In this document: in pieces, positions 1-54,686 of the stretch
Layout of the letters: the number at the start of each line of letters is the position of its first letter
Numbering within the stretch: the stretch's first letter is position 1
From: a virus
Direction: 5' to 3' (one strand)
Virus record (IMG/VR): IMGVR_UViG_3300009182_005502
Span: 1-54,686 of that record
DNA: 54,686 bases
Program-made: the position numbers and the translations under genes
The notes under the pieces: generated by a model
Told to the model about the DNA's origin: nothing
The model's input: only the letters and a program-made list of their open reading frames with translations
Databases searched by the model: none

Positions 1-40
1 AAGACTTCGATGCAATGTCATTCATGTTAGTTGTACTCAT
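1..40 (-). CDS. N-terminal fragment of an unidentified gene running off the window
   Basis: An ATG at 40-38 opens a frame that stays open to the window edge and encodes 13 residues beginning MSTTNMNDIASKS. Its start overlaps the TGA of the upstream kinase gene in an ATGA arrangement, the same coupling used by the two genes before it. It is therefore probably the fourth gene of the DpdA operon. Too little is visible to name a function. Confidence 0.5.
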   Translation of the reverse strand, partial: MSTTNMNDIASKS

Positions 41-594
41 AATTCGTAAAAATCGTTGTTGTGTATTTCTACCTCTTTATCTTGTAAAGCTACAAAGAAT
101 TGTCTAGCACGTTCTTCAACAGAACCACTAAGCCTTACAACAGGTATTGCATATGATTTAATAATACAATCAAAAGATTGCACTACACTATCAAAAAAAT
201 CTTTATTAACTGTTCGTTGACCATCCTCTATAAGAGGTAATTCCGGTTCAACATAAAAAATAATATCATATCTATCAATCATTACCAAAAATAAATCTCT
301 AATAATATCTAATACTTTAATATCTTTTATTAAAGCCATTGAATAAGCATAACCGTCTAAAGCACAACGATCATAAATCGTATCACCTTTTTCGTTAAGA
401 CGTTGAAGATGCTTAGTCATAATTGCAAGTTGAGTTACTTCATCCCCGTCTTCGTTAATATCATACCCCGCTTTCTGCATACCTCTTGTTAAAGAAGTTT
501 TAAACTTAAAATCAGTAAGTACATTTATATCTTGTAAATACTTTACAAGAGTAGTCTTACCTTGACTATGAGCTCCTGAAATAGCTATTTTCAT
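37..594 (-). CDS. P-loop nucleotide/nucleoside kinase-like protein (AAA_28/NadR-kinase type)
   Basis: This 185-residue protein has an N-terminal Walker A loop (G7-T15, GAHSQGKTT) and a downstream YDRCALDG segment (residues 74-81), the DR-containing lid or base-binding region of NadR-type and deoxynucleoside-type kinases. It is a clear paralog of the protein at 32409-33038, with the same MKIA start, P-loop position, FDR/YDR motif and IIFY strand. Its ATG overlaps the TGA of the formyltransferase gene, so it is the third cistron of the DpdA operon. The substrate cannot be read from the sequence. Nicotinamide riboside, a deoxynucleoside or a modified-base nucleotide are all possible. The operon position favours a role linked to 7-deazaguanine metabolism, which is inference. 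Confidence 0.8.
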   Translation of the reverse strand: MKIAISGAHSQGKTTLVKYLQDINVLTDFKFKTSLTRGMQKAGYDINEDGDEVTQLAIMTKHLQRLNEKGDTIYDRCALDGYAYSMALIKDIKVLDIIRDLFLVMIDRYDIIFYVEPELPLIEDGQRTVNKDFFDSVVQSFDCIIKSYAIPVVRLSGSVEERARQFFVALQDKEVEIHNNDFYEL

Positions 595-1130
595 GTATTA
601 TATACTAAATGCTTTTTCAAAAAAGTAAACCATAAATCCGTAGCATCTTTATGTAATTTTTCTATAACTTCTGATTCTGTCATATCTTCTATAAGAACAG
701 TACTATACTCTTTAATTTCTCCTCCATCAAGCTCAGCTGTACAACGGTGTATTGTATTACCTGACCACTTTAAACGTTCTGCTGCAGCACGCTTCTGAGG
801 ATCTTTTCCTTTAAGGTGAGGGTGAAGAAGTAGGTTAGCAGGATGTAAATTATATATTTCGTACTTTTCACATACTTCTGCTGGTACAATTCTAAGCCAC
901 CCGTGAAGAGTTACAAAAGAATTAAACGGTATATTATGCAGATACTCTCCTAGTGTAGTTTGTTTATTTACTTCAAATATTCTTTCTCCAGCAGAACTAA
1001 GCAATAGTGGATTTACACCTTCTAACTCTTGTTTGTTCGTAACAATAAAATCAGGATACCTACCTAGTTTTTCAGATATATTATATATCTCTGTTCCTGA
1101 TTGACTAAAGAAAGCTACCCAGGGTCTCAT
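591..1130 (-). CDS. PurN-fold formyltransferase, candidate preQ1-DNA formyltransferase (DpdN-like)
   Basis: The 179-residue protein has the formyltransferase catalytic triad of PurN: Asn94 and His96 in NLHPANLL, and Asp135 in the ELDGGEI loop that follows GNTIHRCT. Family members transfer formyl from 10-formyltetrahydrofolate to an amine; in PurN the amine is GAR. I chose ATG at 1130, because the upstream TTG would extend it by only two residues and the ATG overlaps the DpdA stop (ATGA). No other purine-synthesis gene is adjacent. The partner is a DpdA-like transglycosylase, so the amine may be that of a 7-aminomethyl-7-deazaguanine base, as proposed for phage DpdN. True PurN, or a sugar N-formyltransferase serving the glycan genes, are the alternatives. 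Confidence 0.78.
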   Translation of the reverse strand: MRPWVAFFSQSGTEIYNISEKLGRYPDFIVTNKQELEGVNPLLLSSAGERIFEVNKQTTLGEYLHNIPFNSFVTLHGWLRIVPAEVCEKYEIYNLHPANLLLHPHLKGKDPQKRAAAERLKWSGNTIHRCTAELDGGEIKEYSTVLIEDMTESEVIEKLHKDATDLWFTFLKKHLVYNT

Positions 1131-1975
1131 TGGCAAAATTTCTTAAAGAGAGATGTATTATAAAAAGCTAATTCTAGCTGTTCGTAGTTAAGATTATGAT
1201 TAATAAATTCAACAAGTTTAACAGACCATTTTTCACTCAATCCATAAACAGGGTTGTATCTTTTACCGAGAATAGCACTTACAATAGGGTTTGACGTATC
1301 TATAGTACTAATAGAATTTTTAAATTGAGTATTATTATACAATTTAAATTCCCACGGAGTAGCACAACCTAGTAGATGATGTGGTTTTTTACTCATTAAA
1401 ACACCATCATTATAAAGACGGGTTAGTAAAGCTACTCTGCCCAGAGTATATCTTACCCAGTTATTAAATCCCATCCAATGTACCCATCTAGGTACAGGTT
1501 CAATTTCCTTTTCAAAAGTATCTATAGAATTCCATTCGTTAAGATAAAACGAATAATCAAATGAAATTGCTATTTTATCAACACGAGGAGCAATATAGTT
1601 ATAACAATCTACTATTTCTTCATACGTCTTGCCCTGTATAACACCTATCTTTTTTCCAGGAAGATTTGTATATTCATTTGTAAATTTTTTAAAGCTCTCA
1701 ATAGTGCCTTTAGAATCCTCTAAAACATCAGGTATAATATACTCTGTAGGACGTAGATCTTTAATCCAATGAGCGTACTCCTTTGAGTCATAAGCCTCTC
1801 CTAACTCAAAAATACTATTATCAAGAAGTACATGTCTGCCCATTTCGACAGACTCTTTATAAAAATTATAATAATCAGTATGAATTGGTAGAAGATGTAC
1901 TAAGCAATAATCGTAATCGTTATACCCTCTTGATGTAGTAAGAAGGCTAATAGGTGTTTCGTGACTAATAAGCAT
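1127..1975 (-). CDS. dpdA: tRNA-guanine-transglycosylase-like protein, probable DpdA (7-deazaguanine insertion into DNA)
   Basis: This 282-residue protein shows the landmarks of the TGT/DpdA barrel in order: LLDNSIFE (Asp52, counterpart of the DSGGFQ aspartate), IIPDVLED (80-87), GVIQG (111-115), HLLGCATPWE (200-209) and a later Asp226 in an IDTSNP context that may be the nucleophile. Family enzymes exchange guanine for a 7-deazaguanine base. DpdA does this in DNA, whereas Tgt acts on tRNA. I use ATG at 1975; an upstream frame extension has no ATG and runs through the promoter. It is the first gene of an operon with the formyltransferase and kinase. QueD and QueE elsewhere in the window supply the matching pathway. 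A tRNA substrate cannot be excluded. Confidence 0.75.
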   Translation of the reverse strand: MLISHETPISLLTTSRGYNDYDYCLVHLLPIHTDYYNFYKESVEMGRHVLLDNSIFELGEAYDSKEYAHWIKDLRPTEYIIPDVLEDSKGTIESFKKFTNEYTNLPGKKIGVIQGKTYEEIVDCYNYIAPRVDKIAISFDYSFYLNEWNSIDTFEKEIEPVPRWVHWMGFNNWVRYTLGRVALLTRLYNDGVLMSKKPHHLLGCATPWEFKLYNNTQFKNSISTIDTSNPIVSAILGKRYNPVYGLSEKWSVKLVEFINHNLNYEQLELAFYNTSLFKKFCQ

Positions 1976-1986
1976 AAATATTGAAT

Positions 1987-2015
1987 ATAATAATGTCAAA
2001 TATAAGAAATGTCAA
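1987..2015 (-). promoter_or_regulatory. sigma70-type promoter of the dpdA operon
   Basis: TTGACA (2015-2010), 17-base spacer, TATTAT (1992-1987), then 11 bases to the dpdA ATG. The -35 hexamer is a perfect consensus. The predicted start of transcription leaves a leader of only a few bases. Confidence 0.6.
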
Positions 2016-2226
2016 GTATATTGTATATAAAAAAAGAATATACGTAGTAAAAGTAGGACCTGTTTATATCTGGAGTACAGCTGCTGCTATAAAAGAAAAC
2101 TGTGTTCACAAAGCTATTGAACATTTTAAAGTAAAATCTGAAAATTATTTAAAATATAAAGGCGCTGAAATTATAAGCTTATACGTTAAAGAAATAAAAA
2201 TTCAGGACAATTCAGGAAATACATAG
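1993..2226 (+). CDS. small protein of unknown function (doubtful)
   Basis: A 77-residue frame on the plus strand, flanked on both sides by minus-strand genes. The translation is basic and protein-like, rich in Lys, Tyr and Val (YKKRIYVVKVGPVYIW), with no repeats or low-complexity runs. It overlaps the end of the bilin reductase gene tail-to-tail by 25 bases. A CATAAATA element 12 bases before the ATG could be a late promoter. Against it, the dpdA promoter lies inside its first codons. I recognise no family. Confidence 0.4.
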   Translation: MSNIRNVKYIVYKKRIYVVKVGPVYIWSTAAAIKENCVHKAIEHFKVKSENYLKYKGAEIISLYVKEIKIQDNSGNT

Positions 2227-2852
2227 TTGTTTAAAAAATGCTTAGCATTTTCTTCTCCAACATCTACCGCTAAAGCTTTAAACGTTTTGTCGTTTTTCTT
2301 CTGACCTATACAATAACTATTCTGTTTTTCTATATTTGTTTTGTATCTTTCTTTAAAAGATTCTGAATATTTTAAAAACTCTTTTGTTATTGCTCTAGAA
2401 TTACACTGTAAAAAATCTATTTCTTCTTCTTGTGGAGATACACAAATAAAGTTTTCTCCAAAGAAATTTGCCCATTCAGGAAGTTTCCTTTCTGGGGACT
2501 TTATAGTATTTTTTAACTGAAGTAAGTTCTTTTGAAGAATCTGATTAGCATTAATAGGTGTAAGATCAAAAAAGAAACCTGTAATTTTATTACCGATTTC
2601 AATAAAGTCTAAACCTAATATAGGTATATCAATAGTAGCATTAGGAAAAATATTAGCGTGTACTACCCCTATTCTTTTAGTTTTATAATATTCTAAATGT
2701 ACATGTCTAAAAATAGGACTTGTATAGATATTATTTTGCCAAATTATATCAGTATTATACTGACCCTCGTAAAGAGTAGGACGATCTGGATATCCAAAAG
2801 CGTCTGTAAAATCTTGTGTTAAAAGATCAAAAAATTCTCTTAGCTTGTCCAT
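2202..2852 (-). CDS. pcyX: ferredoxin-dependent bilin reductase, phage PcyX-like
   Basis: Members of this family reduce biliverdin IXalpha with electrons from ferredoxin to phycobilins. This 216-residue protein carries the core signature: HLE (52-54), VVH-x-NIFP, PILGLDFIEIG and FFFDLTP. His65 and Asp82 sit 17 residues apart, like the catalytic His88/Asp105 pair of PcyA. PebS-type enzymes have Asn in place of that His. The protein is a little shorter than cyanobacterial PcyA. It overlaps the heme oxygenase gene by 13 bases and follows it in the same transcript, so heme to biliverdin to reduced bilin would be one cassette. The His/Asp pair plus non-cyanobacterial context fits the PcyX group known from ocean phages. 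The exact bilin product cannot be read from sequence. Confidence 0.82.
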   Translation of the reverse strand: MDKLREFFDLLTQDFTDAFGYPDRPTLYEGQYNTDIIWQNNIYTSPIFRHVHLEYYKTKRIGVVHANIFPNATIDIPILGLDFIEIGNKITGFFFDLTPINANQILQKNLLQLKNTIKSPERKLPEWANFFGENFICVSPQEEEIDFLQCNSRAITKEFLKYSESFKERYKTNIEKQNSYCIGQKKNDKTFKALAVDVGEENAKHFLNNYVFPELS

Positions 2853-3406
2853 ATCTCTTCAAACAAATCTATATGAAACTGAAAGAAAGCTTTTGTTTCA
2901 AAAACAATGTTATCATTTAAAGAATCGGGTGTATCTTTATCAAGAAGATATCTAACAGTAGTAATAACAGCCATAGGGTCCTTAGATTGATAAGTTTCAT
3001 TATAAGGGGCTTGAGACTTAGCGAGAATTCTACCTCCGTAGAAATCAGCTAACCACCTAAGATAAAAATCCGCCTTAAGAAGCTCTTCACTCTTTGTCCA
3101 AGAATTTGCAAGCCAGGCACGAGTTACCGTCTTAATCGTGCTCTTTGTATAGTTAGTATCAGCAATAAGCTTGTCAATATCTTTCTGTATAAAAGTACTT
3201 CTCTTTAAATCGTTATTTTCTAAAATTTCTTTTTGAAGAAGTCGTTGTTCAACTACCTGATAGACTGGTAGAAGATTAACAAGCAATTCTAGTAAATGTT
3301 CCTTCTTAAAGGAACCATCTACAAAGGATTGCATTAACGGATGTTGCTCAGAAGCTCTATGAAGTTCTGCCGTTTCTTCTTTTAAACGTGTCTGTAAATT
3401 ACTCAT
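2840..3406 (-). CDS. ho1: heme oxygenase
   Basis: This soluble helical protein of 188 residues opens like bacterial heme oxygenases, with LKEETAELHRASEQHPLMQSF. His16 is the expected proximal heme ligand. The distal-helix region is WLADFYGGRILAK (118-130), with the glycine pair that lets the helix kink over the heme. The enzyme would cleave heme to biliverdin, CO and iron using reduced ferredoxin. It is first in a two-gene operon with the bilin reductase, whose start lies inside its 3' end. Its own promoter stands directly in front (TTGATT-16-CATAAT). In phages such enzymes divert host heme; in a non-phototrophic host the use of the bilin is unknown. Confidence 0.88.
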   Translation of the reverse strand: MSNLQTRLKEETAELHRASEQHPLMQSFVDGSFKKEHLLELLVNLLPVYQVVEQRLLQKEILENNDLKRSTFIQKDIDKLIADTNYTKSTIKTVTRAWLANSWTKSEELLKADFYLRWLADFYGGRILAKSQAPYNETYQSKDPMAVITTVRYLLDKDTPDSLNDNIVFETKAFFQFHIDLFEEIWTS

Positions 3407-3415
3407 ATGTTTTAT

Positions 3416-3443
3416 ATTATGGTATCTTCTTTAAAGAAATCAA
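3416..3443 (-). promoter_or_regulatory. sigma70-type promoter of the heme oxygenase/bilin reductase operon
   Basis: TTGATT (3443-3438), 16-base spacer, CATAAT (3421-3416), then 9 bases to the ATG. It overlaps the last codons of the DNA polymerase gene. No Shine-Dalgarno sequence fits between promoter and start. Confidence 0.55.
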
Positions 3444-5983
3444 GAAAATAAATCAAATAAATCAGTTTGTACTTCTTTACCAATGATAGGTAGATGCCAA
3501 CCGATAGCATCATAAACAGCTTCAATAGGTGGAGCTACAATCTTACCGAACATCTTATCGTAATCAATTTTTATATTACCAAATTCTTTTGGATAATCTC
3601 CACTAAAAGCAATAGCATCTAAACTATACGGATTTTTTGATGCGTAAAAGAACTTTACCTTCTGTCCTGATTTGATTGATTCGTATTTCTTTGTAAGATT
3701 GAGTTTTTCTAAAAGAAAATTATACGCGAGGGCTGCTTTTACGTGACAGGGTGTTCCTTTATTAAATTTGTTTAAAGACGCACCGGCTGTATACTTGTCA
3801 GGTTCCTTAACAGCCTTTCTAAACGAAGCTTCTGATATACTAAGATTCTTAAAAAGATCATATGCTTCTCTAAATACTTCGTTTGTCTTTTTAACGTCTT
3901 TAGTGAGGAAGGCAGTCTCAATAGTTTTTTGTATAATTGCTTTTACAGGTTTCGGTGTTGTTGATCTAGCAAGCTCTACCCCGACGTACTTAAACTTCTT
4001 CATCGGTACACCTTCTTCATCTAGAATACGAAGAATATAACGCTTTTTCATTAAGAAGGAACCTACATCAGCAATAGCTTCACGCTTAAACACAAATCGA
4101 GGGTCAGCAGAGTTTAAGTCTTCTCGAGCCCAATCTAGAATCTTTTCTCCTAAATGTTTATCAATAGCATCTACAATAGTATGAACTTTAGGATTAATAA
4201 TACAATCTTCAGCAAGTTTAACTCCTAGCTTATCTAAAATAGGCTGTATAGTAATATAAAGGGAATCAGTATCACCGCTTAGAATCAATGACTCATTTAC
4301 TTTAAACGTATCTTTAGCAAATTGATTAATAATATTACCGCCGGCCTTAGCAACAGCTTGACCTGTTAAGGTAATAGAAGAGGCATTATCGATATCCATA
4401 AAGGCAGAATGCTTATTAGCAAACGTACCGTAGATAGAGTTCAAAAGAATCTTCAGCGTATATTGAAGGGTATCAAAGTATTGAATTGAGTCAGTTGTTT
4501 CTTTATCTTCTTTCTTAGTCTTTTTAAGCTCGATCATCTTTTTACGCGCATAGACACGCTCATCGTAAATACTATTAATCAAGTTAGGACAAACCCCTTT
4601 AAATTTTTGTGAGTATAGTACACCTGCTTTAGATAAAGATACATTTTCGTCTTTAAGAAACTTTTTCAGTTTATCGACGGTAAGTGTAAACGATCCACCA
4701 TTAACAAGCTTAATACCAATCTCTTTATCAGTTTCAATATCACCTGTTACAATCTTACCTAGCTTTGTTTCCGGTGAAATATTCAGCGTTATAATTGTAT
4801 TAGGGTATAGAGAGTTAACGTCAAAGCTTACTATAGCTTCTTTGAGTCCACGTTCAGGCTCTCGCACGTAGCCTCCCTCAAGCGCTTCTCTTATTGTTTC
4901 GTTTTTAAACGTAGGAATAACAAAGCCTTGTTTACGAGCTTGCAGAGACATTGCACCTGTAACAATAGATACCTTACCTAAAGCTCTTTCAAAATTAGTA
5001 CATCCTTTATAAGCAAGGAGACGAATAATTTTAAGGTAGTTAAGCTTATCTTCAAGCTTACGAAGCAGATCTACATCCTGAATGTTATAATCAACAAAGT
5101 TTTCCCAGTCTGTATCAGCTAGAGTGGAAAGGTTAGTAGCGTTAATAGCAAGTTTACCTTCATTAAGTTCATACTCAGCAATATAGTTAAGGGAAAACGA
5201 CTCTCTGTCTCCCTTAGAGTATGTTTTATAAATCTCCATGTAGTCCAAGCAACTAATACCTGAGATATACCAACGACCTACGTCTTTACCAAACTTAGAA
5301 AAGTTTTCTCGATAGTTAATTTCTCTTACCGGGGAAAGTTGTTTAATAAACTCATCTCCTAATAAATTTTTAGCACGATTAATAATGTAAGGAATATCGA
5401 ACATCTCTGTATTCCATCCTGTTAAAATATCTGGAGGGTCTTTTTTCCAGAAATTTACAAATTTCTCAAAGAGATCTTCTTCGCAATCACATTTGTAATA
5501 TGTTACGTTAGGTAGTTTCGGTTTATAATCGTTTTTTAAACCCCAGGTATGAATCTTACCGCTAATAGTATCAAGAATTGTAATAAGAGTTACAGGATCT
5601 TTAGCTTTAGCAGGAATAGGAAACTCATTTGGTGAGTAAGTTTCAATATCAATAAAATAAACCTTTAACGGAAACTTACTAAACTCTTCTTTATGCACAT
5701 CCTCCTTGAATGTTTCGATAAGGAATTGCTGATCGACCGGTAAATTACCAAAAAGACGTGTATTCTTTGTTTCGTTTACGAACTTATTGCGTTCAAAAGA
5801 GTTTCTAAAATAATGCTTTTTAAGAGATGTCTTAAAAATTGAAGTTCCATCTCCTGCTTTATCATTTTCTGTATAAAGAAAAGGTGTAAACGGTACTTCA
5901 GTATCTATACGGTCTCCGTCTTCTGTCCAAGTACGAAGATATACAATTCCTTCTTTAGGGTTATAGGTAGCGTTTCTATACAC
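3440..5983 (-). CDS. 43: family-B replicative DNA polymerase (T4 gp43-like)
   Basis: This 847-residue protein is the replicative polymerase. The 3'-5' exonuclease begins at FIDIETY (Asp112, Glu114). Polymerase motifs follow in order: DVNSLYP (388-394), the KILLNSIYG helix (511-519) and SGDTDSLY with the catalytic DTD (571-573). T4 gp43 is 898 residues, so the length is normal. The start is GTG, fixed by the N-terminal MYRNATYNPKEG and by a promoter ending six bases upstream. Downstream lies the heme oxygenase operon. Upstream are a glycosyltransferase and gp46, which keeps the loose clustering of T4 replication genes. I see no intein or intron interrupting the motifs. Confidence 0.97.
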   Translation of the reverse strand: MYRNATYNPKEGIVYLRTWTEDGDRIDTEVPFTPFLYTENDKAGDGTSIFKTSLKKHYFRNSFERNKFVNETKNTRLFGNLPVDQQFLIETFKEDVHKEEFSKFPLKVYFIDIETYSPNEFPIPAKAKDPVTLITILDTISGKIHTWGLKNDYKPKLPNVTYYKCDCEEDLFEKFVNFWKKDPPDILTGWNTEMFDIPYIINRAKNLLGDEFIKQLSPVREINYRENFSKFGKDVGRWYISGISCLDYMEIYKTYSKGDRESFSLNYIAEYELNEGKLAINATNLSTLADTDWENFVDYNIQDVDLLRKLEDKLNYLKIIRLLAYKGCTNFERALGKVSIVTGAMSLQARKQGFVIPTFKNETIREALEGGYVREPERGLKEAIVSFDVNSLYPNTIITLNISPETKLGKIVTGDIETDKEIGIKLVNGGSFTLTVDKLKKFLKDENVSLSKAGVLYSQKFKGVCPNLINSIYDERVYARKKMIELKKTKKEDKETTDSIQYFDTLQYTLKILLNSIYGTFANKHSAFMDIDNASSITLTGQAVAKAGGNIINQFAKDTFKVNESLILSGDTDSLYITIQPILDKLGVKLAEDCIINPKVHTIVDAIDKHLGEKILDWAREDLNSADPRFVFKREAIADVGSFLMKKRYILRILDEEGVPMKKFKYVGVELARSTTPKPVKAIIQKTIETAFLTKDVKKTNEVFREAYDLFKNLSISEASFRKAVKEPDKYTAGASLNKFNKGTPCHVKAALAYNFLLEKLNLTKKYESIKSGQKVKFFYASKNPYSLDAIAFSGDYPKEFGNIKIDYDKMFGKIVAPPIEAVYDAIGWHLPIIGKEVQTDLFDLFS

Positions 5984-5989
5984 TACTAT

Positions 5990-6017
5990 ATACTATATGT
6001 TCGATTCTTTTTATCAA
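5990..6017 (-). promoter_or_regulatory. sigma70-type promoter of the DNA polymerase gene
   Basis: TTGATA (6017-6012), 16-base spacer, TAGTAT (5995-5990), then 6 bases to the GTG. Transcription should begin at or next to the start codon, giving a leaderless mRNA. The -10 sits in a repeated TATAGTATATAGTA stretch, so the exact hexamer is uncertain by one register. Confidence 0.5.
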
Positions 6018-6025
6018 GATAAAAA

Positions 6026-7270
6026 TTAAGGATTACATTCCTTGAGGTACTTTCTATCTGGAGAACCGAAAGGTGTTGTATATGCTTCAAGATGCTTGTT
6101 AAGATTTCTTTCATCTTCAAGCCAGAATCTTTCAGCATACTCTCTAGACCTCTTACAAAGTTTAGTGTACTTATCTTGATCTTTGAGAGCATACTTAATT
6201 TGATCAATAAACTCATCACCAGTTTTGTATTTGAGCATAGCATCTTTATATGTAACCATATCAGGACAAATACAAGGTAACCCCATAGCACCAGCTTCAA
6301 TAAGCTTAATATTACTTTTAGCGCGGTTAAAGTTGTTATCCTGTAAAGCAGCAAAGGTAAGCTGGGAACCAGAGTTTGCCATAACACCAGGAAAATCAGG
6401 AAGTTGAGCCCACTCTCTAAAGATAATTTCACCGGAATCAATAAACGGCTTAAGAGGTAGAGGGTAGCAACCGTAGAACTGCCATTTAAACATTTTTCTT
6501 GTCTTGATAACAGCGTCAACAACGGCGGAGAAATCATCATTTTGATTTGTTCTATTTGTAACATCAACATGAGTACCAGAAGCAAAAATTGATATAACAG
6601 GACGCTTCTTATTCTTATCATATCCCTTAATAAGATTTTGAAGATTATAATGACGGTCAAACCACCACTTAAGAAGATAATTTGGTATAACAGTAGTATT
6701 CTTATTACCTGTCTTTTCAATAAAGTAATCTCTCATGAAATCGCATGTAACAGTAACCTCGTCACACATATTCATAATATCTAAAATACTTCCGCGAATT
6801 TCATCAGACGTAAATGCGTCTTTATTACGATTAAAATCGGGAATATCTTCTCTAAACACAATATCATCAATTTCGTAAATTAACTTAAAATCAGCCTGCT
6901 TAGAAAGCTCTTTAAGGAATTTAACAAACTCTCTTTGTACGGGGGTTGCTTGTCGTTGAATCTTAACAGCCTTTATACCTGCATAAAATCTTGGATCCAA
7001 TACCATTGTTGTTAGTTCAATAGCTACAGCCTTATTGTACAAATTAAGCATTAGATTAGGAGCCATACAACGATACCAGCTACAACCTCCGTAATCTGCT
7101 AAATAGTTTACAACTCTAGGTAGTCCTTGACCAGGAATTTCAGGGGGAGGTAATTCAAAATTTCCTCTTGCAGGTAATACTTGACAGGAATGCGGTATTC
7201 CTGGGGGGAGGCCTATCGGGGCACCAACGTTATGTTGTATGCCTGAGTAGTTAGTTATAATAGATGACAT
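6026..7270 (-). CDS. GT-B glycosyltransferase (GT4-like) with proline-rich N-terminus
   Basis: The 414-residue protein begins with a Pro/Gly-rich stretch (residues about 17-55) and then a two-domain GT-B fold. YEIDDIVF near the end of the N-domain and the C-domain segment KLIEAGAMGLPCICPD, where the acidic EA pair binds the nucleotide sugar in GT4 enzymes, support the call. I start at ATG 7270; a longer frame to 7327 would run into the gp46 stop region. The gene is inserted between DNA polymerase and gp46, apart from the main glycan cluster. Donor and acceptor are unknown. A minus-strand frame at 5986-6720 in another phase is its shadow. Confidence 0.75.
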   Translation of the reverse strand: MSSIITNYSGIQHNVGAPIGLPPGIPHSCQVLPARGNFELPPPEIPGQGLPRVVNYLADYGGCSWYRCMAPNLMLNLYNKAVAIELTTMVLDPRFYAGIKAVKIQRQATPVQREFVKFLKELSKQADFKLIYEIDDIVFREDIPDFNRNKDAFTSDEIRGSILDIMNMCDEVTVTCDFMRDYFIEKTGNKNTTVIPNYLLKWWFDRHYNLQNLIKGYDKNKKRPVISIFASGTHVDVTNRTNQNDDFSAVVDAVIKTRKMFKWQFYGCYPLPLKPFIDSGEIIFREWAQLPDFPGVMANSGSQLTFAALQDNNFNRAKSNIKLIEAGAMGLPCICPDMVTYKDAMLKYKTGDEFIDQIKYALKDQDKYTKLCKRSREYAERFWLEDERNLNKHLEAYTTPFGSPDRKYLKECNP

Positions 7271-7274
7271 AATG

Positions 7275-9068
7275 TTACAATATATAAGTAAAGTTATTTC
7301 TTTTTTCCAGGAAAATTGTATTATCAACCTTAGTTGTTAATGCAGTACCTCGATGAGTTATTATATAACAATTTTCTTGATGCTTTTCTGCTCTCTCTCG
7401 AAGCACATCAAGTACAAGTTCAACTCCTTTATCATCTAGAGATGAATCAAGTAATTCGTCATAAAAAATTGTACTAAAATGTACATCTCCTTGCATACGA
7501 CGAATATCAAGAAAAGCAAATAAGCATGCAAGATCAATACGTTTACGTTCACCTCCGGAAAAATTAAAATACGATTTTACGGTACCTTTTTCATCGGTAA
7601 TTGTTTCGTCAAAGAACTCATTAAATTGACATAGACAATTAGCTTGTAAAACTTCAAGATAATAAGCAAGTCTAGAATTAAGAACTGTTAATACTTTTTT
7701 AACAATATAGGATTTTACCCCTTCTTCTGATACAACAAATTTAACACACTCTAGTACTGATAATTTTTTATCTAAATCGTCGACTTGAGTTTTATTATTA
7801 TTAAATTCTACTTCAAGCTCATTTACTGTTTGTTCTAGAACAGTATTTGTTTCCTCATTAATAATCTGCTGATCTTTAATAAGTTCGTCGATACTTTCTG
7901 TTAAAAAAAGTACCCTCGTTCGTATATTATTGTTATCTGTCTTAATAGTATTAACTTTATTCTTTTTATTATTAATTTCAGTGATTTCATTATCTTTTGT
8001 TGTTTCAAGTTTATTAACAATACTAACTGCTTCTACGGCTAATGCTTCTTCTTTTTGTAAATTTTTTAATTCTTTATTAATTTTCTTTTTATTTTCTTCT
8101 TTATGCTTTAAATCGTCTTCAGGAAAAGGACGCTTACATGTTGTACATAGAGCACCTACTTCCTCAATATCATTAAGTTGCTTCTTTAGCAAGCGAATAC
8201 CGGTTTGAACTTCTGTAACTTTTTTAAAAGCTTCCTTACACTTAGCTTGTATATCGGTATATTCTTCTTTAAGAGAAGCTGCTTTTGTTTCTATAAGCTC
8301 ATCTACATTATCAGGTAACGATACTATTTGTAAATTTAAATTATCAATCTTTACTTTATTATCTTCAATCTTTGTGTTTATTGAATTAATTTTACTCTTT
8401 TTTGTTTCTTCAAAATGTTCTAATTGTTGCTTACTTGTTTTATAACTCTTTTCAACAGCTTGATTGCTTGCAAACAGTACTTCGTAATCTCTCTTAACAG
8501 TGTTATACTCCTCCCGAGTTAAAGAAAGCATATCAGAGAATGCCTCAAGGTTTAAAACACTTTCAATAAATTTACGTTTATCAATTTTTGACTGCGCCAT
8601 GAAAGGTACAGTATTGTTAATTGTCATTATAACAGAATTTTGAAAAACTTTACTCGTTGATCGAAGAAGTTTTTGTATAAATTCATTTGTTTTAGCTAGA
8701 GTGGAATGTGTTATATCTACTCCATCTTTAGAAAGGTAGCATTTTGTAGGTGTTAAAGTACGTACGATTTGATATATATTCGTATTACCGTTATTATTAA
8801 TTTGTAATTCTAACTTTACTTCGCATGTCTTCTTAGTAAAAGAGTTTACAATAAGATCTTTGTTAATTTCCCGTATTGTTGCACCAAACAAAGCAAAATA
8901 AAGAGCATCAATAATTGTTGATTTACCTACACCGTTTTTAGAGTCTTCTTTATCGTAATTAATACCTGTAATTACATTAATGCCTTCTTGAAAGTTAAGA
9001 ACAACAGGTGTTTCTCCAACAGACAAAAAATTACGAATTGATAGATTTTTAAAACTTACTAAACGCAC
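7275..9068 (-). CDS. 46: recombination nuclease ATPase subunit (T4 gp46, SbcC/Rad50-like)
   Basis: The 597-residue protein has Walker A at 46-51 (GVGKST), long central coiled coils, a zinc-hook CTTC (Cys308, Cys311) at the tip, the ABC signature SGGERK (504-509) and Walker B FYDE (535-538). With gp47 it would form the nuclease that resects ends for recombination-dependent replication and degrades host DNA. The start is GTG, reading MRLVSFKNL. In T4 genes 46 and 47 are neighbours; here about 13 kb of glycan genes separate them. T4 gp46 is 560 residues, so the length is ordinary. Confidence 0.95.
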   Translation of the reverse strand: MRLVSFKNLSIRNFLSVGETPVVLNFQEGINVITGINYDKEDSKNGVGKSTIIDALYFALFGATIREINKDLIVNSFTKKTCEVKLELQINNNGNTNIYQIVRTLTPTKCYLSKDGVDITHSTLAKTNEFIQKLLRSTSKVFQNSVIMTINNTVPFMAQSKIDKRKFIESVLNLEAFSDMLSLTREEYNTVKRDYEVLFASNQAVEKSYKTSKQQLEHFEETKKSKINSINTKIEDNKVKIDNLNLQIVSLPDNVDELIETKAASLKEEYTDIQAKCKEAFKKVTEVQTGIRLLKKQLNDIEEVGALCTTCKRPFPEDDLKHKEENKKKINKELKNLQKEEALAVEAVSIVNKLETTKDNEITEINNKKNKVNTIKTDNNNIRTRVLFLTESIDELIKDQQIINEETNTVLEQTVNELEVEFNNNKTQVDDLDKKLSVLECVKFVVSEEGVKSYIVKKVLTVLNSRLAYYLEVLQANCLCQFNEFFDETITDEKGTVKSYFNFSGGERKRIDLACLFAFLDIRRMQGDVHFSTIFYDELLDSSLDDKGVELVLDVLRERAEKHQENCYIITHRGTALTTKVDNTIFLEKRNNFTYIL

Positions 9069-9089
9069 GTTATAATTTTATAGTAAAAA

Positions 9090-9950
9090 CTACCAATAGC
9101 AACCACCTTCAATATTTTTATATTTTTGTGGTGTTTCCTCAATAGAGGGACTAATCCAATGTTCATTATAAAAATGTTTACCTATATTTCCTTCACTCCA
9201 TCTTCCTCCTTTAACACCAAATAGAAGTTGTAGAGGTCCTCCAACGTGTATAGCTTTTTTACCGTTTTTTCTAGCATGGGCAACCAACGGTAAGGACGAG
9301 GCACCAGAACCAACAAGCATTATATCGTAGTCAATAGTATCCATCAACGATTTATAATGTCTAACCATATCTAACCAACTATTAAATTCGCTAGGTTTAT
9401 CGATACCTGGAGAATGAGGATGCTTAAGAGTATAGAGATTAAATGTTGGTAAAATTCTAGGATCTTTCCAAATAAGATGTCTTTTATCGTACTGTTTCTT
9501 TATTGATTCTGTAAACGGTGAAATAACTAAAACGTTTTTACCTTCAAGATATTCAGACCAAGGGGATCCTGAATAAAAGGGTTCAATACTTTGAAGATCA
9601 ATTAACTCACAATTTGGTGAATAACTTTTTATATAAGATGCTTCAAAAGACATATTAAACATAGACCACCAAGCAAGAGAGTCTATATGTTTAATACTAT
9701 CTGTAACTTCCTTAATAAAATCAATACGAGCTTGCTCTGTCTGGGGAAATACACCAGCGTTGTTATATATTTCATCAACAACATTAGGCATCCATTGAAC
9801 TGATTGATTATTTTGCTTATACATATAGTAATTGTATATACACATTAATTCGCAATTGCCTATTTTACCGCAACCAAAAGGTTCCTCTTTCTTAAATTTA
9901 TTATAAAGATAAAAAGAACTATCAACAAACTCTTTTTTTAAAAATTGCAT
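9090..9950 (-). CDS. putative GT-D-fold glycosyltransferase
   Basis: This 286-residue protein resembles the GT-D (DUF1792-like) transferases. An N-terminal GKIGNCEL sits where the family has RxGDGE. The C-terminal half has the glycine-rich strand MLVGSGASSLP followed by KKAIHVGGPLQLLFG, typical of the family's nucleotide-sugar fold. The DGE acid is replaced by NCE here, so activity is uncertain. It is the last gene of the large glycan block before gp46, one base downstream of a GT4 gene. I infer a role in surface or virion glycan assembly from the context only. Confidence 0.6.
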   Translation of the reverse strand: MQFLKKEFVDSSFYLYNKFKKEEPFGCGKIGNCELMCIYNYYMYKQNNQSVQWMPNVVDEIYNNAGVFPQTEQARIDFIKEVTDSIKHIDSLAWWSMFNMSFEASYIKSYSPNCELIDLQSIEPFYSGSPWSEYLEGKNVLVISPFTESIKKQYDKRHLIWKDPRILPTFNLYTLKHPHSPGIDKPSEFNSWLDMVRHYKSLMDTIDYDIMLVGSGASSLPLVAHARKNGKKAIHVGGPLQLLFGVKGGRWSEGNIGKHFYNEHWISPSIEETPQKYKNIEGGCYW

Positions 9951-9951
9951 T

Positions 9952-11037
9952 TTATAATTGAGAGAAAAGATTTAAAATATCCGACTTTACTTTTTCGTAA
10001 CTATAAAAATTATTATATTTCCAATTAGCTTTAGCTACATATTCTTTATAAAGATTTTTATCTGTTTCAAGTTGTTTCATCCTATTAGCGTAATCATTAA
10101 CATTATTTTCTACAAATCCACATCCTTCAACTTGTTCAACTTGTCCCATATTGCCTGCCTCATGCGTAATAACAGGTAAGTCATTCGATAGTGCTTCAAT
10201 AATAGCTAACGAACAAATCTCTCCATCACTTCTGGCGTGTGTATAGACATTTAAACTACTTAAAAAGTTATGTATATTTTCAGAGTTTGAATCATGCTCA
10301 ATAAATTTAATATTTTTTATATTAAGATGTCTTGCGTATTCTCTATGTTTTAAAGACCCTCCAAGCAATAAAAAGTAATTATTTTCGTTTTCAATTTGCT
10401 TATACGCCTCAAGCGATAAAGGTGAAAAAATACTTTCACTATTTCTTTGATGAAACCCGTATACAAATGTATCTTCAGATATACCAAGTTTTTTGCGAAC
10501 TGTAGAAGGTTTTTTAGGTGGTACTTCAACTACTACAGGTATAACAAGAAGTTTACTTGAATCACCTCCATTATTTACCCAAATATTAGCCTGCCAGCGA
10601 CTTATTAAGGCTTGTTTAAAAAAATTAGGTTGATCGAATGTATAAATACCGTTTTGTATATTAATTACTCTTGTCTTTTTAATAACATTAAACGGGTACT
10701 CTTCAACCCCTCTATTACCTATAACAATAGCATCATATTTACTTTCGTCAAATTTATCCCAAAGATCTGTATCTATCCAGGGTTGTTCATCTCTGCCCCC
10801 GATACGTCCTCCTACTTTAACTTCAATTGTATTAATACCGGCTTCTTGACAAATTTTAAGCATTAAAGGATCATTTTCGGCATGTCTATGACCGTCTGTA
10901 AAAGGGCAGTTGGTTGTGTAGTAATAATCAACATCGTACGAATTATTAACAAGAATTTTAGCTATGGACTGTAAATGTTTTTCAGTACCACCTGCTGCCA
11001 TACCACAAAATTTAATAAACGCAATTTTTTTCGACAT
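9952..11037 (-). CDS. GT4-family glycosyltransferase
   Basis: A 361-residue GT-B transferase. The N-terminal GGTEKHLQSIAKIL is the usual acceptor-domain opening of GT4. The C-terminal domain has the TFVYGFHQR strand, a KFIEHDSNS turn and the donor-binding EICSLAIIEALSNDLPVITH, with the paired acids E-x7-E expected for sugar-nucleotide contact. It lies one base after the FkbM methyltransferase gene and one base before the GT-D gene, so the three form one transcript from the promoter at 11.7 kb. Donor and acceptor are unknown. Confidence 0.85.
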   Translation of the reverse strand: MSKKIAFIKFCGMAAGGTEKHLQSIAKILVNNSYDVDYYYTTNCPFTDGHRHAENDPLMLKICQEAGINTIEVKVGGRIGGRDEQPWIDTDLWDKFDESKYDAIVIGNRGVEEYPFNVIKKTRVINIQNGIYTFDQPNFFKQALISRWQANIWVNNGGDSSKLLVIPVVVEVPPKKPSTVRKKLGISEDTFVYGFHQRNSESIFSPLSLEAYKQIENENNYFLLLGGSLKHREYARHLNIKNIKFIEHDSNSENIHNFLSSLNVYTHARSDGEICSLAIIEALSNDLPVITHEAGNMGQVEQVEGCGFVENNVNDYANRMKQLETDKNLYKEYVAKANWKYNNFYSYEKVKSDILNLFSQL

Positions 11038-11038
11038 A

Positions 11039-11674
11039 CTATAACGATATTAGCGCAGGTGAATAAAATGTTTTATGCGCAAATATTTGATATCTATTTG
11101 GTTCGTGCTCTGTTATTATATTTTTACATTGCTTATAACCGTGATCGTTAAGATAACTAAAGTCGTCTGTTTTAATAAGTGTGCTTTCATCATACGGATG
11201 TATTTCAAGTAATATAAGATTGAATTTTGTGTAATTAAAATCAATACCTAATAATACATGATGTTCGTATCCTTCTGTATCAAGTGTCAGGAAATCAACA
11301 TGTGTTAAATTATGCTTTCTTAAGAGTGTATCTAAAGGACAGCATGGTACCTGATAACTTCTATATTGTCTTAAATGTAGAGCTGTTACGCCTGACTCTA
11401 GTCCTGAATTAGCGTGACCAAAATCAATAGTGTTATGCGGATAAGTTTTTTCTACTAAGGCATAATTTTCAAGTATACTCTTAGGTCTAGTTGTTTTATA
11501 TATTTCGTTATAATCTGTTATAGGTTCAACTAATAGACCTGACCATCCACAGTTTTCTAAAAAAGAAGTATTATTTTGATCATAAGGGTTGCTTGCTCCT
11601 GCTTCTACAAAAATTCCATCATTTTTTTGATTAAAAATATTATAAACAATACGATCTATTCCATGCTGTGACAT
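11039..11674 (-). CDS. FkbM-family SAM-dependent methyltransferase
   Basis: This 211-residue protein has the class I methyltransferase pattern of the FkbM family: GIFVEAGASNPYDQNN for motif I, GLLVEPITDYN for the ribose-binding acid, and VDFLTLDTEGYEHHVLLGID, the family's diagnostic block. FkbM enzymes O-methylate sugars and other hydroxyls. The promoter immediately upstream makes it first in a three-gene unit with two glycosyltransferases. O-methylation of a glycan residue is the natural inference. Confidence 0.85.
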   Translation of the reverse strand: MSQHGIDRIVYNIFNQKNDGIFVEAGASNPYDQNNTSFLENCGWSGLLVEPITDYNEIYKTTRPKSILENYALVEKTYPHNTIDFGHANSGLESGVTALHLRQYRSYQVPCCPLDTLLRKHNLTHVDFLTLDTEGYEHHVLLGIDFNYTKFNLILLEIHPYDESTLIKTDDFSYLNDHGYKQCKNIITEHEPNRYQIFAHKTFYSPALISL

Positions 11675-11681
11675 AACGATA

Positions 11682-11709
11682 ATTATACTATGTATATGTA
11701 ATTGTGCAA
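11682..11709 (-). promoter_or_regulatory. sigma70-type promoter inside the glycan block
   Basis: TTGCAC (11709-11704), 16-base spacer, consensus TATAAT (11687-11682), then 7 bases to the ATG at 11674. It divides the 9-22 kb block into at least two transcription units and predicts a leaderless message. Confidence 0.6.
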
Positions 11710-11720
11710 TAAATTACATT

Positions 11721-12488
11721 TTAACCATAAGCTTCGCTAAATATTTCAACATTGTTTATAAGTGTATCTAATGTTTCATTGTTTAGCAAATTACATTCTA
11801 ATGTAACGTATTTATTATAGTTATATTTTTTAATTACAGAAGATATTTCTTTATTTTTTAATATATCTATACTCTTTAAGTACGGTGAACTAATATGTAT
11901 ATGTTCTATTAAACTTGCTCCGTTTTCAAAAATATGTTCCAAGCTCTCACTATTAAATATAGTCGTACTAATATCTAAAACTAATTTTAGATTTTCATGC
12001 TTAACATTATTAATAAAATTAATTGCTTCTGTTGTATTGGTAATAAAATTACAACCGTATTCTTTTGCATTAGCTTCTAAACAAACTATACAATCAAATG
12101 TTTTAGCCATATCTCCTATTTCTTTAAAAATTTCTATAGCTTTTTCAATTTTAAAATTATTAAAATCTTTAATAAATCTATTTTTTGGTGAACCGAAAAC
12201 TAAAGGTTTAATTTTTAATTTATTTGCTAATTTAAAAACTTCTTTAAGATGATTTAAGATTATTTGTTTTTCTATTTCTCCATCAAACAAAGAAACAGGC
12301 GGGCATGTATATAATAGAGATTGCATACCTACCATTTTTATATCAGCTTTATTATAATCGTTTTCTATCTCGTCGTTTATAAGAGACGGGGAAACATCAA
12401 CATTAGATATTTGATAACTTTTTAAGATATCGATAGCTTTTTTATTTTCAGATTGATTCCACCCTATATTAGATACGCTTAGATTCAT
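11721..12488 (-). CDS. TIM-barrel sugar isomerase/epimerase-like protein (xylose-isomerase/AP-endonuclease-2 fold)
   Basis: The 255-residue protein has the metal-ligand ladder of this superfamily: CLEANAKEYG (Glu), LKLVLDIST (Asp), IEHIHISSPYL (His) and a terminal YVTLEC (Glu). The family isomerises or epimerises sugars and polyols. It starts inside the 3' end of the reductase/epimerase gene, overlapping by 20 bases. Together with the following FAD enzyme the three form a tight cassette. The gene is even richer in A/T and in Asn, Lys and Ile codons than its neighbours, suggesting separate origin. The substrate is unknown; a nucleotide sugar or a free sugar precursor is inferred from context. 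Confidence 0.75.
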   Translation of the reverse strand: MNLSVSNIGWNQSENKKAIDILKSYQISNVDVSPSLINDEIENDYNKADIKMVGMQSLLYTCPPVSLFDGEIEKQIILNHLKEVFKLANKLKIKPLVFGSPKNRFIKDFNNFKIEKAIEIFKEIGDMAKTFDCIVCLEANAKEYGCNFITNTTEAINFINNVKHENLKLVLDISTTIFNSESLEHIFENGASLIEHIHISSPYLKSIDILKNKEISSVIKKYNYNKYVTLECNLLNNETLDTLINNVEIFSEAYG

Positions 12489-13230
12489 ATTCTTTTTTAA
12501 AATTTTTTAAATCCTCAATAATTTGTTTTTTATTATAAAAATATTTTTGTTTATTAGGGGCGTACTTAGAATGAAAATCGTTTTTAAAAAACGTATTATT
12601 GGGATCTAAATTAATATTAAAAACATCTTTATAAAAATCTCTAATTAGTAACGGTTCAGTAGCTAAGTTAACTAACTTATATTCTTTATCTATAAAGTTT
12701 AATAAATCAGCTCCTAAATTTTTTACATTGTAAATTTGTACAATAGCATTTCCATTTACTTTATGTACTTCATTATTATTCAATGCATCGAATATTATAT
12801 TCTTTTTAAGATCGTGACCGTACATAATAGGTAATCTTACTATTAAACAGGAAGGAAAAATATTTCTTATAGCTTTTTCTAAAAAAAATCTATTTTGACC
12901 ATAATGATTATTATTAATATCCTCTACAAATGTATCCTCATCTACGTCATACGGTTTTTGATAAACATCAATTGTTGAAAGTAATATAAACTTTTTTGCT
13001 TTAATTGTTTTTATATTTTCGATAAAAGATAGTATATTATTAAAATCCTCCTCGGGGTTTTTATTAACTAGCCATCTTGTTGATGAGTTACCCGCTGATA
13101 CAACTAAATCAAATTCTTTATTTTTTATTTCTAATATATTTTTAGAATTATAAAGAAAATTAAAATTAATCTGTTTTATAAGGTTTTGACCTATAAAACC
13201 GGTATAACCTATTAAAGCATTATTACTCAT
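12469..13230 (-). CDS. NAD(P)-dependent sugar epimerase/reductase (extended SDR)
   Basis: The 253-residue Rossmann protein has GYTGFIG (8-14) for the dinucleotide, FILLSTIDVYQ (80-90) with the catalytic Ser/Thr, and Tyr109 in HYGQNR. The usual YxxxK is YxxxR here (Arg113), an odd replacement that may alter or weaken catalysis. An RLPIMYG segment follows, as in dTDP-sugar reductases. It overlaps its upstream FAD gene by eight bases and its downstream isomerase gene by 20. It probably modifies the sugar made by the cassette, but the product cannot be named. Confidence 0.75.
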   Translation of the reverse strand: MSNNALIGYTGFIGQNLIKQINFNFLYNSKNILEIKNKEFDLVVSAGNSSTRWLVNKNPEEDFNNILSFIENIKTIKAKKFILLSTIDVYQKPYDVDEDTFVEDINNNHYGQNRFFLEKAIRNIFPSCLIVRLPIMYGHDLKKNIIFDALNNNEVHKVNGNAIVQIYNVKNLGADLLNFIDKEYKLVNLATEPLLIRDFYKDVFNINLDPNNTFFKNDFHSKYAPNKQKYFYNKKQIIEDLKNFKKEYESKRI

Positions 13231-14299
13231 CTTGTATTATTTTAGCAAACTCAGAGGCCATGAGTGGAGCTGATATTAATTTACCTTCTTTTATAGAATA
13301 AAAATCTATTTCGTAATCATGTTTTACAATTTTTGTTACTCTAGAATCTCCTTTTGCACTTAGGGGTATTGGTCTATTACCGTATAAAGAATATTTGTAT
13401 TTTAATTTGCTAAAGAAAGGATAATACTTTAAACCGTGTTTTAATATTTTTTTCCAATTACTTTTTAAAGCTGTACTCTGTCTATATAGTATACCTGTTT
13501 TTTTCTTAATAACAGAATTAACAACATCGTAAATAAGATAAAGATTTTTGTATCCGGAGTATGGTAATATACTAATAAACGGTCCATCCATTACTGTTAG
13601 TGCAGGTATTTTTGTAGTTGATTCAACAACTGCTATTTCTGTTTCTTCAAAATAATATCTTGTATATCCATCTTTAATACCAAACAGTTTAAGTACATTA
13701 TTACTATTAGTATATGTACAATTTATTATTAAATCTGTGTTTATTGTTATATCTTTGTCAAATGATTTTAAAATAATATTTTTATTAATTTTCTTAACTT
13801 TTTTAATTTTGAAATTTAAAACTATTTTTACTTTTAAATCTTTTAATTCTTTTTTAATTTTTTTTCTAAACTTAGGAACATTAATACAAGCCTCATTAAC
13901 TTTAAAAGAATCTTCTATATCAATTCTATTTAAAAAGTTTTGATCAGGCCAAGAGGTATTGCAACTAAGACCCTCTTTTAGCATTACTTTTTTAAATAAT
14001 TTAGAGTCTATTTTAGATTTTTTTTCTATTACATAATAAAAATCAGGAAATATAAGACAATCTTTATATTTTTTTATAAAAAAATCGTAACCGCTTTTAC
14101 ATTCATGAATTGTTTCTACCGATCTAGGGTAATGATAACCTAAATGTATTCTATTATGCGTGCAATTTGAAGTACCTAATAAAATATCTTTGTTTGTATC
14201 AACTATTACAACATTATTATTTTTCGCTAATTCTAATGCTAAAGTAACTCCGTGAATTCCTGCTCCAATAATTAAAATATTTTTTCTACTATAATTCAT
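13223..14299 (-). CDS. FAD-dependent oxidoreductase (D-amino-acid-oxidase superfamily)
   Basis: The 358-residue protein begins with a classical FAD-binding IIGAGIHG (10-17; GxGxxG at 12-17) and a VVIVDTN strand that ends in the ribose-binding acid. A second FAD segment is near 190 (DLIINCTYTNS). The C-terminal half is a basic substrate domain. Such enzymes oxidise amines, hydroxy acids or amino sugars. It is the first gene of the three-gene cassette and its ATG overlaps the TGA of the GT10-like gene. Lys-, Ile- and Asn-rich composition matches the two following genes. The substrate is unknown. Confidence 0.75.
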   Translation of the reverse strand: MNYSRKNILIIGAGIHGVTLALELAKNNNVVIVDTNKDILLGTSNCTHNRIHLGYHYPRSVETIHECKSGYDFFIKKYKDCLIFPDFYYVIEKKSKIDSKLFKKVMLKEGLSCNTSWPDQNFLNRIDIEDSFKVNEACINVPKFRKKIKKELKDLKVKIVLNFKIKKVKKINKNIILKSFDKDITINTDLIINCTYTNSNNVLKLFGIKDGYTRYYFEETEIAVVESTTKIPALTVMDGPFISILPYSGYKNLYLIYDVVNSVIKKKTGILYRQSTALKSNWKKILKHGLKYYPFFSKLKYKYSLYGNRPIPLSAKGDSRVTKIVKHDYEIDFYSIKEGKLISAPLMASEFAKIIQDE

Positions 14300-15147
14300 A
14301 GTATATTCTTAACCATAAATTCAATTAAGGGAGCTATAGTAGGTTCATTACCTTCAAACAAATAACTGGATGTTATAGATTTATATGCAACATCATCATT
14401 ATCCAATTCAATTATCCTCTCAACAAACTTGTCTACGCTTTTAAAGTTATAAAGATTTAAAAACGCATTCTTGTTGTAATCCTTTTCGCAATTATTATCA
14501 GCCCAGTAGAGAGGTAAACATCCGGCAGCTTTAGCATGAGGCATTCGATCTGTATAATAACCAGGAGCAATAGTGTTTTCAAAGCAAATATTAAATTTGT
14601 AATTTGATATTAAGTTTATTTTAACATCTTCACCATAAAACCAATTATTAAATGGCTTACCAAAGCAGTGTACTTGTTTATATTTACCTAATTTTGCAAC
14701 AATTTCATACCTGTGAGGAGAATCAGTATTAAAAACAATAGCACAAAATTCGTTTTTCGGTTTGTGCATTAAAGGGTTATCTTTTATATCTTGAAAAGGT
14801 ATAACATATTGCGGATTTCCGTAATTTACCTTATTAAACCAATCTATTTGTAACATCCAAAGAGGTAGGCGAAAATTCTTACCGTTGTAATCTTCAAAAT
14901 CAAACGTGAGAGAGTAATCACATTCGTTAAAATTTGGTCTATGATTTTCACCTGTATAAAATACTTTTTTTGTTTTAGTGCGATTTGCACGATGATGATC
15001 ATGACCAAAACATGAATATATTAATAAATCTGTCTCATCGTTAAGAGGTGTTATTTCAACATCAGGTCTAATAGATTTAATTAAATCCCTAAAAAAATTA
15101 TTTTCGTGTTGAAACCCTCCCCAAAAATCACAAAATGACAGTTTCAT
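14296..15147 (-). CDS. GT10-like (fucosyltransferase-type) glycosyltransferase
   Basis: The 283-residue protein carries the GT10 hallmark near 183-215: YKFNICFENTIAPGYYTDRM followed by AAGCLPLYW. An earlier VFYTGEN segment matches the family's acceptor side. GT10 enzymes transfer fucose, or a related 6-deoxy sugar, from the GDP-sugar. I start at ATG 15147, five bases after the methyltransferase stop, rather than at the upstream extension inside that gene. A second GT10-like gene lies at 44710-45642; they share the ENT...P-IY core but are otherwise divergent. Confidence 0.82.
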   Translation of the reverse strand: MKLSFCDFWGGFQHENNFFRDLIKSIRPDVEITPLNDETDLLIYSCFGHDHHRANRTKTKKVFYTGENHRPNFNECDYSLTFDFEDYNGKNFRLPLWMLQIDWFNKVNYGNPQYVIPFQDIKDNPLMHKPKNEFCAIVFNTDSPHRYEIVAKLGKYKQVHCFGKPFNNWFYGEDVKINLISNYKFNICFENTIAPGYYTDRMPHAKAAGCLPLYWADNNCEKDYNKNAFLNLYNFKSVDKFVERIIELDNDDVAYKSITSSYLFEGNEPTIAPLIEFMVKNIL

Positions 15148-15151
15148 AAAT

Positions 15152-15763
15152 TTATTTCTTACAAGCAGCGATATAAGTACCGCACCACCACTCATTCCTA
15201 TTACCTGCACTTGTTAAATATTCAGAATACTCAATTTTTATTTTCTTATCACTTAAGGCCATTTGTGTAGCACTCTGTATTTTTTTCTCATCGTAATCAT
15301 CAACAACTAATATAAATTCATCTGCTAGAGATTCATAAAAGTAAATTATAGAATCGTAGTGTTGTTCCCAGAGATGACCTCCGTCATACAAGTATAAATT
15401 AATATCAGTGATATTATTAGCTTTTAAATCTATAGTAAAAGAGTCTTGATTAATAAAATTAGGTTCTTCTTTTATAATATTTCTAAAATTATTATAAAAT
15501 TCAGTTGTACAATTACCATGACAGCTCCAATCGTCTACTGTAACATAAAATTCAGGTTTATTACCGTAAATAGCCGAAATAACCGTTGAACCTTTCCATG
15601 TACCTATATCTAAATAACGTGTTTTACTATCTACTAAATTATTTAGTAAATGTCTAAATTTTGTTGATGACATACCTTCAACACTTAGTATTTCCGGAGG
15701 TAATTTTGATTTGTGTTGTTTAGCTAAATCAATAGCATTTATTATTTTTGTAATGTTATTCAT
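15152..15763 (-). CDS. class I SAM-dependent methyltransferase
   Basis: The 203-residue protein has motif I as RYLDIGTWKGSTVISA, a later LYLYDGGHLWEQHYDSI block and a VVDDYD strand, as in Methyltransf_24-type enzymes acting on sugars and small molecules. It sits between GT25 and GT10-like genes in the same direction with gaps of five bases, so it is part of the glycan operon. The acceptor is unknown. Confidence 0.75.
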   Translation of the reverse strand: MNNITKIINAIDLAKQHKSKLPPEILSVEGMSSTKFRHLLNNLVDSKTRYLDIGTWKGSTVISAIYGNKPEFYVTVDDWSCHGNCTTEFYNNFRNIIKEEPNFINQDSFTIDLKANNITDINLYLYDGGHLWEQHYDSIIYFYESLADEFILVVDDYDEKKIQSATQMALSDKKIKIEYSEYLTSAGNRNEWWCGTYIAACKK

Positions 15764-15768
15764 AATTT

Positions 15769-16389
15769 TTATCTTATACTTGTTGGAAATTTAAAATAAG
15801 GTGTTTCACCGATAGATCCTTGATGCAAACCAGGCTCTAACCAACATGTCTTAAGGTTATGCTCTGTAATAATATCATTAAGTTTGTGATCGTAACCCCT
15901 ATAAGGTCCTTTATGTAAACTATCTAAAACAATATTAATACTTTTTGCTGTATACATTATAGCGTGTGCACATCGTGTTCTAAACCTTGGTTCATAATAA
16001 ACGTTTGAACCGTTTAATACGGTAGGTCGTTCGTTAAACGCTGTACCTATCATTAATAAATCTCCATTAAGATTTTTAAATTGTGAAAAAAATGTATTAA
16101 AATATTCTTTAAAAGAATTGCAAAGGATTATATCATCTTCAAAAATAATACAATATTCACTATTAGTAGATTGTGCTCTTTTAAGTGCTTGTTCAAATTT
16201 TAAGCAAAGAGAGTACTCTCTTACTGTAATTGTATCACTATCAGGTTTTTGAATTTCTTCAGGAGGAAAGTCTTCCACAAATTCATAATATAAATCTTGT
16301 TTTTTAAATTGTTCTTCTAAAAAAATCTTACGATCAACATTTGGTTTATGATGAACAATATAAATAGGTATTTTATTTTGTATTAACAT
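15769..16389 (-). CDS. GT25-family glycosyltransferase
   Basis: This 206-residue protein matches the LPS GT25 family: an opening IPIYIVHHKPNVDRK, the EYSLCLKFEQAL helix, the metal-binding IIFEDDI (EDD at 84-86), and the C-terminal GYDHKLNDI and EPGLHQGS. These enzymes add galactose or similar sugars to lipooligosaccharide or protein. It overlaps the preceding gene by 17 bases. The acceptor is unknown; a virion protein or host glycan are both possible. Confidence 0.85.
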   Translation of the reverse strand: MLIQNKIPIYIVHHKPNVDRKIFLEEQFKKQDLYYEFVEDFPPEEIQKPDSDTITVREYSLCLKFEQALKRAQSTNSEYCIIFEDDIILCNSFKEYFNTFFSQFKNLNGDLLMIGTAFNERPTVLNGSNVYYEPRFRTRCAHAIMYTAKSINIVLDSLHKGPYRGYDHKLNDIITEHNLKTCWLEPGLHQGSIGETPYFKFPTSIR

Positions 16390-17194
16390 AATCCAGCCAT
16401 TCTTTAAAGCGCCAGCCTGTACCCTTAGAGGTATCTCCTCCTACAAAGTGTCTTGCTATAACTTTATCTTTTGTCGTTCTAATAATATCGTACGTATCGG
16501 GTACTCCGTTGTTACCTGTTTCTTCAACAAGATGAGTTACATTCCATTCAACTGGTAATATTTCGGTATTATCCATAATTTCGTCTAACTCAAAGATAGT
16601 ATTTTCCTTTCTTGTATGGAACCCGTAATTTGGTAAATCAAAATATGGGACCCAGCTATGAGCGGGTAAACCTACACAATGATAATAGGCATCCTGATCG
16701 TGATCATAAAGAGGGTGATACCCGTTAAAGTTTTCTTTCCAAACAGGGAAGCTTCTAAGTTTCTCATATCTTTCCTTTGAAAGAATTGCGTTAATTAGCT
16801 TCTTTGTATAATCGTTAATCTTTAACGAAAATAAACCTGTATTGTGAGAATTGCCTGAATCAATTGCGTAGGTAAAACTCTTATTTGTAATAAGAGGTTG
16901 ATCTAGCTTAGCAATAAAAACGTCGCAATCAGTATACGTAACTATATCCCCGTCTTTAAGTTTACCTGCCTTAATACCTTCATTAATAAGCCACCAACGG
17001 GAGAACCTCTTATCGTTACTAAGATCGTGCGGTATAACAATAGGTTGAGGAACTGAAGAGGTCTTAGGTGTTACTTCGATAAATTTAAAATCGTGAAGCT
17101 TACAATATTCTCGAATTCTGGGTGCATTATATGTTTCATAGAGATACTGTCTGTTATCAGGGTACTCTGCTAGTGTAATAAAATATTTGTTCAT
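16373..17194 (-). CDS. GT-A-type glycosyltransferase (GT34-like)
   Basis: The 273-residue protein has VTYTDCDVFI, a DxD-type metal site, then HNTGLFSLKI and DHDQDAYYH, the order seen in galactosyl/mannosyl transferases of the GT34 type. N-terminal and C-terminal regions carry no signal peptide or membrane helix, so it should act in the host cytoplasm. The ATG overlaps the end of the exostosin-like gene by four bases. Confidence 0.7.
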   Translation of the reverse strand: MNKYFITLAEYPDNRQYLYETYNAPRIREYCKLHDFKFIEVTPKTSSVPQPIVIPHDLSNDKRFSRWWLINEGIKAGKLKDGDIVTYTDCDVFIAKLDQPLITNKSFTYAIDSGNSHNTGLFSLKINDYTKKLINAILSKERYEKLRSFPVWKENFNGYHPLYDHDQDAYYHCVGLPAHSWVPYFDLPNYGFHTRKENTIFELDEIMDNTEILPVEWNVTHLVEETGNNGVPDTYDIIRTTKDKVIARHFVGGDTSKGTGWRFKEWLDYVNTK

Positions 17195-17979
17195 AATGTT
17201 TGTTTAATAAGATCTCTATAAAAGCCAAATTCTGATTTAGATTTGTTTTTTTGCTGAAGATCACTATATTTACTCAACATATCAATATTATACAAGTCTT
17301 CCCATTTATCAATAAACAAAATTGGACAATCTTTAAAAAAAATCATCGGTACACTTTTTAAAACAATAGGTACTGTACCCACGTAAATTGATTCCCATAT
17401 TCGATGACAATCTATACTATTACCGGGCGGGGAAACAACAAAATTAAATGTTGCTAATGTTTCAAGATAATTTCGATAATTCTTCTTATCTTTTTCAACA
17501 TAGAGACCTTTAACATCCTTTAAGATATTATTAACACCTTGTCTTTGATTGAGATTTGTTCCTTGATCGAAATTAGAATATATTAGCCCTGTTTTTTTAT
17601 TTTCATTATTAGCTATATCAAGTACAGCTTGCTTATTACCGTGAGGCCAGCATTCATTAGCAATACCAATTGGTATTGTTTGTAGCTTGTCATGTATAAT
17701 GTGACAATTCATTCCAAACCAGCGTTTTAGAAAACGATTATTTAATATCGGTGTACATGATTCATTAATAGGTGCATCAGCATCATGTGTTATTAACACA
17801 AAATCGTAATTTATATGTGGTAAATAACGGTGTTGAAATTCTTGTATATAATCTGTCTTAACAAAAAATATATTTTTTTCAGGAGTAATTTGAATACCGG
17901 AATTACGTCTTTCACTCATACAATTATGAGCTAAGGATATAAATTTGTCTGGAGTAATAATATCGTCAACAATTAACAT
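17191..17979 (-). CDS. exostosin-like glycosyltransferase
   Basis: The 262-residue protein has the exostosin-type C-terminal block: FNFVVSPPGNSIDCHRIWES followed by GTVPIVLKSVPMIFFKDCPILFI. The first part binds the nucleotide sugar. A paralogous but divergent protein is at 47503-48369. No membrane segment is visible, unlike eukaryotic exostosins. It overlaps both neighbours by a few bases within the glycan operon. Confidence 0.75.
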   Translation of the reverse strand: MLIVDDIITPDKFISLAHNCMSERRNSGIQITPEKNIFFVKTDYIQEFQHRYLPHINYDFVLITHDADAPINESCTPILNNRFLKRWFGMNCHIIHDKLQTIPIGIANECWPHGNKQAVLDIANNENKKTGLIYSNFDQGTNLNQRQGVNNILKDVKGLYVEKDKKNYRNYLETLATFNFVVSPPGNSIDCHRIWESIYVGTVPIVLKSVPMIFFKDCPILFIDKWEDLYNIDMLSKYSDLQQKNKSKSEFGFYRDLIKQTL

Positions 17980-18886
17980 TATCTAAGAAAGGTATGATAG
18001 CTTTTTTGTTATGCATATGCAAATTAAAGATGGGTATTTGAGTGTTAGTTGCATTAACAATAACATACGGTTTTTTATTTACAAGAGTAGGAGTAATTTG
18101 TTTATTAATAATTTGCTCTCCTACAAAATGTCTCTGCTCAAAGTAACCTGCAGGATGACCTTGATTGGTACCAAAAAAATACATACCGTAAGGATTAGGA
18201 TCTATAACTGTCTGTAACTTATCAAAATTTTCTGAATACGTACCACTAGGTACGCACGGTAGCATTTTAAAATTTTTCTTATTACGGTAAATAATATCTA
18301 AGAAAGCCATATCTGTTATCCAGTTTGCAAAATGACCTGTATACGAGCGAAGTTCAGCTTCTCCTTTTAAAAAAAGTTTTTTATGTAAATTAAAAAGTGT
18401 TAAAGCTGCTTGTTTGTCTTTTATAAACATAAAGCAAGGAGCACAAGCATTTGGAGCTTCATTACTATACCCAAACTCTACATCATTAAATATAGAATCT
18501 AATTTTGAGACTGGTTCAAATAAAATATTATCAGCTTCGACATGTAACACATTTTTTAAATCATTTTTAATAACACAAATTAATAATAAAATAACTCTTA
18601 TTGTTGTATTAAACCAGAACGGGTCGTTCATATAACGGCTCCATTTTTTATTTAAAATATCAATAATTTCTTTATACTCTTCAGTATCTTTAATTGTATC
18701 TACATTAATACAGGTATCATCAAAACAGTATTTACTTTGAGTAATAAAAAAAGAATTATCTGTTAATTTTTTATTATGCTTATATGTAGCTACGTAGTAA
18801 TCCGGTAAATTAGTATACGTATAAGGATTAACAGCTGCTTCCCTATAAAAATTATTATCTAAAAAAACGTATAAAAGATTATTCAT
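17966..18886 (-). CDS. putative GT-A glycosyltransferase
   Basis: The 306-residue protein has NVLHVEADNILF, a metal-site-like ExD at the end of a hydrophobic strand, then ACAPCFMFIK and ITDMAFLDIIY, typical of GT-A transferases without a close named family. It overlaps the next gene by 14 bases and the previous one by 8. Its context in the cluster is the main support. Substrate unknown. Confidence 0.6.
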   Translation of the reverse strand: MNNLLYVFLDNNFYREAAVNPYTYTNLPDYYVATYKHNKKLTDNSFFITQSKYCFDDTCINVDTIKDTEEYKEIIDILNKKWSRYMNDPFWFNTTIRVILLLICVIKNDLKNVLHVEADNILFEPVSKLDSIFNDVEFGYSNEAPNACAPCFMFIKDKQAALTLFNLHKKLFLKGEAELRSYTGHFANWITDMAFLDIIYRNKKNFKMLPCVPSGTYSENFDKLQTVIDPNPYGMYFFGTNQGHPAGYFEQRHFVGEQIINKQITPTLVNKKPYVIVNATNTQIPIFNLHMHNKKAIIPFLDNVNC

Positions 18887-19682
18887 ATTTACTAACTACA
18901 AACTCCTTTAACCCTTTTTTCTTATCAAACTGATGTATTATTACAAACGGGTTGCTTGTGTACGGGTTATATATAATATTATCTTTTACCCATAAAGAGA
19001 GATCTTGTATTTCATCTTCCTGAGAAAGATGCACAATAAAATCATTACCGTGTGGTAGTAATTTAAAATCTAATTCTTTTGTAATATAAGTAAAGTGATT
19101 TAAGATTACTTGATCATAGGCAAAATAATTCTGACGAGCTAAAACAATTGCTAATTCTTTTGCAACCTTTTTTTGATATTCAATAAGGCTTTCAATAGGG
19201 CCAATAGTTACTCCACAATTAAGAATCTTTTTATCCTTTACCTGATTAAAAGTAGAAGCGTAACCCTGATTATACCAAATACTGTTTGTTTGACAATCTC
19301 TATAGTAATGTCTTTCTTCTCCTAGAACTAATTCATTCTCTGTATAATTTTTTTTGTATACAATAAAAGGATCGTCTTGAAAAATTACATCAACATCGGT
19401 TAATAATGTTTTAGTATATTTTTTATCTTTATTAAGCTCTTTTAAATACAAATAAAAGAGAATAGGTTTAAGATTATAAGGTGTAAGGCTTGCAACATTA
19501 TACTTTTTTGCTAACTCACTAAAATTAACAATATGTAATTTATTAGAAGTAATAGGTATCTGCTCAGATGTAAGATCTGTTATTAAAAATAAATCTGCAT
19601 CAACCTTATCTATAAAACTCTTTAAATATGGCTTAAGATAGGTATATGGAAAATTAAGTGATAGGGCAATTGCAGCGTTCAT
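18879..19682 (-). CDS. putative GT-A glycosyltransferase (nucleotide-diphospho-sugar transferase-like)
   Basis: The 267-residue protein contains KTLLTDVDVIFQDDPF, a clear DxD site in the position used by nucleotide-diphospho-sugar transferases, followed by NCGVTIG and the AYDQVILNHF helix that matches the DQ..N motif of that family. It is coupled to both neighbours by short overlaps (4 and 8 bases). Substrate unknown. Confidence 0.7.
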   Translation of the reverse strand: MNAAIALSLNFPYTYLKPYLKSFIDKVDADLFLITDLTSEQIPITSNKLHIVNFSELAKKYNVASLTPYNLKPILFYLYLKELNKDKKYTKTLLTDVDVIFQDDPFIVYKKNYTENELVLGEERHYYRDCQTNSIWYNQGYASTFNQVKDKKILNCGVTIGPIESLIEYQKKVAKELAIVLARQNYFAYDQVILNHFTYITKELDFKLLPHGNDFIVHLSQEDEIQDLSLWVKDNIIYNPYTSNPFVIIHQFDKKKGLKEFVVSKYE

Positions 19683-20482
19683 AGTTTAAAATACTGTTTT
19701 TCGTACTCATCTTCATTAGGTAAAGGCATGTACCATAATATATTATTATGTGTTGGTCTTTTTAGCAATATATTTTGTACATAAGGAAACCATCTTTGAG
19801 GTAAATTATCAGAATCTTCAATAAAATTTTTTTCATTATATGTATTACCAGGCTCTCCTTCCATTGACGTACTTTCATGATCTAAGTGAAAAATAACACC
19901 TGGAGGTTTATTAAGGGTTAAACATTTACCATATAAGTGACATTTTGCATAAAAATATGTATCCCAATAAGCTCTACTTAAAAGCATAGGCTTAAATTTA
20001 TCACTATTAAGTAGCCACCAGTTGTTTTTAATTGCAAAACCATCGAATCCGTGAACACTTAATGACTCAGGCACCGGATTTTTATCGTCAAGGGAATCAA
20101 GTTTAGTAAAATGTAATTTACTTGCTACTAAACTATCATATTTGTTGTTACTTAATATTGACTTAATATATCTATCGGATACGATAATATCGTTATTAAT
20201 AAATAAAAAATAATCTGTTTTTACAACTGCTAAAATATCAAATATTTCATTTACGAACGGTATTTTTTTATCGGTAATATCTTTTGGTATATTTTTAAGA
20301 CTGTGTAAATTAACAAATTTGTCTAAAGTAGCAAAAGTTTCATCTTCAAACGTTACATTAACAAGAAGTATATTATCAGAATAATGTTTTTTTAGTTTGT
20401 GTAGACTTTCAACACACATTTTCTCCCGATTATTAAGATCGGATTCTTTTTTAAAATTGTTAATACCTATCGCAATTTTCAC
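19679..20482 (-). CDS. GT2-like glycosyltransferase
   Basis: The 267-residue GT-A protein has an MKIAIGINNF opening strand and FLFINNDIIVSD, where NND replaces the common DxD. A GFDGFAIKN-type acceptor loop and the conserved HLDHEST close to the C-terminus follow. It is coupled to the tandem GT2 pair by a four-base overlap. Acceptor unknown. Confidence 0.7.
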   Translation of the reverse strand: MKIAIGINNFKKESDLNNREKMCVESLHKLKKHYSDNILLVNVTFEDETFATLDKFVNLHSLKNIPKDITDKKIPFVNEIFDILAVVKTDYFLFINNDIIVSDRYIKSILSNNKYDSLVASKLHFTKLDSLDDKNPVPESLSVHGFDGFAIKNNWWLLNSDKFKPMLLSRAYWDTYFYAKCHLYGKCLTLNKPPGVIFHLDHESTSMEGEPGNTYNEKNFIEDSDNLPQRWFPYVQNILLKRPTHNNILWYMPLPNEDEYEKQYFKL

Positions 20483-21258
20483 GGCTTTCTTAATTTTAAC
20501 ACTTTAAGTACAGTATCTCTACTAACATCCGGTATTTCATTTACCATTAACCCGTGCTTATTAACAAATAGTTTCCACTGTTCTTGTATTCTCTGCTCTC
20601 TGGATCCATCAGGTCTATCGGTCTGTAGGCGACTAACAGCATTAGGATTATTACATATTAACTCGTCGGAATTGGTGATATCAGCAAACCACCAAAAAGG
20701 TGCAGCGTAGTTAGAACAAGATTCTCTATACGCTAGATCAATATCAAAAGGATCTCTAAATTGAGTATCGTATAAACCAGTTTGTTTAAAAGCAGTATAA
20801 TGATGATATGTAAACTCGTTACACATATTTTTATAAAACGACACACTTATATTCTTACTATATTCAACAGTAAGTCGAGGGGTTCTACTACCAGGGGTTC
20901 CTGATTCCCAAGAAGTGCTAACATAGGAAAAATATTTTAAACCAGATGCTTTAGATGCTTGTATATATTTGTCAAATATATTTACATCTTTAATAATCAT
21001 ATCATCTTCAATAAGAAAAATATGTTCACACCCTCTATTCATTAAAAAGTTAACAGCATCATTTCTACAAAATGCAGGGTAGTAATTTTTACTGTGTTGA
21101 ATCCAGTTACACGGTTCGTAGGGATGTTTATATCTATCACCTCCATTTACTACAACAACATCATTAACCTTATCAAAAGGTAGCGACTCATAAAGACTAT
21201 TAAAATAGTTTTCTGAATTATAGGTAATGATTCCAACTCCGATTTTATTTGTTTCCAT
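20479..21258 (-). CDS. GT2-family glycosyltransferase, tandem copy B
   Basis: The 259-residue protein opens KIGVGIITYNSENY and has HIFLIEDDMIIKD for the metal site, then LTVEYSKNISVSFYKNM and PFWWFADI. The same landmarks in the same order occur in the next gene (EYIFLLEDDIIIKD, VEYSKDIAVCFYPNV, PFRWFADI), so the two are a tandem duplication. I start at ATG 21258, 14 bases inside the upstream gene; a longer frame would overlap it by 89. Confidence 0.8.
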   Translation of the reverse strand: METNKIGVGIITYNSENYFNSLYESLPFDKVNDVVVVNGGDRYKHPYEPCNWIQHSKNYYPAFCRNDAVNFLMNRGCEHIFLIEDDMIIKDVNIFDKYIQASKASGLKYFSYVSTSWESGTPGSRTPRLTVEYSKNISVSFYKNMCNEFTYHHYTAFKQTGLYDTQFRDPFDIDLAYRESCSNYAAPFWWFADITNSDELICNNPNAVSRLQTDRPDGSREQRIQEQWKLFVNKHGLMVNEIPDVSRDTVLKVLKLRKP

Positions 21259-22054
21259 ACGTTTTTTTAATTTGTTTAATTTTACTAATAGTTTCTTCTC
21301 TTGAAGGTATAAGCTGATAGGGGCTAGTAACATCTATTTTAGATTTTTCTGCAAACCTTGCTACTGCTTTTCGAAAATTATCTATCCATTTTTCATCTCG
21401 TCTTATCTCACTACCCGAGTGATTTTTATCTAGTTCTTCAATGTACTTGCTACTATCTGCAATATCCGCAAACCATCTAAAAGGTGTTGTCATATCTGCC
21501 TGAGCTATAAAGAAAGTATGATCAACGTGTTCCATAGCGTTATAGTACTCTTCATCCATTAACCCTACAGCGTCTAAGCACTTTTTTGTATAAAAACTAA
21601 ATGCACCGTAAACGTTTGGATAAAAACAAACAGCTATATCTTTACTATATTCTACCCTTAATTTAATAGCAGGAGATCTATCAGGATTGTAATTGTCATT
21701 ACCGTGAAACGCAAAATTTAAATGCTGAATACCTGATATCTTAGAAGCTTCTATATACTTGTTAAATACATCATTATCTTTAATAATAATATCATCTTCT
21801 AGTAAGAAGATATATTCACAATTTTTTTCTAAAAGGTTAATTATTGCTAAATTTTTAGCTCTACCAACACCAATTTTACCACCTGTCTGTCTTATATAAT
21901 TTACCTTGGGATGAGCAGCAAAAGTAGGCTTATTACCGTCATCTATGATTATTAATTCATCAATATTTGATTCTTTTTTATTAATAGTGTCGAGTAATCG
22001 TTTAATATACTCAGGTCTATCACAAGTTATAATCGCTACACCTATTTTACTCAT
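21245..22054 (-). CDS. GT2-family glycosyltransferase, tandem copy A
   Basis: The 269-residue GT-A protein has IGVAIITCDRPEYIKRLLDT, the usual GT2 start, IIDDGN for the first acid, FLLEDDIIIKD for the metal site and FRWFADI near the acceptor loop. It begins eight bases inside the gp47 gene, so the glycan operon is translationally coupled to recombination genes. It is the paralog of the following gene. Confidence 0.85.
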   Translation of the reverse strand: MSKIGVAIITCDRPEYIKRLLDTINKKESNIDELIIIDDGNKPTFAAHPKVNYIRQTGGKIGVGRAKNLAIINLLEKNCEYIFLLEDDIIIKDNDVFNKYIEASKISGIQHLNFAFHGNDNYNPDRSPAIKLRVEYSKDIAVCFYPNVYGAFSFYTKKCLDAVGLMDEEYYNAMEHVDHTFFIAQADMTTPFRWFADIADSSKYIEELDKNHSGSEIRRDEKWIDNFRKAVARFAEKSKIDVTSPYQLIPSREETISKIKQIKKTYGNK

Positions 22055-23108
22055 TTGTTGTTAAAGATAGTTTATAAAGATCTAAACATTTATCGAGTAT
22101 ATCTTTTTTGTTTACTTCTGTTTCGAGTAGTTCTACAAATTCGTGTAATGCAGTCTCGACATCAATACTAAAATTTTCTGCATCTGTAGCAGATAGCTGA
22201 ACATTTTCAAAAATATTAAAATCTGTTCTAATATGTAAAGGTTTATACTGATTAAATTTTGATATCATTAAATCTAACGCCTGTGGTTTAATATTCTTAT
22301 CAATACATAGGCTAATAAAATTATTTGATATGGTTGAAGATATATCTTCAAGCTTAATATTACCTTCAATAAGATCTGATATCTTAACTTTTTTATGTTT
22401 TGGTGTAACAGTATTTTCTATAAGCTCAACTTCAAATGTATCGGTATTTAAAATTGTTACACCTTTTGCATGATCTCTATCTCCAAAATCTAACTCGTAA
22501 GGTGAACCTAGATAAAGGATACTACCTCCTTCAGGATATGTTCTGTGCTCTCTATAATGAAAATGACCGGAAATAACAAACTTACTTTTATCTAATAACT
22601 GAATTGTTTTAATTCCGTGATCACAAATCTTATGTTGATTCATTCTAAAATGAGTAATTTCAAAATGACCTACAACTATATCACTTTTAGGTATTTTATC
22701 TATTGTTACTCCCCATGGACAAAATGTCCAAGTTTTTCCATTAATAATACACGTTCTTAATTCTTGAAAGATAGTTATATTTTTATAACCGTTTAAAATA
22801 GATATAGAATTAATATCTGATTTATCCTTATAGTAACAGTCATGATTACCTGTTATAGCTACAATATTATAATTCTTAAGTATATCAAAGAATTTATGTG
22901 CAGCATGAATTGTATTAACACCTATTTCGTGTCTATTGTGAAATATATCACCAGCAATAACTATATCTTTAATATTTTTATCCTTTAAGCTACTGTCAAG
23001 CCAGTAAGCAAATTTTATAGCAATGTCATGCCAAGTAGCAGAATTTTGATGTACACCTAAATGTATATCACTAATAAAAGCTACTTTATTACTATTAAAA
23101 TTAAGCAT
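22047..23108 (-). CDS. 47: recombination nuclease subunit (T4 gp47, SbcD/Mre11-like)
   Basis: The 353-residue metallophosphoesterase has the five ordered motifs: FISDIHLG (Asp14, His16), AGDIFHNRH (52-60), TGNHDCYY (86-93), VGHFEITHF and SGHFHYREH. It pairs with gp46 as the exonuclease/endonuclease subunit. The start lies eight bases inside the gp55 gene, as ATGCTTAATTT directly after GAAG. T4 gp47 is 339 residues. The partner gp46 gene lies 13 kb away behind the glycan block. Confidence 0.95.
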   Translation of the reverse strand: MLNFNSNKVAFISDIHLGVHQNSATWHDIAIKFAYWLDSSLKDKNIKDIVIAGDIFHNRHEIGVNTIHAAHKFFDILKNYNIVAITGNHDCYYKDKSDINSISILNGYKNITIFQELRTCIINGKTWTFCPWGVTIDKIPKSDIVVGHFEITHFRMNQHKICDHGIKTIQLLDKSKFVISGHFHYREHRTYPEGGSILYLGSPYELDFGDRDHAKGVTILNTDTFEVELIENTVTPKHKKVKISDLIEGNIKLEDISSTISNNFISLCIDKNIKPQALDLMISKFNQYKPLHIRTDFNIFENVQLSATDAENFSIDVETALHEFVELLETEVNKKDILDKCLDLYKLSLTTNE

Positions 23109-23670
23109 CTTCTGTAGTAGGAGTTACTGCGCTTTCATCATAATACGAACTATTACTATCATCTTCTAGGTGAGAGTTCTTTTGATAAGGTATTTGACCT
23201 GATTCTGCCAAAAGCCCGTACACCTCATCTTGATATCTATGAATTGTATCGTGTTCCTTTTTCTCTTTTTTAATTCTATTTTGAAAAGCTCTATAAGCTA
23301 CTTTTGTAAAGTACGAAAAAGGATTATATCCTCTATCACACTTAAACCTCTTACGCGTTAAAGCAGTAATCATTTTAATAATAGCATCTCCGATCATTTC
23401 CTGCTTATAACTATAGTTAATAAAATTCTGTGCGTAACCTAGACGAGTACCTATTTTTTGAATCATGTCAGCAAGTTCATTATTAAGATCCCCTGTTTCG
23501 TAGTACTTCTTAATACATACTTCCATATAGATAGGATCAACATAGTTAGGCTTTAATTCTTCTTTTGTACGTCGTACTCTTTTTTTAGATCTTTGCTTCG
23601 GTAGAGCTTCATCTAAGACAGCGGATAAATCATCCATGTAAAATTCGTCTTTGTTTGTTTTTTTGGCCAT
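23101..23670 (-). CDS. 55: late-transcription sigma factor (T4 gp55-like)
   Basis: The 189-residue protein has the gp55/sigma-2-like block between residues 88 and 140: QEMIGDAIIKMI, then GYNPFSYFTKVAYRAFQNRIKKEKKEHD. This binds RNA polymerase core and recognises the T4-type TATAAATA element. The N-terminus is basic and disordered, and the C-terminus is acidic. It is upstream of gp47 with an eight-base overlap. A TTGATT-16-TAATAT promoter lies 12 bases in front. TAAATA elements before several genes in this window are its expected targets. Partners gp33 and gp45 are not visible here. Confidence 0.93.
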   Translation of the reverse strand: MAKKTNKDEFYMDDLSAVLDEALPKQRSKKRVRRTKEELKPNYVDPIYMEVCIKKYYETGDLNNELADMIQKIGTRLGYAQNFINYSYKQEMIGDAIIKMITALTRKRFKCDRGYNPFSYFTKVAYRAFQNRIKKEKKEHDTIHRYQDEVYGLLAESGQIPYQKNSHLEDDSNSSYYDESAVTPTTEDA

Positions 23671-23682
23671 AAAGTAATAGTT

Positions 23683-23710
23683 ATATTAACTCATTTTATA
23701 ATAAAATCAA
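23683..23710 (-). promoter_or_regulatory. sigma70-type promoter of gene 55
   Basis: TTGATT (23710-23705), 16-base spacer, TAATAT (23688-23683), then 12 bases to the ATG. The spacing repeats the pattern seen at other promoters in the window. Confidence 0.45.
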
Positions 23711-25155
23711 CCCTCATTAATATTAATGATTTCATGTTCAATACTCTCACTACCATATAGTTCTAAACGCTCTTCTAAGTGGGCACTACCGTAGCGTAGG
23801 CAATCCCCTATATCAAAAATAACAGCTTGTTTTTTAGAAGCGTGCAAACGTAAACTTCTACCGATAGATTGAATAATTTTAATCTTAGCTTTACCAATAG
23901 CAGCAAAAACTATATAATGTAAGTTTTTAATATTAATACCAGTACTAAATATTTTTGATATTGCCACACAGACTACATTATCTGTTGTTTCCATAAGTTG
24001 ACGTATTTTTTCTCTTTCCTCAACTTCAACATCTCCGTGCACAAAATATACTTGTTTGTCTGTTTGTTCAGATAGTACACGAAGAAGCTCCTCACCGTGA
24101 GCTATTCTATCTACCATAATGAGAATGTTATTACTAACACCTTTTATAAGCTTAGATATAATACTGTTTCTAAATTTATTAGTTTGTAAAAATTGTATTT
24201 CCTCTTCGTAACCTGCTGTAGGAGAAGCCATAGATGGTTTAGTAAATTTAGGTAAGTTGTTATACTCTATCTTTAAAACTTTAACTAATACATCTGTAAT
24301 ATATTTTTGCTCTCTAAGGTCAATTGATTTTTTAGCATATATAACTGGTCCTATAAGACCTATTATATTCCAACGATCAATTAAAGTATCAGGTAGGGTA
24401 CCTGTTAAGCCGTAAGTATAGATTGCAGGTATCTTGCTAATAATTTTATTAATTTTGTTACCTGATTTTAATTTATGTACTTCGTCAACTATAAGAACTT
24501 CAATATCATTTAAGATAGAGAGGTCTTGTTTTTTAGATAGTAAAATCTGAGCGTTAGCTACAATAATATTAGCATTTTTATCAGGTTCATATGAACCTGT
24601 CCATTTTGTAATTTTACTCGGTTCAATACCGTACTCTAAAAAATCTCCACATGTTTGCTGTACAAGCTGAATATCAGGGACTAATATTAATGTTTTACGA
24701 GACTGATTTTGTTCAATAGCTGAATACAAAGAAGCCATAACAAGTGTCTTTCCTGCTGATGTAGGAAGTATAATAATACCACCTTTTTGAGCTTTAGCGT
24801 AATTAACAGCTGTTTGCTGATAATCTCTCAAAGCAAATTTAAGATTGTGTTCGTAGGGTACTGTAAAATCAGGTTTTTTATTTGCTGCTTTAAATGCATT
24901 AGTAAATTCAAACTCAAGGGAAGGTATACCTTGCTCTTTTAAAAATGTAATAATTTCTGTTAAAAGATTTGGTGCAAACCTACCTTGAGGCGTAATGGCA
25001 TAAACCCGAGTAGGTGGTCTATAACCTACTGAATAATGTCTTTTAAACACCTGATTTTTATCCTCTACAGAAAAATGTTCTCTTATATTCGGTAAATATT
25101 CTGAAACTATAATACCTTTTTTTCTACCTGGGTCATAATCAAATAAAACTTTCAT
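23707..25155 (-). CDS. uvsW: recombination DNA/RNA helicase (T4 UvsW-like)
   Basis: The 482-residue SF2 helicase has a UvsW-type N-terminal domain, Walker A ILPTSAGKT (129-137), LIVDEVHKL (221-229, DEAH-type box), YGLTGTLPD for motif III and QSIGRSLR for motif VI. UvsW unwinds D-loops and R-loops and shuts off origin-dependent replication in T4. Its ATG shares one base with the stop of the UvsY-like gene, in the same arrangement class as the T4 uvsW-uvsY neighbourhood. The full set of motifs suggests an active enzyme. Confidence 0.94.
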   Translation of the reverse strand: MKVLFDYDPGRKKGIIVSEYLPNIREHFSVEDKNQVFKRHYSVGYRPPTRVYAITPQGRFAPNLLTEIITFLKEQGIPSLEFEFTNAFKAANKKPDFTVPYEHNLKFALRDYQQTAVNYAKAQKGGIIILPTSAGKTLVMASLYSAIEQNQSRKTLILVPDIQLVQQTCGDFLEYGIEPSKITKWTGSYEPDKNANIIVANAQILLSKKQDLSILNDIEVLIVDEVHKLKSGNKINKIISKIPAIYTYGLTGTLPDTLIDRWNIIGLIGPVIYAKKSIDLREQKYITDVLVKVLKIEYNNLPKFTKPSMASPTAGYEEEIQFLQTNKFRNSIISKLIKGVSNNILIMVDRIAHGEELLRVLSEQTDKQVYFVHGDVEVEEREKIRQLMETTDNVVCVAISKIFSTGINIKNLHYIVFAAIGKAKIKIIQSIGRSLRLHASKKQAVIFDIGDCLRYGSAHLEERLELYGSESIEHEIININEG

Positions 25156-25580
25156 TACGTTGTTTCAAGCTTTACAATTTCTATTAAATTTTTAATATCA
25201 TAACTTATACTTCTAAAATTTGATTCAATTTTTGAAAGATATTCAACGAGAACTTCATTTTCAGCAATTTGTTCGTCTATTTTTTGTATTACCGGATGAT
25301 TATCTGCAGCCATCTCTCTTGTTCTTATACTAGCCCCTATCGGTAGTTCAGCTTGAATACGATCGGCAATTTTATCCGTAGCTTGTTTACGAAGTTTTTT
25401 AAGTTTTAAGATTTCTTGTTTATGAAACATTAAACGACCTACCCAATAGTGGCGAGTAGAAGGAAGATCCATTTGAATCTGTTTCATATTAAACTCATCT
25501 ACTGTAACATACTTTTTAATCTCTTCGTTATATTTTTCTAAAAGAGATTGTTGTACTGTTTCTTCAGAGTTAGAGTCCAT
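25155..25580 (-). CDS. uvsY: recombination mediator (T4 UvsY-like)
   Basis: The 141-residue helical protein matches UvsY in size (137 in T4) and layout: a short acidic N-terminus, a Tyr/Trp-containing central helix (HYWVGRLMFHKQEILKLKKL) with a strongly basic run, then coiled-coil helices used for hexamer formation. Sequence similarity alone is modest; the position immediately before uvsW makes the call. UvsY loads the UvsX recombinase on gp32-coated DNA. Confidence 0.8.
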   Translation of the reverse strand: MDSNSEETVQQSLLEKYNEEIKKYVTVDEFNMKQIQMDLPSTRHYWVGRLMFHKQEILKLKKLRKQATDKIADRIQAELPIGASIRTREMAADNHPVIQKIDEQIAENEVLVEYLSKIESNFRSISYDIKNLIEIVKLETT

Positions 25581-25586
25581 AAGGTT

Positions 25587-25614
25587 ATTATAACTGATAT
25601 TTGTTAAAAAACAA
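25587..25614 (-). promoter_or_regulatory. sigma70-type promoter of the uvsY-uvsW operon
   Basis: TTGTTT (25614-25609), 16-base spacer, TATAAT (25592-25587), then 6 bases to the uvsY ATG. It lies back-to-back with the late element of the divergent gene at 25629, so early and late transcription diverge from a 48-base intergenic region. Confidence 0.6.
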
Positions 25615-25622
25615 CATAAATA
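25615..25622 (+). promoter_or_regulatory. T4-type late promoter element CATAAATA
   Basis: CATAAATA, followed by AT and six bases in all before the GTG at 25629. It differs from the T4 late consensus TATAAATA at one position. The expected start of transcription falls on the base before the GTG. Confidence 0.6.
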
Positions 25623-25628
25623 ATCAAA

Positions 25629-25889
25629 GTGATAACTTTAAAAGAAATAATACTACAAGTTTTGGATGAAGATGCTAACGTTGCAGGTGGTTTAGGTAGT
25701 GTTTTGGGTGCAGGTGTTGTTTCAACAGAAAACCCTATGTCGGGGGATAGATATGCTCCTGGAGATGCAAGAGTTGTAAAACCTTTAGGAACAAGAGTTA
25801 CAAAGCGAAGCCGTATACCCTATTCTATCTTTGCAGGAAAAGTTAAATCAAAACGCAAAAAACATAAAAAACGTAAAAAGAAACGTTAA
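25629..25889 (+). CDS. small basic protein with capsid-targeting-like N-terminus, candidate internal head protein
   Basis: The 86-residue protein starts with GTG. Residues 1-14 read MITLKEIILQVLDE, an amphipathic helix ending LDE before DA, like T4 capsid-targeting peptides cleaved by the gp21 protease after (L/I)xE. The middle is Gly/Pro-rich and the last 14 residues are almost all Lys, Arg or His, which suggests DNA binding. A late element lies directly upstream. It would fit a DNA-condensing internal protein packaged in the head. No family is recognised. Its stop overlaps the next ATG (TAATG). Confidence 0.7.
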   Translation: MITLKEIILQVLDEDANVAGGLGSVLGAGVVSTENPMSGDRYAPGDARVVKPLGTRVTKRSRIPYSIFAGKVKSKRKKHKKRKKKR

Positions 25890-26320
25890 TGGAAACAGGT
25901 CATTGGATTTTAAATGAAGGTGTTGAAATAACTGAAGATGTATTTGGTTTTATATATCTTATAACAAATTTAACAAACAATAAAAAGTACATTGGTAAAA
26001 AACAATGTATATCTAAGTTTAAACGCAAACCTTTAAAAGGCAAAAAAAATAAAAGAATTGAATATAAGGAATCTGATTGGAAAACCTATACAAGTTCCTC
26101 AGTTGATTTAAATGAAGATATAGTTAAAATTGGAAAAAAGAATTTCAGGTTTGAGATTCTAAGAACCTGCGGTTCAAAGTGGGAATTGGCATACGAAGAA
26201 GCCAAAGAACAGATAGGTAGAGAAGTTTTGTTGAGATCTGACTATTATAACGGTATTTTAAACCTTCGTATAGGAAGACCACCTAAAAACCTATTAAATA
26301 ATAAACAAATAATATGTTAA
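25889..26320 (+). CDS. GIY-YIG-type endonuclease-like protein
   Basis: The 143-residue protein has FGFIYLITNLTNNKKYIGKKQ near residues 19-38, matching the GIY...YIG strand pair (here FIY and YIG) with the usual spacing. Conserved Lys follow and a Glu lies in the C-terminal half (ELAYEEAKEQIG). Similar one-domain proteins occur in T4-like phages as homing or DNA-processing nucleases. The gene is embedded in the late operon rather than between split genes, which argues against a free-standing homing role. Confidence 0.75.
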   Translation: METGHWILNEGVEITEDVFGFIYLITNLTNNKKYIGKKQCISKFKRKPLKGKKNKRIEYKESDWKTYTSSSVDLNEDIVKIGKKNFRFEILRTCGSKWELAYEEAKEQIGREVLLRSDYYNGILNLRIGRPPKNLLNNKQIIC

Positions 26321-26913
26321 ACGAATCTAAAAAAACAGGTGTAAGTAGATGCTTATATTGTCAATCAACAAGTTACGGTAAAGGGTGTAGGTACGGACCT
26401 AAGGGAGTTCACTTTCATTCCGATAATCCCTTAAAGTGTGCTTATTGCGGTTCTACAAGTTACGGTCCTGGATGTAAATTTAACCCTATAAGCAAAATAC
26501 ATATTCACGGAATAGATTATAATATTATGTTTAAGGAATCTGCACAAAAAGACTTTTTAATAAACGCCTTATATAAAGAGTTTAAAGATTTTGAATCTTA
26601 CAAATTAGGTATTATAGATGAAGACGGTAATAAGATTAAGGAACCTATAACTGAAGAGGAAAAGGCTGCGTATTCTCCAGCTGTACGTACAATTTTAAAA
26701 GTTAAAAAGTATTTAGGATCAAAAATTGATTTGATGAAACATACTATGGTGCTTGAAAACACTCAAAAGTTAAACTATAATAAGGAAAATCATAAAGAAA
26801 TACTTTTATACGAAGAAAAAATAAATGATATTTTTAGACAACTTCATGAAGCAACAAATAGTGCTTTAGAAAACGGTCTTACATTAGAACAAATAGAATC
26901 AATATTGCAGTAA
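26314..26913 (+). CDS. protein with two tandem zinc-finger repeats, function unknown
   Basis: The 199-residue protein begins with two copies of the same module, residues about 13-35 and 42-66: C-x2-C-x-STSYG-x-GC, then aromatic/basic residues and a final HxH. Each could hold a zinc ion through three Cys and a His. The C-terminal two thirds is helical and hydrophilic, with an EEKAAYSPAVRTILKVKKYLGSK segment. It overlaps the GIY-YIG gene by seven bases. I know no named homolog; nucleic-acid binding is inferred. Confidence 0.75.
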   Translation: MLNESKKTGVSRCLYCQSTSYGKGCRYGPKGVHFHSDNPLKCAYCGSTSYGPGCKFNPISKIHIHGIDYNIMFKESAQKDFLINALYKEFKDFESYKLGIIDEDGNKIKEPITEEEKAAYSPAVRTILKVKKYLGSKIDLMKHTMVLENTQKLNYNKENHKEILLYEEKINDIFRQLHEATNSALENGLTLEQIESILQ

Positions 26914-26914
26914 T

Positions 26915-27397
26915 ATGAAATTTAAAGAGTTTAAAGGTAGCAGAGTATGTGCTATTGACTTTGAACCTTTATTGTTTGATGCGATTAAGGAAACTATACA
27001 AATTTGTAAAAAGTATAATGTACCTTTAAAGTCAATTGACGTATCGAAGTTTTTTTATCATTTTTGTTTAGAGAAGTTTTGTGCAGCCTACCAGAAGTGT
27101 CCTAGTAAATTTCCTAAAGCACTTGTTGTGTACAAAATTTCAAAAAATATTCCGTTTTCAAATAAAAAATTAGAAAAAATCTTAAGAGTTTTACCTATAC
27201 CTTGGTGTACGTGTAGTTCTTTTGATTCTCCGGATATAGAATTAGCAGTAAATAATGCTATAACAAAAAGTAAATCGACGAGCAACAAATTAAACAATTT
27301 TGCTAGTAAGAATCAGTTATATAAGTTCTTAAAGGACTTTAAAAAGATAAAATATTTTTCATCCGGATCAGTTGATTTAAGTCAGTCTACCGAATAA
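26915..27397 (+). CDS. hypothetical protein
   Basis: The 160-residue protein is basic and Cys-containing (IPWCTCSSF, FCLEKFCAAYQKC) and has a Ser/Lys-rich C-terminal third. It lies one base after the zinc-finger gene and closes this small operon. No family is recognised. The opening MKFKEFKGSR resembles the late-protein N-termini only weakly. Confidence 0.7.
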   Translation: MKFKEFKGSRVCAIDFEPLLFDAIKETIQICKKYNVPLKSIDVSKFFYHFCLEKFCAAYQKCPSKFPKALVVYKISKNIPFSNKKLEKILRVLPIPWCTCSSFDSPDIELAVNNAITKSKSTSNKLNNFASKNQLYKFLKDFKKIKYFSSGSVDLSQSTE

Positions 27398-27407
27398 GTG
27401 TATTAAA

Positions 27408-27430
27408 AGCCTTTAAGGCCTTTGCCAAAT
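27408..27430 (+). terminator. weak hairpin between operons
   Basis: AAAGCC, TTTAA loop, GGCCTTT forms a short GC-containing stem with a bulge just after the stop at 27397 and before the next late promoter. The following T-run is short, so it may only slow transcription. Confidence 0.3.
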
Positions 27431-27455
27431 GTGCCTCAAAAATCTTAGAGTTGAG

Positions 27456-27463
27456 CTTAAATA
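27456..27463 (+). promoter_or_regulatory. T4-type late promoter element CTTAAATA
   Basis: CTTAAATA, six bases before the ATG at 27470. Same spacing as the elements at 25615 and 37700, which supports it although the first two bases depart from TATAAATA. Confidence 0.5.
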
Positions 27464-27469
27464 ATCTAT

Positions 27470-27772
27470 ATGTCTAAATTCGAAACTCTTTTAAATTCTC
27501 TTTTTGAGGATGTAGCTCCTACAGCTAACGTCTCTACTGCTCCTACTACAGGTAGTACAGTTACTAGTAACCCTAACCCTGGAACTCCTGCTACCAACCA
27601 GCCTTCTACTTTCAATCAACAACAGACTCCTAAGCCTGGAACAACTTCTTCACCTATTACTGATCCTAATCACCCTATAGTAAATGCTTTAGCCAGTGCT
27701 AAAACCTCTCAGGATGTTTTAAACGCTTTAAAAGCTAATAATATTCAGCTGCTTCCTACTGCTAAGGCCTAA
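27470..27772 (+). CDS. Pro/Thr/Ser-rich late protein with capsid-targeting-like N-terminus
   Basis: The 100-residue protein starts MSKFETLLNSLFED, the same pattern (KFxTL..h..h.E) as five other late proteins here, followed by VAP. Residues 15-65 are a low-complexity Thr/Pro/Ser/Asn linker. The C-terminus is a small helix-loop (HPIVNALASAKTSQDVLNAL). It looks like an internal head protein or a virion linker protein. The cleavage-type glutamate is followed by Asp rather than Ala, so processing is less certain than for the others. No family recognised. Confidence 0.7.
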   Translation: MSKFETLLNSLFEDVAPTANVSTAPTTGSTVTSNPNPGTPATNQPSTFNQQQTPKPGTTSSPITDPNHPIVNALASAKTSQDVLNALKANNIQLLPTAKA

Positions 27773-27774
27773 TC

Positions 27775-28143
27775 ATGAATAAGCAGGTAGTTAATCTTTT
27801 AAAACTACAAAACCAATTAAGAATACTTCATTGGCAAGCTGATGGTTACGGTGAACATAAAGCTCTAGGTAAAGCCTATGAAAATTTAGATGGGTTAATA
27901 GATGATGTTGTAGAAGTTTTTCAAGGAAAGTACGGTAAAATTAAATATGAATCTCCTGTTGATTTCGGTTTAGTCAATCGTGAAGAGATTTCTATTATGG
28001 ATGTACTTCAAGAATTTACTGATTATCTTGTTACACGTTTTCCTGAAGGTTTAGATAGTGTTAAAGATTCTGATCTTCTTAATATTAGAGATGAGATAAT
28101 GGCGGTAATAAACAGATTAAAATACCTTCTTACACTTAAGTAA
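27775..28143 (+). CDS. ferritin-like/Dps-like small phage protein (DUF5856-type)
   Basis: The 122-residue helical protein has LLKLQNQLRILHWQADGYGEHKALGKAYENLDGLIDDVVEV. The LHWQ...H...YENLD..ID pattern is that of the Dps/ferritin-like helix pair seen in the DUF5856 phage family. Whether it binds iron cannot be decided: the acidic ligands are partly present. It starts two bases after the preceding late gene, so it should be expressed late and could be a virion or DNA-protection protein. Confidence 0.7.
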   Translation: MNKQVVNLLKLQNQLRILHWQADGYGEHKALGKAYENLDGLIDDVVEVFQGKYGKIKYESPVDFGLVNREEISIMDVLQEFTDYLVTRFPEGLDSVKDSDLLNIRDEIMAVINRLKYLLTLK

Positions 28144-28150
28144 TAGTGTA

Positions 28151-29110
28151 ATGTTTGAACGTTCCTTTAGTTCTTATTTTAATTCTATTTCTCTTCTTAA
28201 GGAAGGAGGTAATGTTTTTGAGGAAACAGCTCCTATAAAGAGAGAACATATAAAGCCTACTCTTCAAGAATTCTTTAAACAATTTGAAGAGGTATTTCCT
28301 GCTGCTAAGCTTCATTTTGAGGGTATACGTACCTTAGGTTCAGTAGGTAAAAAAGAAATATCTGGAGATATTGATTTAGCTCTATCAGAAGATTCTTTTA
28401 AAAATATTAACGATTGGGGTTTAGATAAAAAAGAAGTTGACTATCTGTTTAATACATTTAAAAAGAAAGCAAGATCTGCCTCTAATGAACAGTTAATGAA
28501 AAGAGCAGTTATAGTAGCTATAGCTGAAAAATTACAAGGCTCTAATAAAGATTTTAATGTTGATATTAAAGGATCTTCCGCCGGAGCTCTTTTTTGTAGA
28601 TTTCCTCAATTTGATGAACAAAAGAAACCGGTAGGTACGTTTGTTCAAGTAGATATTAATGTAGGTAATATTGATTGGCTAACATTTGCCTATCATTCGG
28701 CAACTTATAAGGGTAATGTAAAGGGATTACATAGAACTCAATTACTAGTCTCATTATTTTCACAAAAAGGTTATACCTTCTCTCATAACTACGGGGTAAA
28801 AAACAAGGAAACTCAAGAAATTGTTGCTTCAACACCTGAGCAGGCTATCAATCTTTTAAATAAACTTTATAATATAAACTTTACAGAAGATACAATAGGA
28901 GATTATTTTAAATTAATAGAATCTCTTAAGCAAAATTTAAATAAAGAAGATCTTCACGCTGTATACGACACGTATCTTAAAATACTAGATAGTACAAGAG
29001 CAGATATACCTGAAGATTTACAACAATATTGGATAGATAATCAAGAGCGATTAGGTTTAAAGGGTAAATATCTACCAGATAATTCTAATTTAACCAAATA
29101 TAAGTTATGA
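28151..29110 (+). CDS. polymerase-beta-fold nucleotidyltransferase with capsid-targeting-like N-terminus
   Basis: The 319-residue protein has the nucleotidyltransferase signature: LGSVGKKEISGDIDLAL with Gly63-Ser64 and the metal acids Asp73 and Asp75, and a third acid at Asp168 (FVQVDIN). Its first 20 residues, MFERSFSSYFNSISLLKE then GGN, look like a capsid-targeting peptide ending LKE, a gp21-type cleavage site. If so it is packaged with DNA and injected. The acceptor (protein, tRNA or nucleotide) is unknown. The next gene encodes a second copy of the fold. The ATG of that gene overlaps this TGA. Confidence 0.75.
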   Translation: MFERSFSSYFNSISLLKEGGNVFEETAPIKREHIKPTLQEFFKQFEEVFPAAKLHFEGIRTLGSVGKKEISGDIDLALSEDSFKNINDWGLDKKEVDYLFNTFKKKARSASNEQLMKRAVIVAIAEKLQGSNKDFNVDIKGSSAGALFCRFPQFDEQKKPVGTFVQVDINVGNIDWLTFAYHSATYKGNVKGLHRTQLLVSLFSQKGYTFSHNYGVKNKETQEIVASTPEQAINLLNKLYNINFTEDTIGDYFKLIESLKQNLNKEDLHAVYDTYLKILDSTRADIPEDLQQYWIDNQERLGLKGKYLPDNSNLTKYKL

Positions 29111-30645
29111 GTGGAGTAGCTGGAGGAAATCGCATTAAAAGAGAAGATATTCAAAAAACATTTAACGATTATATTAACCTAGTACTTAAAAAAATTCCTA
29201 ATTTTATTGAAGCTACTTTATCCGGTAGTATAAAAACAGGAGCGAAGACTGATTTTGGTGATTTGGATATTATTGCATCTTTTAAAGGTGAAAATAAACA
29301 AGAAGTAAAACAACAAATTATTAACTCAATAACATCTTTACCCACCAGTCTCATTGTACCTTTCAAGAGCCCAAAATATAAAGGTAGAAGGTACTATAAC
29401 GCCGGAGAATTAGTATCAGTGCTATTTCCTATAACAGGTCAACCCGGTCAATATATACAGGTTGATAATATTATAGCTCTATCAAAAGAAGAACATAATT
29501 TTAAAAATATGTTCTTAGATTTACCTGCTGAAAAACAAGGACTTCTCATAGGTCTTGTAAAAACTGTACTTCTTGAAGAAGATTCAAAAAATGTTTTTCG
29601 TAAATTAGGTATTAGAAATTTACCTCCTTTAGAGAAAGGAGAAGAATATGAATTTAACTTAAGTTCAGTTAACCTGTCTTTAAGAAAAGTTAAATTAGAA
29701 AATTTTAAAGAACTTTCTAGGGAAATAATCTGGAGTTCTGCTGATTGGAGTCTTGTAGAAAAATTACTTCAGAATTATAACATTAATTCTTCATTTGAAG
29801 AATTGTTAAACGATATATCTAGTAAATTAAAAAACCCTAGATCAAAAAAGCGAGTATCGGGTATTTTTAAAGGAATGGTTAGTGTAAAATCTGGAGAAGT
29901 TGATACACCTAAAGGAGATAATAAAGAAAGAGCTATAAAACTTGTAACCCAACGTCTATCAGAATCTCGAACTAAGACATTTTTTAACAAAAATAAATCT
30001 TTTTCAAAATTCTTTACAGAATCTGAAAACCAGGCATACAATTTAATTGTTATATTTCCTGGACGCTTTCAACCTTTTCATCAAGGACATAAATTGTACT
30101 ACGATAAGGCGAAAGCAGAGTTTCCTACAGCAAAATTTTATATAGCTACAGCGAGCAATACAAGCGGGGCAGCTTTAAAAGAGCCGTACAAGTACCCTTT
30201 TAATTTTGAAGAAAAAAAGCAAATTATGGTAGCTGCAGGAGTACCTGAAAATGAAGTCGTACAAACAGTCAATCCTTATACCCCTATTGAAATACTTCAG
30301 CAATATAATCCTGATGTAGATAAAGTAATATTTCTTGTTGGTAAGAAAGATATGACAGAAAATCCTCGTTTTTCATTTAAAGAAACTAAAAAAGGCAATA
30401 AGTCGTATTTTCAGCCCTATAAAGATGTAAATCAAATGGATCCCTTTAATACAGAGGGCGGACACGGTTATGTGTACGCTCCAGGTACCTTTACTTTTGA
30501 TATTGATGGTAGACCCTGTAAAGGGGCTACAGAGCTTAGACAAGAATTTAAAACAGCAGATGAAAAAAAGCGTCAACGTATTGTAATAGACACTATAGGT
30601 CATCCGGACCAAAATATATACAATCTCTTTGTTAAAAAATTATAA
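29107..30645 (+). CDS. fusion of a nucleotidyltransferase domain and an NMN-adenylyltransferase-like domain
   Basis: The 512-residue protein has two parts. Residues 1-290 carry a polymerase-beta-type site: LSGSIKTGAKTDFGDLDI with Ser41 and acids Asp52/Asp54, and Asp120 later. Residues 312-512 are a cytidylyltransferase-like domain with GRFQPFHQGH (319-328), the HxGH of NadM-type NMN adenylyltransferases. The linker contains KSFSKFFTE then SEN (cut-like site after Glu305), resembling the head-targeting N-termini of neighbouring proteins. It may therefore be two polypeptides made as one. NAD synthesis is the classical role of the C-terminal part, but the ISTGxxxR-type end is not obvious. Confidence 0.8.
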   Translation: MSGVAGGNRIKREDIQKTFNDYINLVLKKIPNFIEATLSGSIKTGAKTDFGDLDIIASFKGENKQEVKQQIINSITSLPTSLIVPFKSPKYKGRRYYNAGELVSVLFPITGQPGQYIQVDNIIALSKEEHNFKNMFLDLPAEKQGLLIGLVKTVLLEEDSKNVFRKLGIRNLPPLEKGEEYEFNLSSVNLSLRKVKLENFKELSREIIWSSADWSLVEKLLQNYNINSSFEELLNDISSKLKNPRSKKRVSGIFKGMVSVKSGEVDTPKGDNKERAIKLVTQRLSESRTKTFFNKNKSFSKFFTESENQAYNLIVIFPGRFQPFHQGHKLYYDKAKAEFPTAKFYIATASNTSGAALKEPYKYPFNFEEKKQIMVAAGVPENEVVQTVNPYTPIEILQQYNPDVDKVIFLVGKKDMTENPRFSFKETKKGNKSYFQPYKDVNQMDPFNTEGGHGYVYAPGTFTFDIDGRPCKGATELRQEFKTADEKKRQRIVIDTIGHPDQNIYNLFVKKL

Positions 30646-30649
30646 GTAG

Positions 30650-30677
30650 TTGAACATTGCTAAATGTCATATACTAT
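30650..30677 (+). promoter_or_regulatory. sigma70-type promoter upstream of the queDE operon
   Basis: TTGAAC (30650-30655), 16-base spacer, TACTAT (30672-30677), then 7 bases to the ATG at 30685. The -10 region lies in the near-palindrome ATACTATATAGTGTAT, which could also be an operator. Confidence 0.5.
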
Positions 30678-30684
30678 ATAGTGT

Positions 30685-30993
30685 ATGAGTACAACAGTCA
30701 TACAGACAAGTAAAACTACAGATACGGTAACTCTAACTTTAGATAGCGAACAAATAAATTATATAGTTGAAGCACTTTTATTTTCTGCCTCTGTTAATAT
30801 AGGAGCAGTGTGGGAAGAGACGGATTTTAACAAAATGATTGAAATTGCTAAAAATTTAAAGAGTACGTGCAATAATATTAATTTACAAAAAATTTGTTTT
30901 TATAAAGAAGATAATTATGAAGATAATTGGTCTAAAGACATTTTTAATATATTTAAAAAAAATCTAAAGGTATTAAACTTAGAGAAAGCTTAA
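30685..30993 (+). CDS. hypothetical protein
   Basis: The 102-residue acidic, mostly helical protein has a Thr-rich first 20 residues (TSKTTDTVTLTLDSEQINYIVEAL). It is first in an operon with QueD, a small membrane protein, QueE and a kinase, four bases before QueD. No family recognised. Location suggests, but does not show, a link to 7-deazaguanine metabolism. Confidence 0.7.
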   Translation: MSTTVIQTSKTTDTVTLTLDSEQINYIVEALLFSASVNIGAVWEETDFNKMIEIAKNLKSTCNNINLQKICFYKEDNYEDNWSKDIFNIFKKNLKVLNLEKA

Positions 30994-30997
30994 TTTT

Positions 30998-31465
30998 ATG
31001 AACATTAAACAACCTACCTGGCAGAGTACAAAAATTATAACACTCGGTTCATGTGCATTTCGTCAATGGGGTGCTAATCACTCTCATTGTCAGTACCTTC
31101 ATGGCTACCAGCTTAAGGCTAAGTTTTGGTTCAGCGGTAAGGAATTGGATAATAAAAACTGGATGGTTGATTTTGGAGGTTTAAAACCTCTTAAGAAGAT
31201 ATTAGAAGATCAATTTGATCATACCCTTTGTATTGCTGCTAACGATCCATGTCTAGAGCAGTTTAAAGAGCTTGAAAAGCTCGGTGCTTGTGTTCTTCGT
31301 ATTATGCCAGACGGTGTAGGTATAGAAAGAACAGCCGAATGGGTATATAAAACTGCTAATGATTTTATTAATATAGAAACTAACGGTCGTTGCTGGGTAG
31401 ATAAGGTCGAGGTTTTTGAGCACGAAGATAATTCAGCAATTTATTCAGAATGGAAAACAAACTAG
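30998..31465 (+). CDS. queD: 6-carboxytetrahydropterin synthase QueD-like
   Basis: The 155-residue protein matches QueD/PTPS. It has NHSHCQYLHGY with His28, His30, catalytic Cys31 and His35, then NWMVDFGGLK (54-63) and DHTL (Asp74-His75). QueD makes 6-carboxy-5,6,7,8-tetrahydropterin from 7,8-dihydroneopterin triphosphate, the second step to preQ0. The HGH zinc pair of most members is HGY here (Tyr37), an unusual change that some phage versions share. GTP cyclohydrolase and QueC are not in the window. It overlaps the next gene by 16 bases. Confidence 0.88.
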   Translation: MNIKQPTWQSTKIITLGSCAFRQWGANHSHCQYLHGYQLKAKFWFSGKELDNKNWMVDFGGLKPLKKILEDQFDHTLCIAANDPCLEQFKELEKLGACVLRIMPDGVGIERTAEWVYKTANDFINIETNGRCWVDKVEVFEHEDNSAIYSEWKTN

Positions 31466-31659
31466 AAGTTATAGATACTAAATTTGAAAAACTAGTATCA
31501 TCTAATGACGGTAAAATAACTTTTTTTACCTTATTAGCTCTTTTTGGTATATTAATATATGCTTTAATATATAATGTAATTACATTAATTTTTACACCTC
31601 AAGGATTAACAACCATTGTAATCGTAGCCCTTTTATATAAACTCATTTATGCCCATTGA
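31450..31659 (+). CDS. small membrane protein
   Basis: The 69-residue protein has a charged N-terminus (about 22 residues) and two hydrophobic helices, FFTLLALFGILIYALIYNVI and a second of similar length ending at Leu-Tyr-Lys. It is wedged between queD and queE, overlapping both (16 and 11 bases), which supports it as a real gene. Function unknown. Confidence 0.65.
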   Translation: MENKLEVIDTKFEKLVSSNDGKITFFTLLALFGILIYALIYNVITLIFTPQGLTTIVIVALLYKLIYAH

Positions 31660-32407
31660 TATTAATACCGAAACATTATTTCTTTCAGACGATAAAGTAT
31701 TTTACACTATAGAAGGTGAAGGTGAATACGTAGGTGTACCGTCTGTGTTTATGAGGATGTCAATGTGTAACCTTACGTGTAAAGGATTTGCATCAGAAGA
31801 TTCTCCTAATGGTTGTGATTCTTTTATTTCTTGGTCAGTAAAGAACAAGATGACATTTGCTGAGATATTTCAGCTTATGGAAGACAACAACTATATTGAA
31901 CATCTTAGAAATAAAGTTATTTTAAAGCTTACAGGAGGTGAACCTCTTATTCAGGAAAAGCAATTGCTAAAGTTTATTGCAGCGTTTCAAGATCGTTACA
32001 ATTTTGTACCTCGTATTGATTTTGAAACTAATGCTACTCTTATTCCTAGTGATGAATGGGAAAAGTATTTTGCTACGTTTACAACTTCACCTAAGCTTAT
32101 TTCTAACGGAGATCCGGAAGAAAAGACATACAAGCCTGATGCTCTTCGCTGGCATGTAGCTGCTGGGTCAGGGTTTAAATTTGTAATCAATCGATCAGAA
32201 GATATTGATGAAATTTGGCGTAAGTATGTTAATGACTCTGAAAATATTAATATACCTTTAAGTCGTATTTGGCTTATGCCTTGTTGCGGTTCTAGAGAAG
32301 AGCACGTCGCTAATGCCCCTGCTGTAGCAGAATACGCTAAAGCTTTACACGTTAATTTTAGTCCTAGATTACAGTTGTTAATTTGGAATAGAGCTCTTAA
32401 AGTATAA
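31649..32407 (+). CDS. queE: 7-carboxy-7-deazaguanine synthase QueE-like radical SAM enzyme
   Basis: The 252-residue protein has YTIEGEGEYVGVPSVFMRMS, the QueE substrate/SAM region, Cys40-NLT-Cys44 and Cys56 for the Fe-S cluster, and the radical-SAM LTGGEPL (95-101). The third cysteine is 11 residues after the second instead of two, so the cluster loop carries an insertion, as in some divergent QueE forms. The enzyme makes CDG from carboxytetrahydropterin. It follows queD in the operon and its stop is one base before the next ATG. Confidence 0.87.
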   Translation: MPIDINTETLFLSDDKVFYTIEGEGEYVGVPSVFMRMSMCNLTCKGFASEDSPNGCDSFISWSVKNKMTFAEIFQLMEDNNYIEHLRNKVILKLTGGEPLIQEKQLLKFIAAFQDRYNFVPRIDFETNATLIPSDEWEKYFATFTTSPKLISNGDPEEKTYKPDALRWHVAAGSGFKFVINRSEDIDEIWRKYVNDSENINIPLSRIWLMPCCGSREEHVANAPAVAEYAKALHVNFSPRLQLLIWNRALKV

Positions 32408-32408
32408 T

Positions 32409-33038
32409 ATGAAAATTGCTTTTATAGGTACCCAATGTAACGGTAAGACTACTCTTATTGAACAATTTCTAGAAACCTGGCCGATGTATAAGAAGCCAGA
32501 AAAAACATACAGAGATTTAATTTCTGAAAAAAAATTAAAGTTAAATCAAAAAGGAGATGAAAAAAATCAGCGTATTATTTTAGATGCTTTAATTGATGAA
32601 TCTCAGCTTGCTAGCGGTTCTGGTGAAGAAAATTTAATTTTTGATCGCTGTGTATTAGATAATATTGTTTATAGTCTTTGGCTTAATGCTAAAGAAAAGG
32701 TAAGTGATAATTTTATTATGGATTGTAAGTTTCTTGTTATGGAGACTTTAAAGAGTTTAGATATTATATTTTATTTACCTTTGAGACGGGAAATACAACT
32801 CGAAAAGCGTAAAGGCAGAGATATTGATCCTGTTTATAGAGAAGAAATTGATAATATCTTTAGAGCTATAGCTACTTCATATGAAAAAGGTACATCACCA
32901 TTCTTTCCAAAAGAGGATTGTCCTGTTTTAATTACTCTTGAAGGACCTCCGGATTTAAGATTAGAACAAATAAAACTTTATATTAAACCATCTGGTAAAT
33001 GCTTTGATGAATCTGACGGATCTTTAATATCTACATAA
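32409..33038 (+). CDS. P-loop nucleotide/nucleoside kinase-like protein (AAA_28/NadR-kinase type), second copy
   Basis: The 209-residue protein has Walker A G7-T15 (GTQCNGKTT) and FDRCVLDN (78-85). It is the paralog of the kinase downstream of dpdA. The order queD-queE-kinase and dpdA-formyltransferase-kinase means that each 7-deazaguanine locus ends in a copy. A NadR-type nicotinamide riboside kinase is an alternative, as an NMN-adenylyltransferase-like domain lies 2 kb upstream. Substrate undetermined. Confidence 0.8.
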   Translation: MKIAFIGTQCNGKTTLIEQFLETWPMYKKPEKTYRDLISEKKLKLNQKGDEKNQRIILDALIDESQLASGSGEENLIFDRCVLDNIVYSLWLNAKEKVSDNFIMDCKFLVMETLKSLDIIFYLPLRREIQLEKRKGRDIDPVYREEIDNIFRAIATSYEKGTSPFFPKEDCPVLITLEGPPDLRLEQIKLYIKPSGKCFDESDGSLIST

Positions 33039-33044
33039 AAACTG

Positions 33045-33052
33045 TATAAATA
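33045..33052 (+). promoter_or_regulatory. T4-type late promoter element TATAAATA
   Basis: Perfect TATAAATA, ten bases before the ATG at 33063. The predicted leader is about five bases and contains no Shine-Dalgarno sequence. Confidence 0.75.
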
Positions 33053-33062
33053 ATATATAGTT

Positions 33063-33833
33063 ATGTTAGATTTTAATAGTATTACTTTAAGCTATCTTAC
33101 AGAGGCAGGAGTACCAACCAGTTCGTGGTTTTACCCTGTCATTAAGCAACATATTAATTTGTTTAATACTACAGATTTAAACAACGATGTTTTATTAAAC
33201 AACCTGTTTAGGTTGAGTACAAAAGGGTATATAACCCCGGAAGAGATACAACCGTATGAAAAGTACGTACATGTTATTGATTTTATAGCAAATACAGATT
33301 TTTCAAAAGGAAAGCCTAAAACTTTTGAAGAGTTTTTAAAAAATTATGGGGATGCTACAAATGTTAATAGAGCTGATCAGACGTTATCACTTACAAAATA
33401 TAATTGGTCTGTTACTAACAGATTTGTTTTAGGAGCTTTAACAGGTTATGATAAGAGAGCTGAAATAAATGCTGAACCGTATAAGAATCTACCTCCATTA
33501 GCAGCAATTATAAAATTACTTACCGATCAAAAAGGTTACGATGTTAAATTAGCACAACAAATTATTCAATATCCGTTAAGTGTTAACAAGAACTTTACTA
33601 AAAATAAATATGCAATGACAAGTATATATAATATTGCTTTAGATTTATTACTTTTCTTCAGAAAAAGTGTAATAGATAATAATGAATATTATTTAAATAT
33701 GAAGGAATTAGGATTAAAAGATGTTAATGAACTTGAAAAATGTCTTGAACAATTTGCAGGAAATGAAAAAGCAAATACCCCTGCGGGTTTATTTTTTAAG
33801 CAATTATATATAAACTTTGTTAACGGAAAATAA
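33063..33833 (+). CDS. late protein with capsid-targeting-like N-terminus, unknown function
   Basis: The 256-residue protein starts MLDFNSITLSYLTE then AGV, which fits a head-targeting peptide with a gp21-type LTE site before Ala. The remainder is a soluble helical protein with several aromatic clusters and no known motif. It heads a late unit of three genes (33063, 33837, 34198) with gaps of one to three bases. It could be an internal head protein or an injected effector. Confidence 0.75.
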   Translation: MLDFNSITLSYLTEAGVPTSSWFYPVIKQHINLFNTTDLNNDVLLNNLFRLSTKGYITPEEIQPYEKYVHVIDFIANTDFSKGKPKTFEEFLKNYGDATNVNRADQTLSLTKYNWSVTNRFVLGALTGYDKRAEINAEPYKNLPPLAAIIKLLTDQKGYDVKLAQQIIQYPLSVNKNFTKNKYAMTSIYNIALDLLLFFRKSVIDNNEYYLNMKELGLKDVNELEKCLEQFAGNEKANTPAGLFFKQLYINFVNGK

Positions 33834-33836
33834 TAT

Positions 33837-34196
33837 ATGAAAAACAATTTTTTAACAATAGTGGAAGATGTACTTAATGAAGCACCTACACCAGCACTCG
33901 GGCACGGTGTAAATAGTAGTACTATGAATCCATGGGCTCCTCCAACACCAGCAGCTCCGGCTACCTCTACTACCCCGGCAACGCCAATTACACCTATAAA
34001 AACAGTATATGAATTAAGTGCTCCTGATAAAGCTCCACGTATATGGCAAGAGTTTACTGTTTTATGTACAACGGTTAGAGCGAGTGTAGGTGAAATACCC
34101 TCTAAATGGGCTACCGTCGGTAAAGGATTACTAAATGTAGGGTCGGGACTATTGAAAGGTCTTGAAGGAGCAAGTGGAGCATTAAGTAAATTTTAA
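33837..34196 (+). CDS. late protein with capsid-targeting-like N-terminus and Pro/Thr/Ala-rich linker
   Basis: The 119-residue protein starts MKNNFLTIVEDVLNE then APT, the best match to the LNE/LTE head-targeting pattern. Residues 25-58 are a low-complexity Pro/Thr/Ala stretch. The end (WATVGKGLLNVGSGLLKGLEG) is Gly-rich and amphipathic, membrane-active in appearance. An internal head protein that helps DNA entry is one speculation. No family recognised. Confidence 0.7.
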   Translation: MKNNFLTIVEDVLNEAPTPALGHGVNSSTMNPWAPPTPAAPATSTTPATPITPIKTVYELSAPDKAPRIWQEFTVLCTTVRASVGEIPSKWATVGKGLLNVGSGLLKGLEGASGALSKF

Positions 34197-34197
34197 T

Positions 34198-34434
34198 ATG
34201 TGTACAAAGTTTGATACAATTTTAGAAGGATTTTATCCCGCTACAATGAAGCTCATTACAAGAGTTCGTTACCCTAAGCAAATTAAGTTTAGTGAAGAGT
34301 TTCATGAAGCTCTTAATAAAGAGTTTGCACGTCTTCAGACATTAGAAGAAAACGAAACTGAAGCTCCTCAGCCAATTAGAAATTACAAAGAAAAGTTTCT
34401 TAAAGCAGTAAATTTTTGCGTTAGTTCGCTTTAA
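34198..34434 (+). CDS. small hypothetical protein, late operon
   Basis: The 78-residue protein begins MCTKFDTILEGFY, close to the KFDTLF/KFETLL starts of other late proteins, but no cleavage glutamate follows. The rest is helical, with an EENETEAP hinge. It is third in the late unit and overlaps the primase gene tail-to-tail by 14 bases. Confidence 0.65.
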   Translation: MCTKFDTILEGFYPATMKLITRVRYPKQIKFSEEFHEALNKEFARLQTLEENETEAPQPIRNYKEKFLKAVNFCVSSL

Positions 34435-35431
34435 ACTTTAATTTAGCTTCAATACCGCTAAATGAATTATCAATAATAAACTTATACGGAAATTCGTTTA
34501 TATCTAGCTGACAGCATATTTCATTTATATCTTTATATTTACGCAACTCCTTGGGCCATACAAAGAGTTTCTTACCTCTATCTATAAGAGTTCTAATCTT
34601 CTTATCCATTTCTTTATTATCTTTATCGTTATCGTAAACGTAAATAATTTCTTGTCCGAAGCATTTATTTAAAAACGTCTCTTGTTTTTCTGTTAGTGTA
34701 GAGCCACCAATCGCTACTCCGTTTCTTACAAACATAGCATCAATAGGTCCTTCAAATACAAATATATAAGGTATAGATAAATCTATATTATTTTCTCCGT
34801 ATAAACATTTATCACCAAACTTTGTAAGATATTTTGGATATGAATCCCCTGTTAAGCTTCTACTTTGATAGGATTCAATTTTATTATCTTGAGAGTAAAA
34901 AGGTATAATAAGTCTATTCTTATGTACGTAATCAGAAAATGAAATATATAAAGAAGAAGGTCTATTTACTGCAGTAAACAACTTTCGTTTATTACAATAA
35001 TCTAAAGCTTGTTGTATAAACTTATATTGACTAGCCCCTTTATAATAATCACACTGATTACTATCAAACAAGTCAACACTATCTTCTGGTATTGAAGGAA
35101 CCTTAAATTCTTTTTTATCCTCCATACTTGATAGCACAGTTACTAGGTTAACAGCCCCGTCAAATGCTCTAGAGTCTCGTAATACCTCATGATAGGACTT
35201 ACCAGTTACCTCTTGTAACCAGTTTATTTCATTCCACGATCTACTGCAGTTAAAACAGTAAAAATATCTTTCAGAGGTAAAGTAAAATAATCTTCTCTTA
35301 CTACCTGCAGAACTACCTTCGTGACATATACAGCATTCAGCATTATAAGAGTTTTGATATTTTTTATATATCGGTCTCTTACAATAACTATATATGTTTT
35401 GAATTATATAATCTTGAGGTAGTCCTTCCAC
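34421..35431 (-). CDS. 61: DNA primase (T4 gp61-like, zinc-finger and Toprim)
   Basis: The 336-residue protein has an N-terminal zinc ribbon (Cys33-x2-Cys36 ... Cys59-x2-Cys62) followed by WNEINWLQEV, as in DnaG/gp61. The Toprim domain has IFVFEGPIDAMF with the catalytic Glu and VYDNDKDN for the metal acids. It would make RNA primers with the gp41-type helicase, which is not in the window. The start is GTG, six bases after a consensus TATAAT. T4 gp61 is 342 residues, so length is as expected. Confidence 0.9.
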   Translation of the reverse strand: MEGLPQDYIIQNIYSYCKRPIYKKYQNSYNAECCICHEGSSAGSKRRLFYFTSERYFYCFNCSRSWNEINWLQEVTGKSYHEVLRDSRAFDGAVNLVTVLSSMEDKKEFKVPSIPEDSVDLFDSNQCDYYKGASQYKFIQQALDYCNKRKLFTAVNRPSSLYISFSDYVHKNRLIIPFYSQDNKIESYQSRSLTGDSYPKYLTKFGDKCLYGENNIDLSIPYIFVFEGPIDAMFVRNGVAIGGSTLTEKQETFLNKCFGQEIIYVYDNDKDNKEMDKKIRTLIDRGKKLFVWPKELRKYKDINEICCQLDINEFPYKFIIDNSFSGIEAKLKFKAN

Positions 35432-35437
35432 CCCTAT

Positions 35438-35443
35438 ATTATA
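35438..35443 (-). promoter_or_regulatory. -10 element of the primase gene
   Basis: Consensus TATAAT (35443-35438) six bases before the GTG, in the 18-base gap after the upstream gene. The -35 region is poor, so it may be an extended -10 or activator-dependent promoter. Confidence 0.4.
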
Positions 35444-35449
35444 TACTCT

Positions 35450-35917
35450 TTATCGCTGATTACCAGAACCACCGGCTGCTATATCTCTTGAACGCTTAGC
35501 AGAATTAATAACAAAACCTTTTATAATCTCTGAAAGTTCAGCAACTTGACTTGCTATACGGATAATTTCCGGGCTTGTTTCTCTGGAAATACCTTGAAAT
35601 AAGCTACCAGGACGATCCATATCATTCACAAGCTTTTGAAGAGACTCGCTGTCAACACCGTTAAGGGCATCAGCAAATTCATCAAGCTTTGATATTTGAG
35701 CCTTTAAAGAACTGGCGTCACCGCCAGGGGAACCTACCGGATTAGGTTCTACATCATAATTATCAGGGGTTGGTACACCATCGGTTACATCTGCAGCAGG
35801 TTCAACGTTAGTATCGTTGTGTACATTTATATCAGCTGCTTCTCCCTCATTAGGAGGTGTCATATAATCATCAGCTTCGGTTAAAAAAACTTGAGTAAAA
35901 AGAGTGTCGAATTTCAT
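35450..35917 (-). CDS. acidic protein with capsid-targeting-like N-terminus
   Basis: The 155-residue protein starts MKFDTLFTQVFLTE then ADD, matching the head-targeting pattern (LTE before Ala). Residues 18-75 are a long Asp/Glu/Asn/Pro/Gly-rich linker, and 80-145 are helical with a coiled-coil look. Unlike the other proteins with this start it is on the minus strand, just upstream of the primase gene. A CATAAATA element (35942-35935) lies 17 bases before the ATG. Candidate internal head protein or prohead-core component. Confidence 0.75.
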   Translation of the reverse strand: MKFDTLFTQVFLTEADDYMTPPNEGEAADINVHNDTNVEPAADVTDGVPTPDNYDVEPNPVGSPGGDASSLKAQISKLDEFADALNGVDSESLQKLVNDMDRPGSLFQGISRETSPEIIRIASQVAELSEIIKGFVINSAKRSRDIAAGGSGNQR

Positions 35918-35947
35918 ACAATATTGTTATAATATATTTATGTGAAT

Positions 35948-36298
35948 ATGTTGTATTTCTTTAGTTTATTATGTTTAATTACAAGTATTCTTTTAACATG
36001 GTTTAAAACTAATGCTTTTATTGATTATTGTAAGCTTTTTAATGTGTTTACTAGCATTGTCAAAAGCTTTGAATTTACCGATTCTTTAAGCTTCCCACAG
36101 TTTTTATTTATAACATATAAGAATAGTGTAAAAAATAGATTAAACGTGTTCTTACTTAAACTAGTAACCTGTCCAATATGTTTATCAGCGTGGCTGTGTA
36201 TTGTATTAGGTACTTTATTCGGTTATTTTCTTTATATACCGATATTATACATCGGTAGCTTGTTTTTTTACTTCAAGCTTATCAAGTTTATTGACTAA
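35948..36298 (+). CDS. membrane protein with CxxC-S-x-W motif (DUF1360-like)
   Basis: The 116-residue protein has about three hydrophobic helices: one at the N-terminus, one near 75-100 containing VTCPICLSAWLCIVLGTLFGY, and one at the C-terminus. The CPICLSAW motif is that of DUF1360-type phage and bacterial membrane proteins. A GTG two codons upstream at 35942 is an alternative start. Its last 54 bases overlap the end of the nuclease gene on the other strand. Function unknown. Confidence 0.65.
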   Translation: MLYFFSLLCLITSILLTWFKTNAFIDYCKLFNVFTSIVKSFEFTDSLSFPQFLFITYKNSVKNRLNVFLLKLVTCPICLSAWLCIVLGTLFGYFLYIPILYIGSLFFYFKLIKFID

Positions 36299-37075
36299 AA
36301 AGTCGTTTAAAATTAACTCTACCTCTTCTCTTAGATAGGGTAACTCAATAAGCTGATAGTTATCGTTTTTTTGATTGAACCAGATTATTGTTAATTTACT
36401 AATTTCAATTGTAGAGTATTTCTCAATAAAATATTTGTAAATACTCAACTGTAAGGCATATGTATTGTATTCACACTCATGCAAATGCTCCAAAGGAGGA
36501 AGCATATATTTTTTAAAGTTATTTGTTTGCTTTATATCCTTATTAGTTTTATAATCGTAAATTTCAAACGTATTATCTTTTGTATTAAACGCAAGCATAT
36601 CTAGCATTCCACATATCTTAGAACCAGAAATATCTCCAACAGGAAATTCACTCTTTACTGGTAAAATATAAGAATGATCCTTATAAAAATTGTTAAACTG
36701 TTTAATGAGAATTAAAATTTCTTCTCTTAATCTTATATGTTCTTCAGGACCTAACTCCTTCTCTACTTGTTCTTTATTATACTGAACTACTTTATTATTA
36801 TAAAAATTTTCAATATAATTGTGAAGTATTGTACCTCTTGTAGTTGAATAAACATTATTCAATGCCCAAATACTTTGAATAACATCTGGTGTAGTACCTT
36901 GTTTTTTAGCAGTAATGGCAGACCATTTTTCTTTATCAAACTTTTCCTTATAAAGACCGAGTAAACCAGTAACAGAAAGAGGGGCACCAGGTTTATTATC
37001 AATTAAATATTTGTGCGTTGAACTTAAAAACGTTATGCTGTTAAAAACTGTTAATTCTTTTAGTTTATTAAGCAT
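36245..37075 (-). CDS. PD-(D/E)XK (RecB-like) nuclease
   Basis: The 276-residue protein has TRGTILHNYIE (His85), Glu143, CGMLDML (Asp159), EIYDYKTNK (Asp174, Lys176) and ALQLSIYKYFIE for the RecB-type QxxxY motif. These are the full catalytic set of the PDDEXK_1 family. It probably degrades or processes DNA ends. Its ATG shares one base with the upstream TAA, so I discard the longer frame to 37105. It converges on the membrane protein gene with a 54-base coding overlap. Confidence 0.85.
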   Translation of the reverse strand: MLNKLKELTVFNSITFLSSTHKYLIDNKPGAPLSVTGLLGLYKEKFDKEKWSAITAKKQGTTPDVIQSIWALNNVYSTTRGTILHNYIENFYNNKVVQYNKEQVEKELGPEEHIRLREEILILIKQFNNFYKDHSYILPVKSEFPVGDISGSKICGMLDMLAFNTKDNTFEIYDYKTNKDIKQTNNFKKYMLPPLEHLHECEYNTYALQLSIYKYFIEKYSTIEISKLTIIWFNQKNDNYQLIELPYLREEVELILNDFLVNKLDKLEVKKQATDV

Positions 37076-37680
37076 TACTTTAATCTCCTTATAGGACAGC
37101 AACAATGCTTATAGATATTACAACCGTTACAATTTCTACCGTTATCTAGATATATATGAGGCCGGGCACAAGAAAACTCTGTTAGGGACTTTACGTGATC
37201 GGGGTTTGTCATATCTAGAAATTTACTCTCCGTCTTTGGCTTAAGCATGTACCTAGCCTTAGGATCAGGGTTATTAATATATTCATTAAGTGCTTTGCGC
37301 TTTTCTCTCTTTATGATAGCTGCTCTGTTTTTAATCTTCTTTGCGTAACACTTTAAAATTACAATAGGTAAATCAGTTTTATCTTTGCAGTTATATTTCG
37401 CTCTAATTTGAGATTCGGTGTAACCCTCTTTAAGAAGAATTCGTGCTTCCTTACATACATAGTACATTACATACTGTGCTGTAGTAGGTATTTTTAATTT
37501 AAAGGCTTCTTTCTCAAGCCTTGCATTACGAATTTTAAAGGTTTGACCGGTTAAGATACAAGTTACTAAAGGTACACGAGGAGGCTTAACCGCTTTTACT
37601 TTTTTCGGTTTAACCTTTACAGGTAACTTTTTAACAGCTTTTACTTTTGTTTTGGTAATTTTCTTTTTAACTGCTTTCAT
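37075..37680 (-). CDS. Lys-rich protein with C-terminal cysteine cluster, unknown function
   Basis: The 201-residue protein begins with a strongly basic tail (residues 1-36 nearly all Lys, Val, Pro) and ends with Cys-x2-Cys-x5-Cys-Cys-Cys, a possible zinc or Fe-S site. The basic tail suggests DNA or RNA binding. It is translationally coupled to the nuclease gene, so the two may act together. No family recognised. Confidence 0.75.
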   Translation of the reverse strand: MKAVKKKITKTKVKAVKKLPVKVKPKKVKAVKPPRVPLVTCILTGQTFKIRNARLEKEAFKLKIPTTAQYVMYYVCKEARILLKEGYTESQIRAKYNCKDKTDLPIVILKCYAKKIKNRAAIIKREKRKALNEYINNPDPKARYMLKPKTESKFLDMTNPDHVKSLTEFSCARPHIYLDNGRNCNGCNIYKHCCCPIRRLK

Positions 37681-37699
37681 TGTTTGTATAGAGTTTATT

Positions 37700-37707
37700 A
37701 ATAAATA
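37700..37707 (+). promoter_or_regulatory. T4-type late promoter element AATAAATA
   Basis: AATAAATA, six bases before the ATG at 37714, again with no room for a ribosome-binding site. Confidence 0.5.
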
Positions 37708-37713
37708 AATTAT

Positions 37714-37896
37714 ATGCCAGCTAAATCAGAAAAACAACGCAAGTTCTTTGGTGCTGTTATGAGCGCTAAGAAGGGTCAAAAGAATGTTACAGGTGCTGCT
37801 AAAAAAGCATCTAAAGAAATGTCTAAAGAAACTATTAAAGACTTTCTTAAGAAAGAATCTTTTGATTCTATTGTTGATAACATACTTAACGACTAA
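37714..37896 (+). CDS. DUF3008-type small basic protein
   Basis: The 60-residue protein reads MPAKSEKQRKFFGAVMSAKKG at the start, the signature of the DUF3008 family common in T4-like and other large phages. It is rich in Lys and Ala, with a helical C-terminus ending ESFDSIVDNILND. A late element precedes it, so it is probably made late and may be a virion protein. Function unknown in the family. Confidence 0.85.
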   Translation: MPAKSEKQRKFFGAVMSAKKGQKNVTGAAKKASKEMSKETIKDFLKKESFDSIVDNILND

Positions 37897-37904
37897 AAAA
37901 GAAA

Positions 37905-37929
37905 ACGACCGATCTATTAAATCGGCCGT
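37905..37929 (-). terminator. intrinsic terminator of the gene at 37958-38188
   Basis: Read on the minus strand, ACGGCCGAT, seven-base loop, ATCGGTCGT forms a nine-pair stem with one G-U pair, followed by TTTTCTTTTTT. On the plus strand the same position would be an A-C mismatch and there is no T-run, so it is polar for minus-strand transcription, although it lies between convergent genes. Confidence 0.8.
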
Positions 37930-37957
37930 AATCTTTGATACAATTAACGTTTGTTAA

Positions 37958-38188
37958 TTAACGACGAACTCCCTTTACACGGCTAAAACGGCCCATGGTA
38001 TCACGGACGTTATAGAAACGCTCACGAAGGAGAGCGGTGTTGGAGCGATCAACAAAACCAATGAACTCGTACTTGGTGTTATCGATGTAGTTAGCAACAA
38101 TAGACTCCTTGAGGTTACGAGGAGCAGTTGCAGGGATGTCGAAATTAGCGATCTCGCTAATTGTGCGTGTTGTGATGTTGGTATTCAT
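37958..38188 (-). CDS. small protein of unknown function, probably abundant
   Basis: The 76-residue basic protein (pI clearly high at the C-terminus, GRFSRVKGVRR) is monocistronic, with its own promoter and strong terminator. Its coding sequence is visibly richer in G/C than its neighbours, as are the bS21 and histone-like genes, which suggests high expression. No family recognised. Confidence 0.7.
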   Translation of the reverse strand: MNTNITTRTISEIANFDIPATAPRNLKESIVANYIDNTKYEFIGFVDRSNTALLRERFYNVRDTMGRFSRVKGVRR

Positions 38189-38198
38189 ATCGCTTTTA

Positions 38199-38226
38199 AT
38201 ATTACTATAATAGAATATGATTGCAA
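38199..38226 (-). promoter_or_regulatory. sigma70-type promoter
   Basis: TTGCAA (38226-38221), 16-base spacer, TAATAT (38204-38199), ten bases to the ATG at 38188. Confidence 0.5.
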
Positions 38227-38233
38227 CTAGTTT

Positions 38234-39385
38234 TTAACGGAAACCCATCCTTTTTTCTTCAACTAGGTCTTTTGAATTTAATATTTCAGTAGAATTTAAG
38301 TTATAGATATCGGCTATAGTCATAGGTTCTTCAACCTCGTGTCCAGGTTTAATTTTATCGACAATCTTTTGAGCTGTCTCTACTTTTAGCTTATCAAACC
38401 TATATTCTCCCTTGAGTCTACCTCTACGAAGAAGTGCTTTATCAACGGATTGACGAGAGGAGTTGTAGGTAGCGATAACAGCAATGTTAAACACGTTCGC
38501 CATAATACCATCAGTAATATTTAAAATGGTAGAAACTACAGAAGAGGAATCACCAGGCTCTCTTGCAAGTAGTGCTTTCTCTGCATCTTCAATAATCAGT
38601 ATTGATTGTTTTTTATGAAGTAAAGCAGGTAAAAAAGACGGATCGGCAATAAAATCAACAAAACTTGTCGGTACATAGATCATATCTCTCTTCAGTAAAG
38701 ACGATAGATACTTTATATATGTTGTTTTACCAGTACCGGGATCTCCGTGAAAAAGATATAAACCAGACTCATTCTTATTAAGACTTTCAATTAACTGATT
38801 GTGAACTTTTTCAAATTCTGGCTCATAACATTCTTTTATGTCATAATTTTCAGGTATTGATACTTCAAAAGGATCAAAGCGAATACCGCCGTGTTCATCC
38901 TTTATAATAGTAAAAATAACATTTTTAACTTCTTCTTTAATAAAGAACTTTTCAAAATCTTCTATATAAGAAGGCTCTCCAGGCTTATAAGATATACAAA
39001 TACTATAATGACTTTCTTCTTTTTTAACTCTACGAGACGAAACCGTTCTTAAATGAATAATAGTTTCTCTATATGCAAAAACTTTTGTTTCTGTAGTTTC
39101 AGACTCATCCCAGTAATTACCTGTATCGTATACGGCACTTGCTGCAGAATTAACCGAAGGCATATGAGTATGTTCAAATATTAACTCTCCGTTTTTAGCA
39201 AGAAAAGGAACTATATCTTTTGATACCTCTCTATCTGTATCAAAGGTACAGGGAGCTGTTCCATATTTATTAGTAAAATAAACTCCTACCGGGAAGTGAT
39301 TTTGACTTTGAGATGCTTCGTAGTACTTAGCCCCTACAGGTAGAACATGAGGCTTATAACTTGTTTTTTTATTTGAGCGTGACAT
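38234..39385 (-). CDS. AAA+ ATPase (BCS1/FtsH-type core) with unknown N-terminal domain
   Basis: The 383-residue protein has a non-homologous N-terminal half (about 1-190) and a C-terminal AAA+ module: Walker A HGDPGTGKTT (213-222), Walker B ILIIEDAE (262-269), sensor-1 IATYN and an RRGR arginine finger. Such single-ring ATPases remodel proteins; the client is unknown. It overlaps the GMP reductase gene by 17 bases. Similar proteins occur in many T4-like marine phages. Confidence 0.85.
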   Translation of the reverse strand: MSRSNKKTSYKPHVLPVGAKYYEASQSQNHFPVGVYFTNKYGTAPCTFDTDREVSKDIVPFLAKNGELIFEHTHMPSVNSAASAVYDTGNYWDESETTETKVFAYRETIIHLRTVSSRRVKKEESHYSICISYKPGEPSYIEDFEKFFIKEEVKNVIFTIIKDEHGGIRFDPFEVSIPENYDIKECYEPEFEKVHNQLIESLNKNESGLYLFHGDPGTGKTTYIKYLSSLLKRDMIYVPTSFVDFIADPSFLPALLHKKQSILIIEDAEKALLAREPGDSSSVVSTILNITDGIMANVFNIAVIATYNSSRQSVDKALLRRGRLKGEYRFDKLKVETAQKIVDKIKPGHEVEEPMTIADIYNLNSTEILNSKDLVEEKRMGFR

Positions 39386-40310
39386 GATTTACATATTTTA
39401 AGCTAGAAAGCGTTGTACCGCCAGCATAACTAATGGAGCTTTGCAAAGCTTGTTTAATTTCTTTTAATTTTTCTTCTAATGTCATACTCTGCTCAAGTTC
39501 TAAAAGAGTACCTTCTACGTGTTTATTTTCTTTCTTAGCAGCAAAACTAGCTGAACCATAATAAACTTTTCTACCGTTAACCGTAGGAGCTGGAGAATCA
39601 CTGCAAGAAGCAAATAAAGCACCAGACATTACCATATGAGCTCCAGCTACTAAAGCCTTAGCAATATCCCCGTAATACTTTACTCCTCCATCTGCTATAA
39701 GGGGGACCCTAGCAGTTTCCGTACACCATCTTACTGCTGTAAACATAGGAGTATGAAAACCGGTTTGAAGTCTTGTTGTACAAGCTCTTCCAGGACCTAT
39801 GCCAACTTTTATAGCGTTAGCGCCCCAATTCTGTAAATCCTTTACAGCATCAGGTGTTGTAATGTTTCCAGCGATAATAAAAACTTCTGGTAAAAGCTCT
39901 CGAATAAAGGATATCATTTCTTTTATTTTAGAATGATGACCGTGGGCAATATCAATTGTAATGTAATCAACTTTTAAATCTTTTTCTTGTATTTCTTTTA
40001 ATTCATTATAACTATCTTCGTTAACACCAACAGAGATACTAATTGTATTCCAATTTTCATCATTTGCCCTTTGTACAAAAGGAACTGTTACACTATTAAA
40101 ACGATGCATAACATAAAAAAAATTGTTTTCTGACATCCATTGAGCCCATTTGCTATCAATAACCGTTTCCATATTTGAAGGCATAATAGGTAGTTTAAAA
40201 TTGCGGTAACCTAAGGTAACCGTTGTATCTGCCTGAGAACGAGATTCTAATTCAGAATAATTTGGAATTAAATAAACATCGTCGTAATTTAATGCTGGTT
40301 TTTCGTACAT
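39369..40310 (-). CDS. guaC: GMP reductase (IMPDH/GMPR superfamily)
   Basis: The 313-residue TIM barrel has KVGIGPGRACTTR with catalytic Cys177, VPLIADGG for the phosphate site and a C-terminal YYGSAS...QSSISYAGG, the arrangement of bacterial GuaC/YumD. There are no CBS domains and the flap of IMP dehydrogenase is absent. GMP reductase turns GMP into IMP with NADPH, so it moves purines from G towards A. This would suit replication of an AT-rich genome, which is inference. IMP dehydrogenase activity is the less likely alternative. Confidence 0.85.
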   Translation of the reverse strand: MYEKPALNYDDVYLIPNYSELESRSQADTTVTLGYRNFKLPIMPSNMETVIDSKWAQWMSENNFFYVMHRFNSVTVPFVQRANDENWNTISISVGVNEDSYNELKEIQEKDLKVDYITIDIAHGHHSKIKEMISFIRELLPEVFIIAGNITTPDAVKDLQNWGANAIKVGIGPGRACTTRLQTGFHTPMFTAVRWCTETARVPLIADGGVKYYGDIAKALVAGAHMVMSGALFASCSDSPAPTVNGRKVYYGSASFAAKKENKHVEGTLLELEQSMTLEEKLKEIKQALQSSISYAGGTTLSSLKYVNHVTLK

Positions 40311-40328
40311 AATATTTTATTATTACAT

Positions 40329-40523
40329 ATGATGTTAAAGTATATTTGTATTATATCAACTTTCTTTATCACCAGTTGTCTTTCTATTCGAGAAAACGAA
40401 CAACATATAAAATATCTTGGCTATAAAAATTTTGAATTGAAGGGTATTGTCAATACTGATGACCTGAAAACAATACCGCAAAAACCACCCGGTTTAGATA
40501 ATGCTGCAGTGTTTTGGTTTTAA
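40329..40523 (+). CDS. small lipoprotein
   Basis: The 64-residue protein has a signal peptide with a short basic start (MMLKYI), a hydrophobic core and the lipobox ITSC, giving a mature protein of about 48 residues anchored at Cys17. The mature part is hydrophilic with a Pro-rich end. It diverges from the GMP reductase gene with an 18-base gap and ends overlapping the next gene by four bases. Candidate roles are superinfection exclusion (like T5 Llp) or an outer spanin; I see no coiled coil or Pro-rich spanin core to decide. Confidence 0.65.
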   Translation: MMLKYICIISTFFITSCLSIRENEQHIKYLGYKNFELKGIVNTDDLKTIPQKPPGLDNAAVFWF

Positions 40524-40744
40524 TCTCTTTCTTTTACGTTTGTAAGTAAAAACAAACCATCAACTATATTACCCTGTACCCGTAAAACCCCTCGGTACTT
40601 TTTACTATCCCAACTCCAGAGAACCATATCACCATCTTCGTATCCCTGAGTGTTTACAGTACCTGTCTCGTAATTTTCAAAGTCAGCATAAAAAACATCA
40701 CTATCATCTGACTCTTTATAGATAAAACTTGTTATATCATTCAT
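40520..40744 (-). CDS. small acidic protein, unknown function
   Basis: The 74-residue protein is acidic and rich in aromatic and Asp residues (ESDDSDVFYADFENYETG), with a beta-rich second half (GDMVLWSWDSKKYRGVLRV), perhaps an SH3-like fold. Its ATG follows the TAA of the upstream small gene directly. No family recognised. Confidence 0.6.
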   Translation of the reverse strand: MNDITSFIYKESDDSDVFYADFENYETGTVNTQGYEDGDMVLWSWDSKKYRGVLRVQGNIVDGLFLLTNVKERD

Positions 40745-40924
40745 TTAGTTAACACCCGATAAAATATCATTTAACTCTTTCTTTATTTCTTTTTTTGTCT
40801 TTAATCTATACTTTTTACCTTCTTTTAAAACTACACCTTCTTCTATCAAATATTTTAGAGAAAGCTGAATAGCTTCTTTTAATTCTTTTTTAGAAAAAAT
40901 ATTATCGGCTTCATTGTTACTCAT
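40745..40924 (-). CDS. 59-residue basic helical protein
   Basis: An ATG at 40924 opens a 59-residue frame beginning MSNNEADNIFSKKELKEAIQ and ending NDILSGVN. It is Lys/Glu-rich, and YLIEEGVVLKEGKKYRLK resembles a winged-helix wing, so DNA binding is possible. A promoter lies upstream and its TAA abuts the next ATG, so I regard it as real although it is short. Confidence 0.65.
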   Translation of the reverse strand: MSNNEADNIFSKKELKEAIQLSLKYLIEEGVVLKEGKKYRLKTKKEIKKELNDILSGVN

Positions 40925-40932
40925 CGCTTTTG

Positions 40933-40960
40933 ATAATATATTAACATATATATTTTACAA
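40933..40960 (-). promoter_or_regulatory. sigma70-type promoter of the small-gene pair at 40.5-40.9 kb
   Basis: TTGTAA (40960-40955), 16-base spacer, TATTAT (40938-40933), 8 bases to the ATG at 40924. It diverges from the late element of the histone-like gene. Confidence 0.5.
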
Positions 40961-41005
40961 GTGTTTTTATAAAAAATATTTTAGTTGATATATTATTTAT
41001 GTTTA

Positions 41006-41013
41006 TCTAAATA
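41006..41013 (+). promoter_or_regulatory. T4-type late promoter element TCTAAATA
   Basis: TCTAAATA, seven bases before the ATG at 41021. The gap has no Shine-Dalgarno sequence. Confidence 0.5.
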
Positions 41014-41020
41014 ATTTACT

Positions 41021-41209
41021 ATGCCAAACACATCTACAACATTAACAGAACTCGTTAACAGCTTTGCCACTGAGGCAGAAAAGTTTTATAACGGCAATAA
41101 TGCAGCAGGAGCTCGTGCTCGCAAGGCTCTTCAGGAAATTATCAAGTACGGTAGAGAAGAGCGTAAGCGCATTCAGGAAGAAAAGAATTCCCGTAAGACC
41201 GCTAAGTAA
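41021..41209 (+). CDS. histone-H1-like (Hc1-type) DNA-binding protein
   Basis: The 62-residue protein has EAEKFYNGNNAAGARARKALQEI, the conserved core of bacterial Hc1-like proteins (usually EKGNKAAGTRARKALQEL), then a basic helical tail. It should bind DNA non-specifically and may compact phage or host DNA. It has its own late element and a G/C-rich coding sequence. A frame in another phase (41064-41261) is a shadow. Confidence 0.8.
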   Translation: MPNTSTTLTELVNSFATEAEKFYNGNNAAGARARKALQEIIKYGREERKRIQEEKNSRKTAK

Positions 41210-41436
41210 TAGCGTTTTTACTTTATCCTATCTTTGCAGTTCCTTAGTAGAAAGCTACTAGGGTGATGCCTCTTCTTAGGGCAATGGCACTTATTCACAT
41301 GAACAGGGCAACTAGGTTTTGTATTTACAATTTTATTGTATGCTATAAAGATGGAACGTAAAATGGACATCGAGGTTATAGCAATATGGGTTCGAGTTAT
41401 ATTTATTCTATAACCTAATTTTGCTTTGATATATTG
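41210..41436. other. structured non-coding stretch with competing hairpins
   Basis: This 227-base gap lies between convergent genes and holds no convincing gene. It has a CCTTAGTAG/CTACTAGG hairpin (about 41239-41259), an ACAAT/ATTGT hairpin (about 41326), and GGTTATAG (41374-41381) pairing with CTATAACC (41408-41415). The segment AGCAATAT (41380-41387) can instead pair with ATATTGCT (41431-41438) at the stop codon of the next gene. Neither strand has a strong T-run. It may be a 3' UTR structure or a small RNA. Confidence 0.45.
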
Positions 41437-43110
41437 CTAACTTTCTTTACGTTCTTCAGATTTGTAATGCTCGAATCTATTGTGACTAGTAGGAGTAGCT
41501 AATAAAATACCGCTTGTTATTTCCTTGCTTATAGTTTTTTGATATATGTAAGACATCCAGGTTTGCTCAAAAGGATGAGCCCAGGTAGTTTCAAGAAACA
41601 TTTTTCTATTACCAATTTTAGTTACAACTTGCGGCCAGTTGCAATAATAAACTTCTCCTAAAGCGTAAGGAATTCTTTCATAGCTTTTAATCTCTTTAAA
41701 AAGAGTCTTCGGTGCATTAGGATCAAGTCCAAGCTCAGGCAATCTCTTATTATTTGGCCATTGAGCCTCTCTAATAACTTGCGGTACGTTATACCAGGCC
41801 CATTGAGTACTATTATCCCCGTAAAACTCAGTAAAGTTTAACTTGATAAAATCGAGTTTTTCCTGTTTTACAATTTTTAAAGTATTTGTATATAAATCAG
41901 CTATTTTTCTTATAAATCCGTTAGAGCAGGTCTTATCTTGCCCTGTATAAAAAAACATATCATCTTCAAAAAATAACATAAAATCAAGACCTGTTTTATC
42001 AAAATGTTCTGCTATAAATTGTCTACCTCCACAAATACCTAAATTATCTTTCTTTATATGTTCAAAATTGTACTGTTTACATAAAGAACTATACTTTTCA
42101 AAAGTTGTTTCATCACTTGAATTATCTAATAAAAACTTTTGTGTTTTACTAATATAGTTAGTATCATACGCTAACATTGATTCTATTAATGTTTCAAACT
42201 GTTTAGGGCTATTATATGTTATAACATAAAGACCTACCTTATTAATATCAAAACCTTCTATGATTGTGTCTTGTACAAATTCTATTTTTAAATTGTCGTT
42301 TTTTAAGTTTTCAAAAAATGTACCTATTAACCCGTTAGATTCGATTTCAAAATAATTAATAATACTAGAAAATTTATAACACATTATACTAAAAAGAGAT
42401 TCTTCAGTACCCATAAGGGAATTACCTAATGTTGTTGTTAACAGATCGTAATATATAGAATTTATATCTTGTATAGTATTTTTTGGACCTCCAAAAAAGC
42501 CTCCTCTAGCCACTCTTTCTATTTTTGTACCCGCTATTTCATTTATTTTTTCGTAATTAAAACCGTGTATCTCGTTGTTTGCTTCGTACGGGAAACAAAT
42601 AAAAGAAAACTTTTTTATATATTTTTCTATTTTTTCTAAAACATTATCGTGAGTAAAATAGCCAGGATGTACTGTATTCGTTATACCTGCATCTAACCAA
42701 AACATATATTCAGAATTAAATGCATCCATTAATCTAGCATCATTTAGAAGAAACATTTTAGACATAACTAGAGGGTTATACATCTCAAGTCTTGCTTGAG
42801 TAGAATCAACTAACCACCCTGCCTGCTCTACCCAACTAGAAGTATTTCTTATATCTTGTATTTTTTGATAGTAATCATTATTCTTAAACCACTCTAAATT
42901 TCTATTAATAAATTGAGTATTATGAAGTTGTCTTCTTTCAAAAACAAACTTTTCAAGCTCAGCATCACCGAAAATAATTAAATTAACATCTATTTTTAAA
43001 AGTTCTTCAAACTTATTTAAATAATGCTGATACGATCTTGACCAACCTTCTTGCAAAGTGTCTCTACCTATATTCCAAAGACCTGTTACAATTGTTATTT
43101 TATTACTCAT
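41437..43110 (-). CDS. two-domain glycosyltransferase: HtrL/YibB-like plus GT-A domain
   Basis: The 557-residue protein has an N-terminal HtrL/YibB-like half (residues about 1-275): ITIVTGLWNIGRDTLQEG, YMFWLDAGITNTV, RGGFFGGPK and TEESLFSIM. The C-terminal half (about 285-557) is a GT2/GT-A domain, with VGLYVITYNSPKQFE and FMLFFEDDMFF for the metal site. The fusion would couple two transfer steps. It is the last gene of the second glycan cluster and overlaps the previous gene by eight bases. Confidence 0.8.
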   Translation of the reverse strand: MSNKITIVTGLWNIGRDTLQEGWSRSYQHYLNKFEELLKIDVNLIIFGDAELEKFVFERRQLHNTQFINRNLEWFKNNDYYQKIQDIRNTSSWVEQAGWLVDSTQARLEMYNPLVMSKMFLLNDARLMDAFNSEYMFWLDAGITNTVHPGYFTHDNVLEKIEKYIKKFSFICFPYEANNEIHGFNYEKINEIAGTKIERVARGGFFGGPKNTIQDINSIYYDLLTTTLGNSLMGTEESLFSIMCYKFSSIINYFEIESNGLIGTFFENLKNDNLKIEFVQDTIIEGFDINKVGLYVITYNSPKQFETLIESMLAYDTNYISKTQKFLLDNSSDETTFEKYSSLCKQYNFEHIKKDNLGICGGRQFIAEHFDKTGLDFMLFFEDDMFFYTGQDKTCSNGFIRKIADLYTNTLKIVKQEKLDFIKLNFTEFYGDNSTQWAWYNVPQVIREAQWPNNKRLPELGLDPNAPKTLFKEIKSYERIPYALGEVYYCNWPQVVTKIGNRKMFLETTWAHPFEQTWMSYIYQKTISKEITSGILLATPTSHNRFEHYKSEERKES

Positions 43111-43990
43111 ATATACCGTTTAATTCCTCTAATATTTTATAAAAACTTTTATTGTTTTTTGTATGTTCAATAATATCCAAACCAGGCACTCGTTCATCTT
43201 CATGCCACCAAGTATCAAAGTGTAATAACTTAAATTTTTCTTCATGGTTTCTAAACATAAGTGTCATTATATCTTCTTCATGATAAATTCTTTTATCAAG
43301 GTCGCATACAATATAAACATACTCTTTAAATTTTTCGACAATAAAGGTCCACAAATTTGTTTTACCGCCAAACATACCCCCTATAATATGAATACTACTA
43401 TCATATTTGTTAAATAATTCCGGATTAACAGTACCTGACCAATAGTTTCTTACATTATCTTTTCCTATTAAAACAAACTTATCTTCAGAAAACGTTATTA
43501 AGTTATCTAACATTGTATTATTAAACATCGTGCTGTCATAATATTGACTGTTATGTTTTCCAGTTGTAGCTAAATATTTACTAGGTATTAAACCGCAATG
43601 AGATAACCCAGCATCTATCCAATAACAATAGTCATAATTTTGAAGCTCTTGTAAGCACCAAATAAATTTCATATATTGTATTTCTGTACATCTATCAGAT
43701 AATTTAGACTCTTCATAATTTTTATATGTTTTAAAAACATTAAAAAAATAATGATCTGCTAGATTAAACATCTTTATTGCTAATCTATTTCTATTAATTT
43801 CGTACTCTTTATAAAAAAAATTACATAAATCTTCATACTCTTCCTCACTTGTATAACAAACAAAATCCGCATTTGTCATTCTAAGTAAGGATATTAAACT
43901 AAATTTATAATGACCTCCACGGCTAGATCTACCACCGAATATCGTTCCGGCTAAATTACTATAAATTGCTGTTACAAATTTTGTTTTCAT
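43103..43990 (-). CDS. HtrL/YibB-like glycosyltransferase
   Basis: The 295-residue protein has FVTAIYSNLAGTIFGGRSSR at the start, YDYCYWIDAGLSHCG for the metal site, GGMFGGKTN and YHEEDIMTLMF, the same landmarks as the N-terminal half of the following gene. ATG 43990 overlaps the upstream TGA; a longer frame to 44029 is not needed. Substrate unknown. Confidence 0.75.
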   Translation of the reverse strand: MKTKFVTAIYSNLAGTIFGGRSSRGGHYKFSLISLLRMTNADFVCYTSEEEYEDLCNFFYKEYEINRNRLAIKMFNLADHYFFNVFKTYKNYEESKLSDRCTEIQYMKFIWCLQELQNYDYCYWIDAGLSHCGLIPSKYLATTGKHNSQYYDSTMFNNTMLDNLITFSEDKFVLIGKDNVRNYWSGTVNPELFNKYDSSIHIIGGMFGGKTNLWTFIVEKFKEYVYIVCDLDKRIYHEEDIMTLMFRNHEEKFKLLHFDTWWHEDERVPGLDIIEHTKNNKSFYKILEELNGIYE

Positions 43991-44709
43991 TTTTCTACAA
44001 ATCTTTTTGCATAATTTTCGTTTCCCCAATCAGAAAAATGTGGAAGATGAAAAGGTGCAAAATTTCTAACAGGTTTAAAGGTATGTTCTATATTAGAAGC
44101 CCAAATTCTACCAAACATATCTCCATCTTCTCCTCCCCAGCCTTCATACTTTTCATCAAATCCTCCTAATTTTAAAAGTAAGTCAGTATCACAAATATAT
44201 ACCCCTCCTAAACCTCCAGAATGATGATGCAAAGGACCATTCTTTTTATCTCCTGCATAAGCATATGACCACTCTATATTGTTTATATCAAAATTATCTT
44301 CATCAATAGTTTTACTAATATCACTTTCTAATTTAGCCAAATCAAATGTACAAACATCTCCTTTATTTAAATTTGTAATTAAACTTAAGAGATTATTATA
44401 GTCGTTTTTATAAAAAAAAGCATCACAGTCAATCATCATAAAAAAATCATAAACTTTTTGATCTTTTAAAATAATATTTGTTTTTTCCGCTTTTTTATAA
44501 ACACCTAAAGGGTAAGCTACATGTTTTGAATCAGGTATTATTTTTTTAACAGAAAAATCGTACAAAGTGGTATTAATTTTAACATTTTGATTTGTTAAAA
44601 ACAAAGATAATTTTTTTAATTCTTTCCACGTAAAATTTACATTCCTAACTCGAGTAGAATCACGCTGCCCATCATCCCAAAATTTCATATTTAGAGATAT
44701 AGTCGTCAT
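43987..44709 (-). CDS. GT-A glycosyltransferase with galactosyltransferase-type C-terminus
   Basis: The 240-residue protein has FMMIDCDAFFYK (DxD) and GGFDEKYEGWGGEDGDMFGRI, the block of GT7/GT2 C-terminal domains that binds the acceptor. GGLGGVYICD lies between. It is one base downstream of the GT10-like gene. Acceptor unknown. Confidence 0.82.
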   Translation of the reverse strand: MTTISLNMKFWDDGQRDSTRVRNVNFTWKELKKLSLFLTNQNVKINTTLYDFSVKKIIPDSKHVAYPLGVYKKAEKTNIILKDQKVYDFFMMIDCDAFFYKNDYNNLLSLITNLNKGDVCTFDLAKLESDISKTIDEDNFDINNIEWSYAYAGDKKNGPLHHHSGGLGGVYICDTDLLLKLGGFDEKYEGWGGEDGDMFGRIWASNIEHTFKPVRNFAPFHLPHFSDWGNENYAKRFVEK

Positions 44710-45642
44710 TTATTCAATAAGTTCCTTTATTTTTTCCCAAACATTGTATTTTGCATTTTTAAAAAAATCATTTTTAAGATTTATAATGTTTTTATAATAC
44801 GTATAATAGTAGTCCTCCCAATTAGAAACAACATCATAAATTTTATCAGTCATTTGTTTCATATCAAGTCCGTATAAATTTATGTAAGAATCCGGGGAAA
44901 TCAATTTATCAATGTTGGAGCAACCTAGATAAATCGGTATTGTTTCTGTTATTACAGCATCCCAAAATTTTTCACTTATATAATTTTTTTGTATAGTGTT
45001 CTCACAGCAAATTGAAAATCTATAATCATCTAAACCTATATGTTTATTCCAAATTTCCCCCTTAATATTTTTATTATTTTTTTCCCAAAAATTACCATAT
45101 ATATCAATTTCAGTATTTTTAGCTAAATCAATACCTAGAAATGTTCTTGTATTATAAATTATTTCTGAAGTTTCTGGATTTGATAAATGACCGTAATGCA
45201 TATTTGCATCTTTTTTAACAATCATAGATATTAATTTTGTTTTTGTATAAGACTTATCTTTTATTTTTAAAGACCAGTCCCACTCTTCTCTATGATCATT
45301 TTCACCTCGACCTGCATAAAACATAGGTATTAACGTTTCAATATATTCATCTCTATCAGGATAATTTCTTTTATCCGATATTAAAATTTTAGAACAGTAA
45401 TGATGAATATCGTTTCGTGGTTGATTAGGAGACCATAAAGGTTCTTGAGAAATATAAAACGTTTTTTCTTTTACAGTTTCAATTTTTTCCCAATCTGTTT
45501 TACCAAAAACTATAGTAAAATCAGGTTTTTCGGTAACAAACTGATATTTTTCTATATCAATATTATTTACAAACTGTCTAATTAGGCGCAAATTAATAAA
45601 TTCGGTATTACACCACCAACACTCTAATTTTATTTTAATCAT
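44710..45642 (-). CDS. GT10-like (fucosyltransferase-type) glycosyltransferase
   Basis: The 310-residue protein has YRFSICCENTIQKNYISEKF followed by TETIPIYLGCSNIDKLI, the classical GT10 donor-binding block, and TFYISQEPLW upstream. It is the closer of the two GT10-like proteins to true alpha-fucosyltransferases. It probably transfers a 6-deoxy sugar from the GDP-sugar. No gene for GDP-fucose synthesis is visible, so it would rely on the host or other phage regions. Confidence 0.85.
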   Translation of the reverse strand: MIKIKLECWWCNTEFINLRLIRQFVNNIDIEKYQFVTEKPDFTIVFGKTDWEKIETVKEKTFYISQEPLWSPNQPRNDIHHYCSKILISDKRNYPDRDEYIETLIPMFYAGRGENDHREEWDWSLKIKDKSYTKTKLISMIVKKDANMHYGHLSNPETSEIIYNTRTFLGIDLAKNTEIDIYGNFWEKNNKNIKGEIWNKHIGLDDYRFSICCENTIQKNYISEKFWDAVITETIPIYLGCSNIDKLISPDSYINLYGLDMKQMTDKIYDVVSNWEDYYYTYYKNIINLKNDFFKNAKYNVWEKIKELIE

Positions 45643-45644
45643 AA

Positions 45645-46241
45645 TTATGTAATTTCTAATGACAACGCATTATATGTTACATATTTATCAATAAAGTATT
45701 TATAGTTGTACTTACACACTGTTTTTTTCAAATCATCAGCCATACGACCATCAGCACTTCTCGTATTTATATATGTAATTACATTATTTTTTAAAACTTT
45801 ATATTTTATTAAAAAAGAACCAATATCACAATTTCCATTTGATAATTTATTTTCTGTTCCGTATAAACGTATTATATTTGTTAATCCCTTTTTTTGAGAG
45901 AATAAAATAAAATCAGTATCATTTTGTTTTTCTTCATTATAAACTTCTACTAAATCCGGAGTAACGATATTATCATCATCTAAAAAATAGCACCAATCCT
46001 CATCATCCGCTTTTATATCTGTTATAAAGTAATTTCTTTGTTCATGTCCCCATGCAAATTGTGTTTCAATTTTATAATATTTTATTCTTTTATCATCAAA
46101 TAAAAACGATATATTCGTATCCCCTATTTTTTTACTACCTTCAATTAAATGCCATTGAAAATCCTCTAATTGATGCTTTATTGTCGAATAAACAATAGGA
46201 ATGTTATTATACCTATATAACGGTGTTATAAAATGAATCAT
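45645..46241 (-). CDS. GT2-like glycosyltransferase
   Basis: The 198-residue protein starts MIHFITPLYRYNNIPIVYST, has CYFLDDDNIVTP for the metal site (DDD) and a basic C-terminus with SADGRMADDL. It overlaps the upstream gene by four bases. Short for the family, so it may be a minimal GT-A domain. Confidence 0.75.
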   Translation of the reverse strand: MIHFITPLYRYNNIPIVYSTIKHQLEDFQWHLIEGSKKIGDTNISFLFDDKRIKYYKIETQFAWGHEQRNYFITDIKADDEDWCYFLDDDNIVTPDLVEVYNEEKQNDTDFILFSQKKGLTNIIRLYGTENKLSNGNCDIGSFLIKYKVLKNNVITYINTRSADGRMADDLKKTVCKYNYKYFIDKYVTYNALSLEIT

Positions 46242-46987
46242 AGTAAATGTTTATTTGTATGAAAAAACCTTTCATAAGGGTATAGTTGTATGTCTTCCAT
46301 AACTTTAATACATTTTATACCTTCTGGAAAGAAGTAAATATCACCATCACATTTATATTTTTGTTTAAACATATAATTTCTATTAAACAAAGAATACTTT
46401 CCAATACCCGGTTTAACATACTGATGTCTTATGTCTGAAACTATATTTTCAACACCACTAACATTTAACCGGTAGATATCTTTACCCTTATCGCTCTTTA
46501 AACGGTGCATTATATCACCGTCCTCTTCTCCAAAACCGATTAACCTTTCATCAAAATAGCCCAAACTATCTATAAAATTACGATTTGCAATAAAAAATGA
46601 AAAAGTATCATTTATTTTTGTTAAACCGAAATATTCTTGCGCTTCAACATGAGCTGATGTTACCTCAAATATATTATTACTAGTAATTGATATATCATCA
46701 TTCAATATTAACATATCATTTTTAGATGAATGCACCAATAGGGTATTCCACATCTTTGATAAACCTCTTGTTTCGATAAAAAAAATAGGATAAACATTCT
46801 TATTATTACTACAAAGATTTAATATTTTTTTTCTATATTCTTCATCAAATAATCCATCCTTTTCTCCGTTAATACATAAAACTATATTATTTTCAATGTT
46901 TAAGTTCCGTATTTGTTTTATTAAAGACTCAATAAAATTAAATCTTAACGAAAACGTTGTTATACCTATATCAAAATTATTTTTCAT
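46238..46987 (-). CDS. GT2-like glycosyltransferase
   Basis: The 249-residue protein has IVLCINGEKDG for the nucleotide side, MLILNDDISI for the metal site and SLGYFDERLIGFGEEDGDIMHR, the ED-type acceptor block also seen in the gene at 43987. It overlaps the methyltransferase gene by 11 bases. Confidence 0.8.
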   Translation of the reverse strand: MKNNFDIGITTFSLRFNFIESLIKQIRNLNIENNIVLCINGEKDGLFDEEYRKKILNLCSNNKNVYPIFFIETRGLSKMWNTLLVHSSKNDMLILNDDISITSNNIFEVTSAHVEAQEYFGLTKINDTFSFFIANRNFIDSLGYFDERLIGFGEEDGDIMHRLKSDKGKDIYRLNVSGVENIVSDIRHQYVKPGIGKYSLFNRNYMFKQKYKCDGDIYFFPEGIKCIKVMEDIQLYPYERFFHTNKHLL

Positions 46988-47513
46988 ATATCAAAAGTTT
47001 TTCATTACAATATAATAAAAACGGTATATTTTTTTCCTTAAACCATTGTTTTGTTTGAAAACAATCAAACGCGTGTAAATCTTCAATAATATAATATCCC
47101 CCTTTTTTAAGATACGGACAGAGTGTTACAAAACTGGTTACGTGATGGGAATGTATATGAGCTCCGTCGTCTATAATAACATCATACTCCCCTCCATATT
47201 CATTTATACATTCATTTAAACTATCTACATTACTTTGATCTCCAACAAATATTTTTATATTATCTGTTTCTAAAATTTTAGCTTCAGGGTTTATATCTAA
47301 ACCTATTAAAGTTAAATCATTAAAATATGTAGTCCAAAGTTTTACAGAAGCTCCAGGAAATCTAGGATCATATACCCCGATTTCAAGCATTTTTATTTTT
47401 TGTTTTTTATATTTTTCAAAAAAAAACTCGTACACATTTGCATATGAATGTTGTTCAAAATGTTTATCTCCTTTATCTGTTCCTACGTTATTAGCTAGGT
47501 CATTAAGATTCAT
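46977..47513 (-). CDS. SAM-dependent methyltransferase (macrocin/MycE-type)
   Basis: The 178-residue protein begins LNDLANNVGTDKGDKHF, the lead-in of sugar O-methyltransferases such as MycE and TylF, then KMLEIGVYDPRFPGASVKLW for motif I, LIGLDINPEA, YDVIIDDGAHIHSHH and GGYYIIEDLH. The metal-binding acids of that family (DD, ED) are present. It overlaps the exostosin-like gene by 11 bases. Sugar O-methylation is inferred. Confidence 0.82.
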   Translation of the reverse strand: MNLNDLANNVGTDKGDKHFEQHSYANVYEFFFEKYKKQKIKMLEIGVYDPRFPGASVKLWTTYFNDLTLIGLDINPEAKILETDNIKIFVGDQSNVDSLNECINEYGGEYDVIIDDGAHIHSHHVTSFVTLCPYLKKGGYYIIEDLHAFDCFQTKQWFKEKNIPFLLYCNEKLLIYEK

Positions 47514-48369
47514 CGATGGTATTTAATACATTTAATGATAGTTGTCTTTTAAAATTAATGTACCAATCAATTACCCTGTTTTGTAACACATTATAATCAA
47601 AATCATTAATACTACTATATTTAGAAACTTCATTCCAAGACTCAACAACCGGTAGAGGCGTATCTCCCCAAACTTTCTTTATGTAATCTAGCTGATTATA
47701 ATTTTTTAAAATAGGTATAGCACCCCACTCTAAACACTCCATTAATCTAAAAGAATCAGGATGACACCACCCCATAGGGCATGGTACAAATTTAGTCTTT
47801 CTATATATGTCAATACATTCTTGTTGAGAAAGTGAAGTAGAACAATTCCAGTTAGAAGTTTTATGTATAAAAACATTATTCATCTTTTCAAGTTGTTCTA
47901 TCAAATCGTTTCTATCAGATTTAGGTTGACCTATAAAAGATGCATTATATGTTTTTGTTTTTGACTCACTATAGTCATTAGCTTTATTAATAAACCCACT
48001 CTTAACCCCTAGGGGTACAAATGTTACATTAGTATTAACAATATTAGAGTCATAATAATTTCTAAAAACGTGTTTAGCTTTAGAATAATAATTACAATTA
48101 TGATTTAAATCTTCGTTAGAAAAATGTAAAAGGTAAAATGTATAGTTGTTTTTAACAAACTTATCTAGATAGCTGTTAAATTCATCAGAAATACCTCCTG
48201 AGTTATTAGAGTAAATAATTACCGAATTATCTAATACGGTATTGTAAGTGTTATTATCAAAAATTTTATTTTGTTTAAAATTTTTAAACAAAACTTCTGT
48301 AGTATACTCGTATTCAAAATTAGTTTGATCCCCGTCACATGTTTGCCATATAAGATTCAAGTCTGACAT
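47503..48369 (-). CDS. exostosin-like glycosyltransferase
   Basis: The 288-residue protein has the exostosin/GT47-type block KFVPCPMGWCHPDSFRLMEC followed by GAIPIL. An earlier THVPLGV-like segment (VTFVPLGVKSGF) precedes YNASFIGQPKSDR. It is a distant relative of the protein at 17191-17979. It lies one base downstream of the GT60-like gene. Confidence 0.75.
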   Translation of the reverse strand: MSDLNLIWQTCDGDQTNFEYEYTTEVLFKNFKQNKIFDNNTYNTVLDNSVIIYSNNSGGISDEFNSYLDKFVKNNYTFYLLHFSNEDLNHNCNYYSKAKHVFRNYYDSNIVNTNVTFVPLGVKSGFINKANDYSESKTKTYNASFIGQPKSDRNDLIEQLEKMNNVFIHKTSNWNCSTSLSQQECIDIYRKTKFVPCPMGWCHPDSFRLMECLEWGAIPILKNYNQLDYIKKVWGDTPLPVVESWNEVSKYSSINDFDYNVLQNRVIDWYINFKRQLSLNVLNTIDES

Positions 48370-48370
48370 G

Positions 48371-49627
48371 TTAACTAACGTGATTAGGTGTTATCTCACC
48401 TGTCAGGCGTTCGCACCAGCCCTTAGATCTTGAATGCGGCCAAACAACCCAGTGATGAGGTATTTCAGCACACTGAAACTCTCTCCACACCTTACAATAC
48501 CCATCAGGATCTCTAAAGTATTGTTGAATCTCCTCTTCATTAGCGTCTTTTCGATAAAGATCTTTATTATCTTTATCATGAAAGGCAACAACCCAGAAGT
48601 CGTAATCTTTTTCTGGTACACTATCATATCCAACATCTATACAATGTTTAAATATACTTAAAAACGATTCCTCGTATGCCTTTTTATTTACATATCTCGG
48701 ATTAGGAGGAAGTTCATGTGAAAGGGTATATTGTTGTACTGACCTCTTTTTAAAGGATAATCCAGCATACGCTTCATAATCCTCCAAGGTTCTTACTTTA
48801 CCGAATCCGTACACTCCAAAGCTAGTATCTCTTACTTCACCATCCATTCCAAATAACTTTCTATTTTTTAAATGACAAAAAGCATTTCTTGCACCCCACT
48901 CCTTGTCGTCATCCCACTGCTTTGTTCTTCCTTTTCTAGTATACTCATGCCAGGCAATAACCTTATGAGGATGAAATAGGTCGTAACCGTTAGTAAATGC
49001 TCGTACAGCTATAGAAATTTCTTCACCATGAAAGTAATAATCAGGATCATGAGGTACTTCCTTACAAAATTGTCCAAGTGTAAAACAAAAATGGGCTGAA
49101 TAGAATCTTGAAGGAATTGGAGATTTAAGTTCTTTAAAATTGTCTATCGACGCTGGTAAGAAAAAAACAGCACCTTCAGGTATAAACCGATCAAAGGTCA
49201 TCTTCCAAGGTACATGTATTCTTTCAGCAGGATCGTTTTCAGGGTTATAACTTGGTATATAACCAGTGAGTAAAGGTTTTTTGTGACCCTTCTTCTGTAA
49301 ATCCTTTATCATCTTAATAAGCTCAGCATCCCAATTTTTTGTAAATCTATGATGACTATCTAACTGTAGAGTATATTTTTCTCCATTATACTTTTGCTGA
49401 ATTAAACTTCTAGCCCAACAGGCTCCCTTACTATCCTTAAAAGGTACATCAATTATCTTAAATCTTGGATCTTTACGATATTTGTTTAATGCCTTTTTAT
49501 CATCGTATTGATTACAAATACATATTACTAAATTGTCAGGATACTTAGCGTTTGCTAACATGTCCTTTAACGTTGGAAGTAATTCAGGATCTCTATAAGC
49601 TGCTATTTGTACAAAAATTTTGTTCAT
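48371..49627 (-). CDS. GT60-like glycosyltransferase (Skp1/polypeptide GlcNAc-transferase type)
   Basis: The 418-residue protein starts KIFVQIAAYRDPELLPTLKD, has TLQLDSHHRF (the QxDSH metal motif of GT60), FSAHF/SAHFCFTLG and YFHGEEISIAVRAFTNGYD. This family is best known from eukaryotic hydroxyproline GlcNAc transfer but also occurs in bacteria and viruses. Residues about 300-418 form an extension outside the usual domain. It is the first gene of the second glycan cluster, with a perfect late promoter nine bases upstream, so the cluster should be expressed late, perhaps to modify virion proteins. Confidence 0.85.
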   Translation of the reverse strand: MNKIFVQIAAYRDPELLPTLKDMLANAKYPDNLVICICNQYDDKKALNKYRKDPRFKIIDVPFKDSKGACWARSLIQQKYNGEKYTLQLDSHHRFTKNWDAELIKMIKDLQKKGHKKPLLTGYIPSYNPENDPAERIHVPWKMTFDRFIPEGAVFFLPASIDNFKELKSPIPSRFYSAHFCFTLGQFCKEVPHDPDYYFHGEEISIAVRAFTNGYDLFHPHKVIAWHEYTRKGRTKQWDDDKEWGARNAFCHLKNRKLFGMDGEVRDTSFGVYGFGKVRTLEDYEAYAGLSFKKRSVQQYTLSHELPPNPRYVNKKAYEESFLSIFKHCIDVGYDSVPEKDYDFWVVAFHDKDNKDLYRKDANEEEIQQYFRDPDGYCKVWREFQCAEIPHHWVVWPHSRSKGWCERLTGEITPNHVS

Positions 49628-49636
49628 ATTTTTATC

Positions 49637-49644
49637 TATTTATA
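49637..49644 (-). promoter_or_regulatory. T4-type late promoter TATAAATA of the second glycan cluster
   Basis: Perfect TATAAATA on the minus strand, nine bases before the ATG at 49627. It could drive all nine genes down to 41437, which have gaps of at most three bases. Confidence 0.75.
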
Positions 49645-49674
49645 ATTGTGTTTAAATAGTTGCTACTGTAAAAG

Positions 49675-49746
49675 TGGAACCGGTGGGACTCGAACCCACA
49701 ACCAATAGATTAAAAGTCTACTGCTCTACCATTGAGCTACGATTCC
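49675..49746 (-). tRNA. tRNA-Lys (anticodon UUU)
   Basis: A 72-base cloverleaf with seven-pair acceptor stem (GGAATCG/CGGTTCC, one T-G), loop CTTTTAA giving anticodon TTT, T-loop GTTCGAGT and discriminator A. CCA is not encoded. Confidence 0.95.
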
Positions 49747-49751
49747 TCTTC

Positions 49752-49825
49752 CGGAGTTGACGGGGCTCGAACCCGCAACCCCCGCCGTGACAGGGCGGTG
49801 CTCTGACCAATTGAGCTACAACTCC
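49752..49825 (-). tRNA. tRNA-Asp (anticodon GUC)
   Basis: A 74-base cloverleaf with acceptor GGAGTTG/CAACTCC, anticodon arm CCGCC-CTGTCAC-GGCGG and discriminator G. CCA is not encoded. Confidence 0.95.
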
Positions 49826-49834
49826 AAAAATTTG

Positions 49835-49910
49835 TGGTACACCCGGCAGGGATCGAACCTGCGACCAAGGGTTTAGAAAACCCCTGCTCTATCCACTGAG
49901 CTACGAGTGC
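49835..49910 (-). tRNA. tRNA-Arg (anticodon UCU)
   Basis: The loop TTTCTAA gives anticodon TCT, on a GGGGT/ACCCT stem. Acceptor GCACTCG/CGGGTGT, discriminator A, encoded CCA (49837-49835). Its first ten bases overlap the end of the small gene at 49901, whose stop codon is the TAG at positions 8-10 of the tRNA. Confidence 0.93.
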
Positions 49911-50113
49911 TTTTTAAAAAGATTTAAAATGCCTTTTTGACGATCAATTTCTTGTATAAAGCCCTCGTCTTCAAGATAGTTACGAAGAACTTCGTATTCT
50001 GTTTCTTCTATAATACCTTTACTTTCGATAGATACGTTTGTACCTTCTACACTGCAGACAAATTCGTGACCTTTAAATTTTATATAAAATGCGTAATCAG
50101 AATGTTGTTTCAT
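49901..50113 (-). CDS. small protein between tRNAs, unknown function
   Basis: The 70-residue protein (beta-rich N-terminal half, YAFYIKFKGHEFVCSVEG; acidic helical second half) starts ten bases after the encoded CCA of the upstream tRNA-Leu and stops inside the downstream tRNA-Arg. No Shine-Dalgarno sequence is present. RNA processing would leave it with a ten-base leader but cut its last codons if the tRNA were matured from the same transcript. No family recognised. Confidence 0.65.
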   Translation of the reverse strand: MKQHSDYAFYIKFKGHEFVCSVEGTNVSIESKGIIEETEYEVLRNYLEDEGFIQEIDRQKGILNLFKKHS

Positions 50114-50123
50114 TTGTTTAAAT

Positions 50124-50199
50124 TGGTACCTGTGGTCGGATTCGAACCGACACTGGAAGGATTTTAAGTCCTCTGTCTCTGCCGTTGGACTACACAGGC
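50124..50199 (-). tRNA. tRNA-Leu-type (anticodon UAA) with short variable loop
   Basis: Acceptor GCCTGTG/CACAGGT, anticodon arm GAGGA-CTTAAAA-TCCTT, discriminator A, CCA encoded (50126-50124). The anticodon UAA reads leucine codons, but the variable region is only five bases (CCAGT), not the long arm of normal bacterial tRNA-Leu. One D-stem pair (C13-A22) is mismatched. Confidence 0.85.
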
Positions 50200-50205
50200 A
50201 TATTG

Positions 50206-50376
50206 TTAGGGAAGCTCTTCTTCAGGAGGATCAATCAGATCTTTAATCTCAGATTGTATTCTTTTAATTTCTTCATTAAAGCTCTTTGCAGATGCTTTTT
50301 TACGTGTTTTCATTTCTTCCAAATCAATACAGAGTTGAAATACTTTTGCTTCAGTTGATGTTATTGTTTCTTCCAT
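50206..50376 (-). CDS. 56-residue coiled-coil protein between tRNAs
   Basis: The small protein is mostly charged helix (MEETITSTEAKVFQLCIDLE...EEIKRIQSEIKDLIDPPEEELP). A longer frame to 50421 would read through the upstream tRNA, so I start at the ATG at 50376, 14 bases after that tRNA's discriminator base. No family recognised. Confidence 0.6.
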   Translation of the reverse strand: MEETITSTEAKVFQLCIDLEEMKTRKKASAKSFNEEIKRIQSEIKDLIDPPEEELP

Positions 50377-50390
50377 AATTTTTTTATTAG

Positions 50391-50463
50391 TGCCCCCGGA
50401 GGGATTTGAACCCCCAACCAATCAGTTATGAGCCGACTGCTCTGACCATTGAGCTACAAGGGC
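50391..50463 (-). tRNA. tRNA with CAU anticodon (elongator Met or Ile2)
   Basis: A 73-base cloverleaf with acceptor GCCCTTG/CGGGGGC and loop CTCATAA. The paired first base rules out an initiator tRNA. Elongator Met and lysidine-modified Ile2 cannot be separated by eye. CCA is not encoded. Confidence 0.9.
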
Positions 50464-50470
50464 GTTATTG

Positions 50471-50572
50471 TTAAAATATAGTATATAATACTCCTGAAGT
50501 AAGCAAGAGAATAAGCAAAATAATTACAAAATAATTTTGAATAAAGATTCTAATGCAGTTTAGTTTAATCAT
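50471..50572 (-). CDS. 33-residue single-span membrane peptide (candidate)
   Basis: ATG at 50572 opens MIKLNCIRIFIQNYF followed by a hydrophobic run VIILLILLLTSGVLY and a TAA. Basic N-terminus and one membrane helix are as expected of small phage membrane peptides. It lies between a three-way-junction RNA structure (nine bases upstream) and the CAU tRNA (7 bases after its stop). Confidence 0.45.
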   Translation of the reverse strand: MIKLNCIRIFIQNYFVIILLILLLTSGVLYTIF

Positions 50573-50581
50573 TACAGTATA

Positions 50582-50623
50582 CTCCGGGAACTAAAAGTTG
50601 ACGCAAGACTTCTGTCCCCGGAG
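50582..50623 (-). ncRNA. three-way-junction RNA element in the tRNA cluster
   Basis: CTCCGGG (50582-50588) pairs with CCCGGAG (50617-50623). Inside, AACT-AAA-AGTT (50589-50599) and GAC...GTC (50600-50616) are stacked with no unpaired bases between the three helices. It sits where a tRNA would be expected. It may be a degenerate tRNA, a processing signal or a terminator. Confidence 0.4.
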
Positions 50624-50640
50624 CTGGCGCACTGGTTGAG

Positions 50641-50715
50641 TGGCTCCCAAAGCTGGATTCGAACCAACAACATGCGCATTAACAGTGCGCTGCTCTACCG
50701 TTGAGCTATTTGGGA
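50641..50715 (-). tRNA. tRNA-Asn (anticodon GUU)
   Basis: Acceptor TCCCAAA/TTTGGGA, anticodon arm GCGCA-CTGTTAA-TGCGC, discriminator G, encoded CCA (50643-50641). The trailer contains an eight-base complement (50627-50634 against 50683-50690) of its anticodon arm. Confidence 0.95.
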
Positions 50716-50722
50716 TCATAAA

Positions 50723-50995
50723 TTAGCCTCCTGCTATGGCTGGCACAATGGAAATAATGTCAGTGGCTTGAATGGGAGTTTCTTTATTTTGAAGAAAACG
50801 AATGTCTTCATCATTTACAAAAATATTAATAAATCTACGAACATCGCCGTTTTCATCAAAAATTCTTTCCTGAATATCAGGATACGAAAGACAAAGAAGC
50901 TGTAAACACTCATCAAGTGTTTTACCAAAAGACTTTATCTCCTCGCTTCCTCCTACAAGTTTACGAAGTGGTACTGGTATTCTTATTGTTGACAT
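50723..50995 (-). CDS. CysO/MoaD/ThiS-like ubiquitin-fold sulfur carrier protein
   Basis: The 90-residue beta-grasp protein has FINIFVNDEDIRFLQNKETP and ends SIVPAIAGG. The RFVNIYVNDEDIRF block and the free C-terminal Gly-Gly are the signature of CysO and MoaD carriers, which are adenylated and thiocarboxylated at that glycine. The gene starts 12 bases after the CCA of the upstream tRNA. No cognate E1 or JAMM protease is in the window. It may supply sulfur for tRNA or another modification, or act in tail assembly as some phage beta-grasp proteins do. Confidence 0.85.
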   Translation of the reverse strand: MSTIRIPVPLRKLVGGSEEIKSFGKTLDECLQLLCLSYPDIQERIFDENGDVRRFINIFVNDEDIRFLQNKETPIQATDIISIVPAIAGG

Positions 50996-51007
50996 ATTTT
51001 TTAAAAT

Positions 51008-51101
51008 TGGTACTGGGTGTGGGAATCGAACCCACGCTCGTCGCTAATCTGGCGAACACAGTTTATAAGGCTGTCGGTGCTTCCATTTACACTAACCCAG
51101 T
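51008..51101 (-). tRNA. tRNA with UAU-like anticodon and long variable arm (atypical)
   Basis: Acceptor ACTGGGT/ACCCAGT, D-stem GTGT/GCAC, T-arm GTGGG/CCCAC, discriminator A and encoded CCA. The anticodon arm is ACAG(C)...(A)CTGT with a C-A mismatch closing CTTATAA, giving UAU (Ile, codon AUA). The variable arm is 21 bases long with a TCGC/GCGA stem, the class II form of Leu, Ser or Tyr. Identity is therefore uncertain. Confidence 0.75.
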
Positions 51102-51150
51102 GTAAAGAAGTCATATTCGTTCAGCTATTATAATACTGTGATTAGTCATC

Positions 51151-51645
51151 TTAATAATTAAAATATAGCTGATTATCGTCCATATTGCAAGAGCCATTAT
51201 CGTTCTCCCATGGAAATACTAACCATTCCTCGGTACTATACTCACGGACATACAAGTTTGGAACAAAAGATGTACCTGTCTTGATATAAAGAGTAGCAAA
51301 CCGTAGATTGACCTTTTTATGAGTAAAATAACGCTTAATAAAATCTAATGTCTTACCCTTATCGGCAAGATCGTCAACAATTAAAATAGTAGCATTACCT
51401 GAAAATGTTTTTACAAAATGCTCTTCAGGTACTTGCCACAATTTAAACGCTTCTGGAATATCTCTATCATCGTAAGATTGTAATTGAAAATTATTAATAA
51501 CCTTAACACCTAGTTTATAGCTAAGAAGGGTAGCAGGAATAAGACCACCTCTGCCTACCCCAATTATAGCATCAACGTTTTTTATATTACTTGCAAGTAC
51601 ATCAATATCTTCGTGTACTTGATTCCAACTAATATAAGTTCGCAT
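51151..51645 (-). CDS. purine-type phosphoribosyltransferase
   Basis: The 164-residue protein has the type I PRTase landmarks: AIIGVGRGGLIPATLLS for the pyrophosphate loop and ATILIVDDLADKGKT for the PRPP site. Size and motifs fit xanthine/guanine/hypoxanthine PRTases, which salvage bases to nucleotides. I start at ATG 51645, two bases after the bS21 stop; the upstream TTG start is less likely. The base preference cannot be read. Together with GMP reductase it suggests purine salvage. Confidence 0.83.
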   Translation of the reverse strand: MRTYISWNQVHEDIDVLASNIKNVDAIIGVGRGGLIPATLLSYKLGVKVINNFQLQSYDDRDIPEAFKLWQVPEEHFVKTFSGNATILIVDDLADKGKTLDFIKRYFTHKKVNLRFATLYIKTGTSFVPNLYVREYSTEEWLVFPWENDNGSCNMDDNQLYFNY

Positions 51646-51647
51646 TA

Positions 51648-51872
51648 TCAATTACTGCGCTCTCGGTTTGCCCGAGCTTCAGCTTTCATAAATTTCCAAG
51701 CTTTAGTAAGCTTCTTAGCCTTACGTTTTTGAACTTGTGCAGCTGTTTCAAAGGATCGCTTCCGGCGAACATCATCGATGATGCCTTCCTTATCAACTTT
51801 AGCCTTTAAGCGTTTAAGAGCTCGATCAATAGGCTCTCCTTTACGAACGTGTACGGTAATATTTACAGACAT
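51648..51872 (-). CDS. rpsU: ribosomal protein bS21
   Basis: The 74-residue protein reads VRKGEPIDRALKRLKAKVDK, the bS21 signature, then a long basic helix (RRKRSFETAAQVQKRKAKKL). bS21 sits near the anti-Shine-Dalgarno region of 16S rRNA and influences initiation. Phages of several marine lineages carry it, and it may replace the host copy to favour phage messages. The gene is G/C-rich like other highly expressed genes here. TATAAT lies eight bases before the ATG. Confidence 0.93.
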   Translation of the reverse strand: MSVNITVHVRKGEPIDRALKRLKAKVDKEGIIDDVRRKRSFETAAQVQKRKAKKLTKAWKFMKAEARANRERSN

Positions 51873-51892
51873 ATTATTATATTATATCAGTA

Positions 51893-52963
51893 TTACTTTT
51901 TTGCAAATGGATCTGGTGCACGATAGGCAAAATCAGGTCCCTTGAAGAAGATTTCTGAAGCTCCGTGATTGAGCTGTAGACGTGTAATGTCATCAAGTGA
52001 TGCGTGTGAAGTGCAGTGGGTCAGACGATTAAAGAAGTCGTAAGCATTCACGTTAGAGTTAGCAGAGGCCAACCAACGCTTGTTCTTATAACGAAGCTTT
52101 TCCTCACGATATGCTTCCTTAATCTCTCCATCATCAAAATAAGTCTTAGCAAGCTCAGCCGAGCGACCCATAAGGATGTTACGAGCATTATAGAACTCAC
52201 GAAGTGATGCATTCGTATTCTTAAGACGTCCGCAATTAGCACGAACTGTTCCTGTAAGATCTTCATCAAGAACCTTATTAATAAGCTTAGTAAACGAGTT
52301 CTGCTTAAGTTCACGACTCTGGAAATAACGCTGATTAACCATATGGGTTGCTGTCATTCCGTTTGTACAAATCAAACGAAGGAAGTAAGGAAGAATTTGA
52401 GTCTTACCTTCCCCGTAATTAAAACCAAATCCAGAATCCCAAAGATCTTGACCGTCTCCAAAAGTATCAATCTTGTTTTCAAGATGACGAATTTGAGTCT
52501 CAATTTGAAGAGTCTGAGGATTAAAATAAAGCCCTTGAAGCTTAATGTCGTCACTCTTGTCAGCAAGATATGAATGCATCAACTCAAGACCTTTATTAAG
52601 CTCAAGAGGACGCTCCTCTTCAATAGCAGAATCAATAAAGCGTACAATTGTACCACTATTATTTTCTCCACAACGAACAGCTGTAATAGTGGAACGATCT
52701 TTCTTAATATTAGCCAAGCAGTGCTGGAGAGGCTCCCACTGATCCTTATCATCCTTAATCTCTTCGACAAGCTTCTCTTTAATTGAGAAAATGTTGAGAA
52801 GGTCTTTAAGAGCGGTTTCAGCTACTGGAGTCTGCCCGTAGTAAAAACTCTGACCGGATTTACGTACCTCACCAAGATGTACGGGCGTCTTGCGATACTG
52901 ATTAATTTGTTGATTTACAATTGTGGTGCTAGACTCGAAGTCTTGAAGTAGTTGTGTATTCAT
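51893..52963 (-). CDS. DUF932-like phage protein
   Basis: The 356-residue protein has the DUF932 hallmark PYFLRLICTNGMTATH and an acidic first half. DUF932 proteins are widespread in phages and plasmids, and their function is unknown. Its coding sequence is G/C-richer than its neighbours and it has its own promoter, so it is probably abundant early. It lies upstream of bS21 with a 20-base gap. Confidence 0.8.
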   Translation of the reverse strand: MNTQLLQDFESSTTIVNQQINQYRKTPVHLGEVRKSGQSFYYGQTPVAETALKDLLNIFSIKEKLVEEIKDDKDQWEPLQHCLANIKKDRSTITAVRCGENNSGTIVRFIDSAIEEERPLELNKGLELMHSYLADKSDDIKLQGLYFNPQTLQIETQIRHLENKIDTFGDGQDLWDSGFGFNYGEGKTQILPYFLRLICTNGMTATHMVNQRYFQSRELKQNSFTKLINKVLDEDLTGTVRANCGRLKNTNASLREFYNARNILMGRSAELAKTYFDDGEIKEAYREEKLRYKNKRWLASANSNVNAYDFFNRLTHCTSHASLDDITRLQLNHGASEIFFKGPDFAYRAPDPFAKK

Positions 52964-52973
52964 TTCGTTATTG

Positions 52974-53001
52974 ATTATGGCGAGTTAAATTAGGAATGCA
53001 A
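52974..53001 (-). promoter_or_regulatory. sigma70-type promoter of the DUF932-like gene
   Basis: TTGCAT (53001-52996), 16-base spacer, CATAAT (52979-52974), then 10 bases to the ATG at 52963. Confidence 0.5.
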
Positions 53002-53008
53002 GAAGAAT

Positions 53009-53281
53009 TTAGGAAATCTTTTTAAATTTCTTTTTTGCTTCATCGAGGTTTTGAAATGTCCAGCCTTGAACACCCCAAAGGGAAGTACTTGGATAAGTTT
53101 CAGCAGCAGCAATTTTTGAACCATTAAGTTCGTATCCATTGTGACTGCCGATTTTTACAACTTCGTACGAAACGTTAGTCTGACCTGTTTTACTTTGCTT
53201 GTATATAGCCTTGTTTTTTTCACGTACAATTTCTGTATACGTAAAACCCTTTTTATTGAATTTTTTATCTAGTTTTTTCAT
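53009..53281 (-). CDS. small basic protein, unknown function
   Basis: The 90-residue basic protein (MKKLDKKFNKKGFTYTEIV at the start, KKKFKKIS at the end) has a central GYELNGSKIAAAETYPSTSLWG segment. AAGGAG stands two bases before the ATG, the only good Shine-Dalgarno-like match I noticed, but very close. No family recognised. Confidence 0.65.
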   Translation of the reverse strand: MKKLDKKFNKKGFTYTEIVREKNKAIYKQSKTGQTNVSYEVVKIGSHNGYELNGSKIAAAETYPSTSLWGVQGWTFQNLDEAKKKFKKIS

Positions 53282-53327
53282 TACTCCTTAATTGTAGAGA
53301 GTATTGTAGGAACCGGCAAATACAAAA

Positions 53328-53714
53328 TTAACTATTACAAATACTAGTATCGTTGTTAGTGAAGTTAGGATCTATACTGGCGTTATACAGATAATCCTTT
53401 TCTAATAAAAGTTCCTTAGCTTGTTTTAAATTTTCATCTGTTGGATATTTTTCTAAAGACTCTTTCAACAGATTATTAATAACATCGTTAGCAGAAATAT
53501 CTTCTTCACAAGACATCTTAATAATCATTTCAAGAACTTCTTTAGGCCAATCTGCCATATCTAGTTCAATTCCAACATAAGGACGAAGCTCAATAGAACC
53601 GTCATCATGTATCTTAGTTTCAAATTTAGTTCCAGGGCCTGCTCCAATAGAGCTTAGCTCTTCTTTAGTAAACTGAATATAAACATCGTTAGTTAGTTGT
53701 AGTACTTTTTTCAT
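53328..53714 (-). CDS. hypothetical protein with AbrB-like N-terminus
   Basis: The 128-residue protein has VLQLTNDVYIQFTKEELSSI then GPGTKFETKIHDDGSIELRP, resembling a SpoVT/AbrB swapped-hairpin DNA-binding domain (about residues 3-45). The remainder is acidic and helical. A consensus TATAAT is seven bases upstream. The DNA-binding call is tentative. Confidence 0.65.
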   Translation of the reverse strand: MKKVLQLTNDVYIQFTKEELSSIGAGPGTKFETKIHDDGSIELRPYVGIELDMADWPKEVLEMIIKMSCEEDISANDVINNLLKESLEKYPTDENLKQAKELLLEKDYLYNASIDPNFTNNDTSICNS

Positions 53715-53721
53715 GTATCTT

Positions 53722-53750
53722 ATTATAGATTTCTTTTACCGAATAATCAA
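53722..53750 (-). promoter_or_regulatory. sigma70-type promoter
   Basis: TTGATT (53750-53745), 17-base spacer, TATAAT (53727-53722), seven bases to the ATG at 53714. Confidence 0.55.
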
Positions 53751-53764
53751 CAGTAGGCTTCATA

Positions 53765-53881
53765 TTAATATTCAATTCTAAACCAAAGCCATTCAATAAA
53801 CTTTCTCAGCTTATTACATCTTGTATCCATTACATAGTAAGAGTCTAGCTTTAATCTAAAGTCTGATCTATAAAATTTCAT
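53765..53881 (-). CDS. 38-residue basic peptide (candidate small gene)
   Basis: An ATG at 53881 overlaps the TGA of the upstream gene (ATGA) and opens a 38-residue frame, MKFYRSDFRLKLDSYYVMDT to a Trp-rich end. The coupling matches real operon junctions elsewhere in the window. It otherwise fills the 163-base gap to the next gene. No family recognised. Confidence 0.45.
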   Translation of the reverse strand: MKFYRSDFRLKLDSYYVMDTRCNKLRKFIEWLWFRIEY

Positions 53882-54108
53882 ATATCAAAATCAACATGAT
53901 AAGATTCCATTAACTTATGAAGATCTTCTCTTACTCGAGCCATAGTATCAGTAAAAATTGGATCTTCATGATCTGATGGGTATTTGATAAAGTTTCTAAG
54001 ATACTGATCTAAATCCCAAAGAATAGAATAATACTTTCCAGCATTATTTGCAATATCAAATTCACTTTGCTCCTCAGGGAGATCAAATGTTAGGGTTGCT
54101 TTTGGCAT
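53878..54108 (-). CDS. small acidic protein, common phage hypothetical type
   Basis: The 76-residue protein (MPKATLTFDLPEEQSEFDIA at the start, then YSILWDLDQYLRNFIKY) resembles short acidic proteins with a FDLPEE opening found in many large phages. Function unknown. It overlaps the upstream coiled-coil gene by 19 bases. Confidence 0.75.
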   Translation of the reverse strand: MPKATLTFDLPEEQSEFDIANNAGKYYSILWDLDQYLRNFIKYPSDHEDPIFTDTMARVREDLHKLMESYHVDFDI

Positions 54109-54677
54109 ACTTTAATTAGTGTAAGCTCTTTTATTTGCTTTTCAAGCTTTACTACTCTTAAAGCTAAATCAGATGCTGCTTCTTCCCAAGAAGTCCCTTT
54201 CTTCACTTCCTTACATTTATTACAAGGACACTTCCAAGGCTTTTCTATTGTGTTGCCTTTCCAGTCAACAGGCTCTTCAACCCAAGATGTCTTCTTTCTA
54301 ACCTTATCTATAGTCTCTTCAATAGTAAGATCCTTTGCTTGTTCATGAATTAATGGATCGAGTCCCATCCAGTGAAGAGGGTACATAGGATGTTTTTGAG
54401 CTTTGAGTACAGCATAGTCATTCTTAAGAGTAAAGAGCTGATCTTGTAAATTTCTATTCACATCACTATCAATCTCATTAACTCTATCTATTAACTCAAC
54501 ATTTTCTTTCTTTAGCTTTTCAATCTCATCATCTTTCTCAAGAACATAATCTACAATATCTTTTTTTAGCTTTTCATTCTCTTCTTTCAAAGGTCTTAAC
54601 TGCAAAACTTCCTTTAAAAGCTCATTCCATTCTGCAGTTATATTAATCTTAGGCTTTGAGCCTTCTACTGTGATCAT
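54090..54677 (-). CDS. coiled-coil protein with CxCxxC site, unknown function
   Basis: The 195-residue protein has a heptad coiled coil at about 20-90 (EENEKLKKDIVDYVLEKDDE region), a central aromatic segment, WKCPCNKCKEVKKG (CxCxxC, a possible metal site) and a short C-terminal helix. Its start is nine bases from the window end. No family recognised. Confidence 0.7.
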   Translation of the reverse strand: MITVEGSKPKINITAEWNELLKEVLQLRPLKEENEKLKKDIVDYVLEKDDEIEKLKKENVELIDRVNEIDSDVNRNLQDQLFTLKNDYAVLKAQKHPMYPLHWMGLDPLIHEQAKDLTIEETIDKVRKKTSWVEEPVDWKGNTIEKPWKCPCNKCKEVKKGTSWEEAASDLALRVVKLEKQIKELTLIKVCQKQP

Positions 54678-54686
54678 TATTACCTA

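Follow-up and report, generated by a model that had tools for sequence, protein, structure and literature searches.

The first 2 kb of the window, by which is meant the whole 54,686-base IMG/VR virus record of an uncultured phage (31% G+C), carry three minus-strand genes in the order DpdA-formyltransferase-kinase (Table 1). This operon probably represents the insertion-and-decoration arm of a DpdA3/DpdN-type 7-deazaguanine DNA modification, and the product predicted from the sequences is formylamino-methyl-7-deazaguanine (fdPreQ1). In the proposed pathway, QueD, QueE and QueC (QueC being encoded outside the fragment) would make preQ0, with the first step performed by FolE of either the phage or the host, and QueF would reduce preQ0 to preQ1. 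DpdA would replace guanine residues of the DNA with the 7-deazaguanine through a Tgt-type double displacement, with Asp226 as the putative nucleophile and Asp52 as the putative acid/base. DpdN would formylate the aminomethyl group from 10-formyl-THF, before or after insertion, and the kinase would support the pathway as a (deoxy)nucleos(t)ide kinase. Hutinet et al. (2019; PMC6884629) left open whether QueF acts on the free base or once the base is in DNA. From the genes, homology, conserved residues and linkage that are observed, predictions are made here of the substrate and product, of the sequence in which the steps occur and of how much guanine is replaced.

A formylated dPreQ1 is predicted because Flavobacterium phage vB_FspM_immuto_2-6A (MW353175; hereafter immuto) has the same block of DpdA, DpdN, kinase and QueF, homologous and in the same order. 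In immuto, QueD, QueE, a phosphoribosyltransferase and FolE are encoded just upstream of the block, and homologs of the first three are also present in the window. However, the two blocks share only 38-48% identity, and their surroundings differ. In the immuto block a further small ORF separates DpdA from the formyltransferase and, unlike in the window, no heme oxygenase or bilin reductase adjoins; the DNA polymerase is of family A in immuto and of family B in the window; and queD, queE and folE adjoin the block in immuto, whereas queD and queE of the window lie 29 kb away. The Campylobacter CP220 group resembles the window in its DpdA (42% identical) and in the adjoining kinase, but the formyltransferase and QueF are not beside DpdA, and the reported base, dADG, differs from the one predicted for the window (PMC6884629).

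Operon layout, expression signals and precursor genes

The initial annotation described three genes coupled by two ATGA overlaps, with queD and queE elsewhere in the window. The open reading frames and both overlaps are present as claimed, and both precursor genes are borne out by family and homolog matches. The operon goes beyond chance, as its gene order is shared by immuto and, after dereplication, by dozens of IMG/VR contigs. Genes for a bilin reductase, a heme oxygenase and a family-B DNA polymerase lie upstream of it. A nucleotide similarity search with the window gave nothing useful among named phages.

Table 1. Features of the operon, its surroundings and the putative precursor genes (window coordinates)
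Feature	Position	Strand	Basis
dpdA, DpdA3-like DNA guanine transglycosylase, 282 aa	1127-1975	-	homologs, fold, conserved residues
dpdN-like formyltransferase, 179 aa from ATG	591-1130	-	immuto homology, clade, PurN score
AAA_28 / thymidylate-kinase-like P-loop kinase, 185 aa	37-594	-	Pfam AAA_28, fold, linkage
ATGA overlap, dpdA stop/formyltransferase start	1127-1130	-	sequence
ATGA overlap, formyltransferase stop/kinase start	591-594	-	sequence
Contig end, 36 bases past kinase stop; queF expected beyond (inferred)	1-36		relatives
Promoter-like TTGACA-17-TATTAT upstream of dpdA	1987-2015	-	11/12 matches
queD	30998-31465	+	PTPS 3.9e-17; immuto QueD 3e-34
queE, divergent radical SAM 7-carboxy-7-deazaguanine synthase	31649-32407	+	best NCBIfam hits are QueE models, 4e-11
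Second AAA_28 kinase, directly after queE	32409-33038	+	Pfam AAA_28 4.5e-12
GMP reductase	39369-40310	-	PRK05458 387.8 bits, cut-off 344
Xanthine/guanine phosphoribosyltransferase-like protein	51151-51651	-	PRK09177 87 bits, below cut-off 138

The promoter that the initial annotation placed before dpdA does exist as a sequence, but the early expression deduced from it is not supported, as such sites occur in the region at close to chance frequency (42 versus 33.7 +/- 6.8 in shuffled sequences). Shine-Dalgarno-like motifs precede only 4 of the 69 window genes, which is below the chance level at random positions (8.6%). Genes without Shine-Dalgarno signals are typical of Bacteroidota phages, and their occurrence here suggests a Bacteroidota-type host with other promoters, in line with immuto. 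For such a host a sigma-70 promoter is uninformative, and the site was rejected as evidence on both its near-chance frequency and the missing Shine-Dalgarno signal. A TAnnTTTG box lies 29 nt before dpdA, but among 22 leader genes the box precedes just 3. The regions upstream of the window genes are A-rich.

Several other features of the window are set down here as observations in their own right. The bilin reductase is of the ferredoxin-dependent type, with PcyA as its best PDB match and PcyX also matching. It forms a pair with the heme oxygenase (2202-3406 for the two, minus strand), flanked by the DNA polymerase and dpdA, and this pair occupies the equivalent place in three relatives (L007, L008 and L009). 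As the genes lack Shine-Dalgarno signals, the host is probably not a cyanobacterium, and the pair would then form a bilin cassette carried by a phage of some other bacterium. Two long minus-strand gene runs (9090-21333 and 41437-49627) include glycosyltransferases, an alpha-1,3-fucosyltransferase and an HtrL_YibB protein. Seven tRNA genes (Lys, Asp, Arg, Leu, Met, Asn and Ile) are clustered at 49674-51101 on the minus strand, and a 512-aa protein (29107-30645, plus strand) has a nucleotidyltransferase (NMN adenylyltransferase-like) domain within its C-terminal part.

Searches with immuto and Bacillus phage proteins found no folE, queC or queF in the 54,686-base fragment. In relatives, the kinase is followed by QueF at a distance of up to 60 nt in 70 of the 72 pairs in which the two are neighbours, the closest relatives (L005-L009) included, so queF is expected just past the contig end, which the initial annotation did not point out. 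QueC occurs in 10 of 18 large relative contigs, among them the 218-kb G008, which shows synteny over a large part of the window (identity 60% for DpdA, 70% for the formyltransferase, 73% for the kinase, 85% for the polymerase and 72% for GMP reductase). G008 also has QueF (L088), and no FolE was found in it at the sensitivity used. Since QueF (beside the kinase) and QueC (in G008) are thus found in relatives, the phage can probably make preQ1 with the help of at most the host FolE.

Two further genes may touch on the pathway. GMP reductase lies between the formyltransferase and the kinase in 11 related loci, a placement that suggests a link between GMP-to-IMP conversion and the fate of the released guanine. 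It was rejected as a pathway-specific gene because it is also found in many other phages, so the link is only a possible one. The phosphoribosyltransferase-like protein, which has a homolog near folE in immuto, could salvage the guanine set free by DpdA.

Related loci and the partner kinase

Two scans of IMG/VR yielded 149 loci. At least 581 DpdA relatives were confirmed, drawn from the first 599 candidate stretches, and 232 DpdN relatives. An unbiased, dereplicated set of 29 loci was retrieved through DpdA alone, each reaching 4.5 kb or more downstream; of these, 28 have the kinase, 26 have QueF and 16 have the formyltransferase. The kinase is also found in all 57 loci of the DpdA tree, on which the formyltransferase label changes about four times; one locus labelled as formyltransferase-minus (L029) does carry the gene, hidden by overlap. 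Wherever QueF can be tested, no locus has a formyltransferase without it, as expected if the preQ1 amine is the acceptor. At L031, L035 and CP220, neither formyltransferase nor QueF is seen at the locus, and the kinase is kept. The DpdA-kinase pairs of L031 and L035, with neither gene in the fetched stretches, are nested among DpdN-bearing relatives; these two are predicted to carry a different final base. The greater constancy of the kinase, compared with the formyltransferase or QueF, is new here, as is the intermittent occurrence of the formyltransferase, always in company with QueF where that could be judged. The pattern fits a core of DpdA and kinase to which QueF, and then formylation, were added as modules. 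Among bacterial genomes, DpdA3 was found in four MAG contigs, three of them with the kinase and none with a host link; these contigs are probably phage sequence.

The third operon gene, annotated from the start as a P-loop kinase, is confirmed by its match to Pfam AAA_28, and is an almost invariant partner of DpdA3, a point that the initial annotation overlooked. Its solved relatives are deoxynucleoside kinases, NadR, thymidylate kinases and deoxyguanosine kinase, and its model (pLDDT 92) matches the folds of dTMP kinase, deoxynucleoside kinase and NadR. Identity to the immuto counterpart is 38%, and close relatives (E < 1e-9) among named phages are confined to Campylobacter and immuto phages. 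A distant branch of the family is held by Streptomyces phages; in one of these, Wofford (L160), the relative (9978-10598) lies inside a replication gene cluster, and neither DpdA3 nor QueC was found in that phage. Insertion into finished DNA does not account for the role of the kinase. Most simply, it would support the pathway by feeding or recycling nucleotides where many guanines are exchanged.

The chance is appreciable, if somewhat below even, that the protein is an ordinary phage nucleotide kinase, kept by shared ancestry and without any special role in modification. This reading, which bears on the kinase alone, does not conflict with the DpdA3/DpdN explanation of the operon. The family does occur in phages that lack DpdA3, and most DpdA3 genomes have a second AAA_28 kinase elsewhere (10 of 14 large DpdA3 contigs), which in the window follows queE and in G008 occupies the equivalent place (71% identity). 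Against this reading, the kinase stays near DpdA3 in every one of the 57 loci, across a diverse tree, while DpdN, QueF, GMP reductase and gene order vary.

It is considerably less probable, and on balance unlikely, that the exchange takes place in the nucleotide pool, where DpdA3 would swap the guanine of dGMP or deoxyguanosine, the kinase would lift the product towards the triphosphate and the polymerase would incorporate it. Such a route would explain complete replacement as well as a kinase that folds like dNMP and deoxynucleoside kinases and persists, in the counts given above, even where DpdN or QueF is missing, as in CP220 with its DpdA-kinase pair and no formyltransferase. In Weizmannia phage Youna2 and Bacillus phage BSTP12, a P-loop protein overlaps the DpdA start and DNA polymerase comes just after DpdA; the kinase profile weakly matches this protein in Youna2, but not in BSTP12. 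In phage 9g, which has DpdA1 and only partial replacement (up to 27%; PMC6884629), no kinase of the partner family was found, and Hutinet et al. (2019; PMC6884629) record the proposal of a modified dGTP for Campylobacter phages. On the other hand, plasmid DNA in E. coli is clearly modified by DpdA1 (PMC6884629), and the kinase family is also present in Wofford, with neither DpdA3 nor QueC. The net charge of DpdA3, tried as a sign of DNA binding, is uninformative and does not discriminate between the routes, as DpdA1 of 9g is just as acidic. When phages replace a base at the nucleotide level (dZ phages, T4 hmC phages), they usually destroy the normal dNTP. The enzyme expected for this is largely missing from the large relatives, some of whose contigs are incomplete: of the two families searched for, HD hydrolases were found in 0 of 14 and MazG in 2 of 14.

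The formyltransferase and the transglycosylase

The formyltransferase matches Pfam Formyl_trans_N and is 48% identical to the immuto protein. Its start is the ATG at 1130; the alternative TTG at 1136 is unlikely, because the ATG yields MRPWVAFFSQ, as compared with MSRPWVAFFSQ in immuto. The Asn94/His96/Asp135 triad read from the sequence at the outset is confirmed and is invariant in 35 diverse relatives. A maximum-likelihood tree was built from these relatives, E. coli PurN, PurU and Fmt, and five PurN proteins from phage records. In it, all 35 DpdN-type sequences lie on one side of a branch with 100/100 support and a long stem, and the window and immuto proteins fall within this clade, apart from all PurN in the tree. 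The N-terminal motif also differs: PurN has SGNG[ST]N, which binds the substrate phosphate, whereas the DpdN group has SQ[ST]G[ST]E, and the window protein carries SQSGTE at the site of PurN SGNGSN. Against the PurN model TIGR00639 it scores 35.8 bits, far below the cut-off of 150.1. The best reading of these sequences is a DpdN-type enzyme, with formylation of preQ1 or dPreQ1 predicted, although the acceptor could be another amine.

There is little to recommend the view that the protein acts as a PurN and raises purine synthesis in the host, like that of cyanophages, in which case the base would be plain dPreQ1. The Formyl_trans_N fold and the Asn/His/Asp triad are indeed shared with PurN of bacteria and cyanophages, the solved structures best related to the protein are PurN, and cyanophages do carry purN. 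However, PurN identity was rejected on the low score and the separate clade, and it accords neither with the replaced motif nor with the fixed place of the gene, which has DpdA on one side and the kinase or GMP reductase on the other.

DpdA itself matches no Pfam or NCBIfam model, Tgt family models included, so that the label "TGT/DpdA-like" given to it rests on homologs and fold. A tblastn search of 50,697 phage records recovered the immuto DpdA (43% identity by tblastn, 47% when aligned over the full length), the Campylobacter CP220 group (39-41%; 42% over the full length for CP220) and, more distantly, Bacillus, Weizmannia and Chryseobacterium phages. The CP220 and immuto proteins presumably define the published DpdA3 subfamily, which would make the window protein a DpdA3; the names DpdN and DpdA3 reportedly come from a 2023 paper by Cui and colleagues. 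Compared with the PDB, a profile of 39 relatives matched one chain, weakly (7ui4, E 0.16), that of the DNA preQ0 insertase/DNA-guanine transglycosylase DpdA. The same chain is the sole significant fold match of the AlphaFold model (pLDDT 95; E 2.1e-4, probability 1.00, TM 0.47 by query length), and Tgt is absent from the best 50 matches. Asp52, His200 and Asp226 are invariant across the 39 sequences. All three have counterparts in DpdA1 of Enterobacteria phage 9g (dG+), which performs the same type of reaction but is missed by the DpdA3 profile: His200 and Asp226 align with His196 and Asp215, and Asp52 pairs with Asp72 by the motif LDNS/LDSG. His196 of 9g has been named as a residue conserved in DpdA (Hutinet et al., 2019; PMC6884629).

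The transglycosylase is thus a DpdA and no tRNA Tgt. That it might raise queuosine in host tRNA is scarcely credible, for although the motifs IQG, LxGxxxP and DxxxP are common to it and Tgt and the genome encodes QueD and QueE, the fold match to DpdA and the CxCxxC zinc motif, not found in the alignment with E. coli Tgt, led to rejection of that identity, and the protein is also shorter (282 versus 375 aa). The original reading of the pair as a DpdA with a DpdN-type formyltransferase therefore withstood both computational comparisons, with PurN and with Tgt.

Meaning for phages with DpdA3

The DpdA3/DpdN set, annotated in one cultured Flavobacterium phage group, is widespread in uncultured large phages. 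Its constant kinase offers a handle on how DpdA3 phages reach high guanine replacement, and likewise on the question of whether guanine is exchanged in DNA or in the nucleotide pool. If the latter were true, it would overturn the view that all insertion of 7-deazaguanine by phages is post-replicative.

Follow-up and report, generated by a model that had tools for sequence, protein, structure and literature searches.

Genes that convert heme to bilins occur in phages whose hosts are apparently not cyanobacteria, and the reason is an open question in the literature (PMC11480375). A functional phage pair of HemO and PcyA has already been published: in the CB_2 phage (Wegner et al. 2024), HemO makes biliverdin, and a reductase without Asp55 makes phycocyanobilin (PCB) (PMC11480375). 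Asp55 is cited as the PcyX-specific residue (PMC11480375), and Glu76 is specific to PcyA, needed for reduction of the 18-vinyl group and missing in PcyX (PMC10151467). In PcyA, Tyr238 bonds Glu76 (PMC9800206), and the structure of the Synechocystis PcyA E76Q mutant with biliverdin is available as PDB 3i95.

Here we describe a heme oxygenase (HO) gene and a ferredoxin-dependent bilin reductase (FDBR) gene in a viral record of 54,686 bases with a G+C content of 31%. The whole of this stretch is referred to below as the window.

Results

The gene pair

An earlier note on this DNA had read the locus as an overlapping heme oxygenase and bilin reductase. Both genes were confirmed by Pfam matches above the curated cut-offs (48.1 bits against 23 for the heme oxygenase, 77.9 bits against 31 for the reductase; Table 1), and the identical overlap of 13 nt is found in four relatives (L002, L003, L004 and L018). 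dN/dS lies between 0.05 and 0.22 wherever dS is measurable; both genes are under purifying selection and are thus real genes.

Table 1. Positions of the features of the window referred to in the text.
Feature	Position	Strand	Match or remark
Downstream neighbour of the cassette, conserved, function unassigned	1127..1999	-	phrog_19058, 2e-51
Small ORF overlapping the reductase 3' end on the opposite strand	1981..2226	+	about 81-84 aa with its counterparts
Promoter-like TTGACA-17-TATTAT, immediately ahead of the downstream neighbour	1987..2015	-	strong (11/12)
Ferredoxin-dependent bilin reductase (FDBR), 216 aa	2202..2852	-	Pfam PF05996 Fe_bilin_red, E 1.2e-21
Overlap of the heme oxygenase and reductase frames, 13 nt	2840..2852	-	
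Heme oxygenase (HemO-type), 188 aa	2840..3406	-	Pfam PF01126 Heme_oxygenase, E 1.6e-12
Promoter-like TTGATT-16-CATAAT, candidate	3416..3443	-	first hexamer contains the DNA polymerase stop codon
DNA polymerase B (gp43-like), directly upstream of the cassette	3440..5983	-	Pfam DNA_pol_B, 4.3e-29
Long stretch rich in glycosyltransferase, methyltransferase and sugar-related genes	9090..22054	-	
QueD-like (PTPS) gene	30998..31465	+	
4Fe-4S single-cluster gene, perhaps QueE-like	31649..32407	+	
IMP dehydrogenase / GMP reductase family gene	39369..40310	-	E 5.8e-60
Second long stretch rich in the same gene types	41437..49627	-	

In the heme oxygenase, His16 aligns with the proximal heme ligand His, Asp121 is the equivalent of HO-1 Asp140, and the GG motif is present. 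The proximal His and the distal Asp are kept in the heme oxygenase of every relative in the window clade, as defined below. Matches to HO sequences in the PDB have E values of 1.8e-5 and weaker; a search among isolated phages gave no match at E 1e-5, the HO of phage Mosig being a remote homologue.

The gene downstream of the cassette is 72% identical to the L018 gene at the equivalent place, and the promoter-like sequence just before it suggests a separate transcription unit. The small ORF on the opposite strand has counterparts in L018 (6617-6871, minus strand) and L008 (6614-6868, minus strand), and its sequence is clearly conserved among the three. A family search with it was without match; it is likely to be a real small gene.

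Phylogenetic placement of the reductase

In a 47-row reductase tree with PebS as the outgroup, the window falls in a clade of nine rows (support 97/97), which is joined to a group termed cl2 (L021, L023, L024 and L119) with support of 97/95. The window clade and cl2 lie beside PcyX and a group termed cl3, and a split with support of 100/99 sets all of these off from the PcyA of cyanobacteria and cyanophages; PcyX is monophyletic without the window (100/98). When 42 reductases were added (89-row tree), the window clade and cl2 stayed together (SH-aLRT 97) and PcyX stayed separate; the relation of the two groups to PcyX and to cyanobacterial PcyA is not settled by the topology of this larger tree, and an AU test did not reject joining the clade to cyanobacterial PcyA (p-AU 0.185). 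The bacterial AX PcyA branch is absent from the trees. The trees argue for a separate phage clade that lies outside marine PcyX and, in the 47-row tree, also outside cyanobacterial and cyanophage PcyA.

The HO tree has the same deep split, with the window clade and cl2 on one side and PcyX and cl3 on the other (99/95). Given that the HO and reductase trees split alike at depth, the pair appears to have an old shared history. The cl3 group (L026, L027 and L028) is a divergent HO-reductase pair with Ser at the Glu76/Asp55 site of the reductase and Met in place of the distal Asp of the heme oxygenase, and its chemistry is possibly altered.

By the patterns used, no reductase of the window clade was found in GTDB genomes. 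In two genome contig scans for alphaproteobacterial PcyA, all matches came from cyanobacteria and none belonged to the window clade; a plasmid scan for the same returned none. No report of the clade was found in the open-access literature.

An AlphaFold2 model of the reductase built from 25 sequences reached a pLDDT of 90.5 (81.5 for a model from seven sequences). The model is best matched by FDBR-type folds: residues 1-170 superpose on PcyA and other FDBRs with Z of about 15 and rmsd of about 3, and the match to PcyX has Z 12.6 over 129 residues. In both models residue 142 is followed by a long, straight helix for which PcyA offers no superposable counterpart.

The probable product-deciding residue of the reductase

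Glu54, His65 and Asp82 of the reductase correspond to Glu76, His88 and Asp105 of PcyA, which amounts to the full PcyA triad. Against PDB sequences, the reductase matches PcyA at E 2.9e-18 and PcyX at E 1e-12, and its identity to any characterised FDBR is at most about 30%. A conserved His two positions before Glu76 fixes the alignment of this column. At this position PcyX (PDB 5owg) has Asp55, and Asp is found there in 14/14 marine PcyX rows, 5owg included.

The earlier note had named His16 of the heme oxygenase and the His65/Asp82 pair of the reductase, and the alignments show these positions to be correct and conserved. Since the His/Asp pair is common to PcyA and PcyX, it does not discriminate between them, and the label "PcyX-like" that the note had attached to the reductase had to be given up: membership in PcyX was rejected on the residue (Glu54, not Asp55) and on the position of the window clade outside the PcyX clade.

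It is quite unlikely that the reductase is nevertheless PcyX in function, making phycoerythrobilin via a 15,16-reduced intermediate despite Glu54. Such an activity would fit the placement of the window clade next to PcyX in the 47-row tree (100/99 against cyanobacterial PcyA), the Phe found at the Tyr238 position in 13/13 clade rows and also in most PcyX, and the overlapping HO-reductase pair, which is the PcyX arrangement. However, Asp55 is replaced by Glu or Gln throughout the clade, the Lys221 position is Lys as in PcyA and not His as in PcyX, and the AU test leaves a grouping with cyanobacterial PcyA unrejected (p 0.185). CB_2, which is also without Asp55, makes PCB (PMC11480375).

At Asp220, too, the residue is that of PcyA. 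The PcyA Val225 position is Ala or Ser in the window clade and cl2 only, and Ala in the window. Because of the changes Tyr238 to Phe and Val225 to Ala, a product call from a single residue could be wrong.

At residue 54, the 13 rows of the window clade and cl2 carry eight Glu, five Gln and no Asp, with at least four changes between Glu and Gln on the tree; the codons are GAA for Glu and CAA or CAG for Gln. The natural Gln54 reductases are those of L002, L004, L008, L018 and L119, and the Gln of L004 was found again in L005, and that of L018 in L019, in records from other samples. The E76Q protein studied by Hagiwara et al. in 2010 is reportedly unable to reduce the exo-vinyl group, with A-ring reduction retained. 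With 18-vinyl reduction lost in this laboratory mutant, close relatives with Glu54 and Gln54 may make different bilins.

Within the PcyX branch of the 89-row tree, the site is fixed as Asp or Glu within subclades. One subclade has Glu at the Asp55 site (L144, L147, L155, L161, L167, L168, L170, L186, L199, L201, L203 and L205); its members are predicted to be PCB makers, and it may include CB_2-like enzymes.

Gene content and host

The earlier description of a T4-like phage lacking photosynthesis genes was upheld. Homologues of gp43, gp46/47 (SbcC/SbcD-like), gp55 (sigma factor-like), UvsW and UvsY are present, and none of the window ORFs compared with Pfam or PHROGs proved to be a photosynthesis gene. 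Judged by the polymerase, the nearest isolates are Kyanoviridae and other cyanophages, with identities of only 31-35%; the top match is phage C48C1, for which no host is given.

Searches of the window and of 18-19 related records, ones of 177 and 226 kb among them, gave no member of the psbA, 2Fe-2S ferredoxin, 5-ALA synthase, phytochrome PHY, phycobiliprotein or ferrochelatase families; records may be fragments, and these absences hold for the sequence at hand. For 5-ALA synthase (TIGR01821), the search covered 19 records, those of 177 and 226 kb among them, and found none. A three-gene hemO-pcyA/X-valaS cassette was ruled out for the sequence at hand, no valaS having been found. A search for pmoC as a clue to a methanotroph host gave no signal in the control sequences.

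Cyanophage PebS/PcyA have been proposed to support light harvesting in cyanobacterial hosts; for this pair, such a role is very improbable. The best polymerase and UvsW matches do include many Synechococcus T4-like phages, but these are only about 30-35% identical, and no host is given for C48C1, the top polymerase match. Furthermore, psbA was found in none of the records, which may be fragments, and in the best tree the reductase lies outside the cyanophage and cyanobacterial PcyA clade; on these two grounds a cyanophage or photosynthesis setting was rejected. The earlier note would have been contradicted by a reductase grouping with cyanophage PebS/PcyA in a genome with photosynthesis genes; the best tree has no such grouping, and the ORFs scanned include no such genes. 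The data are consistent with a non-cyanobacterial host.

Elsewhere in the window, the QueD-like and perhaps QueE-like genes suggest 7-deazaguanine synthesis. Two long stretches rich in glycosyltransferase, methyltransferase and sugar-related genes, and a gene of the IMP dehydrogenase / GMP reductase family, are listed in Table 1.

Promoter-like sites

The earlier note had also placed both genes under one promoter. The letters TTGATT-16-CATAAT are indeed present, but as a promoter the site is no better than shuffled sequence: the region holds 19 promoter-like sites versus 15.4 ± 3.8 in shuffles, and for this site by itself the shuffle test gives P 0.25. A single promoter for the pair is thus unsupported in the window. 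At the equivalent place, L018 has TTGATT-16-GATAAT. Directly before the HO start stand TTGACA-16-TACAAT in L003 (11/12, P 0.003) and TTGACA-16-TATAAT in L004 (12/12, P <0.0005), records in which an unrelated gene of about 1,500 codons lies divergent to the cassette. Given these near-perfect sites, some relatives probably transcribe the cassette from a sigma-70-type promoter of its own; that of the window may equally be expressed by read-through from gp43.

The 1,500-aa protein divergent from the cassette, encoded at 632-5227 in L002 and 753-5237 in L003 (both minus strand), had no PHROG match. A stretch of it resembles a von Willebrand A MIDAS motif.

Relatives and exchange of the cassette

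Besides the window, about ten contigs in IMG/VR belong to the window clade; in these and in cl2, HO stands immediately before the reductase; the two genes are adjacent in 9/9 window-clade tree members. More than 500 relatives were found in an HO profile scan of IMG/VR. Among 79 fetched HO loci, a reductase adjoins HO in 62 and is not beside it in at least 10 with sufficient flank. Marine PcyX is far commoner, with at least 588 IMG/VR contigs.

The cassette follows gp43 in the window, L008, L018 and L019; it lies beside the 1,500-aa gene in L002, L003 and L004/L005, after recombination and queuosine genes in L006, L007 and L020, and against the local strand in cl2. In L007, a QueC-like gene stands just upstream of it. 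Between L008 and L019, the polymerases are 96.8% identical, the reductases 63.5% and the HOs 78.2%. Between L008 and the 177-kb record G004, in which the cassette lies elsewhere, the reductases are 85.9% and the polymerases 52.5% identical. Given this mismatch of identities, phages exchange alleles of the cassette, and HO and reductase can be exchanged independently of each other.

The polymerase frame of L018 (2874-5201) ends early by a frameshift near the C-terminus, and that of L019 is intact; the early end is either an assembly error or a truncation.

Discussion

The sequences show the identities of the two genes, their key residues and adjacency, the purifying selection on them and the exchange of the cassette; enzyme activity, product and physiological use are inferred. 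It is probable that the pair is an auxiliary metabolic cassette of a T4-like phage, in which the heme oxygenase makes biliverdin and the reductase converts it to phycocyanobilin as the product of the window. Judging by its family and conserved His and Asp, the heme oxygenase would open host heme to give biliverdin IX-alpha, Fe2+ and CO. The reductase would then reduce biliverdin in proton-coupled steps via Asp82, His65 and Glu54, with host ferredoxin as the presumed donor because none was found in the record. Since the PcyA triad including Glu54 is present, the product would most likely be phycocyanobilin and not the phycoerythrobilin of PcyX; the Gln54 sister phages would carry out A-ring reduction only, yielding a phytochromobilin-like bilin.

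As to the use of the pathway, the residue that determines the product varies, and we therefore tentatively favour mobilisation of heme or iron, in which the reductase would serve to drain off biliverdin. The main rival, which we judge somewhat unlikely, is that a phytochrome or bilin-binding globin of the host receives its chromophore, PCB or phytochromobilin, from the pair, whereby host light sensing would be manipulated. Phage PcyA PCB does assemble with Cph1 (PMC11480375), and the reductase is kept with the oxygenase under purifying selection; a reductase would be superfluous if only iron or CO were to be set free, so that its retention argues that such release is not enough. However, the window and 19 related records of up to 226 kb gave no match to a PHY or phycobiliprotein domain, and the residue that fixes the bilin flips between close relatives, an instability that argues against a strict chromophore requirement. 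Heme or iron mobilisation is hence the use that we prefer.

We further propose, as a speculative possibility, that the reductase has naturally and repeatedly switched between a four-electron enzyme (phycocyanobilin, Glu54) and a two-electron one (phytochromobilin-type, Gln54) by one codon change together with allele exchange between phages. In non-cyanobacterial hosts, the phages would then either adjust which pigment is made or have no stake in the choice. Natural enzymes that are about 87% identical, such as the reductases of the window and of L002, differ at the residue deciding the fate of the D-ring vinyl, so that the product, and whether the product matters, could be read directly. The diversity of phage cassettes exceeds that of marine PcyX, and their alleles pass from one phage lineage to another.

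Comparison with known systems

Likened by description, the hemO and pcyA of CB_2 and the pair of the window both consist of a phage HemO and a reductase lacking the Asp55 of PcyX. For CB_2, a non-cyanobacterial host has been proposed and both enzymes have been shown to be active (PMC11480375). CB_2 also carries valaS and pmoC (PMC11480375), while neither the window nor its relatives yielded a 5-ALA synthase.

The PcyX and HemO of marine pelagiphages (Mosig EXVC030M, 5owg) are likewise encoded by overlapping hemO and reductase genes in a T4-like phage (Kyanoviridae). Marine PcyX shares with the window reductase the His/Asp pair and Phe at Tyr238; it differs in having Asp55 and making PEB, whereas the window has Glu54, with about 25% identity between the two and separate, well-supported clades.

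Cyanobacterial and cyanophage PcyA share the Glu76/His88/Asp105 triad and Lys221 with the window at about 20-30% identity. In contrast to the window pair, hemO stands beside pcyA in 0/9 of the loci examined, and some of these loci adjoin photosynthesis genes; these enzymes form a separate clade in the best tree and keep Tyr238, where the window has Phe. Cyanophage PebS is also a phage-borne FDBR, but with Asn at His88 and a very long branch. Finally, PcyA E76Q (3i95) carries the very substitution that is natural in the Gln54 relatives; 3i95 is an engineered laboratory mutant of the Synechocystis enzyme, whereas in these phages the change is natural and repeated.
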